From: an uncultured Haliea sp.
Lineage (GTDB): Bacteria > Pseudomonadota > Gammaproteobacteria > Pseudomonadales > Halieaceae
NCBI GenBank assembly: GCA_913062625.1
Contig: CAJXWP010000021.1
Span: forward strand, 1 to 37,725
Length of the DNA: 37,725 nt
Direction of reading: 5' to 3'
Both the position numbers and the translations under genes were made by a program. Below, one piece after another: positions 1-37,725 of the stretch; position 1 is the stretch's first letter, and each line of letters opens with the position of its first letter. Under the pieces are notes generated by a model that saw only the letters and a program-made list of their open reading frames with translations, was not told the origin of the DNA and made no database searches.

Positions 1-147
1 CTCAATTTGAATGTCAAAGTCATCACTGGTTGGGTGGCCGTGGAAGGGCGAAAACATGTCGCGTACCGCCTGAAAATCGGCAGCTGGGTCTGCAAAGTTC
101 TCAGGGATTGACCCTATAATCGACAGTAGCTCTTTACTTTGAGTCAC
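1..147 (-). CDS. Partial N-terminus, possible alpha/beta-hydrolase (cut by left edge)
   Basis: An open frame runs from a GTG at 147 to the left edge (49 codons) with no stop; an in-frame TAA lies just upstream of the GTG. The peptide starts MTQSKELLSI and has an acidic, amphipathic N-terminus, with FADPAADFQAVRDMF around residues 18-32. This is the style of the cap/N-terminal helices of hormone-sensitive-lipase-type alpha/beta hydrolases, but no catalytic motif falls inside the window. It is divergent from the phosphopantetheinyl transferase, so positions 148-301 would hold promoters for both. I infer the family only from N-terminal resemblance; it could be another protein, and the GTG has no clear Shine-Dalgarno. 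Confidence 0.4.
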   Translation of the reverse strand, partial: MTQSKELLSIIGSIPENFADPAADFQAVRDMFSPFHGHPTSDDFDIQIE

Positions 148-301
148 GGAGTTGCTTTATAGTCAGGCATAATTTCGCTCTTTATGTGAATAAGGCTGTG
201 ACGCTTCTCGCACTTTATGCGCATTAACGGGCGCCAGAGAACTTTATATTACTATTCATAGATTAGTATAGCGGTGAACATTTTTTCTGCGTGAGTATTA
301 G

Positions 302-1087
302 GTGTGGAAACCGATGAATTTGAATCTGTCTGAAAACGATATCCATATCTGGTTGACCCGCAAGTCACTGATACCCGCAGCGTTGGTGCGCGATTATTAT
401 GGCCTGATGGATGAGCTTCAACGCGCGCGCAACCTGCGTTTTTCGCGTCAGGACTTGCGTGATTCTGATGCCATTACCCGAGCCTTGCAGCGCACGGTTC
501 TGTCTAAATATGCAGATATATCACCGTCAGAGTTGGTATTTTCGAAAGCTGCTGCAGGCAAGCCCTATATTTCAGCTCCCAATACAAACTTATCATTTAA
601 TCTAAGTCACACTAGCGAGTGGATAGTATGCGCCGTCGCGCGGCATCCTTTTATCGGGATTGATATCGAGCATTGTGAGCGCAAGGCGGCACTAGTGCCC
701 CTGGCAGAGCGTTTCTTCTCGCATCAGGAGTACCAAGATTTGCTGCGTTTGGCGGCCGTGAAGCAGAAAAACCGATTCTTTGATTACTGGACCCTTAAAG
801 AGGCTTATATAAAAGCGCGCGGAGAAGGTATTTCGCTGGGTCTCAACCGTTTTGGTTTTGAGTTCGCATCCAATGACAAGATTGGCTTGTATTGTGACCG
901 CGAGCTGCAAGACACCCCCCAGCTATGGCATTTTGGCCTATCATCGAGCCAGGGTGACCATCGCATGGCGCTTGCCCTCAAGCCGCGCTCATTGCTCTCG
1001 GGCATTAATATCCAGTACTTCTTTACCATTCCCCACAGCCGAATAGAAGTCTATGACGGTCCCCTGCGACTTTGTCGGCGAAGTTAG
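302..1087 (+). CDS. 4'-phosphopantetheinyl transferase, Sfp/Gsp/HetI type
   Basis: Transfers the 4'-phosphopantetheine arm of coenzyme A onto a serine of acyl, peptidyl or aryl carrier proteins in the cytoplasm. The 261-residue length is normal for Sfp-type enzymes. Visible motifs are NLSHT near residues 100-104, the magnesium-binding GIDIE (D121, E123) and WTLKEAYIKARGEG (W163, K166, E167, K171), all diagnostic of the family. The start at 302 is GTG; an ATG at 314 is an alternative and would remove only four residues. No carrier-protein synthase or siderophore cluster is adjacent. The stand-alone acyl carrier protein at 35669-35911 is a possible client in this window, though a housekeeping AcpS elsewhere could equally serve it. 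Family assignment is firm; the substrate is not known. Confidence 0.93.
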   Translation: MWKPMNLNLSENDIHIWLTRKSLIPAALVRDYYGLMDELQRARNLRFSRQDLRDSDAITRALQRTVLSKYADISPSELVFSKAAAGKPYISAPNTNLSFNLSHTSEWIVCAVARHPFIGIDIEHCERKAALVPLAERFFSHQEYQDLLRLAAVKQKNRFFDYWTLKEAYIKARGEGISLGLNRFGFEFASNDKIGLYCDRELQDTPQLWHFGLSSSQGDHRMALALKPRSLLSGINIQYFFTIPHSRIEVYDGPLRLCRRS

Positions 1088-1249
1088 CGGCTGGGCTTAC
1101 AAATATTTTGACTTTACGGTCCTCATAGGTGTAACGTCTCCGTAAATGCCACAGCTTCATCTTCGGTCTGTTGTAAGGCGTGAAATAAGTCAGTGATAAC
1201 GCGCATACTCGATAAAGACATAATAATAATTAGGTCAGGGAGTTCGCTC

Positions 1250-3736
1250 ATGAAGTCAAAAACCTTACGCTACTCACTCGCCATTGCGGCGACGCTTTGC
1301 AGTCAGATTACTTCTGCGCAGCAGCAGGGCTTGGAAGAGGTCATTGTTACAGCAGAGAAACGCGCGACTAACGTACAGGATACCCCTATTGCTGTGAGCG
1401 TGTTCACCGGCGAGGAACTGAACAGAGCCCTGATCAGCAAATCATTGGATCTCCAGTTCAGCGTGCCGAACATGCTTATGAGTAAAGGCAATTTCTCGGG
1501 TTCACAAATTTCGATTCGTGGTATCGGCAACCTTGCGGTTGGTTCGGCGTCAGACAGTGGCACGGGCAATCACTTTGACGGCGTATACCTCAATAACGGC
1601 CGAATTTTCGAAATGGAGTTCTACGATGCCGAGCGTATTGAGGTGCTGCGCGGTCCGCAAGGAACACTGTATGGACGTAATACAACGGCGGGCGTCATCA
1701 ACTTCATCACTAAAAAACCTGAAGACGAGTTTGGTGGTTTTATTGATGTTGAGGCAGGCAATTATGACTATTGGAAGGTGAAAGGGGCAATTAATATCCC
1801 ACTGAGCGACTCTTTTGCACAGCGTTTTTCTATGTTTTACACGGAGCGTGAAGGGTATGTGGACAACGAGTACGATGGCAACACCATCGATGGTCGCGAC
1901 ATGTACTCGCTGCGCTCGGGAACACGTTGGTCGAACGACACGACGGATGCGACGTTAACTATAAATTATTTTAATGAAGATTCTAATCGGATGCGCGGCA
2001 GTAGTCAGGGGTGTTTGCGGGATCCGGCGGGTATTATAGGCTGCATGCCGACAGCACTTGCCGATGAGAGCACCAATAGCGCAGCCACTGCGACCGGATT
2101 TTTGATAAACGCCTTTGTCCAGCCAGCTTATCCTGGCCAGCCTTTTCCCGCCGATGATTTCCTGAACTCGCCAAAATCTTCGGATCCGCGCAAGCAGTTT
2201 CTAGACTTTACCCCGAGCTACGAGGTGGAGGACACAATTGTTGCGTTTGAGGTTAACCACGAGTTTGGCGATTACAGCCTGACCTCTCTTACTGGGTATC
2301 ATAAATCTGATTATGATGCGTCAAATGACTATGACTTTACTGTGGCGTCAGGAATTTGGCCAGTCGAGGTGACCATGCAGGCCAGTACCGCCGGGCAGAT
2401 CACCGTCGACCGTCTTTACAATGTCGATCGCTCAACCACAACCCCAGAACAGTGGAGCCAAGAGTTGCGGTTTGCGTCCGACCTTGAGGGCGATTGGAAC
2501 TTTATGTTGGGCGGTTTCTACCTCAACTATGAAAGTGATGATCAATACTATATCTATTCCTCCGCACTTGAACTCGCCGGCCAGCAGCTTGGCATCGAGC
2601 AGCAATATCGCCTTTATCTGAATGAGACTAAGCCCTACGAGTTAGAAACCTATGCGGCGTTTGGAGAACTCTATTGGCAGGCCGCCGATGATATTGCAGT
2701 GACGGTTGGATTGCGTTACACGCAGGAAAAGAAGACCTCCAGTCAGCGCACCGTCTATCTTGCCTTTTTGGATGATCCCAACGCTGAAAACGGTGGCTAT
2801 AGTAATTTTGATGGAAAATGGGACGAGCCCACCGGCAAGATCAATGTAAGTTGGGACGCGACAGACAATATTATGGCCTACGCCACACTTTCACGCAGCT
2901 ATAAAAGCGGTGGTTTTAATCCAATATCGTCTGAGTCACCTTTGCTTGATCCTGCCGTGGGCGGAAATCCGAGTCTTTCCGAGTTCGATCCGGAGTACAT
3001 CAACGCATTAGAGCTTGGCCTAAAAAGTCGTTTTTTTTCTAACACGCTTCAGGCTAACATGACGTACTTCTATTACGATTACGAAGGCTTGCAGGTTGGA
3101 GAGATTCAAAATCAGACGGCAGTGAACAGCAACTATGACGCCACGATACAGGGCTTTGAAGGCGAGTTTATTTGGGTGCCTGACGAGCACTGGCGTTTTA
3201 CCACCAATTTGGCATGGTTAGATTCAGAATTAGACAGCGCAGAAAGCGTCGATCCGGCCAATATCAATCAGCTGGGCACAGTGGAGAATATCATCACTAC
3301 GCCCTTTAACAATCAGTATATAGGGCCGGACTGTCCCTCGGGCACTCCGACGTGTCCCGGTTTACCAGTATCGGTTAAAGGCAATTCACTACCGAACGCC
3401 CCCGATTTTTCTGTCAACGTTGGGGTTGGTTACACCTGGTATCTGCAAAATGGTATGGAGGTTGCGGCCGCCACAAATTATTACTGGCAGGATGATTTCT
3501 ACACTCGAATCTTCAATGCACCCAACGATAAGGTGGATGCTTGGGAGGTGTGGAATGCGACCGTCACACTTTACAGCAGCGATAAAAGCTGGCTCGTCGA
3601 GCTGTGGGGGCTTAATCTACACGACGATGATCATGTCACCGGTCAGTATCTGGGTGACCAGAATGTAGGATTGGCAACCAACCAGTTTTTGTTGGAGCCT
3701 CGTACCTATGGTGTTAGCCTGCGCTATCATTTCTAA
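1250..3736 (+). CDS. TonB-dependent outer membrane receptor
   Basis: Outer membrane ligand-gated channel that imports a substrate using TonB energy. I start it at the ATG at 1250 (828 residues): it follows an AGGGAG-like ribosome site and begins a good signal peptide, MKSKTLRYSLAIAATLCS, ending TSA before QQQ. A GTG at 1193 would only add a charged extension ahead of the signal. A TonB box (EEVIVTAEKR) follows, then the plug domain with ISIRGIG and VEVLRGPQGTLYGRNTTAG-type signatures, then a long beta-barrel rich in aromatic strands ending in the outer-membrane C-terminus SLRYHF. The style is that of the large CirA/FyuA-like receptors of marine Gammaproteobacteria and sphingomonads. The MFS transporter begins 14 bp downstream, so the two probably move the same compound across outer and inner membranes. 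The substrate is unknown. Confidence 0.95.
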   Translation: MKSKTLRYSLAIAATLCSQITSAQQQGLEEVIVTAEKRATNVQDTPIAVSVFTGEELNRALISKSLDLQFSVPNMLMSKGNFSGSQISIRGIGNLAVGSASDSGTGNHFDGVYLNNGRIFEMEFYDAERIEVLRGPQGTLYGRNTTAGVINFITKKPEDEFGGFIDVEAGNYDYWKVKGAINIPLSDSFAQRFSMFYTEREGYVDNEYDGNTIDGRDMYSLRSGTRWSNDTTDATLTINYFNEDSNRMRGSSQGCLRDPAGIIGCMPTALADESTNSAATATGFLINAFVQPAYPGQPFPADDFLNSPKSSDPRKQFLDFTPSYEVEDTIVAFEVNHEFGDYSLTSLTGYHKSDYDASNDYDFTVASGIWPVEVTMQASTAGQITVDRLYNVDRSTTTPEQWSQELRFASDLEGDWNFMLGGFYLNYESDDQYYIYSSALELAGQQLGIEQQYRLYLNETKPYELETYAAFGELYWQAADDIAVTVGLRYTQEKKTSSQRTVYLAFLDDPNAENGGYSNFDGKWDEPTGKINVSWDATDNIMAYATLSRSYKSGGFNPISSESPLLDPAVGGNPSLSEFDPEYINALELGLKSRFFSNTLQANMTYFYYDYEGLQVGEIQNQTAVNSNYDATIQGFEGEFIWVPDEHWRFTTNLAWLDSELDSAESVDPANINQLGTVENIITTPFNNQYIGPDCPSGTPTCPGLPVSVKGNSLPNAPDFSVNVGVGYTWYLQNGMEVAAATNYYWQDDFYTRIFNAPNDKVDAWEVWNATVTLYSSDKSWLVELWGLNLHDDDHVTGQYLGDQNVGLATNQFLLEPRTYGVSLRYHF

Positions 3737-3750
3737 CCCACAGAGCATTA

Positions 3751-4974
3751 ATGTTTCGGATTTTCCTTCCTCCAGCGGAGCTGGAGTTAGCTGACAAGAA
3801 GTTGCTGCTCTTACTGGGCATTGCTTTCTTCGTTGGCCAGTATGATATGACGATACTCGGTCTAGCCCTGCCTGATATTCAGAAAAGTTTTACTATTTCA
3901 GAAGAGCATCTGGGAAAGGTGATCGCCATCGCAAGGATGGGCTCCATTCCCGCACTATTCCTTGCCTTGTTGTCAGACCGCATTGGTCGGCGGTCAATGT
4001 TGATGTTTACCCTGTTGGGACTGTCCATCGCCACTGGAGCGACGGGGTTTGCGCGTACCACCGAGGAATTCATTGCGATTCAGTTCTTCGCCCGTGTTTT
4101 TTCCACAGCAGAAGAAATTATCGCGGTTATCTATGTGCTAGAGCTTCTGCCTGTCATTTATCGCGGTTGGGGAGTGGGCTTTTTAGCGGCCATGGGAGCT
4201 GTTGGAGCGGGACTAGCATCATTATTGTATGGAGCAGTGGAATTCTTGCCCGGAGGATGGCGGGCTCTCTACGTTATTGCAGCCCTGCCTATCTTGTATC
4301 TCGCGTGGCTGCGTCGACTGATGCCCGAGTCTGCTATGTTTAATCGCTATGTTAAAAGTGGCAAGACACCGTTATTTTGGCAGCCATTTGCAGATGTCTT
4401 CAGCTCACACCGAGGTCAAATGATCGCCATCGGATTGATTGCGGCAGCGTTCTGGTTTCATGTTGCTGCGACCATAAACTTCATGTCCAAGTATCTGCAG
4501 GAAGCGCATGCTTATGCGCCACAAGACGTGAGCTTACTCTACATCTTGGCCGGCGCCGTCGCTATTTTTGGTAACGTCACGGCGGGTAGAATCTCAGACC
4601 GTATTGGGCGGCGTCCCACACTCGCTGCGGGGCTGCTGGTCAACTGTCTCGCGGTGGTCACTTTCTATAACACCAGCGGGCTATTGCTGCCACTGACCTG
4701 GATCGCGATGTTGTTTAGCTTCTTTGCAGTAGAGGTGATGGTCAATACCATAAGCGGCGAGTTGTTCCCGACAAGCTGTCGCTCAACCGCGTCCACTTTA
4801 CGGATGATCTGCGCAGTCTTTGCGGGGGTGGTTGGTCTTACGGTCGAGGGCAGTCTTTATACTCTGCTGGGGAGTCATGCGGCCGCACTCTCTATCATGA
4901 CACTGACTTCTTTGTTGGCGTTGCCCATTGTTGCGCTAGTCCTTCGCGAGACCTCCGGCACGCAGCTACGCTAG
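3751..4974 (+). CDS. Major facilitator superfamily transporter
   Basis: Inner membrane secondary transporter with about 12 predicted hydrophobic segments in 407 residues. The loop 2-3 signature appears as LSDRIGRRSML near residues 78-88 and is repeated in the second half as GRISDRIGRRPT near residues 280-290. This internal duplication is typical of sugar-porter/metabolite-proton-symporter branches. It starts 14 bp after the stop of the TonB-dependent receptor and is very likely cotranscribed with it; the Shine-Dalgarno is weak, which fits translation coupled to the upstream gene. I infer uptake of the receptor's ligand after it reaches the periplasm. The direction and substrate cannot be read from the sequence; an efflux role is possible but less likely given the receptor partner. 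Confidence 0.9.
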   Translation: MFRIFLPPAELELADKKLLLLLGIAFFVGQYDMTILGLALPDIQKSFTISEEHLGKVIAIARMGSIPALFLALLSDRIGRRSMLMFTLLGLSIATGATGFARTTEEFIAIQFFARVFSTAEEIIAVIYVLELLPVIYRGWGVGFLAAMGAVGAGLASLLYGAVEFLPGGWRALYVIAALPILYLAWLRRLMPESAMFNRYVKSGKTPLFWQPFADVFSSHRGQMIAIGLIAAAFWFHVAATINFMSKYLQEAHAYAPQDVSLLYILAGAVAIFGNVTAGRISDRIGRRPTLAAGLLVNCLAVVTFYNTSGLLLPLTWIAMLFSFFAVEVMVNTISGELFPTSCRSTASTLRMICAVFAGVVGLTVEGSLYTLLGSHAAALSIMTLTSLLALPIVALVLRETSGTQLR

Positions 4975-5432
4975 GGCCACGATCGGTCGAACAAAGTCGC
5001 GATAGTCAAATATTGGAAGCGGTGCGCTGGCAGAGGAAGTCTCTGAGTCCTGTTATTGGCCGTAACACTCATCGCTCTTTCATTTTTATTACCCTCCGTG
5101 ACTTTTGCCTGAATCAACAAGAGGGGACAGTATTGGGTTGTGTCCGACGTCACAGTGCACGGAAGTGATTTTCTTTAGCTGATTATTGAAAAATATTCAC
5201 CTAGAATAAAATATAAGCTTAGCCATTCTAGCGAACTCAAGGATGAGGCTAGAAATGCTTCTAGCGTTTTTATTGGTTAAGACTCCAGGCGTATTCTGCC
5301 GCTTCATCATGCTATGTAGAGCCTGTCAACGCAGTTCTCATATAGCTTATCTCGGTGCACTCGTTAGGCAGGCATTTATCAAATCTCTAGGCTTTACGCC
5401 AGTTTCTCTCGTCAGAATTTTTCGGGCCTTTC
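4975..5432. other. Gene-poor stretch after the MFS transporter
   Basis: No convincing coding region. Short frames here have no recognisable motif and overlap each other. The part from about 5180 to 5270 is AT-rich and contains the TTCTAGC repeats listed separately. Nothing resembling a tRNA or mobile element was seen. Confidence 0.5.
5226..5265. repeat. Triple TTCTAGC/GCTAGAA repeat with perfect hairpin
   Basis: TTCTAGC occurs at 5226-5232 and 5259-5265, and its inverse GCTAGAA at 5248-5254. The last two form a perfect 7-bp stem with an ATGC loop, followed on the plus strand by GTTTTTATT. This could be a weak intrinsic terminator reading rightwards or a multi-site operator; the low GC of the stem argues against a strong terminator. 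Confidence 0.4.
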
Positions 5433-5735
5433 ATGCCAATAAATCCTAGGCAAAAGGAATGGCTAAGGATTCCAGCAGCGTTGACCAAAAAAATTAGCAA
5501 AGAGACTGCACGCGCCTATTTACAGGCAATTCAATACTGCGATAAGTCTGATGTGTCGCGCGGTCTAGGCATTGTGCCTGAGCTTGACCGAAGAATTAAA
5601 GGCACGGTGAGTGGCTTGAGTTCTAAACTATTCCGTCGACTGAGTATGGCGAGTCAATACTTTACTAGGTTAATCACATTGAGAGCGCGCAAAAATATCC
5701 TACAACGTCCAACCGAAAATGGTACAAACCTTTAA
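5433..5735 (+). CDS. Hypothetical small basic protein, doubtful
   Basis: An ATG-started frame of 100 residues, rich in Lys, Arg and Ser, with no signal peptide or membrane segment. The middle (ARAYLQAIQYCDKSDVSRGL) looks helical. I do not recognise a family. It ends 28 bp from the stop of the convergent cbpM. A shorter overlapping frame (5243-5449) competes with it upstream. The flanks are AT-rich and unlike the surrounding genes, so it may be a decayed or recently acquired sequence rather than a working gene. It is reported because it is the longest frame in an otherwise empty 790-bp gap. Confidence 0.28.
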   Translation: MPINPRQKEWLRIPAALTKKISKETARAYLQAIQYCDKSDVSRGLGIVPELDRRIKGTVSGLSSKLFRRLSMASQYFTRLITLRARKNILQRPTENGTNL

Positions 5736-5763
5736 TTGGCAGATACGACAGTATTTTTCTTTC

Positions 5764-6066
5764 CTAATTAACAAAACGATTAAGCTGTTGTTCAAGGCAA
5801 AGACTTTGTCTTTTAAGCGCTTCATTTTTTCGCAGTAAATCTACCACCATCGAAATGGCAATCCAGTCGATTTCCAGATCGTGATGAAGGCGTACCGCCT
5901 TTCGCAGCCAGTGAGCGCTGGTGGTGTCAAACATCCAGTCAGCGATATTGCCGCCATCTGCTGGGTGAGCAATGCCGTGATCGACAGCCTCAACAATAAT
6001 TTGCTCTGTGAACCCGCCACACTGACAAAGCTCTTGCACTGAAACCCACAATACTATTTCTGTCAT
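5764..6066 (-). CDS. cbpM: Chaperone modulator CbpM
   Basis: A 100-residue MerR-helix-like protein that binds the J-domain of CbpA and inhibits its stimulation of DnaK. It begins [19 protein letters not shown], with the typical acidic and hydrophobic N-terminal helix. The middle contains [18 protein letters not shown] followed by a predicted coiled helix ([15 protein letters not shown]), as in known CbpM proteins. Its ATG overlaps the stop of cbpA by 4 bp (ATGA), giving translational coupling and strong contextual support. Length is normal for the family. The pair acts in the cytoplasm in the DnaK protein-folding system. Confidence 0.9.
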
Positions 6067-7007
6067 TGCTCGCTACTCCACTGTGCTCTTGGGTCGAATT
6101 CTGCCTTCTCTGATAATGATTGCCACAGCGCCTTAACCTCATCATTAGCTGATGAGGGCACCACCACCTTTAGAAGCGCAAACATATCCCCACTCCCTGT
6201 TTTGGTCTTCATGCCTTTACCTTTTACTCGCAGCCTTTGTCCAGCTTGGCTATTAGGCGCGATCGTCAAGTTTATTTTCCCCGTCAGGGTGGGGACTGTC
6301 ACCTTCGCCCCCAGCGCTGCTTCCCACGGGGCCAGTGGAACCGTTATCACGAGGTTATGACCCTCAACATCGAACAGTGGATGTGGCACTAATCGAATAT
6401 GCAGGTAAAGGTCTCCATGCGGACCATCCCCTTGGCCATATCCTCCCTGACCCTTCAGTCGGACTCGTTCCCCGTCGACAATTCCTGATGGTATTTTTAC
6501 CTTTAAGCTCTTCTTAACCTCGTTGACTTGACCATTTTCATACACTGGAATCTGGTATTCTACGAGCTTGGACGTCTCAGAGGCTGTCTCTTCGAGGAAA
6601 ATGGGCATTTCAATTTCCGCATCTTGGCCTCTCGATCCTCTTGACTGCTGATTCGTCTCGGAGCCTCCGCCTCGGAACATAGAGTTAAAAAAATCTGAAA
6701 AATCACCCTCAAAGCGCGTAGAGTCTGCATCGCTAAAGTCGCTGTTACTTTGCCAATTTGGTGGCGGCTCGAAACCCGCATCAGATCGTCCACCGTACTG
6801 ACGCAGCTCGTCGTACTCCGCTCTACGGCCGGCATCCTTTAAAACGTCATAGGCCTCCGCGACCTCTTTGAACTTATCTTCGGCCCCGGCGTCTGGGTTC
6901 ATGTCGGGGTGGTACTTGCGCGCCAACTTCCGATAGGCAGTCTTGATCTCCTTGCTATCCGAATCCGGAGATACACCGAGAAGCTGGTAGTAGTCTTTAA
7001 AATCCAT
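6063..7007 (-). CDS. cbpA: Curved DNA-binding protein CbpA, DnaJ-class co-chaperone
   Basis: J-domain co-chaperone of DnaK that also binds curved DNA. The 314 residues comprise a J-domain (about 1-70) with the essential HPD in [10 protein letters not shown], a Gly/Ser/Phe-rich linker (about 75-130, with [10 protein letters not shown]) and two C-terminal peptide-binding domains. The C-terminal part includes [19 protein letters not shown] and [15 protein letters not shown]. The cysteine-rich zinc domain of DnaJ is absent, which together with the downstream cbpM identifies the CbpA branch. The start is an ATG at 7007 with a weak ribosome site; the J-domain begins immediately, so there is no room for another start. 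Confidence 0.93.
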
Positions 7008-7335
7008 AAAGTTTTTATCTCAAAAATACAGAGGACTATCAATGGCCACGGGTCGCCCGTGACGCCAAGAATAATCTTTAAAGCAATAAAAAAACGTCTA
7101 GGCCACTTGCGGCAGGACGATTCCAAACAAAATATCACTTGCTTATCATTGTCGCCATTGTCGCACTACTTCGTAGGATGTTTCCATCACCAAAAACGAA
7201 GAGATTTCTTTGAGTCCAGCTAGTTGTCACGACTTTTTCAGAAGAACCGCAGTCTTCGTTTGATCTGAATGTCTCCAGCTTTACTGTGAAGATCACAAGC
7301 AGAGGGTTATAGCATTCGACAGCGCCTACCAACAC
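7008..7335. other. Intergenic stretch upstream of cbpA
   Basis: No gene is recognised. It should contain the cbpA promoter on the minus strand. Just upstream of cbpA is an imperfect GC-rich inverted element around GGGTCGCCC at about 7055-7065. The right end may contain the unrecognisable N-terminal part of the decayed P450 that follows. Confidence 0.4.
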
Positions 7336-7717
7336 AAGCATGACGATCTTGATTATAGTTCAAAGAACCCCGATAAGTTCTCGTCGAGCGCAAACGTGGC
7401 ACACCCACAGTCCGGTGGGGATACTCCCAAATCCCTGCAGATAATGCGGCAACCCATTATCAATATGGGTCCTCCAAATCATGTTAGGTATCGCCGAGTT
7501 TTTCATAATGCTTTAACCAATAGGGCTGTGGATGCTTGGCGTCGGGCCGCCTTCTTGCATTGGTTCACATCTGGCCCCTACAGAGCTACACATTAGGTTC
7601 AAGTAAATTGTACCTCACTTACGTAATCCGCAGCTGGTTGCCAGTCCGCATAATCTGGTGTCTAATTTCATTCTGGGAACCAAGAGCATGGGTATCACGT
7701 TTGATGAGGTTTGCTAG
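7336..7717 (+). pseudogene. Cytochrome P450 remnant, frameshifted and truncated
   Basis: Two pieces of a bacterial P450 are visible in different plus-strand frames. The first, from about 7336 to the TAG at 7594, reads DDLDYSSKNPDKFSSSANV and later GPPNHVRYRRVFHNALTNRA. These correspond to the conserved B-helix region (usual form SRDPExFSS) and the C-helix haem-propionate motif (usual form DPPEHTRLRR). The second piece, in the next frame from about 7609 to the TAG at 7717, reads NLVSNFILGTKSMGITFDEV, matching the segment ahead of the I-helix. The I-helix AGxxT, the ExxR and the haem-cysteine loop are absent and the N-terminus is not recognisable. The gene is therefore broken by a frameshift and a large 3' deletion. 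I infer a former soluble steroid/alkane-type P450. Confidence 0.72.
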
Positions 7718-7763
7718 GACATGACAATCGTTAACCATAGATAATTAAACAGAGGCACTATTG

Positions 7764-8162
7764 ATGTTACAGAAATTTATTTGGTGGACGGGGTTATCAG
7801 ATTTTTTGGTAGGAGCTGGCACATGGGCTGGTGCCCTAGCCATTGCGACAGCCGCCGACCCAGTGAAAGGCCAGCTGGTGCCATTGATAACACTGGGAAC
7901 ATTTTTGATGATGGCGGCGGCATTGTTGATGTGGGCGTCCCATGATCTGACTAATCGTGCGCCGGTTTTTTTCTGGCAGGGGCTAGTCCGTTTGTCGGCG
8001 ATATTGGCGGTGATTTATGCGGTTCCTAATCAGCTCGCCGAGACGTGGGAGTATTGGCTGGTAGCGATTGATGGGCCGATCGGGGTAGTCTACGTTTTCG
8101 GCGCGATGAAAGTGACAGGTTGTTCTTTCTGGCAATTACTGGGCTGCAGGACGTCGACTTGA
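7764..8162 (+). CDS. Small four-helix membrane protein, unknown function
   Basis: A 132-residue protein with about four hydrophobic segments (near residues 10-30, 38-58, 69-87 and 98-115) and few charges, so an inner membrane protein. The ATG at 7764 is chosen because an AGAGG ribosome site lies about 9 bp upstream; the preceding TTG at 7761 is also in frame. The segment IDGPIGVVYVFGAMKVTG is distinctive and I associate it with conserved hypothetical membrane proteins of marine gammaproteobacteria, but no function is known to me. It stands alone: the pentose-phosphate operon begins 162 bp downstream with its own leader. Confidence 0.75.
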   Translation: MLQKFIWWTGLSDFLVGAGTWAGALAIATAADPVKGQLVPLITLGTFLMMAAALLMWASHDLTNRAPVFFWQGLVRLSAILAVIYAVPNQLAETWEYWLVAIDGPIGVVYVFGAMKVTGCSFWQLLGCRTST

Positions 8163-8324
8163 GTGCCGCCATAGTAATTGGACTGCACTGGGCAGCGACC
8201 GGTCCCAACAGAAAGGCAGCGCGGCCAATGCCGCTATTGATGTGCTAAATCGCACTAATTCATAGTTTAGATCGAAAACCTATGCTGGGAAGTACCAGCA
8301 GCAGGATGCCAAAAGAGGTGCAGA

Positions 8325-9242
8325 ATGAAACTGGGTATAGCAGGGCTGGGGAAGATGGGTGCCAATATGGCGCGGCGGTTACGGCGCGGCGGCATCGAAG
8401 TGGTGGGGCTCAATCGCAGTGCAGAAGTGACAGATGCTTTGGTCGCTGAAGTTGGGGTCAGCGCCAGCTATACGTTGGAGCAGTTAATTGAGAATCTTCC
8501 TCTGCCCAGAGTACTGTGGCTTATGCTGCCCGCTGGTGATGTGACCGAGGAGGTCATCAATCAAGCGCTGCCACTACTGAGCCCGGGTGATGTGTTGGTT
8601 GATGGCGCCAACAGTTACTACAAAGACTCAATAACTCGCTCTAAACGTGTCGAAGCGGCCGGGATTCATTACGTCGATGCGGGTGTGTCTGGGGGTATTT
8701 GGGGCTTGGACAATGGCTATGCGTTAATGCTTGGTGGATCTCAGCACGCCGTTGATTATATTGAGCCTGCGATTCGCGTGCTTGCGCCCGGCCCTCAAAC
8801 GGGCTGGTTACATTGTGGGCCGGCTGGCAGTGGGCATTTTGTCAAAATGGTTCACAACGGCATCGAGTACGGCATGATGCAAGCGTATGCGGAGGGCTTT
8901 GCTCTGATGAAAGCACGTGAAGACTTCGACATCGATCTGGCCGCCGTTGCGGAAATGTGGCGCCACGGCAGTGTGGTCAGAAGCTGGCTGCTGGATTTAA
9001 TGGGCGACTTTTTAGACAAGGATCAGGAGCTCGAAGACGTATTGCCGATTGTTGCTGACTCCGGGGAGGGACGATGGACGGCATTGGAAGCTATTGAGCA
9101 GGGCGTGCCTGCGCCCGTAATGAGTCTTGCGCTAATGATGCGTTATGCCAGTCAAGGCGGTGATGAGTACGGCGCTAAGCTGCTGGCTAAAATGCGTCAG
9201 GGTTTTGGCGGTCATGCGCTTGGCGAAGAGAAAATGCCGTGA
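8325..9242 (+). CDS. gnd: 6-phosphogluconate dehydrogenase, decarboxylating, short (YqeC-type)
   Basis: Oxidises and decarboxylates 6-phosphogluconate to ribulose 5-phosphate in the cytoplasm. The 305-residue length is that of the short bacterial type rather than the roughly 470-residue classical enzyme. Seen are the Rossmann motif GLGKMGANMA (residues 7-16), VDGANSYYKDS, the catalytic-region DAGVSGGIWGL and the lysine-containing GHFVKMVHNGIEYGM. The ATG at 8325 follows an AGAGGT ribosome site. It is the first gene of gnd-zwf-pgl, whose joints overlap or are immediately adjacent, so the three oxidative pentose-phosphate steps are produced together. The short type is often NAD-preferring, but cofactor choice here is inference. 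No edd or eda gene is present in the window. Confidence 0.93.
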   Translation: MKLGIAGLGKMGANMARRLRRGGIEVVGLNRSAEVTDALVAEVGVSASYTLEQLIENLPLPRVLWLMLPAGDVTEEVINQALPLLSPGDVLVDGANSYYKDSITRSKRVEAAGIHYVDAGVSGGIWGLDNGYALMLGGSQHAVDYIEPAIRVLAPGPQTGWLHCGPAGSGHFVKMVHNGIEYGMMQAYAEGFALMKAREDFDIDLAAVAEMWRHGSVVRSWLLDLMGDFLDKDQELEDVLPIVADSGEGRWTALEAIEQGVPAPVMSLALMMRYASQGGDEYGAKLLAKMRQGFGGHALGEEKMP

Positions 9243-10696
9243 TGAGTCCCTGCTATTTCGTTATCTTCGGCGTCACCGGTGATCTGGCGCTCACTAAATT
9301 GCTACCCGCACTGTATTACCTCAGTAGAGACGGGCGCCTGCCGGATAGTCTGGCGTTTTTGGGTGTATCAAGGCGTGATTGGGATAACAGCCAATGGCGA
9401 GCCTTCATGCGTGAGCAGCTGCCTAAGCGACTTGGCAAGGAGTACAATGAGGATGATTTCCAAAAATTTGTCAGCCTTTTTAGTTATACCCAAGTCGTAC
9501 ACGATCGCGCCGAACACTATGGTAATCTGAAACAGACGCTCGGCAAGCCTCGTGAGGGTGTCTGTGCCAATGTGGTGTTCTACCTCGCCATTTCACCCGC
9601 TGATTTTACCCTAGTCGTCAGTCAACTTGATGCAGCCGGCCTGAGCGGTCGGCTGCTTGGAAACCGTATTGTTTTAGAGAAGCCGTTTGGGCATGATTTA
9701 GCCTCAGCTAGGGCGCTTAATCAGCACCTTCATCGGCATTTTGAGGAAGAACAGATTTATCGGATTGATCATTATTTGGGAAAAGAAACGGTTCAGAATC
9801 TGTTGGTATTTCGTTTCGCCAACAGCCTGGTAGAGCCGATCTGGAATCGTAATTACATTGATCACGTGCAGATTACTGTGGCTGAGAGCAAGGGCATTGG
9901 CAGTCGCGCGGGCTATTTTGATAAGACAGGTGCGTTGCGTGACGTGCTTCAGAATCACATGATGCAGCTGCTCTCTGTAGTGGCGATGGAGCCGCCGGCC
10001 CAGCTCGATGATGATGCACTGCGCGATGAGAAGGTGAAAGTGCTGCGGTCAATTCGCCCTATTCCTTGCGATGCAGTGAGTCGTTATGTCGTGCGTGCGC
10101 AGTATGGCGCCGGTGATGGTGCCGTCCGTTATCAGGACGAGCCTGGTGTTGCTGAAAACTCCGTAACGGAAACGTATGTCGCCGCAAAATTTTATGTCGA
10201 CAACTGGCGGTGGTCTGGGGTGCCATTTTATCTGCGCACAGGCAAGCGCATGGCACAGGACTCTACTATCGTGAGCCTGCGGCTAAAGCAGCCGCCGCTG
10301 CAATTATTTCATGGGACACCGATGGATAAAGTGGAGCCTAATTGGATCGTGTTATCTATTCAGCCTGATGAAAGCATGCATATCGAACTACAGGCTAAAG
10401 AGCCAGGTCTGGACATGAGTACCCGGACGTTACAGTTGCATGCTTCGTTTCGTGACGAGAATGAGCGCCAACTTGGGGCTTATGAAACGCTGTTGATGGA
10501 TGTTATCGAAGGCGACCACAGTTTATTTATTCGCTTTGACGAAGTGGAATGGTCATGGAAAGTAGTGGATCCGATATTGCGCCAGTTCAGTCTTGACCGG
10601 GACTTCATTCAGAGCTACCCGGCCGGGAGTTGGGGGCCTGAAGAGTCGAGCCAGTTATTCGATAGCAGTAATCAAAGCTGGCGAAATTATATTTAG
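9242..10696 (+). CDS. zwf: Glucose-6-phosphate 1-dehydrogenase
   Basis: Converts glucose 6-phosphate to 6-phosphogluconolactone with NADP, the entry step of the oxidative pentose-phosphate and Entner-Doudoroff routes. The 484 residues are full length. Visible are the N-terminal nucleotide motif GVTGDLALTKLLPALY, the substrate-binding/catalytic signature RIDHYLGKE, and VLEKPFGHDL before it. The C-terminal half contains the family's WRWSGVPFYLRTGKRM. The start is the ATG at 9242, which overlaps the gnd stop in a TGATG joint; a GTG one codon earlier (9239) is also possible. The tight joint indicates translational coupling within the gnd-zwf-pgl operon. Confidence 0.96.
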   Translation: MSPCYFVIFGVTGDLALTKLLPALYYLSRDGRLPDSLAFLGVSRRDWDNSQWRAFMREQLPKRLGKEYNEDDFQKFVSLFSYTQVVHDRAEHYGNLKQTLGKPREGVCANVVFYLAISPADFTLVVSQLDAAGLSGRLLGNRIVLEKPFGHDLASARALNQHLHRHFEEEQIYRIDHYLGKETVQNLLVFRFANSLVEPIWNRNYIDHVQITVAESKGIGSRAGYFDKTGALRDVLQNHMMQLLSVVAMEPPAQLDDDALRDEKVKVLRSIRPIPCDAVSRYVVRAQYGAGDGAVRYQDEPGVAENSVTETYVAAKFYVDNWRWSGVPFYLRTGKRMAQDSTIVSLRLKQPPLQLFHGTPMDKVEPNWIVLSIQPDESMHIELQAKEPGLDMSTRTLQLHASFRDENERQLGAYETLLMDVIEGDHSLFIRFDEVEWSWKVVDPILRQFSLDRDFIQSYPAGSWGPEESSQLFDSSNQSWRNYI

Positions 10697-10698
10697 TG

Positions 10699-11373
10699 AT
10701 GCCGCCACGCCTTTACAGATTCGTCAGCAACGATATTTTGATCAAAGAACTCTGCGCGCGCATTACTATTTTGGCTAGTGAATGTCTCGATAAGCACGGT
10801 TATTTCAGTATTATTTTGGCCGGCGGTGAAACGCCGCGTGAGCTGTATCGACAGTTACGCCACATCACCACGGACTGGCAACACTGGCATATCTACTTTG
10901 GTGATGAACGTTTTCTGCCGTTAGGCGATGCCGGGCGCAATGACACTATGGCCTCAACCGTGTGGCTGGATTATGTTGCTATTCCTCGTGCACACATACA
11001 CGGAGTGCCAGTCTCAGACGATGTGAATACGGCCGCGGCCGAGTATGCAGCGATTCTCCAAAAAGCTCCCGGCTTTGATCTTGCACTACTTGGGCTTGGA
11101 GAGGACGGCCACACTGCTAGTCTATTTCCCGGCAACGTCCCACGGAGTCGTCCTGCAGCATTGGCGATTGCGGTCACCGATGCGCCCAAGCTGCCAGCGC
11201 AAAGGGTTAGCATGAGTCCGGGATGCTTGAGTCTATCGTCTGCTGTTTGGTTCATAGTAAGCGGCAGCAATAAGCGCAAGATGCTGGAGGCCTGGTTGGT
11301 GGGTGCGCCGCTGCCACCGCAGGCGATTAAGCCCGACGCCGGGATCGATATATTTACCGATCTCGACATTTAG
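10699..11373 (+). CDS. pgl: 6-phosphogluconolactonase
   Basis: Hydrolyses 6-phosphogluconolactone between the Zwf and Gnd steps. The 224 residues show the three family blocks: LAGGETPRELYRQL, IYFGDERFLP followed by RNDTMA, and LGLGEDGHTASLFPG with the conserved acid and histidine. The zwf stop (TAG, 10694-10696) is two bases upstream of the ATG at 10699; a GTG overlapping that stop at 10696 is an in-frame alternative. It is the last gene of the operon and ends 7 bp from the stop of the convergent peptidase-like gene. The DevB-type sequence distinguishes it from the beta-propeller (YbhE) lactonases. Confidence 0.95.
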   Translation: MPPRLYRFVSNDILIKELCARITILASECLDKHGYFSIILAGGETPRELYRQLRHITTDWQHWHIYFGDERFLPLGDAGRNDTMASTVWLDYVAIPRAHIHGVPVSDDVNTAAAEYAAILQKAPGFDLALLGLGEDGHTASLFPGNVPRSRPAALAIAVTDAPKLPAQRVSMSPGCLSLSSAVWFIVSGSNKRKMLEAWLVGAPLPPQAIKPDAGIDIFTDLDI

Positions 11374-11380
11374 TCCAATG

Positions 11381-12700
11381 CTACGGGCAGTCAGAAAGTG
11401 CGCGCACAGGTGCTCCAGTAAGTTCGGTTATTGCCGCGCGAAAACTTGAGTTAGTGATGTCCTGATTATCGTGCATAAGCTTCTGTACTAGCGTATCAAG
11501 CGATGCCTTTTCGCCGGTCTCACTGCGAATTTCAGCGTCAAGCGCTCGCATTACCAGAGCGCCACGTGCTGTCTGTTTGCCTTTTGAGCGATCTGTCGCA
11601 ATGCAGGGAGTGTCCGTACTCCACTGTGCCAGCCTCTCGAAGGACTTGTTGTAGCGAAACGCGGAAATACCACCAGAACGCAGCAGCAGTGTGAGGCTGT
11701 AGTATTCTGCCAGACCTTCGATAATCCAGTCGGCACCTATGTTTGAATGCAATCCGCTGGCAACGTGGAAAAGCTCGTGCAGTAGCGGGCTAGTTCGGTT
11801 GCCGCTTATTAGCGGGCGATCGCTGTGTAAGTAGAGTGATGCCGCGCCTGAAAGTCCGCCACGCCACATATCCTCAGAGCCACTGACAATTAGCAGGCGC
11901 TTCGGGGTATCGGGAAAGACCTCAACCAATGAAGGTAGTGTCCAGCGCAAGAAGGCCAGTACATCATTGGCCTGAAATCCCGTGCCAAGAGGAGCTGCTG
12001 CGCTAATACGCCGTGCCCCGATGCTCTCTCGGCGCACGCCTAATTCTCCCGCTATGATCCAGCCACGAGGAGGATCAAAGTTGCGGCCAGTATTGTCGAC
12101 CTCGAATACTTGACCGGCTCCCACTCCATAGGGCGTTTCTATCGACCATCGCTTTGGTCCATCTAGGATTAGACTGGTGTTTGATGTGGCACCCTTGACG
12201 AAGCGAGATTTGCTACTCGGGAATAGATAATCCAGCTTAAGTAGTGCCCAGGTATCTGTTATCTGAGCGTCCATCTTGCCATTTGACCGCTGATGATCAA
12301 TGACGAAATCGAAGTGCAGCGCGTCACCCTCTCTGAGTGGTTTCCACGCAACACGGTCGCCGTTGATTTCGATACGGGATGTGGGTCGTATGTTTAGATA
12401 ACGCTCTTTGGGCATAATAAACTCAATACTGCGCAGCAATTGCCTGTGTTGTTTGAGAGTTACGCTGACGTGCGCTTGACCGCTTTTGGGATCAAGAGTG
12501 GCGCTGTAGACCATTTGGTAGATTTTTGTAGGATCCGCGTCATTATTCGCGGTTGCAGAGGACGCGTACGCGGGCAGTAGTAGGGTAAAGATAAAAATGC
12601 CAAAGAGGATTCGTAATCGCTTTCGAGCAATGGCCGAGACTGGCGTTTTCACCGTGACAGTTAATGGGGTATTCACAAGCAAGGTCCTCAGTACTAACAT
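11381..12700 (-). CDS. Secreted or membrane-anchored gluzincin-like peptidase (M61/M1-like)
   Basis: A 439-residue protein with a basic N-terminus and a hydrophobic segment (about 31-48, ending PAYASSA) that looks like a signal peptide or anchor, so it probably acts in the periplasm. The zinc motif HELFH at 308-312 fits HExxH, and IIEGLAEYY (E328 or E332) supplies a plausible third ligand about 20 residues later, the gluzincin arrangement. The region before it is beta-rich (about 60-220) and resembles the N-terminal domains of M61-type aminopeptidases. I do not recognise a named subfamily. It is convergent with pgl. An ATG-poor, long basic leader precedes the hydrophobic segment, so the true start may be downstream of 12700, for instance near residue 24-28. 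Peptidase fold is likely; activity is not proven. Confidence 0.72.
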   Translation of the reverse strand: MLVLRTLLVNTPLTVTVKTPVSAIARKRLRILFGIFIFTLLLPAYASSATANNDADPTKIYQMVYSATLDPKSGQAHVSVTLKQHRQLLRSIEFIMPKERYLNIRPTSRIEINGDRVAWKPLREGDALHFDFVIDHQRSNGKMDAQITDTWALLKLDYLFPSSKSRFVKGATSNTSLILDGPKRWSIETPYGVGAGQVFEVDNTGRNFDPPRGWIIAGELGVRRESIGARRISAAAPLGTGFQANDVLAFLRWTLPSLVEVFPDTPKRLLIVSGSEDMWRGGLSGAASLYLHSDRPLISGNRTSPLLHELFHVASGLHSNIGADWIIEGLAEYYSLTLLLRSGGISAFRYNKSFERLAQWSTDTPCIATDRSKGKQTARGALVMRALDAEIRSETGEKASLDTLVQKLMHDNQDITNSSFRAAITELTGAPVRALSDCP

Positions 12701-12855
12701 TTTCCGAGTACGCCAGAATCAAACAGTAGGTCGGTCTCATTGAGTGTCCCGCGGGACTGCAGCCCTAGGCAGGCATATGCACTTATTGTAGGTCGTCGAG
12801 CAGGGTAACGCCAAACTAGTTTAGCGCCTTCAAAGCCTGTATCGAAGCGAGCGGG

Positions 12856-13263
12856 TTAACCGAGCTTTTTGGCTATCCAGTACCACACTCCCGCGTTGGC
12901 GTTGAGGCCGATATGACTACGCAACACTTCTATGTTGTGCACGTGGTGATTGCTGCCTGCTTGCACAGAAGTGCGCCATGTCACCACGCCGTCGGCTTTG
13001 GTACAGGTCGCAGTCGTGGGTAAGGGGGGTGGTGTCACGAGAATATCCTCATCGCCGCGCTCATCCGGCTGTGGGTTCAGACGCGGGTAAAGCTGATTCG
13101 CGCGGAAAGCATTCTGCCGTCCTCGCTGGCATAGATGCCGCCTAAGGAGTGTCCTACCGATGCGACCTTGCCCCCAGCCCACGGCCGTATGGCGCAGATG
13201 GCGCAGATAGTCCATCAAGGGCCGGTTGCCGCGGTCGTCGCCTAAAAATCCCGGAATAACCAT
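12856..13263 (-). pseudogene. Alpha/beta-hydrolase (lipase-like) pseudogene
   Basis: The frame begins MVIPGFLGDDRGNRPLMDYL, a typical strand-1 and oxyanion region of small lipases, and ends with TKADGVVTWRTSVQ and EVLRSHIGLNANAGVWYWIA, matching the catalytic Asp and His blocks of the same family. Between them the reading is wrong. The nucleophile motif GHSLGGIYA is present but in another minus-strand frame (codons at about 13128-13154), which stops soon after. Roughly 100 residues expected around the nucleophile are missing and no N-terminus is seen before the VIPGF block (an in-frame TAA lies 8 codons upstream). At least two frameshifts and internal deletions therefore broke the gene. The 135-residue open frame is a by-product of this decay. 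Confidence 0.78.
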
Positions 13264-13563
13264 GGCGCTCTGAGGTCGATTGGCTTAGCCGCTGATCGCG
13301 CCGACGCTGTTGGCGCGGCTCAAGCGGACTCAAGTTTCTTTTTCGGTCGAGGTCTCACAAAGTAGGACAACACGAATATCCTAGATCAGGTTCAACCCGC
13401 AGAGACGAGCGTCCACTCGATCGTAAGAGTCTGCGCACAGAATGACACGCGTAACTCTCCAAACGACATAATACGGCTTCAATGGCAATCGTTGTGATTT
13501 TTGGCGAATTGCGTGCTAGCCTTTGAGTCAAAGATCAACATTATCCACTGCTGGAGATTAGCA
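13264..13563. other. Intergenic region before the glycine-zipper lipoprotein
   Basis: No gene seen. It may include unrecognisable N-terminal remains of the hydrolase pseudogene on the minus strand and must contain the promoter of the lipoprotein gene on the plus strand. A GTG frame from 13501 leads into the lipoprotein but only adds residues ahead of its signal peptide. Confidence 0.4.
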
Positions 13564-13923
13564 ATGAAAGATAGATTAGCCATTATTATAGTGGCGTTAT
13601 TCATGACCGCATGTACAACTACTGACGAAATTATTATCGATCAAAAAGACGTCAATATGAGCGGGTATCAGCAGGATCTGGCAGAGTGCCAGGCCTATGC
13701 CACGCAGGTGAAGACCGGGGATAAAGCTGCGAAAGGCGCTGCTTCAGGCGCGCTAGTGGGCGGCCTGATGGGTGCAGTTACCGGCGGTAGTAGCGGCGCA
13801 GTGACAGGCGCCGGCCTGGGTGCTGTTGGTGGCGGTGCCAAGGGTGTGAATCAGGGGCAGCAGAGTGAAATGCAGGTTGTTAAGCGCTGCCTCAGCGGCC
13901 GCGGCTATCGTGTGCTTAACTAA
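13564..13923 (+). CDS. Glycine-zipper lipoprotein
   Basis: A 119-residue envelope protein. The ATG at 13564 is chosen because it begins a lipoprotein signal (KDRLAIIIVALFMTAC) with cysteine 17 as the lipidation site. After a short spacer comes YQQDLAECQAYATQV, common in small envelope lipoproteins, then a glycine-zipper block of about 45 residues with repeated GALVGGLMGAV and GAGLGAVGGG. Such zippers insert into or associate with membranes (the SlyB/OmpA-like Gly-zipper group). The C-terminal part has a second cysteine in KRCLSGRGY, which may pair with the one in AECQ. It ends 12 bp from the convergent AsmA gene. Function is unknown beyond an envelope role. Confidence 0.85.
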   Translation: MKDRLAIIIVALFMTACTTTDEIIIDQKDVNMSGYQQDLAECQAYATQVKTGDKAAKGAASGALVGGLMGAVTGGSSGAVTGAGLGAVGGGAKGVNQGQQSEMQVVKRCLSGRGYRVLN

Positions 13924-13935
13924 TGACAGGGTAGG

Positions 13936-15717
13936 TTAGTCGCCCCTGTTAAACAGTTTATCAAACAGCTTACCCGCTTTCTTCTTGAGCTTATCCAGCC
14001 CCTCATTAACGGCCAAATCTTGCATGATTTTTGCGGTGTCCACGCGACACCAGCTGGCGGGCTCCGTGCCCACATTGCCGGCACAGTTTACTGGCCAGTC
14101 GATAGCCGTCAGACGTTTACTGACGCGACATGCGTGATCCAGTTGTTCCAGTTTCTCTGACAAGCGGCCTTTGAAGGTCGCAACAAAACTCTGGTTGACG
14201 AGGTCATAGTTTCCGTTGCCAATGAGTGTGATCCCGGGCAGTTCAGCGCGCAGAGGGTTCAGGATTACCTTCCCGTTCGCCACCTGAATGCTGGCAAAAA
14301 GCGTCTCAAAGCGCGTGTTGGCAGGAAAATTTGCCGTTAGTGACTCATTGTTGGTTAGCGCTACCGCCTTACATAGCGACTTCTCGACACTGGCACCCTC
14401 CAGCATCACTTTTTTAGTGGTTAGTTTGATGGAGCCGTTTAGCGCGGTTATTAGCTGGTCTGGAGAGCGGCCTCGACTGTCCAGCTGCCAGCTCGCAGTA
14501 GCGCTCCCAGAAAGTATGTGCGCTGACTCAGTTGCCGCTAAGGCCGTGGCGATGTCGAGTTCGGTGAGGCTGCCTGCGGTTTTTAGGATGGCGATATTAT
14601 TTCTGCCGTCCAAAGTGGCAGTAGCAGCAAGCTCGCCGCCGTGCAGATTCCCAGTCAGATCAGACACCTTGATTAGACCCTTTAGGGCACGTAAATTCAT
14701 ATGAAGATCGCTTACTACGTGGCGACCAAAGCGGGCGCTTTTAACGTCAAGTACGGCTCGTGTGTCGATTAGGCGCAGGGCGTCTAGAGGTAAAGGCTGA
14801 TCCCTACCTACTCGTGCCTCTCCAGCGGCAGCGGCAGCCTTAGATCCTGTCAGTGCAAGCAGTCCTTGATCCAGCCGGTTGAGTTTTAAAACGGCGTCAA
14901 TATTGGGGCTGCCGGCATTGGCATAGTGCAGGCTTCCGGTGCCGTGAGTCTCTCCCGACTCGAATGTCAGCGTAAGGTCTGCTACTTCGCGAGAAAGGTT
15001 AATGGTGCCGCTGGTTTGCACCTGAACGGGCATAGCTGTAGCCCCGCTGATCTCTATTAAAACCTTGTCTAAGTTTACCTCTTGCGTCTTTTGATTGATG
15101 CGAAGGTCGCCGCGCAGACTCAACTCCATAGGCTGTTTACCAGGCCGTCTTAACTGTAGTTCTATGGGAACAGGATTCTGTTCCAGGTTCAGGTTCATCG
15201 CCTGCAGTCTAATTAACTCTAGTGAGGTAGCAACCGTGCCCCTGGAATCAATCTCTTCCCAGCGCACATCAGTAATCAGCAGTCGGTTGACATTGAGTGC
15301 GAGTGGCATGGCCAGCGCTGCGAGTCCATCTGCGGCAATGTTACCCTCGTGAGTGTCGCTGTTTGCCTGTTTGGCCGGTGATTCGGTACGCACGACCAGA
15401 CCATCCAGCCTGATGGTCTCAATTTTGATATCGCCTTTTAATAGCGGTAGTAGGTCCACGCCAATCTGAACTGAGCGTGCTTGCAGGTCGTAGTGTTCAC
15501 GCTCTGGCAGGTTCACCGCAACCTCAGACAGAGAGATTCCTAATAGAGGGAACACGGTGACTTTGGCGTCACCCGCGACCGTCAGCGTTGCCCCAGTTTT
15601 CTTGTAGAGCGCTGATGCGGCGACGTCCAATATTGTTTCTTTGCCCACTATAAGCGGCACTAATATCACCACCAAGACCAATAGCAGGGCGAGAGGGATG
15701 AGGACTATGCGGTACAT
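13936..15717 (-). CDS. AsmA family protein
   Basis: A 593-residue inner-membrane-anchored periplasmic protein. The N-terminus is one membrane helix (IPLALLLVLVVILVPLIVG, residues 6-24), followed by the AsmA start block with YKKTGATLTVAGDAKVTVFP and the LGISLSEVAV strand. The C-terminal portion carries the AsmA_2-like segment (LNGSIKLTTKKVMLEGASVE, then NESLTANFPANTRFETLFAS). Proteins of this family have long amphipathic beta-grooves and belong to the bridge-like group thought to carry phospholipids toward the outer membrane. The ATG at 15717 follows a strong AAGGAG site at 7 bp. It is monocistronic and divergent from the serine hydrolase gene. Confidence 0.92.
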   Translation of the reverse strand: MYRIVLIPLALLLVLVVILVPLIVGKETILDVAASALYKKTGATLTVAGDAKVTVFPLLGISLSEVAVNLPEREHYDLQARSVQIGVDLLPLLKGDIKIETIRLDGLVVRTESPAKQANSDTHEGNIAADGLAALAMPLALNVNRLLITDVRWEEIDSRGTVATSLELIRLQAMNLNLEQNPVPIELQLRRPGKQPMELSLRGDLRINQKTQEVNLDKVLIEISGATAMPVQVQTSGTINLSREVADLTLTFESGETHGTGSLHYANAGSPNIDAVLKLNRLDQGLLALTGSKAAAAAGEARVGRDQPLPLDALRLIDTRAVLDVKSARFGRHVVSDLHMNLRALKGLIKVSDLTGNLHGGELAATATLDGRNNIAILKTAGSLTELDIATALAATESAHILSGSATASWQLDSRGRSPDQLITALNGSIKLTTKKVMLEGASVEKSLCKAVALTNNESLTANFPANTRFETLFASIQVANGKVILNPLRAELPGITLIGNGNYDLVNQSFVATFKGRLSEKLEQLDHACRVSKRLTAIDWPVNCAGNVGTEPASWCRVDTAKIMQDLAVNEGLDKLKKKAGKLFDKLFNRGD

Positions 15718-15949
15718 CTAAGGCTCCTTATGCAAGATCCGCGCAGCGCGAATGGTTAGTAACACAATAATAGATCAGCCGATATTTTAGTGCTTGTCAA
15801 TTCGATAACTATTGTTACAAAACGAGTCAGCATTCGACCGTGCGGTAGATGAGCTGTTTTCGCCCGACCCTGGAATCTGTGTTATGTTTTAGCATCACGG
15901 AATCTCAAATTGCTACAGAATGACGATGGCGGCTAAGCGGGGACGCGCT

Positions 15950-17230
15950 ATGGCAGTAAAATTTCTACAGAAGCAGTCAGTTCATCTGGACGGCCGCATT
16001 CATCCAGACTTTGGGGCGGTGGAATCGACGTTGCGAGACCAGCTGCGAAATTACCCCGGGGGTGCGGGAGTTTGTGTGTACCACCGAGGGGAGCGTGTGG
16101 TGGATCTGTGGGGCGGCTATAAGGATGACGAAGGTACGCTGTGGACCCAGGATACCATGGCACCGAGTTTTTCCACGACAAAGGGAGTCGCTGCGACGTT
16201 ATTCCATATTTATGTTGACCGAGGGCTTATCGATTATGATGCTCGCGTAGCCCACTACTGGCCGGAGTTTGGCCAAGCTGGTAAAGAGGACATTACGGTG
16301 CGTCAGGTTCTGTCACACCAATCGGGGCTTTACCATATTCGCGATATGATTGACCACGTGGATCGCATGCTGGACTGGAAGTATATGATCCGTGCAATTG
16401 AAAAGGCGACGCCAGCTCACCTCCCCGGGACGCGCACTGGTTACCATGGACTAACTTTTGGTTTCATTGTTGGCGAGATTATCCAGCGCGTCACGGGGAA
16501 GAAATTCTCTCACCTCGTACAGAAAGAAATCGCCAAACCGCTAAAGCTAGATGGCTTATTCATTGGTGCGCCGGAGCACGAGATTCCACGAGCAGCCACG
16601 CTGATTTTTTCTGCTTCGACGAAGCGGCTGGTGCAGACCTCACTGGGTAGCAAGCTTGAGGTCAGTGCTAGTGGGATTAGCAAGCTGCTGCAGCGTTTGG
16701 GGATAGATTCAGATTTATCGAGTATATTCGATGCTCTTGCGCCGCACGGGGTGAGCGATTTCGATTTTGGTTCTCCAGAGGCTCTGCGGGTGGCAATTCC
16801 AGCGGCCAATGGCTTATTTACTGCCCGCTCTCTTGCCAAAATGTATGCCCTATTGGCCAATGGTGGCGAGTTTGAAGGTGTGCGCTTGCTGTCGGCAAAA
16901 TCTCTGGCAAACGCTACGACGCTGCAAAAACCAACGGGCAAACTTTCCGTGATTCCTTTTGATATGCGCTGGCGCCTGGGTTATCACGGGGTAGCAACAA
17001 CGCGAGGTTTTCCGCGCAAGGCTTTTGGCCACTTTGGCTTCGGTGGCTCCGGTGCTTGGGCAGATCCTTCGCAGGAGTTGTCGGTCGCGCTCATCGTCAA
17101 TAGTGGTATGGGTTCGCCCTTTGGTGATTTGCGAACAGCGAGTATCGGCGGCGCAGCGTTAGCCTGTGCCAAAGTGCGCTCTAGGCCAACGAGCTTGCTG
17201 AGCGCGCGCATGAGTGTAGCTGGAGCATAA
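15950..17230 (+). CDS. Serine hydrolase, beta-lactamase class C fold (EstB-like esterase)
   Basis: Cytoplasmic-looking (no signal peptide) esterase or beta-lactamase-related hydrolase. The nucleophile motif SxxK is SFSTTKG, and the second motif is YHGLTFGFIVGEIIQRVTG, with tyrosine in the YxN-like position; this is the pattern of EstB-type carboxylesterases rather than true AmpC enzymes. The third block is near the C-terminus around FGHFGFGGSGAWADP. I favour the ATG at 15950 (426 residues) because GGGGA lies 6 bp upstream; ATGs at 15920 and 15926 are in frame and would add up to ten residues. It sits alone, divergent from asmA. Substrate unknown; short-chain esters are typical for the family. 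Confidence 0.9.
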   Translation: MAVKFLQKQSVHLDGRIHPDFGAVESTLRDQLRNYPGGAGVCVYHRGERVVDLWGGYKDDEGTLWTQDTMAPSFSTTKGVAATLFHIYVDRGLIDYDARVAHYWPEFGQAGKEDITVRQVLSHQSGLYHIRDMIDHVDRMLDWKYMIRAIEKATPAHLPGTRTGYHGLTFGFIVGEIIQRVTGKKFSHLVQKEIAKPLKLDGLFIGAPEHEIPRAATLIFSASTKRLVQTSLGSKLEVSASGISKLLQRLGIDSDLSSIFDALAPHGVSDFDFGSPEALRVAIPAANGLFTARSLAKMYALLANGGEFEGVRLLSAKSLANATTLQKPTGKLSVIPFDMRWRLGYHGVATTRGFPRKAFGHFGFGGSGAWADPSQELSVALIVNSGMGSPFGDLRTASIGGAALACAKVRSRPTSLLSARMSVAGA

Positions 17231-17345
17231 GGAATATTTAGGATCCTGCCCTAGTACGGTTGGCTTTTGCAATTCTTGCACAAAAAATCGGCTGTCCCTG
17301 TTCTTGACGCGGTCGTATACTAATGTCTTTGTCGGCAGCAAGACA

Positions 17346-18101
17346 ATGATGAGCAATACCTACCTTAATTCCACCGTTATGGATGCCATCGACGCGGGAA
17401 ATTTTCAGGCACAGAAGCCTTTCCCCTGGGTCAATCCACAGCATTTTATTATTGAAGATCGCTATTGTGAATTGCTGGGAAATATACCTGACATAAGCAA
17501 TTTTAATGCTTTTTTCGGCAAGCAGCGCAAACATGGGCAAGCCAGTCACGACCGCTATATTTTAGATTATGAGCGTGGCATGGACCTTCCTCCGCAGTGG
17601 CGTGACTTTGTCGAGGAGCTTTGCAGTGACCGTTATCGCCGTTTTATCTGTGGCCTGTTGAATGTGTCCCATGTGCGTTTTCGTTTTCACTGGCACTTCA
17701 CGCCTAGTGGTGGCGAGGTGTCTCCGCACTGTGATTCCAAAGGAAAGTTGGGTTCGCAGATTTTTTATCTCAATACTGCCGACGACTGGCAGTGGGGGTG
17801 GGGCGGTGAGACCGTTATTCTCGATGACAAAGGGCGCTTTACTAGGGATAGCGCGCCTTCATTCGATGAGTTCGAAGCAGAATATCCTGCGGCCACAAAG
17901 GATAACCGCAGTATACTGTTTGGGCGGCGGGGGAATTCATGGCACGGCGTAAGACGCATCAATTGCCCAGAGAATTACTACCGTAAAGTCTTCATCGTGG
18001 TCTTTGAGGAATACCGGCCTCTTCGAATGGGTTTCAAGAAAGCCCGAAGACTATTGAGCGGGGCACAACGGGTGACAAAAAAAGAAAGTTTGATGTATTG
18101 A
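17346..18101 (+). CDS. 2-oxoglutarate/Fe(II)-dependent oxygenase
   Basis: A 251-residue cupin-fold dioxygenase that would hydroxylate a substrate using 2-oxoglutarate, oxygen and iron. The facial triad is visible: HCD in GGEVSPHCDSKG and the distal histidine in GNSWHGVRRI, followed by an arginine in YYRKVFIVVF that would bind 2-oxoglutarate. These elements resemble prolyl-4-hydroxylase-type enzymes. The start is the ATG at 17346; a TTG at 17304 only extends it, and a TATACT element at 17316-17321 placed as a -10 would put transcription start near 17328, which excludes the TTG. It is convergent with the GT4 gene (17 bp). The substrate is unknown; nearby genes handle lipids and glycans, which makes either a candidate. 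Confidence 0.8.
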   Translation: MMSNTYLNSTVMDAIDAGNFQAQKPFPWVNPQHFIIEDRYCELLGNIPDISNFNAFFGKQRKHGQASHDRYILDYERGMDLPPQWRDFVEELCSDRYRRFICGLLNVSHVRFRFHWHFTPSGGEVSPHCDSKGKLGSQIFYLNTADDWQWGWGGETVILDDKGRFTRDSAPSFDEFEAEYPAATKDNRSILFGRRGNSWHGVRRINCPENYYRKVFIVVFEEYRPLRMGFKKARRLLSGAQRVTKKESLMY

Positions 18102-18118
18102 TTCTTTGGTGTGCCGGT

Positions 18119-19510
18119 TTAGCGCCGGCGCATGGCGTTAACAGCGAGCTCTTCATAGAGGTCAGTGTAATGATCAAGGCTCCGTTGTTGGTCCCCATTA
18201 TCAACGACATACCGCTGGCCTTTATTGCCAAAGGTGGTCCTACGCTCTTGATTCTGCAATAGACCAGTCAGTGCCAATGCAATGGCCTCGTGATTGCGCT
18301 CTACCAACTGGTAGTGTTCCCCAGCCTGGCCGATTCCTTCAGAAATCCCAAGATACGGCGTGACTAGGCAGGGTAGCCCTGTTGCCATGGCCTCCAATAC
18401 AGAGTTGGGTGTGCCTTCACGGTTTGATGCGAGCAGCGAGATATCCGACGCGCGTAAATAGTCCTCCACGTTGTCTACAATGCCAGTGAAGTGAACCTGA
18501 TCAGTGGCTCCCGAGTTCTCGATAAGATCTGTGATTTCACTGCCGAATGTCTTCAACTTTGGATCATGGGTATCACTACGGGGACCCACAAACAGCATGT
18601 GCGTATTGGGAAACTGATGCAATAGTTCGCGCCATGCGCGAAGAGCGATGTCCGGCCCTTTGCGCGGCATAACTGCACCTACCATAACGACAACCTTGTG
18701 ATCCTCGGGTATACCAAAACGACGGCGCAGAGCCTCTCTGCCTCGCTGTTCTTGGTCAGACTGAATCGGGTGAAAGCGCTGCAGATTGACCCCGTTAGGA
18801 ATGTATTCTATACGGGTGGTAACGCCGATACTGCGCAAAAAATCTTCGATCGCTTCGCTATTGGTTACTAGAGTATCGAATGCGTTGTAGACCCGGCGGT
18901 AGCCGCGTCGTCGAAAAAATCGTTTAGCCGGTTTTTGTTGCCAGGTGGGAAATTGGGACACCGAGTATACGGTCGCGATACCAGCGCCTCGTAGTCGGCG
19001 TAGCCAGGGCAGTGCCTCGGGTCGCATGTTGGTTATGAGCTGGGCCACTGTTGGGCGATCTGTCTGGCTCTGGCATATCTCTAGCAGTGCGTCATAGTAG
19101 ATCTGCGTGCGTGTCCGGCTCTTGCTGTCCGGTAAGCGGATGCGCTGCAGAGGGGCACCATCGAGTGCACTTTCAGGCAGCCATGATCCCGGCATTGCGT
19201 CATACCAATTAATGTCTGTGTCCGCCTCACTGCGTTCCTGAATCTGAGGGGTGCCCGTCATAACGCGCACATCCAGATTGCGGTTAATCAAGCCCGGGAT
19301 GTAACTTCGATAGCGATTTTGAGCGCCACCATAAGTGGGATAGAAGTGGGGTGAGGTCAGCCATAGTCTCGTGCGTTTTTGATCATTAAACGAGATAGGG
19401 CGCTCTCCCTGAAGCGAAGCTATTGCTGGAGCGGGGATCGAAACAGCGTGCTTATGCGGCCAGTCTATCTGATTGTCTGCGATCGTAAAAGGCTGTCTGA
19501 ATACGGGCAT
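18119..19510 (-). CDS. Glycosyltransferase, family 4 (GT-B fold)
   Basis: Cytoplasmic retaining glycosyltransferase of 463 residues. The acceptor domain begins at about residue 48 with LWLTSPHFYPTYGGAQNRY. The nucleotide-sugar domain has VVMVGAVMPRKGPDIALRAW (about 275-295) and the EX7E motif REGTPNSVLEAMATGLPCL with both glutamates. A roughly 45-residue N-terminal extension of low conservation may mean the real start lies downstream of 19510. It lies 217 bp downstream of the end of the acyltransferase operon in the same direction, so it may be read through from it or have its own promoter in 19511-19727. A role in glycosylating the lipid made by the neighbouring enzymes is inference. Confidence 0.9.
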   Translation of the reverse strand: MPVFRQPFTIADNQIDWPHKHAVSIPAPAIASLQGERPISFNDQKRTRLWLTSPHFYPTYGGAQNRYRSYIPGLINRNLDVRVMTGTPQIQERSEADTDINWYDAMPGSWLPESALDGAPLQRIRLPDSKSRTRTQIYYDALLEICQSQTDRPTVAQLITNMRPEALPWLRRLRGAGIATVYSVSQFPTWQQKPAKRFFRRRGYRRVYNAFDTLVTNSEAIEDFLRSIGVTTRIEYIPNGVNLQRFHPIQSDQEQRGREALRRRFGIPEDHKVVVMVGAVMPRKGPDIALRAWRELLHQFPNTHMLFVGPRSDTHDPKLKTFGSEITDLIENSGATDQVHFTGIVDNVEDYLRASDISLLASNREGTPNSVLEAMATGLPCLVTPYLGISEGIGQAGEHYQLVERNHEAIALALTGLLQNQERRTTFGNKGQRYVVDNGDQQRSLDHYTDLYEELAVNAMRRR

Positions 19511-19727
19511 GGAATCTAATTGCCCTGCGGCACACTTCTAGGCGAAGTGCCAGCACTGTCTCGCATTATCCTTCTGTCAGAAGCCCGAAGGCGCTGTGCT
19601 ATGTTTTGTCGGTTTTTGAGGAATTTGTATAATGCCCGTAATAATAGTATTTAAATGACTCTTTCGATCTGCGGCTCAATTGCTGCGGTTTATGGTGGAT
19701 GAGCGCCAAATACAGTGACTAGACACC

Positions 19728-20660
19728 CTAGAGTTTATGCGCCTTCGGCCAGCGTCGTTTCAGGCAGACCCACTCCTGTGGATACTCCCTGATCCAATCT
19801 TCGAAATAGTGATGCACGATTTCGGTCATCGCGACAGCCTGTTCCTTGATTGGTGCATCAGGAATAGGACTAACCAGGGGATCATAAACGGTTATCCGGT
19901 AACGCCCCCCGGGCAGACGTTCGGCGCGAGACACGACCACCGCCGCACCATTGCGCAGGGCCAGGCCGACTGCGCTGGTGTTAGTGAGCGCGTCAACTCC
20001 GAAAAAGGGAATGAGCTTGCCCGTGTCCGGGCGAGTATCCATTGCCATAATAATACTTTCGCCCGCCTTCAATGCCTTGATCAGCGGACGCGGCCCTGCA
20101 GCGGCAGATATTAGCTTTTCACCGAAAGATCGGCGTGAGGCCAGTAACAGCTCTTGTACGATCGGATTGGATTCTGGCGCATAGATGGCGTTTATGGTGT
20201 AACCGAAATGTCGTGTGACCAACGAGGCAACCTGCCAGGCGCCTACGTGTGCAGTCATAAACACGGTAGCGTGTTTGCTCTCCATGTGCTTGCGGGCCTC
20301 TGGCTCGAGTACGAACTCGATGCGTTGTTCGCGCTCCTTCCAGATCTGTTCCAGTTTGAGTAACTCTGCGGCAGAGTAACCCAAGCAGCGAAAAATTTTC
20401 TTTGTGGTTCGCCCTCGCCATTCCGGAGAGCTATCCGGAAATGCAATGGCAAGATTAGTGTGTGCTTTGCTCGCTTTGTCTGAATAGACACTGGCCAGCC
20501 CGAAGGTAAAAGCAGACAGTCTTAGCGCGTGCTCTAGACTCAGCTTGCGCATGAGCGCGAAAATGAAGCGAAAAACCGCAGCTTCAATCCACTGGGCGAT
20601 AGAGGCCAAAACCGGTGCCTTTCGTGCCAGTCGCTTTGGGATCAGGTAAAACTCGGGCAT
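19728..20660 (-). CDS. LpxL/HtrB-like lysophospholipid acyltransferase with altered catalytic site
   Basis: Member of the LpxL/LpxM family, membrane-associated enzymes that transfer acyl chains to lipid A or related amphipathic acceptors. The 310 residues contain the expected blocks: the N-terminal amphipathic region, TAHVGAWQVASL, YAPESNPIVQELL, a glycine-poor AMDTRPDTGKLIPFFG and a C-terminal YPQEWVCLKRRW. The HX4E catalytic motif reads H-VGAW-Q: the glutamate is replaced by glutamine (codon CAG, complement of 20232-20234). The paralogue two genes upstream retains HQSNWE. This copy may therefore be slow, inactive or use another base. It is the last gene of the operon with the fatty acid hydroxylase (9 bp upstream). 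Confidence 0.87.
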   Translation of the reverse strand: MPEFYLIPKRLARKAPVLASIAQWIEAAVFRFIFALMRKLSLEHALRLSAFTFGLASVYSDKASKAHTNLAIAFPDSSPEWRGRTTKKIFRCLGYSAAELLKLEQIWKEREQRIEFVLEPEARKHMESKHATVFMTAHVGAWQVASLVTRHFGYTINAIYAPESNPIVQELLLASRRSFGEKLISAAAGPRPLIKALKAGESIIMAMDTRPDTGKLIPFFGVDALTNTSAVGLALRNGAAVVVSRAERLPGGRYRITVYDPLVSPIPDAPIKEQAVAMTEIVHHYFEDWIREYPQEWVCLKRRWPKAHKL

Positions 20661-20669
20661 CGGGCTGGT

Positions 20670-21302
20670 TCAGTTTCGGCCTGGATCTGATCCGAATACC
20701 CAGTCCCAGATCGGAGAGCTCACGCCGAAGCGCCCGCCCTCACCTGAATGATGATGTTTGAGATGGTAGTGCTTAATAAACTTTGCCACCGGATTCCTCA
20801 TCGGGAAGTGATGCGTAGAATAGTGAATATAGTCATAGATTAAATAGCCGATGATAAAGCCCCCACAAAATGGCTGAATCCACGGCTGCGGAATGACAAG
20901 GCCGAACAACATGTAGAGCGCTGCCATGATCGGAATGGCACCAGTAGGCGGCATGACTAGGCGAGTTTTGTCTTTAGGGTCTGCATGGTGATTGCCGTGA
21001 AACAAAAATACTAACCACTTACTCGCCTTATTGCTTGCCGGGAAATGAAACAGAAAGCGGTGAAGGCAGTATTCGCTGAGCGTCCATATAAACATACCCG
21101 CCAGTGCTATAAAAAACACCGGCCAACCCGGGAGTTCATAGGAAAACAAGCTCCGCCATAGCAGCCATGCTGCGATGGGTGTCCACATCAGCAGCGGGGT
21201 GATGGGGTGGACATGGGACAACCGTTCGAGAAGATCGTTCTCAAATAGGCGTATGGATTGATGCTGTTTTTCAGCTTGCATAGGATTCGGTGTCGGCATC
21301 AC
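20670..21302 (-). CDS. Fatty acid hydroxylase, FA2H/Scs7-like membrane di-iron enzyme
   Basis: Integral membrane di-iron hydroxylase of 210 residues with four predicted membrane segments. The histidine clusters are HRFLFH (81-86), HGNHH (102-106), HYSTHH (160-165) and HYHLKHHH (178-185). This pattern belongs to the sterol desaturase/fatty acid hydroxylase superfamily and the spacing is that of fatty acid 2-hydroxylases, which in eukaryotes act on the N-acyl chain of ceramide. The fused cytochrome b5 domain of eukaryotic enzymes is absent. The ATG at 21302 overlaps the upstream acyltransferase by 32 bp; the ATG at 21281 is an alternative. Context with acyl activation and SPT-type genes supports hydroxylation of a ceramide acyl chain, by inference. 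Confidence 0.9.
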   Translation of the reverse strand: MMPTPNPMQAEKQHQSIRLFENDLLERLSHVHPITPLLMWTPIAAWLLWRSLFSYELPGWPVFFIALAGMFIWTLSEYCLHRFLFHFPASNKASKWLVFLFHGNHHADPKDKTRLVMPPTGAIPIMAALYMLFGLVIPQPWIQPFCGGFIIGYLIYDYIHYSTHHFPMRNPVAKFIKHYHLKHHHSGEGGRFGVSSPIWDWVFGSDPGRN

Positions 21303-22257
21303 TGTCAGCCTCCTCAGTTTGTCGTGTTGTATCTTTGGGCCATAGTCGCTTGGAGCAGAACCAGTCTTCCGGTTGCTGGCGAATCCAGTTTTCGAACTGG
21401 CGGTGAACCTGCTGGATCATATCGATGCCCTGGGTGGTTTCGTCAACATCAGTATCCTTGGGGACAATCGGCGGGTGAAAAGTGACGCGGTAGTGGGCGT
21501 CCTGTAATCGTTCCACCTGCGCGGGTACCAGATCGCAGTTGAGTTTCAGTGCTAGCTTCGCGGGCATGATGGTCGAGAGCTTATTGCGTCCAAAAAACCG
21601 TATAAAGGTTCCTTCGTCAACACGCCTGTCCATGACCATGGCAACGCTCTGCCCTTTTTTCAATGCGCGCAGCAGCAACCGGGCGCTGTTGTCTCTGGGC
21701 AATAGTTCGCTGTTCAATGCTTGGCGAGATTCTAGCAGCATGCGGTCCAATAAAGGGTTGCTTGGGGGGCTGTAAAGGCTGACATTTCGGATGCCTAGTT
21801 TTGCCCCCGCACAGCGCACTACCTCCCAGTTGCTTTGGTGTGCCGTCACAATGACACAGGGCCTAGTGGGATTCTCGCAGGCTGCTAGCGGTTCGCGAAT
21901 ATCAATAACTAGGCGGTCATCCTCCTTCAGTATAGTGGCTAGGTGTGGATATTCAGCCAATACACGGCCCGCACGGCCCCAGGCGCGAATGACCAATTCA
22001 TCAATCTCCACCTCAGTGAGTTCAGGGAACGCGATCACCATATTCGCTCGGAATATCGCTGTTTTTTTCTTCAGCTTTGGCCCGATCCAACTGCCTACAG
22101 AGTCGCCGAACCGGGACGCCATATCGATGGGCAGTAGCCTTGCCAGGCGTGTGATCAGCGAGACAACCACAACATCCAGGCGCCACAGCAGCGTTCGCAG
22201 GAACCGATGGTCGCGCGCCCATTTACTTAGAGAATTGCCGACAATGAACTCAGACAC
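21271..22257 (-). CDS. LpxL/HtrB-like lysophospholipid acyltransferase
   Basis: A 328-residue membrane-associated acyltransferase with an intact catalytic motif HQSNWE in VIVTAHQSNWEVVRC. Further blocks are YSPPSNPLLDRMLLESRQ, AMVMDRRVDEGTFIRFFG and the C-terminal PEDWFCSKRLW. One hydrophobic segment lies near residues 28-45. The protein is a diverged paralogue of the gene at 19728-20660, with the hydroxylase between them. Family members use acyl-ACP or acyl-CoA; the acyl-activating enzyme at the head of the same operon suggests a dedicated acyl supply. It could be the housekeeping lipid A enzyme, but the context favours a specialised acceptor such as a sphingolipid or a glycine-type lipid. 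A gap of 88 bp separates it from the epimerase gene. Confidence 0.88.
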   Translation of the reverse strand: MSEFIVGNSLSKWARDHRFLRTLLWRLDVVVVSLITRLARLLPIDMASRFGDSVGSWIGPKLKKKTAIFRANMVIAFPELTEVEIDELVIRAWGRAGRVLAEYPHLATILKEDDRLVIDIREPLAACENPTRPCVIVTAHQSNWEVVRCAGAKLGIRNVSLYSPPSNPLLDRMLLESRQALNSELLPRDNSARLLLRALKKGQSVAMVMDRRVDEGTFIRFFGRNKLSTIMPAKLALKLNCDLVPAQVERLQDAHYRVTFHPPIVPKDTDVDETTQGIDMIQQVHRQFENWIRQQPEDWFCSKRLWPKDTTRQTEEADSDADTESYAS

Positions 22258-22345
22258 AGGTGAACTTACTCAGCATATATTTTTACATCAAGGCTTTAAT
22301 TATACCGCACTATACCCGACGGATTCGCGGTCATAATGTGGATAA

Positions 22346-23269
22346 TTATAAGTGATCCAGCCCCTCTTGTAGCTCTATCCTAGGTAGCCATCCGGTTATT
22401 GTAGTAATCGGACCGTTGTCTACGACCCAGTCCTTGTGGCGTAGCTCACGCAATTTGGGTGGTGTCAGCATGGGTGCTTTCCCGGTGATTTTGGCGGCAT
22501 TGCTATTGACCACCGCGACACTATTTAAGAGCCAGTATGGGATGCGCCAGAGGCGAACCTTGCGGGACCAGTGGCTTGCGCTAATATTGGCCAATTCACG
22601 CCAGCTGTAACCGCCGTCTTTCCCATCACAGAGGACCAGAACCTGACGAATTGCTCCTTCGCTTTGCAGGCAGACGACGATAGCATCGACCAAGTCGGAC
22701 ACATGAATCAGCGACAGGCGCGCATCGGGTGATCCCGGTATCAGCGCTACCCCCCGCTGCATCCACTGAAATATTGGCAGCATCTCTTGATCGCCTGGCC
22801 CGTAGACGGGAGGTGGGCGTAGTATGATCCACTCAAGATCCGAAGCCTGTATGAGCAGTTTTTCTCCATCGCACTTGCTGTGAGCATACCATGATAGTTG
22901 CGGTTCGCGGGCGGCAAGGGATGACAGCAGCAACATTCTGGGTGGGCTTGGTTGCGCCTCGATAGCATTGAGTAACGCTAAGGTTCCCGCCACGTTCACG
23001 CGGTCAAATGCGCTTTGGGAGTTACCTCTGACGGCACCTGCGCTGTGTATAACGAAAGCACAATCCGTCACAAGTTGTTGTAGGGCGGAAGTATCTTCGA
23101 GATCTCCCTGAATCAAGGCGACGCCCTGTGCGACCAAATTTGATGCTTTAACGCGATTTCTCACGAGTGCCCGAACCTGAAAACCCTCCTCTCGCAAGCG
23201 CTGGCAGAGGGCTGTGCCAATAAATCCGGTGGCTCCCGTTACGGCGATGAGGCTGCCTTTGGGAGTCAG
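22346..23269 (-). CDS. NAD(P)-dependent epimerase/reductase, extended SDR (CerR-like)
   Basis: Rossmann-fold oxidoreductase of 307 residues. The cofactor motif VTGATGFIGTALC and the catalytic YAHSK are both present, as are the SGAVRGNSQSAFDRVNVAGT and PPPVYGPGDQEML blocks of the extended SDR family. The glycine motif is in frame only if translation starts before 23200, and the frame has no ATG, GTG or TTG between the upstream in-frame stop and that motif. The best start is a CTG at 23269 that overlaps the stop of the acyl ligase (CTGA) and lies 10 bp after GAGGG. In Caulobacter a related SDR, CerR, reduces 3-ketoceramide and neighbours the acyl ligase gene; I propose the same role here. A TTG at 23197 would remove the glycine motif. 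Confidence 0.85.
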   Translation of the reverse strand: MTPKGSLIAVTGATGFIGTALCQRLREEGFQVRALVRNRVKASNLVAQGVALIQGDLEDTSALQQLVTDCAFVIHSAGAVRGNSQSAFDRVNVAGTLALLNAIEAQPSPPRMLLLSSLAAREPQLSWYAHSKCDGEKLLIQASDLEWIILRPPPVYGPGDQEMLPIFQWMQRGVALIPGSPDARLSLIHVSDLVDAIVVCLQSEGAIRQVLVLCDGKDGGYSWRELANISASHWSRKVRLWRIPYWLLNSVAVVNSNAAKITGKAPMLTPPKLRELRHKDWVVDNGPITTITGWLPRIELQEGLDHL

Positions 23270-25101
23270 GCTGAAGCTACCCTCAGGCGAGCTGCTGCAG
23301 CGGCGGCGTTGAGTTTGTCGATATCATTGTTGCTAATAAAGTCGAGTCGTGCTTTTGCCCGTGACAGTTTGCCAGAAGATGTTTTGGGCAGAGAACGAGT
23401 GGGAACCAACTCTACATAACAGTCGAGACTCATTTCCATGCGCAACAGCGCCGTGAGGCGGCGCACCAAATTATTGCGCACGCCCGGATCTCTTTCACGG
23501 CATTGTACGAGTAGCACACAGAGCTCTTCGTCTTCACTATTCGGTGCGGAAAACGCTACGGAGTCACCGGCTCGAACTTCGGCTTGAGTTTCGGCGACAT
23601 GTTCAAGGTCTTGAGGCCAGATATTACGACCGTGAATGATAATCAGGTCTTTTTTGCGGCCAGTAATGGTTAGCTCGCCATCGGCTAGGTAGCCAATATC
23701 GCCGGTGTTGAGCCAGCCGTCTTCACTCAGCGCATGGCTGGTTTCTTCCGGCAGGTTGAAATATCCCGACATGACACTGGGGCCGCGTAGATAGATCACG
23801 CCACTCCGCCAGTCTTCCAGGACCTGGTTATCATCGCGGACCTCCACCTCAAAACTGGGCATCGGCGTGCCGCAATTAACGAAATGTCGACCTCGGCCCT
23901 GCCTATCTTCTTGGTCCATCACAATCACCTCGTGGTGATCCGAGAGGTGGTCGCTGTCGATATGGTGTGTGGTGAAGCCTGTCCAAAGCGGTGAAAAACT
24001 GACCCCAAGGGTACATTCAGCCATGCCGTAGCAGGCTAGGAGTGCGCGGCGATCAAAACCGGCCGGCTCCATCAATTCGGCGAAATACTCTAAGGTTTGT
24101 GGGTGGATCATCTCAGCGCCGATACCTGCTATGCGCCAATTACTGAGGTCGTAAGTTGAAATATCACTGGAACGTACCCGGCGAGCACAGAGATCGTAAC
24201 CGAATGAAGGAGCGAAGGAGATAGTGGCGCGGGTCTTGGTCATCAATGATAACCACTGGCGTGGCCGCATGGCGAACTCGCGGGTGTCTAGATAGTCGAT
24301 GGAAATCTGGGCAGCCATGGGAACCAATACGAAACCGACCAAGCCCATATCGTGGTAGAAAGGTAACCAAGACATCATACGGTCTGAACCGCTCATTTTC
24401 AGGCCATGTGAGACGATGCCGTGCAGATTGGCCATAGCGGTGCGGTGTTTGATGACGACACCTCGGGGGAAGCGCGTGCTGCCGGAGGTGTACTGGATAT
24501 AGGAAATATCGTCAGGTTCAGCCTGATGCAGAGGTTGTACATCGGTGGGCAGTGCATAAAATGCCTCTGGAGCGTCCACCATGCGCATGGAAAGACCTTC
24601 ACTAGCCTCCTGCAGGAAAGAAACGTACCCTTCCGAGGCCATACCAATCTCGGCGTCGCTGGCTTCCAGAAGCTGCTTCAACTGGGCCACGTAAGCACAG
24701 TGAGCGCCCACTTTTACGGAGGCTGGCAGTGTTACTGGAATTAGGCCAGCGTATTGACAGGCATAAAAAAACCGAATGAATTCAGGGGTTGTTTCTGCGA
24801 TAAGTGCAACGCGATCGCCTTTTGTCAGGCCCAGCCCCATTAACTTATGCGCTAGCTCAATGGCCTGCAGGCGCAGCTCGCGGTAAGGAATACTGGCGTA
24901 GATGTCACCTCGGCCGGTGTAGAAGTTTGAGCCGGTGTCGCCCTGAGCCGCATAGTCGAGTGCTTCGGTTAATGTAGCGAAATCGGCTGGGCGAAATGGC
25001 GTTAGATGGCGTGTGGGTGTGGCAATGACGTTTACATGTGACAATGTAGATTCCTCGTTTTCGGCGATCTGTCCGCCTCGCAACTCTTCGAAAATAGACA
25101 C
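23266..25101 (-). CDS. Fatty acyl-AMP ligase / acyl-CoA (acyl-ACP) synthetase, FadD-like
   Basis: ANL-superfamily enzyme of 611 residues that activates a fatty acid as acyl-AMP and passes it to a carrier protein or CoA. Motifs are IQYTSGSTRFPRG (A3, near residue 205), SWLPFYHDMGLVG, ACYGMAECTLG, LNTGDIGYL and GRKKDLIIIHGRNIWPQDLE, ending with a lysine motif SSGKLSRAK. The HDMGL block and overall layout are those of fatty acyl-AMP ligases that load carrier proteins. The start at 25101 is GTG with a weak ribosome site; there is no upstream ATG close by. In Caulobacter an acyl synthetase of this kind loads the ACP that feeds serine palmitoyltransferase, and here an ACP and SPT lie 10 kb away. 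It is the first gene of the acyltransferase/hydroxylase operon. Confidence 0.92.
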   Translation of the reverse strand: MSIFEELRGGQIAENEESTLSHVNVIATPTRHLTPFRPADFATLTEALDYAAQGDTGSNFYTGRGDIYASIPYRELRLQAIELAHKLMGLGLTKGDRVALIAETTPEFIRFFYACQYAGLIPVTLPASVKVGAHCAYVAQLKQLLEASDAEIGMASEGYVSFLQEASEGLSMRMVDAPEAFYALPTDVQPLHQAEPDDISYIQYTSGSTRFPRGVVIKHRTAMANLHGIVSHGLKMSGSDRMMSWLPFYHDMGLVGFVLVPMAAQISIDYLDTREFAMRPRQWLSLMTKTRATISFAPSFGYDLCARRVRSSDISTYDLSNWRIAGIGAEMIHPQTLEYFAELMEPAGFDRRALLACYGMAECTLGVSFSPLWTGFTTHHIDSDHLSDHHEVIVMDQEDRQGRGRHFVNCGTPMPSFEVEVRDDNQVLEDWRSGVIYLRGPSVMSGYFNLPEETSHALSEDGWLNTGDIGYLADGELTITGRKKDLIIIHGRNIWPQDLEHVAETQAEVRAGDSVAFSAPNSEDEELCVLLVQCRERDPGVRNNLVRRLTALLRMEMSLDCYVELVPTRSLPKTSSGKLSRAKARLDFISNNDIDKLNAAAAAARLRVASA

Positions 25102-25569
25102 TAACTACCGCTTCAGTAGGCAGTAATAAAGCGCATTTCAAAAATATCTAAGTGCCGTTTTGTTGTTGTTTATGCATGTAGATATACATGTTGGCACCCT
25201 TTGTTCAGGGCCCGGAAAAGAGCGGCCTGATGAAAGGGTATCCTACCATTTGGGGCTTTCGTACTTATAGGAAATAATACCGCTGGCTAGTGGGAACAAT
25301 CCCATTGAAAGATTCTAGAGGCCATTGCGCGGGCTCCTGCGGGGAGGCTAGAGCCGCCTTAGAGGTTGTCGAGTTAGGGCAGCTGTCGAGGTAAAATTGG
25401 GCATTATTTTATCTTAACTAATTGTTTTTAAAGTATTATTTTAGTATTTTTGCCGTGTCAGAGGTCAAGGTATTCACCGCGTATGCTTCAAGGCGATTTT
25501 TTGTGCAAGGACGCTGATCGAACACCGGGACGAGCTCGGGCTAGCCTCAGTCGGGTTAGTGTGGGACGC
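25102..25569. other. Leader of the acyl ligase operon with inverted repeat
   Basis: No gene seen. It is AT-rich, especially 25400-25460. On the minus strand TTGACC (complement of 25463-25468) followed after 16 bp by TACTAA (complement of 25441-25446) is a possible promoter, leaving a leader of over 300 bases. A perfect inverted repeat CATGTA-GATA-TACATG at 25175-25190 lies about 75 bp upstream of the acyl ligase start and could be an operator. Confidence 0.4.
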
Positions 25570-27528
25570 TCATGTGTCAGAGCCCTGAGCCCTCCACCAC
25601 GCCTGGAACATAAGGACTGACCATATCAGCTCAGAGTGATTGGCCCAGCCATAAAGATGCTGATGCCAGGCATCTCGGATGCTCGTCACGTCGAAAATGC
25701 CCTGGTCTGTCAGAGTCCTCTCTGAGATTAGATCTTCGGCCCAATCCCTAAGCGGGCCTACGAGCCACTCCTTGATCGGTACGCTGAAGCCCCGTTTTGG
25801 CCGGTCAATCAAGGCCGGCGGAACATACCGCCCCAACAGGTCTCTAAGCACGCGTTTACCCGTGTTACCGTCAAACAGATACGGGCTAGGTAGCGACCAA
25901 GCCAGTTCGAGCACCCGATGATCGAGCAGAGGTGCTCTTGCCTCAAGTCCCACTGCCATACTTGCTCGGTCAACCTTGACCAGAATGTCGTCTGGTAGAT
26001 AGCCCGTGTAATCATAGTGGAGCATAGCCAGCAGTGGGTCCTGAACATCTGCCCAGTAGGATGGGTCAGACAGTGGCGTTGCAGGATTGACCGCCCCGGA
26101 GACAAATTGGTCTATGGCTAGACACTTGTTGAACTTATTGGCCAGTATCTGCTGCGGAGAATTGGCAGCCCAGTTACACGAGCGCTGGCTGATTTTTCCA
26201 AGTTTGCGCGTCCAGCGCGGTACATTCATACCTTTGTCGGCATAGTTTTTCGCGTAGCGCCAGCTCCCTGTTCCCAGCGCACTCGTCACTGGACGGGCAA
26301 TACTCTTGGCGCTCTCTGGTATACGTTGCATATCACGCCAGTGATTCAAGCAGTTTCTATATCGTCGATAGCCGGCCATTTGTTCATCACCACCGTCTCC
26401 GGTCAGGACGACTTTAAGTTGTTCTCGAGCTAGTTTGCAGACTAGGTAGGTGGGAATCTGCGATGAATCTGCGAAGGGCTCGTCGTAAATATGGGGCAAC
26501 TGTTCAACCACATCCAGTGCCTGATCAGGTGTGACATACATCTCATGGTGATCGGTTTTGAGGTGTTTTGCCACCGCAGAAGCGTACTCCGCTTCATTAT
26601 ATTTCTCTTCCCAAAACCCGATGCTGAACGTCTTGACGGGTCGGTCTGACACCTTCTGCATGAGTGCGACGATCATCGAAGAGTCGATGCCGCCAGAGAG
26701 TAGCGCTCCGAGCTCAACGTCTGCCACCATGCGGTCTCCGACCGCCTGCTGCAGCACCCCATCAAGCTTATTGATGGCACCGTCATAACTCCCTGTGAAT
26801 CTATTTTTCTCTCCGTGCTCGGCGATGGCTTTCGCGGACCAGAATTGGGTCGGGTGCGCGTCCCAAGGCTTACAATCCTGAGGTATCTTTAGCAGACTGC
26901 CCGGGGGAAGTTTGCGTACCTTTCGATAGATAGAATTGGGCTGGGATACCCATCCATATTGCAGATACTGCCCCAGGGCGTCGCGATCCAGGCCATTTTC
27001 GAAATCTGGATGTTGGCGCAAGGCTTTGAGCTCTGAACCGAACAGGAAGCTGTTGCCGCACCAGCCATAATATAGTGGCTTTTTTCCTATCCGGTCTCGC
27101 GCCAACCATAGGCAGCGCTCCTTTCGGTCCCACAGTGCTAGCGCAAACATACCTTCGAGCTTGCCTACGGCTTTTTCTACACCGAAGTGCTGCACGGCTG
27201 CCAAAATTACTTCCGTGTCAGAGTGCCCGCGGTAGGGGTAAGCCGATAGGCCGTGTTCTTGCCGCAGTCGGGGGAAATTATAGACTTCACCATTGAACGA
27301 CAGTACGTAGCGGTCCGAGGCTGATACCATGGGCTGAGCGCCGGCCTCTGACAGATCGACGATGGACAGGCGGCGATGGCCAAGCGCCAGAGGAAACGCA
27401 GGATCCACCCAAACGCCACCCGCATCGGGGCCGCGATGAATGAGGGTGTCAGCCATCGTTTGACAGCGTCGGGCAAGGTCTGCTCGGGCGCCGCCTTTAT
27501 ACTGAATAAAACCGGTAATTCCACACAT
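25570..27528 (-). CDS. asnB: Asparagine synthetase (glutamine-hydrolysing) type amidotransferase
   Basis: Two-domain enzyme of 652 residues. The ATG at 27528 is chosen because it leaves cysteine 2 as the N-terminal glutaminase nucleophile (MCGITGFIQY), with an AGAGGCG ribosome site upstream; the frame open to 27612 would bury that cysteine. The glutaminase domain has RGPDAGGVWVD and LSFNGEVYNF; the synthetase domain has the PP-loop LLSGGIDSSMIVALMQ and LTGDGGDEQMAGYRRY. It starts 13 bp after the GT4 gene in an operon with an O-antigen-ligase-like protein. Such placement is common for amidotransferases that modify sugar carboxylates in surface glycans, but a plain asparagine synthetase cannot be excluded. 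Confidence 0.92.
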   Translation of the reverse strand: MCGITGFIQYKGGARADLARRCQTMADTLIHRGPDAGGVWVDPAFPLALGHRRLSIVDLSEAGAQPMVSASDRYVLSFNGEVYNFPRLRQEHGLSAYPYRGHSDTEVILAAVQHFGVEKAVGKLEGMFALALWDRKERCLWLARDRIGKKPLYYGWCGNSFLFGSELKALRQHPDFENGLDRDALGQYLQYGWVSQPNSIYRKVRKLPPGSLLKIPQDCKPWDAHPTQFWSAKAIAEHGEKNRFTGSYDGAINKLDGVLQQAVGDRMVADVELGALLSGGIDSSMIVALMQKVSDRPVKTFSIGFWEEKYNEAEYASAVAKHLKTDHHEMYVTPDQALDVVEQLPHIYDEPFADSSQIPTYLVCKLAREQLKVVLTGDGGDEQMAGYRRYRNCLNHWRDMQRIPESAKSIARPVTSALGTGSWRYAKNYADKGMNVPRWTRKLGKISQRSCNWAANSPQQILANKFNKCLAIDQFVSGAVNPATPLSDPSYWADVQDPLLAMLHYDYTGYLPDDILVKVDRASMAVGLEARAPLLDHRVLELAWSLPSPYLFDGNTGKRVLRDLLGRYVPPALIDRPKRGFSVPIKEWLVGPLRDWAEDLISERTLTDQGIFDVTSIRDAWHQHLYGWANHSELIWSVLMFQAWWRAQGSDT

Positions 27529-27541
27529 GGCAATTCGCCTC

Positions 27542-28795
27542 TTATTTTCGGCTTGCGGCTTGAGACACGACATTATCAAGCAGAGTAAGATAATTGCTGA
27601 CAGCGCGGTCAACAGAGAAATCTTCCGCTCTGCCTATTAATATTTCTTTTGGCGTGGGGCTGTCTAGTTCAGCGAGAATAGCCTTTGCCATTTCATCTGC
27701 ATTACCGATACTGACTAGAGTGCCACATCTTCCGTCCTCAAGGATTTCTCTTGAACCCCCTGGGCAATCGGTACTGATGACTGGGCATCCGCAGGCCATA
27801 GCCTGAATGAGCACACCGGGTAGGCCCTCATACTCTGATGATAATACGAGTGCAGAGGCCCGAGCCATGTACTGAAAAGGATTTTTTACAAATCCGGGCA
27901 TATAGACATCGGCCTGAATGCCCAGATTGCATGCCAACTGTTCAAGCTCCTCTCGTAGCCGACCTTCTCCCAAGATGACCAACCGCGCTTCCCTGTCTGC
28001 GCGGACGCCCGCAAATGCACGGATTAAGGTGGCGAAGTCTTTCTGTTCGGTTAGTCGTCCCGCTGCCAGAATGATCGGCGCTGCACCGCGAATAAACCAT
28101 GTGTGCTCTAGCGCCTCTTGTGCGTGGGCGCGCAGAGTGTCATCTACCACCGGATTATGAACCGCGGTCACAGAATCTCTCGGTAATCCAATAGTTGTGA
28201 TCAACTCGTTGGCCACATGATTCGATACTGCTATGACACGATCCGCTTTGGGGTAGATTCGCCGCACGATCTCGGGTAGATAGCGCCATCGCCATTTGCG
28301 AAAATTAGATGGCGCTGCACAGTAAGTCGACAGCGCAATACGCTCGCTCACGACGACAGGCACGTCAGAGCCTGACAGTTGCTTCGCCCAGATTGCTGAA
28401 AGGTTGGCGTAGGGAAGAGCGGATAAGATGACGTCAGGCTGGTTGTCCGCTATATAGCGTTGCAAGGACCGAATTCGCGCAACCTCTGGGGAGATTTTTT
28501 TCGCCAGCAAAACTGGGCGTAGTAAGGCGAGAAAGTCGCCTAAATTGGCACTCGCGGCGATCCAGCGGGCCCACAAATTACGGCTAGCGTGCAACTCAAA
28601 CATGGTTGCGCCGGCCGGTATATTATCAAGGTATGCACCCTTTGCCTGACATAGCACAAGCTCAACCTTACGTCCCTGTGCTAGGAAGCCTTCGGCTAAA
28701 TTCAACATTGACCGTTCAGCACCGCCACCCTCAAGTGATGGAAGAAACACTGCGATCTTTTCGGCTCGTATGCTCGTATGCGAATCTGTTGGCAT
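27542..28795 (-). CDS. Glycosyltransferase, family 4 (GT-B fold)
   Basis: Retaining glycosyltransferase of 417 residues. The acceptor domain starts almost at once (KIAVFLPSLEGGGAERSML), supporting the ATG at 28795, 4 bp after the stop of the ligase-like gene; an in-frame ATG at 28861 would overlap that gene by 62 bp. The donor domain shows ILAAGRLTEQKDFATLIRAF and YEGLPGVLIQAMACGCPVI, where the second residue of the EX7E pair is glutamine. That glutamine is seen in other functional GT4 enzymes. It lies between the O-antigen-ligase-like gene and asnB and probably adds a sugar to the glycan that they build. Confidence 0.91.
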   Translation of the reverse strand: MPTDSHTSIRAEKIAVFLPSLEGGGAERSMLNLAEGFLAQGRKVELVLCQAKGAYLDNIPAGATMFELHASRNLWARWIAASANLGDFLALLRPVLLAKKISPEVARIRSLQRYIADNQPDVILSALPYANLSAIWAKQLSGSDVPVVVSERIALSTYCAAPSNFRKWRWRYLPEIVRRIYPKADRVIAVSNHVANELITTIGLPRDSVTAVHNPVVDDTLRAHAQEALEHTWFIRGAAPIILAAGRLTEQKDFATLIRAFAGVRADREARLVILGEGRLREELEQLACNLGIQADVYMPGFVKNPFQYMARASALVLSSEYEGLPGVLIQAMACGCPVISTDCPGGSREILEDGRCGTLVSIGNADEMAKAILAELDSPTPKEILIGRAEDFSVDRAVSNYLTLLDNVVSQAASRK

Positions 28796-28799
28796 CAGT

Positions 28800-30122
28800 T
28801 CATGCGCTTGTCTGGGCAGAAGTAGGGGGCTGGGTATGAAAGCGGGAACTTGATGGCCCACTTTGATAGCTTATTAAAAGGGCTAATGGGAACCAGAATA
28901 ACATCCACTGGTCTCTGGGTCGCTCAATAAGCGTATCGACCCCCGTCATCATGGTGCAGGCTGCGAATAAGAGAATACAAAAAACACTGAAATCGCCCTG
29001 TTGCTTTCCACGCGACCAAGCGTAGCGAAAGGCGACAGCGAACAGCAAGAGAAACATAATCACTCCTACACTGCCTCCCTTCCAGAACACCTGCAGATAG
29101 GCATTATGCGCTGTTTCATAGGCAATCCCTGCCGCTTCAACGGACATTGGCGATATAAAACCCTGTCCGAAGAAAGGCGTGGACCTGGCCTCATTCCATA
29201 CCCCCTCCCAAATGAGTGGCCGCAACCCCAGGCCTCTTTGTAATGCACCTTCTAGTACCTCAGGAAAAGTCAGCAATAGCAGGCCCAGAAGGAGAGCAAA
29301 GGACGCTGCGTACAGCATGCTCTGCTTCTTAGATGTCAACCCGATCAAGCCCAGTAAGGCTATGAGTAATGCAACAAAGGCGGTTCGACTTTGGCCAAAC
29401 CACATGACACAGATAAATGCTGCGATGGCCATGAGAAATAGCAATTTTGACGTCCTCTGGGGAGCTTGCGTGATGAAAAAGGCTGCCAGTAGTGCAAATG
29501 CGCCATAGACATTGGCAAACTCATTGATGTTCGTTAAAGCGCCAATAGCGATCAATCGCGTTGCCGGAAACGGATTATGGCTATAAAAAATGAGAATGCT
29601 CACTACTGCCGTCACGGCAGCGAACAGCGTGGCAGCCTTTAACATACGTTCGAATAAACAGTGGTTCCAGTGCACTAGAAAGTGCGTAACAGCAAGAAAA
29701 CTGATGATGTGTGCTGCGATTGTGGCCTTTTGGCCAAGCCGGTACGCGTCCAGCGGGTCACTCCAGAGTCCTGCAAGCAGGAGATAAACGATGTAGGCGA
29801 CGATGGCTTGGAATACGGGGTGCTTCCAGATTTCTCTGATACTTCCGACGACGATAAAAAGGCTTAAAATAAACACAACTCGAGCGTAAAATTGATAAGG
29901 CTTACTGTAGTCATCAAAAATAAAATAGCTGCATAAGAATACCCCATAGGCTGCTAGTAACAGGAAAGGGAATGCTCGCCTTAAATAACCTGAGGAATTC
30001 AATGCTGTATTTTCACTGGATATAGAAGCCCGTTCAGCGTGTTCCGAAATCACGTGGTACCAATGCCATTGGATCATGCGACGGAGGGCGGTATTATACA
30101 CAGAAGGGCTCTTTGTCGGCAC
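28800..30122 (-). CDS. O-antigen ligase / Wzy-type polymerase family membrane protein
   Basis: A 440-residue polytopic inner membrane protein with about 11-12 hydrophobic helices and one large periplasmic loop (about 275-340) with WEGVWNEARSTPFFGQGF and ETAHNAYLQVFWKGG. The HNxxLQ block in that loop is the signature of the WaaL/RfaL/Wzy (O-antigen ligase) family. These transfer undecaprenyl-linked glycans onto lipid A-core or polymerise repeat units. The first about 45 residues are poorly conserved, so the start may be at a later methionine. It is first in the operon with GT4 and asnB. Whether it acts on lipopolysaccharide or another lipid cannot be told from the sequence. Confidence 0.88.
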   Translation of the reverse strand: MPTKSPSVYNTALRRMIQWHWYHVISEHAERASISSENTALNSSGYLRRAFPFLLLAAYGVFLCSYFIFDDYSKPYQFYARVVFILSLFIVVGSIREIWKHPVFQAIVAYIVYLLLAGLWSDPLDAYRLGQKATIAAHIISFLAVTHFLVHWNHCLFERMLKAATLFAAVTAVVSILIFYSHNPFPATRLIAIGALTNINEFANVYGAFALLAAFFITQAPQRTSKLLFLMAIAAFICVMWFGQSRTAFVALLIALLGLIGLTSKKQSMLYAASFALLLGLLLLTFPEVLEGALQRGLGLRPLIWEGVWNEARSTPFFGQGFISPMSVEAAGIAYETAHNAYLQVFWKGGSVGVIMFLLLFAVAFRYAWSRGKQQGDFSVFCILLFAACTMMTGVDTLIERPRDQWMLFWFPLALLISYQSGPSSSRFHTQPPTSAQTSA

Positions 30123-30154
30123 TATTAGTCTTTTTTAAGGTCTACTATCAGCTG

Positions 30155-30160
30155 TATACT
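30155..30160 (+). promoter_or_regulatory. Possible -10 element before the ceramide-synthase-like gene
   Basis: TATACT lies 42 bp upstream of the ATG at 30203 in the 80-bp divergent gap. The -35 position (about 30132-30137, TTTTTA) is poor. The region must also contain the promoter of the divergent ligase-like gene. Confidence 0.33.
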
Positions 30161-30202
30161 GTGATCTTTTGAGCACGTAGAGCGCGGTAAAACAAGGCAG
30201 CC

Positions 30203-31345
30203 ATGAGCCAAAATAACAATGTGCCCATCTCTGTGGAGGTGGTGACCGGGGCCAAGGCGTTGCGCCAGTTTTTGGCTCTACCTCATCGTATTTATGCGTC
30301 TGATCCTGCCTGGATTGCGCCGCTCGACTTCATGAAACGTGAGCAGCTTTCCAAGGCCAATCACTTTTTCGAACACGCCCGCTGGCGAGCTTGGATTGCC
30401 TATAGAAACGGTATCCCAGTGGGACGAATCACCGCACAGATTGACGAAATGCACCTGCAGCAACACGCCGACGCTGCCGGATATTTCGGCATGCTGGAGG
30501 CGGATGATGACCCGGCTATATTCTCGGCCCTGTTTGGCGCAGCCGAAGACTGGCTGAGAAGTGAGGGCATGCAGCAGGTGCGCGGCCCGTTTAATTTGCA
30601 CGTCAATGATGAGGTGGGGCTGCTAGTAGATGGGTTCGCCACGCCCCCCTATATATTAATGGGACATGCGCGCCAATGGTACGGGGCCGCGGTGGAAGCT
30701 CAGGGTTATGTGGGGGCGAAAGACCTTTTGGCTTATCAGGTACGTCCTGACTTTGAGGCTCCCCGTGTTATGGAGCGGCTGGCCAGTAGAGTCTCTCAGC
30801 GGGTAAAAGTTAGGCCTATAAGACGCAAGCAGCTGCTGGAAGACGCCCGCATAATGCTGGAAATTTTCAACGATGCGTGGCAGAACAATTGGGGTTTTGT
30901 GCCACTGGCAGAGGCCGATTGGTTTGAAACGGTGTCAACCCTGACCAAGCTGATGCCCGATGACTATATCCAGATCGCAGAGTATGACGGCGAGCCGGTT
31001 GCTTTCATTGTGGCGCTGCCGAATCTTAACGAGGCTGCCCATGACCTTAATGGCCGTTTGTTGCCCTTTGGTTGGGCCAAGCTCCTTTGGCGCCTTAAGG
31101 TGCGTCATCCCAAAACAGCCCGCGTCCCCCTGATGGGCGTTAAGCAGAGTTTTCAGCATTCTCGCCTCGGCCCGACTCTGGCTTTCATGGTCATAGACGC
31201 TGTGCGCAAGGCGTTACAGACCCGCGGTGTAAAGGATGTTGAGATGGGTTGGATACTTGAGGATAACGACGGCATGCGCAGTATCATTGAAACCATTGGC
31301 GGCGTCGCGTATAAACGTTACCGCGTATATCAAAAAGAATTGTAG
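30203..31345 (+). CDS. GNAT-fold N-acyltransferase, bacterial ceramide synthase-like
   Basis: A 380-residue protein with no signal peptide. It starts with a conserved segment (LPHRIYASDPAWIAPL, about 28-43), has GPFNLHVNDEVGLLVDGF and PPYILMGHARQWY in the first half, and a GNAT-like second half with FNDAWQNNWGFVPL, DYIQIAEYDGEPVAFIVALP and ARVPLMGV. Such two-half GNAT proteins include the Caulobacter bacterial ceramide synthase, which acylates the amine of 3-ketosphinganine. The AAGG ribosome site 5 bp before the ATG supports this start. The next gene begins 2 bp after its stop, and SPT and ACP genes lie about 4 kb to the right. I place it as bCerS by domain pattern and neighbourhood; identity with a homologue needs alignment. 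Confidence 0.82.
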   Translation: MSQNNNVPISVEVVTGAKALRQFLALPHRIYASDPAWIAPLDFMKREQLSKANHFFEHARWRAWIAYRNGIPVGRITAQIDEMHLQQHADAAGYFGMLEADDDPAIFSALFGAAEDWLRSEGMQQVRGPFNLHVNDEVGLLVDGFATPPYILMGHARQWYGAAVEAQGYVGAKDLLAYQVRPDFEAPRVMERLASRVSQRVKVRPIRRKQLLEDARIMLEIFNDAWQNNWGFVPLAEADWFETVSTLTKLMPDDYIQIAEYDGEPVAFIVALPNLNEAAHDLNGRLLPFGWAKLLWRLKVRHPKTARVPLMGVKQSFQHSRLGPTLAFMVIDAVRKALQTRGVKDVEMGWILEDNDGMRSIIETIGGVAYKRYRVYQKEL

Positions 31346-31347
31346 TT

Positions 31348-32166
31348 ATGCAGCTTGATCCTGAATCACATCAAATGGTCGCCATCGTGCTGGCAGGCGA
31401 TCGCACCAAGGCAGACTCATTGATCAATCATACCAAGGCCGGCAGCAAGGCCATGATTGATTTAGATGGCACACCTATGGTGCGCAGGGTACTCGACTCC
31501 CTGCGTGTTTCACGTGTTGTGAGCAGAATTTATATGAGCGGGCCTGAGCCCAGTGAGGTCGCTACTGATCCGGCCCTGCAAAAGTGGGTTGACGATGGCG
31601 AAGTGAGCTGGAGTGAGCCCGGTGCCAGCCCTAGTTCCAGTGCCTATGATGTTATGTCGCGTTTGGGTCCGGAAGATGCGGTACTGCTGACGACTGCCGA
31701 CCACCCGCTGCTGACGCCTGAAATTGTTGATGCATTCGGCCGCCAGAGCCTGGCAGACGATGTTGATGTCACGGTGGGTCTAGCGCCCTACGCACTGGTT
31801 GCTGAGGCCTATCCCGGCATACGTAAAACGGTGCTGCACTTCAGTGACGGGGATTTCTGCGGCTGCAACCTGTTTGCCTTCATTACCCCGGAAGGACGCC
31901 GCGCTGCCAAGTTCTGGCGCAAGATCGAACAAGAGCGCAAGAAGCCACTGGTGGTCATTGGCTTGCTAGGGTGGTGGGCAGTCATACGTTATCGCTTCGG
32001 ATTCTTGTCCCTTGAAGAGGCGCTGGCCAAACTGAGTAAGCGTCTGGGACTGCGCATGCGTGCGGTCATTCTGCCTTACGCGAATGCCGCTATCGACGTT
32101 GATTCAATCGCTGACTTGATGTTGGTCAAGGGCGCGCTGGCGAAAGCGGCGGAAGAAGACGCCTGA
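31348..32166 (+). CDS. MobA-like nucleotidyltransferase (GT-A fold)
   Basis: A 272-residue NTP_transf_3-type protein. The N-terminal nucleotide loop reads VAIVLAGDRTKADSLI, followed by the lysine motif KAMIDLDGTPMVRRVLDSL. The metal-binding aspartate is in LTTADHPLLTPEI. These place it with MobA, IspD and CTP-dependent sugar or alditol activators. It starts 2 bp after the GNAT gene and must share its regulation. I infer that it activates a head-group precursor (as a CDP- or GDP-linked compound) for the lipid made by the neighbours; the substrate is unknown. The C-terminal region has a hydrophobic stretch (VVIGLLGWWAVIRYRFGFLS, about 199-218) that could be a membrane contact, which is unusual for a soluble nucleotidyltransferase. 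Confidence 0.78.
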   Translation: MQLDPESHQMVAIVLAGDRTKADSLINHTKAGSKAMIDLDGTPMVRRVLDSLRVSRVVSRIYMSGPEPSEVATDPALQKWVDDGEVSWSEPGASPSSSAYDVMSRLGPEDAVLLTTADHPLLTPEIVDAFGRQSLADDVDVTVGLAPYALVAEAYPGIRKTVLHFSDGDFCGCNLFAFITPEGRRAAKFWRKIEQERKKPLVVIGLLGWWAVIRYRFGFLSLEEALAKLSKRLGLRMRAVILPYANAAIDVDSIADLMLVKGALAKAAEEDA

Positions 32167-32173
32167 TAAAGGA

Positions 32174-33121
32174 CTAATGACTGCGATTGATTTGCAGCGT
32201 TCTGTTTGTTCCTTCACAAAACTCTCCCACTGCAGGTCGGTAGCGTCGCGAATTGATGCTGACCTGCCAGCCTCCGCTAATGCGTTCTATTTGATAGCGG
32301 TTGTAATGAGCGATATCTGCCCCGTGCAGTCCCAGGGCAGAGGCCGACGGCACAGCGATAATGGGCAAGTAGCCATGGTGAGTCTGTAGTTCGTTGTAAT
32401 GTGCGCGATGCCCGTGTCCGTGTAAAACCAGTTCGGCGCCATTTTCTTCCAGCAGAGCCTGTATTTCGGGCGCATTCGTCAAGCGTTTACGCCACTTTTC
32501 TTTTCCCACCACGGGACAATGATGCAAATAGACGACCCGAAACAGACCTGCATCCGCCGTACGTTGCAATAGCGCGGGTAGTTTGCTCAATTGCTCGCTA
32601 TCGATTGTGCCTGTGGCCATAAGCGGTGGTTTGGGGCAAGCACTGGATAAGCCGATAAAGGCGATGGCCCCGCGCACTCTGAGGCTGGGGAAGCCCACTG
32701 TTTCTTGGGCGATGCTGAGGCCGCTGTCTGAGGACATATAGTCCTGCCATAAGGCCAAGGTCTCGCGCCAGGGTGCCGCAACACAGACATCATGATTGCC
32801 CGGCACCAGCGCTATTTTGTCGGGCTTACCCAGTTCCTGCAGCCATTGTCTGGCCTGCTCGAACTCCTGTGGCAAACCGATATGGGTCAGGTCGCCGGTG
32901 ACGAGTAGTTGATCGAGTTCCGATAATGCTAGGTCGCGCTGCAGTGCTTCGAGAACTTCCTTGCGGTGCTCGAAGCGGCGCTTTCTGCGCCAAGACAGGT
33001 AGCCAAGACCTCGCTTACTGAAAAGGTCGCGCCTGCGCACGCCTTCTAGGGAAGTGAGGTGAGGATCAGAGAGTTGTGCGAAGCACTGCGGCATAGCTTG
33101 ATGTTCCTCGTCGCCGATCAT
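32174..33121 (-). CDS. Calcineurin-like metallophosphoesterase
   Basis: Cytoplasmic binuclear-metal phosphoesterase. Motifs in order are QLSDPHLT (DxH), LLVTGDLTHIG (GD), LVPGNHD (GNH), YLHHCPVVG and HGHGHR (GHxH). The full set indicates an active enzyme of the 3',5'-cyclic nucleotide phosphodiesterase or lipid-phosphatase style. Length is 315 residues; an ATG at 33094 gives a shorter start at MPQCFAQ, right before the first motif. It is the last gene in a minus-strand series acp, spt, murA, mpe and starts 59 bp after murA. Removal of a phosphate from a lipid intermediate is a reasonable inference. Confidence 0.88.
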   Translation of the reverse strand: MIGDEEHQAMPQCFAQLSDPHLTSLEGVRRRDLFSKRGLGYLSWRRKRRFEHRKEVLEALQRDLALSELDQLLVTGDLTHIGLPQEFEQARQWLQELGKPDKIALVPGNHDVCVAAPWRETLALWQDYMSSDSGLSIAQETVGFPSLRVRGAIAFIGLSSACPKPPLMATGTIDSEQLSKLPALLQRTADAGLFRVVYLHHCPVVGKEKWRKRLTNAPEIQALLEENGAELVLHGHGHRAHYNELQTHHGYLPIIAVPSASALGLHGADIAHYNRYQIERISGGWQVSINSRRYRPAVGEFCEGTNRTLQINRSH

Positions 33122-33180
33122 TATAGCATTTACCGATCAGCGCCTGACATCGCAGCCAATAATGCACGCCTAGTTTGGTG

Positions 33181-34431
33181 TTAAGCGCGGCGGATGGAGG
33201 CCCCCAGCTGTGCAAGTTTGGTGTCGATATTGGCGTAACCACGGTCAAGATGATAGACACGGTCAATGACAGTTTCACCCTCTGCGGCCAGAGCAGCAAT
33301 GATTAATGAGGCAGACGCGCGTAAGTCAGTGGCCATGACCTGAGCGCCCTGCAGTCGCTGTCGGCCGCGCACAATGGCGGTTCGGCCCTGCAATTCAATA
33401 TCAGCCCCCATGCGTTGTAGCTCGGCGACATGCATAAAACGGTTTTCGAAGATGTTTTCTACTACCGTGGCAGAGCCTTCGGCTAACGCGTTGAGCGCCA
33501 TGAATTGGGCCTGCATGTCGGTGGGGAAAGCTGGGAAGGGTGCTGTGTGTATATTGACCGCCTTGCAGCGCCTGCCGCCAGTGTCGAGACGAATCCAGTC
33601 GGGCCCCAGTTTCAGCCGGCAGCCCGCCTGTTCAAGTTTGCCTAAGACGTGTTGTAAAAAGTTGGGGTTGGTCTCCAGCACGGTGATATCGCCCCGCGTA
33701 GCAGCGGCAGCGGCCAGAAAGGTCCCGGTTTCTATGCGGTCAGACGGCACCTTGTGGGTGGCGCCGTGCAGGTGTTTGACGCCTTCGATGGTAATGGTGC
33801 TGGTGCCGGCGCCGGTAATGTGGGCGCCCATAGATTGCAGTAACCGTGCCAGATCGCCTATTTCCGGCTCCATCGCACAGTTTTTGAGAGTTGTTACGCC
33901 CTCAGCCAGAGTAGCGGCCATTAAGAGATTTTCAGTGCCCGTGACTGAAGGGACATCAAACGCGAAATGTGCTCCTCGCAAACGCTTAGCCTTGGCTTTG
34001 ATGTAGCCCGCCTCGATGCGGATGTCTGCGCCCAGTGCTTCCAGTCCAACAATATGCTCATTTACTGGCCGCGAACCGATGGCGCAGCCTCCGGGCAGTG
34101 ATACATCGGCTTCCCCAAAGCGAGCCAGCAGTGGGCCGAGCAGAAGGATCGATGCGCGGATGGTCTTTACCAGCTCATAGGGTGCTCGCACCGAATGTAT
34201 TTGGTTGCTGTCGAGGACCAATTCGGTGCCAGAGCGCTCCACTTGCGTGCCGAGCAGTTCCAACAGCTGTAACGCTGTGCCTATATCACGCACATCCGGT
34301 AGATTACTGATGTGCAAGGGCTCGGCACTGAGCAAAGAGGCGGCAATAATCGGGAGTGCAGCATTTTTTGCACCTGCCACTGTGACTTCACCACGCAGTG
34401 GACCGTTACCCGTGATAAAAATTTGTTCCAT
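33181..34431 (-). CDS. murA: UDP-N-acetylglucosamine 1-carboxyvinyltransferase
   Basis: Transfers enolpyruvate from phosphoenolpyruvate to UDP-GlcNAc, the first committed step of peptidoglycan synthesis. The 416 residues match MurA. The sequence opens with GNGPLRGEVTVAGAKNAALP, and the catalytic cysteine is in LPGGCAIGSRPVNEHI; later motifs include PAFPTDMQAQFMAL and FENRFMHVAEL. The cysteine predicts normal fosfomycin sensitivity of this copy. Its ATG overlaps the SPT stop in a TGATG joint, so it is translationally coupled to the sphingolipid gene upstream. This is not the usual murA setting (bolA/ibaG, mla, his genes in many gammaproteobacteria). Confidence 0.96.
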   Translation of the reverse strand: MEQIFITGNGPLRGEVTVAGAKNAALPIIAASLLSAEPLHISNLPDVRDIGTALQLLELLGTQVERSGTELVLDSNQIHSVRAPYELVKTIRASILLLGPLLARFGEADVSLPGGCAIGSRPVNEHIVGLEALGADIRIEAGYIKAKAKRLRGAHFAFDVPSVTGTENLLMAATLAEGVTTLKNCAMEPEIGDLARLLQSMGAHITGAGTSTITIEGVKHLHGATHKVPSDRIETGTFLAAAAATRGDITVLETNPNFLQHVLGKLEQAGCRLKLGPDWIRLDTGGRRCKAVNIHTAPFPAFPTDMQAQFMALNALAEGSATVVENIFENRFMHVAELQRMGADIELQGRTAIVRGRQRLQGAQVMATDLRASASLIIAALAAEGETVIDRVYHLDRGYANIDTKLAQLGASIRRA

Positions 34432-35633
34432 CAGTGTGACCGAGTGCCGGTGATGAGGCCGGCAGCTTTGAGGTCGGCATAGGCGGCGATGATGGTATCG
34501 ATCTGCGCGCTCGTATGGGCTGCGCTGACGCTATTGCGCAGCAGGAAATTGCTCGAAGGTGAGGCCGGCGGAATGACTAGGTTGACGTACACTCCGGCCT
34601 CCATCAACGCCTTCCAGCAGTCGATTGTACGTGAGCGATCCTCCATTGCCACCGCAACTACCGGGCTGGGGGTAGGGCCCAGCGGCAGCCCGATAGCCTT
34701 TAACCCCTGATAAAGACGGTTACAGTTGTCCCACAATTTTGCCTGTAATTCCGGTTCAGCGGCAGTTATGCGCAACGCTTCACGTGTGGAGGCGATGACA
34801 GAAGGTGAGGACGATGCGGTGAAAATATAGGAGTTGATACAAAAGCGAATAGCTGCTAATTCTGCATGCCGGCTGACACAAAACCCACCGATGGCGCCTA
34901 GGCTCTTACTGAACGTCCCGCAAAAAAAGTCGACATCCGCTTCCACTCCAGCGGCTTGGGCTGCACCTCGCCCGGAAGCACCCATGACGCCCATGGAATG
35001 TGCTTCGTCTACAAACAGATAGCCGCCGTACTCGCGTTTCACTGCAGCAATTTCCTGCAGTGGGGCGACATCGCCTATCATAGAATAAATGCCTTCAGCG
35101 ATAATTAACGTCTGATTAGCACGATCACCCAGCCGGCGCAGTCGTTTGGCAAGGTCCTCGGGATCGCTGTGCTTGAAACGTATAACCTCCGCACCGCTCA
35201 TTTTGACCCCAGTGTAAATACTAGCGTGGCTGTCTGCATCAAGGAGAATAACATCTCCAGGGCCGGCCAACGTGGCGCACATGCCCATGGTTGCCGTATA
35301 GCCCGTGGAGAATACGATTGCGTTGTCTACGCCGTAGAACTGTGCTATCTCGGTTTCCAACGCTTGATGTTCAGCGAAAGAGCCGTTGGCGAGTCGGGAC
35401 CCGGTGGTGCCCGTCCCCCAGCGTGCTGTGGCGTCTTGGGCGGCTTTAATGCAGCGCGGATCAAAAGACAGACCGAGGTAATTGTTAGTGCCCGCGAGGA
35501 TAACGTTACGACCTTGCACTACGCCCTCTGTGGCAGACAGAATTTTTTCGGTAACGGCGCCAAAGGGCTCAACGTTGCGCTCTGCGAGCTCGGCCTGAAA
35601 GTCAGCCATAGGTTTAAATTTGTCGAACATCAT
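34431..35633 (-). CDS. Serine palmitoyltransferase-like alpha-oxoamine synthase
   Basis: PLP enzyme that condenses an acyl thioester with an amino acid and releases CO2. The 400 residues include the N-terminal NNYLGLSFDP block, the PLP-stacking histidine H136 (DADSHASIY), DEAHSMG (209-215) and the PLP lysine K243 in GTFSKSLGAIGGF. The family also contains BioF and KBL, but the upstream dedicated acyl carrier protein (35 bp apart) is the arrangement of bacterial SPT. I infer serine plus acyl-ACP giving 3-ketosphinganine. The start is at ATG 35633, with a second ATG at 35630. Downstream the stop overlaps murA. Distinguishing SPT from KBL/BioF by sequence alone is moderately secure; context raises it. 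Confidence 0.88.
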   Translation of the reverse strand: MMFDKFKPMADFQAELAERNVEPFGAVTEKILSATEGVVQGRNVILAGTNNYLGLSFDPRCIKAAQDATARWGTGTTGSRLANGSFAEHQALETEIAQFYGVDNAIVFSTGYTATMGMCATLAGPGDVILLDADSHASIYTGVKMSGAEVIRFKHSDPEDLAKRLRRLGDRANQTLIIAEGIYSMIGDVAPLQEIAAVKREYGGYLFVDEAHSMGVMGASGRGAAQAAGVEADVDFFCGTFSKSLGAIGGFCVSRHAELAAIRFCINSYIFTASSSPSVIASTREALRITAAEPELQAKLWDNCNRLYQGLKAIGLPLGPTPSPVVAVAMEDRSRTIDCWKALMEAGVYVNLVIPPASPSSNFLLRNSVSAAHTSAQIDTIIAAYADLKAAGLITGTRSH

Positions 35634-35668
35634 GGTTTTGATCTGCCTCGGGAATTCACCAGTGACGC

Positions 35669-35911
35669 CTAGAGATTGAGTTGTCTGACCTTGGTTGCCA
35701 GGTCACCAATCGTGTTGACGTCAGGAAGGATATTTAAGGGAATGGATATATCAAAATGATCCTCGATTTTTTCGATAAACTCCATCACTTCTAGGGAGCT
35801 AAGTCCCATATCTGCCACCAGCGAAGTGTTTTCAGACAAAACCAGCTTATTTTTATTCTGTGATTCGAGCGCGCTGCAGAGGAAGTTGAGGTATTCCGGA
35901 TAATCGATCAT
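35669..35911 (-). CDS. Acyl carrier protein of the SPT operon
   Basis: An acidic four-helix ACP of 80 residues. The phosphopantetheine attachment site is DMGLSSLEVMEF with serine 39; the usual DSL triad is SSL, an uncommon but accepted variant. Its ATG at 35911 starts the operon, with the SPT gene 35 bp downstream. Stand-alone ACPs next to SPT supply the acyl thioester to SPT in Caulobacter and Sphingomonas-type bacteria. It would be loaded by a fatty acyl-AMP ligase (candidate at 23266-25101) after activation by a phosphopantetheinyl transferase (candidate at 302-1087). The operon is divergent from the ELM1 gene. Confidence 0.93.
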   Translation of the reverse strand: MIDYPEYLNFLCSALESQNKNKLVLSENTSLVADMGLSSLEVMEFIEKIEDHFDISIPLNILPDVNTIGDLATKVRQLNL

Positions 35912-35988
35912 TTTGTTGCTGCTCTTGCGTCGATCAAGGTAAGTCGCTAGATTTCAGAGGCTTAAACTATACCGACGGAATAATAGTA

Positions 35989-37035
35989 ATGCCAGTGATT
36001 TGGTTGATAGACGCTTATCGCGCAGGAGAGCGTGGGCAGGTGCGTGCCTTAGTTGATGCACTAGGTTGGCCCTGCGAGGTTAAAGTGCTGAGCTATCGCA
36101 GTCATGTGTTTTTACCGCATGTATTGGGCCAGTCCACCCTGCAAGGTATTACCTCCGAGTCCGCTGCGACACTCAGTGCGCCTTGGCCTGATCTGGTAAT
36201 CAGTAGTGGCGTGCGCAATGAGCCAATCTGTCGTTGGATTCGAGCCCAATCAGGAGGGCGAGCACGTTATGTGCATGTTGGGCGACCTTGGGGTGCATTG
36301 GATTCTTTTGATCTGGTGATTACCACGCCGCAGTATCGCGTGCCGCATCACCCCAAAGTGTTAAACAATATGCTGACTCTGCACAGTGTCGCAGCGCCGC
36401 GCTTGGCGCAGGCTCGAATCCAATGGGAGGCAGCGTTTGCTGACCTGCCAAGTCCGCGTTTCGCGGTGATGGTGGGTGGTGACAGCGGTCCCTTCACGCT
36501 GGGGCCGCATGCGGCAGCCCGTTTGGGCGCGGAAGCATCCCGCATGGCGAAAGCTCACGGCGGTTCACTGCTGGTCTCCACCAGTTCGCGCACCAGCTCG
36601 GCGGCACAGGACGCACTCCAGTCTGCTATTACCGTGCCGAGCTACTTTTATCGCTGGCCGGGCAGAGGTTTGGACAATCCCTACGAGGGTATTTTGGCGT
36701 GGGCTGATCGTTTGATTGTCACCGGTGATAGTATCGCAATGTTGTCGGAGGCCTGCGCCACGGGTAAGCCGATGGCCATATTTGATCTCGGTGGCATGCG
36801 TGAGCTTCCTGATCGAACGACTAGGGATTTTCGCTTAGGAGGTGCGCTTTATGCGGCACTGCTGCGCTGGTTCTGGCAGCCGCTGAGTCGAGATATTACT
36901 CTGGTACACAGTCAATTGCATGAATTAGGCTGTGCCACCTGGATGGAGGAAGCGCTGATTATGCCAAGGGTGCCAGCGCAGACCGACCTGCAACGCGCTG
37001 TCGTGGCCGTGCATAAGCTATTTGGCGAGGGCTGA
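35989..37035 (+). CDS. ELM1/DUF1022 family protein (GT-B-like)
   Basis: A 348-residue cytoplasmic protein of the mitochondrial fission ELM1 family, whose fold resembles GT-B glycosyltransferases. Seen are the start VIWLIDAYRAGERGQVRALV, the DLVISSGVRNEP block, VHVGRPWGALDSFDLVIT, GGDSGPFTL, and the donor-site-like WADRLIVTGDSIAMLSEACA with GKPMAIFDL. Many bacteria have this family near lipopolysaccharide or lipid genes; the biochemical activity is not known to me. The gene is divergent from the ACP operon (77 bp gap) and overlaps the end of the ABC transporter gene by 18 bp in convergent orientation. A transferase role in headgroup glycosylation is a guess from fold and context. Confidence 0.85.
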   Translation: MPVIWLIDAYRAGERGQVRALVDALGWPCEVKVLSYRSHVFLPHVLGQSTLQGITSESAATLSAPWPDLVISSGVRNEPICRWIRAQSGGRARYVHVGRPWGALDSFDLVITTPQYRVPHHPKVLNNMLTLHSVAAPRLAQARIQWEAAFADLPSPRFAVMVGGDSGPFTLGPHAAARLGAEASRMAKAHGGSLLVSTSSRTSSAAQDALQSAITVPSYFYRWPGRGLDNPYEGILAWADRLIVTGDSIAMLSEACATGKPMAIFDLGGMRELPDRTTRDFRLGGALYAALLRWFWQPLSRDITLVHSQLHELGCATWMEEALIMPRVPAQTDLQRAVVAVHKLFGEG

Positions 37036-37725
37036 CTGCTCTTCATGAGGTAATATGCTGGCAGTGCCATCGCCCATCTTATAGACGTAATCCGCCGCCT
37101 GCACCATGGCGCGATTATGCGAAATAGCCAATATGGTGAGTTGCCCTTTCAGGCCCCCCAGGGTTTGGCAGATAGCATCCTCGCTGTCGCGATCTAAGGC
37201 GCTGGTGGCTTCATCGAGCACTAAAAGGCTTGGCCGGTTGACCAGCGCTCTAGCGATTACGATACGCTGGCGTTGACCACCGGAGAGCTTCCCCCCCCTT
37301 TCGCCGACCATTGTAGCCAGACCTTCTGGCAGCCCCGAAACGAACTCCCAAGCATCCGCAGCGCGCAGCGCCTGCTCCGCATCGCTGATGCTGAGTTTGG
37401 GGTCGCCTAGCGTCACATTATGCAAAATGCTGTCATGCAGTAGGATAGTGTCCTGTGGTACGTAACCTATCATGTTGCGCCATAGCCTGAGATCGATATC
37501 CCGCAACGGGGTTCCATCGATCAGAATCTCGCCCTTCTTAGGCTGCAGCAGACCTATCGTCAAATCGACAATCGTCGTTTTTCCCGCGCCAGAAGATCCG
37601 ACCAGTGTTGTTAATGAGCCCGCTTTAATCTGTAAGGATAAGCCGTTGAATACAGGGTGCCGCTCGTCGTAATCAAAAGTGACGTTGGCGAAGTCGATGG
37701 CTGTTTCAAAGTGTGGGCTGACGTC
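37018..37725 (-). CDS. ABC exporter ATPase domain (MsbA-like), N-terminus outside window
   Basis: The frame stays open to the right edge, giving 235 residues that are the nucleotide-binding domain of a larger half-transporter. It begins with FANVTFDYDERHPVFNGLSL, followed by Walker A GSSGAGKTTIVDL, the Q-loop GYVPQDTILLHDSILHNV, signature LSGGQRQRIVIARAL, Walker B LLVLDEATSALD and H-loop LAISHNRAM. The DxxVFNxLSL start with SLQIKAG is that of ABCB/MsbA-type exporters, whose membrane domain precedes the ATPase; I expect it just beyond the window. Lipid or lipid-linked glycan export is a typical role and would suit the neighbourhood. The gene ends inside the 3' end of the ELM1 gene. Confidence 0.93.
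   Translation of the reverse strand, partial: DVSPHFETAIDFANVTFDYDERHPVFNGLSLQIKAGSLTTLVGSSGAGKTTIVDLTIGLLQPKKGEILIDGTPLRDIDLRLWRNMIGYVPQDTILLHDSILHNVTLGDPKLSISDAEQALRAADAWEFVSGLPEGLATMVGERGGKLSGGQRQRIVIARALVNRPSLLVLDEATSALDRDSEDAICQTLGGLKGQLTILAISHNRAMVQAADYVYKMGDGTASILPHEEQSALAK

Follow-up and report, generated by a model that had tools for sequence, protein, structure and literature searches.

Which lipid does the sphingolipid gene cluster of an uncultured Haliea sp. serve: an accessory membrane component, or a lipid that stands in for lipopolysaccharide? The cluster lies on contig CAJXWP010000021.1 (assembly GCA_913062625.1), of which a 37,725-nucleotide stretch, here called the window, was analysed together with related genomes. 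An earlier note on this DNA described sphingolipids as uncommon in Gammaproteobacteria. This is fair, though the pathway is already described in that class, in E. coli B (PMC9386255, available text) and in Azotobacter vinelandii and Pseudomonas luteola (PMC11324152, available text). The new part is the absence of lipid A genes, which lies outside the coordinates that the note covered. With a probability of roughly three in four, an anionic complex sphingolipid, with the Lpt machinery as its exporter, would replace lipopolysaccharide in the outer membrane of this organism and of part of its family, the Halieaceae. The replacement and every lipid structure discussed here are predicted from gene content.

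The rhodobacterial ceramide pathway gene set is composed of SPT, AcpR, AasR, a reductase and an N-acyltransferase. All five are present in the window, as the note had proposed. Their reading frames contain zero internal stops, and the five proteins pair one-to-one with those of the E. coli sphingolipid cluster at 38-54% identity. The serine palmitoyltransferase (SPT; 34431-35633, minus strand) is 54% identical to the E. coli cluster SPT and scores 587.8 bits against the curated NCBIfam model NF047599 (cut-off 500). A grouping with KBL or BioF had been named as an outcome that would speak against an SPT. Both enzymes are ruled out by the curated scores, since the BioF (321.6 bits, cut-off 426.45) and KBL (290.8 bits, cut-off 460) models fall under their own cut-offs and NF047599 is passed. 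The dedicated, AcpR-like acyl carrier protein (ACP; 35669-35911, minus strand) matches PF00550 with 40.3 bits and is 38% identical to the E. coli cluster ACP over 71 amino acids. Its motif reads GLSSLEVME in 17 of 19 rows, GLTSLEVME in G023 and GLSSIDVME in G043.

The fatty acyl-AMP ligase (23266-25101, minus strand), likely an AasR-like acyl-AcpR synthetase, is 45% identical to the E. coli cluster ligase. It passes NF006624 (767.7 bits, cut-off 600) and is therefore an acyl-AMP/acyl-ACP ligase; the earlier label of acyl-AMP/CoA ligase keeps its first half and loses its second. The NAD(P)-dependent SDR (22346-23269, minus strand; PF01370) belongs to the NAD-dependent epimerase family, is 41% identical to the E. 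coli cluster SDR and is likely a CerR-like ceramide or 3-ketosphinganine reductase. A search of its frame for an ATG, GTG or TTG start that preserves the Rossmann motif found none, and the start seems to be a CTG overlapping the ligase stop; the reading-frame list accordingly has the other four frames at exactly these coordinates but opens the SDR further downstream. The GNAT-like N-acyltransferase (30203-31345, plus strand) is likely a bacterial ceramide synthase. Its match to PF00583 is weak (22.0 bits, cut-off 20.7), as are its matches to solved structures. The proposed similarity to bCerS is borne out by a full-length relationship to E. coli YghO (48% identity across 373 aligned positions, both proteins 380 amino acids), with 50% identity to P. 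veronii YghO and 46% to a Roseomonas GNAT protein. In E. coli B, YghO is listed as orthologous to CC_1154, the N-acyltransferase of Caulobacter (PMC9386255, available text).

The five genes had been described as two operons and instead form at least three blocks. The ACP/SPT and ligase/SDR pairs share the minus strand and are separated by other genes; the GNAT gene is on the plus strand. This arrangement is beyond chance because the order ACP, SPT, nucleotidyltransferase, GNAT is conserved in 18 of 19 loci from relatives; the fetched stretch of the 19th (L040) holds the GNAT gene without the SPT gene. The cluster tree mostly tracks the housekeeping tree, with G024 as a clear exception, and speaks against a recent exchange of the cluster among these genomes. 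A glycan insertion (25570-30122, minus strand) encodes an asparagine-synthase-like amidotransferase (PF00733), a GT4 glycosyltransferase (PF13692) and a Wzy/O-antigen-ligase-like membrane protein (PF04932). Such an insertion occupies the corresponding place in some relatives only, and the place is empty of these genes in many, so they are not a core part of the cluster.

Two neighbouring genes are candidates for head-group synthesis. The MobA-like nucleotidyltransferase (31348-32166, plus strand; PF12804) adjoins the GNAT gene in 19/19 loci, is 34% identical to a Roseomonas nucleotidyltransferase located after the GNAT gene there, and could be CC_1153- or CpgD-like. The metallophosphoesterase (32174-33121, minus strand; PF00149) is found in 18/19 loci and is 41% identical to the phosphoesterase of the same Roseomonas stretch. 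Between it and SPT lies MurA, the UDP-GlcNAc enolpyruvyl transferase (33181-34431, minus strand; 579.5 bits against TIGR01072, cut-off 392.7), which is present in 16/19 loci and retains its GGC loop, ending at residue 116. An ELM1 family protein, a putative glycosyltransferase (35989-37035, plus strand; PF06258), adjoins the ACP/SPT pair in 18/19 loci. The contig end cuts the gene of an MsbA-like ABC exporter, leaving its C-terminal part (37018-37725, minus strand; PF00005); the remainder lies at the beginning of another contig of this genome, C18. A full homolog in G012 resembles the HepA and MsbA models under their cut-offs.

On the other side of the cluster are two LpxL-type acyltransferases (both PF03279, minus strand). 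The first (21271-22257) keeps the HX4E motif, as do 17/17 rows. In the second (19728-20660) HX4Q replaces HX4E/D in 16/17 rows, and the 17th (G004) comes from a cut locus in which LpxL1 was matched instead. A protein of the fatty acid hydroxylase/sterol desaturase family (20670-21302, minus strand; PF04116) has its His boxes in 16/16 rows and is 27% identical to a Roseomonas sterol desaturase. The adjoining contig carries kinase, Tam41-like, ELM1 and sulfotransferase genes. Its DAGK_cat kinase (L187, 12908-13873) and Tam41-like protein (L187, 11967-12911) are 28% and 36% identical to neighbouring Roseomonas genes. The genome therefore holds the CPG2-type pair, a CpgB-like lipid kinase and a CDP-DAG-synthase-like partner, as judged against Roseomonas genes and not Caulobacter proteins.

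LpxC, LpxB and the Kdo transferase WaaA are missing from the window's genome and from 18 of 56 relatives. In profile searches, LpxC had no match in 20 of the 57 genomes, LpxB in 19 and WaaA in 21. The GNAT gene is present in 28 of the 57, the window's own included; all 20 genomes without an LpxC match are among these 28, and all 19 that lack the three proteins carry it. The profile search covered LpxC, LpxB and WaaA; LpxA and LpxD were followed at the fabZ locus only. Two ancestral loci were examined in 11 of the 19 genomes with the markers RnhB, SecA, LpxC, FtsZ, FtsA, DnaE and BamA, leaving out guessed AccA and ispC/dxr labels; RnhB was present in 17/17 loci. In 11/11 genomes fabZ is kept while the lpxD, lpxA and lpxB genes that should surround it are lost, and in 11/11 lpxC has disappeared from its place next to ftsZ; the neighbours are still there. 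Comparison genomes keep the lpx genes at the two loci (6/6 and 5/5). The flanking genes are on one contig in all 11, the window's genome among them, and several of these genomes are 98-100% complete. By profiles and both lpx loci, lipid A genes are absent as in Sphingomonas, a result that concerns genes and not the lipid of the outer leaflet.

The Lpt bridge is known as the carrier of lipopolysaccharide. LptD is retained in 18 of the 19 genomes without LpxC, LpxB and WaaA. The LptF/LptG proteins encoded next to the cluster form a separate clade of their own. A single LptF/LptG pair was found in 17/19 of these genomes, and in 13/19 a pair is on the contig of the GNAT gene. The pairs placed in the tree, which lie beside the cluster, are of the cluster's own kind in 7/7 cases. 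The retention of LptD and of a lone, cluster-kind LptF/LptG pair makes continued export of a lipid to the surface probable.

The strongest competitor of the replacement is that the cluster makes sphingolipids as a bystander: lipid A would have been lost for unrelated reasons, leaving an outer leaflet of phospholipids, surface glycans or proteins. LpxC is missing in 18 of 30 carriers of the cluster and 0 of 48 non-carriers in a set of 78 good-quality family genomes, the assembly gap of G014 being counted in the 18. A missing LpxC match is also seen in seven family genomes that have no cluster gene, none of which belongs to the good-quality set. Twelve good-quality carriers retain LpxC, so having the cluster does not entail the loss, and this favours the bystander. 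The losses form four clades, all carriers, on a 42-genome tree. The chance that 4/4 losses fall on carrier branches is 0.09 or 0.01, or 0.17 or 0.04 for 3/3 losses with the window's own clade excluded; a pairwise sign test, which still treated G014 as a loss, gave a median p of 0.25. Counted by independent events and not by genomes (p 0.01-0.25), the link between cluster and loss is only suggestive, and this weakness also leans toward the bystander. Against it stand the 18/18 carriers among good-quality genomes without an LpxC match and the persistence of LptD and of cluster-kind LptF/LptG described above. On balance, we regard the bystander as improbable.

An ordinary accessory sphingolipid pathway beside lipopolysaccharide synthesis, as expected in E. 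coli B, fits the gene content of the relatives G013, G015, G018 and G020, which have both the sphingolipid and the lipid A gene sets. The E. coli B cluster (aasR, epi, acpR, spt and yghO; ECD_02850-02854) has five genes in common with the window. Its copy in E. coli PN43, also a gammaproteobacterium, is 38-54% identical and includes an LptF/LptG pair. However, E. coli keeps lipid A, and the E. coli control gave an LpxC match. Of the 23 annotated E. coli features, 11 proteins were compared, and none matched the window's nucleotidyltransferase, phosphoesterase, hydroxylase, LpxL-type or ELM1 proteins; the annotations of all 23 include no lipid kinase or sulfotransferase. For the window's genome, without a match to LpxC, LpxB or WaaA and with both lpx loci continuous without lpx genes, the accessory role is contradicted unless the genome has a lipid A pathway too different to be recognised, and it is very unlikely. 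Equally far from probable is an SPT-like enzyme that makes another aminoketone lipid, such as a sulfonolipid or a 1-deoxy base, in place of 3-ketosphinganine. Substrate choice in this family is not certain from sequence, and a cysteate-C-fatty acyltransferase (28eh) is among the PDB relatives; but that match has 184.9 bits against 403.9 for the top match, SPT 2x8u, the curated SPT equivalog model is passed, and its four partner genes belong to the ceramide pathway. Gaps in draft assemblies explain G014, where FtsZ is missing along with LpxC while lpxD/A/B are present, but as a general cause they are contradicted by the 11 continuous pairs of loci, the window's included, and are practically excluded.

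In the replacement reading, by homology, the ligase would charge the dedicated ACP with a fatty acid, SPT would join the loaded acyl chain with serine, the GNAT protein would then N-acylate the product, and the SDR would reduce the ketone. The kinase and Tam41-like protein of the adjoining contig, with the window's nucleotidyltransferase and phosphoesterase, would build a phosphate-based head group, which may also be decorated with sugars and sulfate by the ELM1 proteins and sulfotransferases. Flipping of the lipid would fall to the ABC exporter, and the cluster-specific LptF/LptG with the retained LptD would take it to the surface. More tentatively, and rather doubtful as a whole, living Halieaceae may display the steps by which lipid A was surrendered, along with a replacement built like lipid A. 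The sphingolipid cluster would have been gained with its own LptF/LptG, the standard LptF/LptG lost while lipid A was still made, and lpxA/B/C/D and waaA lost last. The cluster hydroxylase would hydroxylate the ceramide, the LpxL-type enzymes would add extra acyl chains, phosphate and sulfate would confer anionic charge, and the O-antigen-ligase-like protein would top the lipid with polysaccharide in some species.

Comparable systems are known. The Caulobacter crescentus ceramide/CPG2 region (CC_1168-CC_1152) shares the five ceramide genes and, in the available text, also has a lipid kinase, a CDP-DAG-synthase-like gene, nucleotidyltransferases and second versions of LptC/F/G (PMC11324152). 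A CDP-alcohol transferase of the CpgA type is unmatched in a Pfam scan of 20 window and 10 next-door proteins, and the sulfotransferase and ELM1 genes are extra here, as far as compared. Caulobacter mutants without lipopolysaccharide are partly supported by an anionic sphingolipid (PMC12275187), to which survival of lipid A loss is partly owed (PMC10331486, PMC12275187; available text of both). That loss is a laboratory mutation, whereas the Halieaceae loss is natural and repeated. Sphingomonas naturally has no lipid A and makes sphingolipids, which take the place of lipopolysaccharide (PMC10964400; PMC11087976, available text). Unlike these Gammaproteobacteria, which have one cluster and close relatives with both gene sets, Sphingomonas belongs to the Alphaproteobacteria, and in S. 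wittichii and Zymomonas the genes are dispersed (PMC11324152, available text). Nitrosomonas is perhaps a parallel case, drawn from the available text of two papers on different species: lpxK alone of nine lipid A genes is reported in N. europaea (PMC3087551), and sphingolipid genes are present in N. eutropha (PMC11324152).

Lipid A genes appear to have been lost at least four times in environmental Gammaproteobacteria, with the sphingolipid cluster in the genome each time, and some close relatives still carry both gene sets. 'Ca. Litorirhabdus singularis' IMCC14734, a species that lacks the lpx genes, has been cultured (PMC10100682, available text), which makes the replacement idea directly testable. 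The gene content suggests that the Lpt bridge is able to serve sphingolipids too. If the replacement is true, one outer-membrane lipid has replaced another in environmental gammaproteobacteria.

Genes for lipid A synthesis are missing from the window genome (3.07 Mb in 117 contigs, 96.67% complete, the window being one entire contig, C21) and from a group of its relatives. The sample consisted of this genome and 56 relatives, and 28 of the 57 are carriers, that is, genomes with the gene for the GNAT-like candidate ceramide N-acyltransferase. LpxC had no match in 20 of the 57, every one a carrier, and none of the 29 non-carriers lacked it. LpxB had no match in 19, the LpxC-less set minus the relative G014, and WaaA had none in 21, the LpxC-less 20 plus G025, a genome that is 66% complete. 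Divergence is an unlikely cause of the missing LpxC because the model matches controls from E. coli, Caulobacter, Synechococcus, and Bacteroides. G014 is treated as an assembly gap since FtsZ, the lpxC neighbor, is absent too and lpxD, lpxA, and lpxB are present. Once it is set aside, 19 genomes, including that of the window, are without lipid A genes.

The ancestral loci were checked in 11 of these 19 genomes, chosen before the loci were seen. At the fabZ locus, genes for BamA, a Skp-like protein, FabZ, RnhB, and DnaE are found together in all 11, with no match to lpxD, lpxA, or lpxB; in G000 BamA is cut by the contig end. All three genes flank fabZ in the six comparison genomes (G013, G014, G015, G018, G020, and G027). 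BamA, LpxD, FabZ, LpxA, LpxB, RnhB, and DnaE were named by NCBIfam in G015 and/or the relative G004; the Skp name is a guess with no family match. FtsZ and SecA likewise stand together without lpxC in 11/11 genomes, and lpxC lies between them in 5/5 comparison genomes. The comparison genomes, carriers as well as the non-carrier G027, have lpx genes in these very positions, so the ancestral state is one with lipid A.

The family (n = 140 genomes) includes 42 carriers; LpxC is present in 107 genomes and missing from 26 carriers and 7 non-carriers. The good-quality set (≥90% complete, ≤5% contaminated) holds 78 genomes, with 30 carriers and LpxC in 60. By the rows listed, all 18 good-quality genomes without LpxC (one being G014) are carriers, versus 0 of 48 non-carriers (Fisher p = 4e-10, with G014 counted as a loss and kinship making the genomes non-independent). 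By these totals, the 7 LpxC-less non-carriers, which include G456 (70% complete), all lie outside the good-quality set. A quick tree of 42 genomes drew on 12 housekeeping proteins at most; many of its rows were half-filled, and G038 and G043 were flagged for long branches. On it, G014 aside, the absence of lipid A genes marks four clades, all consisting of carriers: the window's group, G030, G022/G024/G035, and G043 from another family. G043 is an order-level relative of the window genome. Of the tree length, 56% in the family and 33% in the whole sample belongs to carrier branches, and the chance that four of four losses fall on them is 0.09 or 0.01, respectively; without the window's own clade, the chance of three of three is 0.17 or 0.04. 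An independent-pairs sign test gave a median p of 0.25 with no opposing pair, G014 counted as a loss. In a wider tree based on cluster genes, G492 (no LpxC match) appears as a further case beside G484 (LpxC present). The link between carriage and loss is striking in genome counts and only suggestive in event counts.

Sphingolipids in place of lipopolysaccharide are known in Sphingomonas (PMC10964400), and excerpts of PMC12275187 describe such a replacement in Caulobacter in the laboratory. Nitrosomonas may be a parallel case, pieced together from parts of two papers on two species: N. europaea is reported to hold just one of nine lipid A genes, lpxK (PMC3087551), and sphingolipid genes are reported in N. 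eutropha (PMC11324152). Among the papers listed in searches of the openly licensed literature, none was on lipid A loss in Halieaceae, which is weak evidence of novelty. In the available text of PMC10100682, the isolate BC5_1 is called Marimicrobium and IMCC14734 is a cultured seawater strain; that text never uses the word lipopolysaccharide.

Genes for all five activities of the ceramide pathway claimed by the earlier note were found in the window. The SPT-like protein (34431-35633) scores 587.8 bits on the NCBI SPT model NF047599 (cut-off 500), and its profile scores did not bear out an identity as BioF or KBL, both models falling under their own cut-offs. Its closest solved structure by sequence is the SPT 2x8u of Sphingomonas wittichii. 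The ACP (35669-35911) matches PF00550. The enzyme at 23266-25101, previously called an acyl-AMP/CoA ligase, proved to be a fatty acyl-AMP ligase (NF006624, 767.7 bits), so only the acyl-AMP part of that name was retained. The SDR (22346-23269), a member of the epimerase family, has no standard start codon that preserves the Rossmann motif; it seems to start at a CTG overlapping the stop of the upstream ligase gene, likewise in some relatives. The GNAT-like protein (30203-31345) has just a weak Pfam match. Used as a tblastn query of plasmid records, it retrieved E. coli YghO, and the E. coli PN43 record carries SPT, ACP, SDR, ligase, yghO, lptF, and lptG in a single stretch. The E. coli cluster proteins, not the Caulobacter ones, were the reference for checking the pathway, with identities of 54% for SPT, 38% for ACP, 41% for SDR, 45% for the ligase, and 48% for GNAT. 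Judged by these alignments, the ceramide pathway of the window is of a known kind. According to PMC9386255, the ligase charges a dedicated ACP in Caulobacter, acyl-AcpR is the preferred substrate of SPT from Caulobacter, E. coli B, and S. wittichii, and yghO is listed as the E. coli B N-acyltransferase ortholog. The same ceramide genes are reported for Azotobacter vinelandii and Pseudomonas luteola in PMC11324152.

Nineteen loci taken from relatives define a cluster with the order ABC exporter (37018-37725 in the window), ELM1 (35989-37035), ACP, SPT, MurA (33181-34431), phosphoesterase (32174-33121), nucleotidyltransferase (31348-32166), GNAT, ligase, SDR, LpxL1 (21271-22257), hydroxylase (20670-21302), and LpxL2 (19728-20660). 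GNAT and the nucleotidyltransferase occur in 19/19 loci, SPT in 18/19, and MurA in 16/19. SPT was not found in the fetched stretch of L040, MurA was not found in the fetched loci L047 and L051, and neither an LpxL nor the hydroxylase gene was seen in L051; the stretches of L037, L039, and L056 stop short of the last cluster genes. Asparagine-synthase-like, GT4, and Wzy-like genes form one variable insertion. The MurA has a GGC loop and is placed between SPT and the phosphoesterase where present. LpxL enzymes have an HX4D/E motif. LpxL1 retains HX4E in 17/17 rows, and LpxL2 has HX4Q in 16 of 17, the 17th being a cut locus; because of this replacement, LpxL2 may be inactive or altered. On a Roseomonas plasmid, the nucleotidyltransferase, phosphoesterase, and hydroxylase beside the GNAT gene share 34%, 41%, and 27% identity with those of the window. 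The cluster is also contained in L138 (CAMAXE010000013.1), a metagenome-assembled record whose title, Klebsiella pneumoniae, looks wrong. Near the cluster, 13936-15717 encodes an AsmA-like protein (90.1 bits, under the cut-off of 412), a possible lipid carrier, and 15920-18101 encodes a beta-lactamase-fold protein and a 2OG-Fe(II) oxygenase, both of which are near the cluster in G014 too.

The exporter gene is broken by the window end, and its remainder opens contig C18 of the same genome; the halves have ~25 residues in common, and in the relative G012 the same gene order runs on unbroken across the exporter. C18 (L187) encodes LptG, LptF, ELM1 proteins, several sulfotransferases, a DAGK_cat kinase, and a Tam41-like protein, with the sulfotransferases and ELM1 genes beside LptF/G at 3457-15907. 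ELM1 proteins are putative glycosyltransferases. A sulfotransferase is found in G022 as well, and ELM1 in G043. In PMC10331486, the product of the Caulobacter kinase CpgB is ceramide 1-phosphate. Read from gene content, the lipid may carry a head group and additional acyl chains, and it may be sulfated and joined to a polysaccharide; these features are guesses.

LptD is present in 18 of the 19 genomes without lipid A genes (no match in G001), and LptF/LptG have exactly two matches in 17, with four in G001 and G009, one of the latter's below cut-off. A pair shares a contig with the GNAT gene in 13/19 and lies on the adjoining contig in the window genome. A tree of 20 loci, which carries a long-branch warning, sets the cluster-adjacent pairs apart in a clade of their own, in LptF as in LptG, and G043 is among them; LptF of the E. 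coli cluster joins this clade, and its LptG is unplaced. A separate clade holds the non-carriers G019, G026, G027, and G029 and the second pair of G023, a carrier with lipid A genes that has both kinds. Four other such carriers (G013, G015, G018, and G032) have, above cut-off, the cluster pair only. The second pair of G020 (contig C6) groups with the extra pair of G001 (contig C11), a third, divergent kind apart from the standard and cluster pairs. Drawn from few genomes and this long-branch-warned tree, a path fits in which the cluster was gained, the standard LptF/G was lost, and lipid A was lost after that. In the favored reading, a complex sphingolipid would replace lipid A in this genome and in part of the family.
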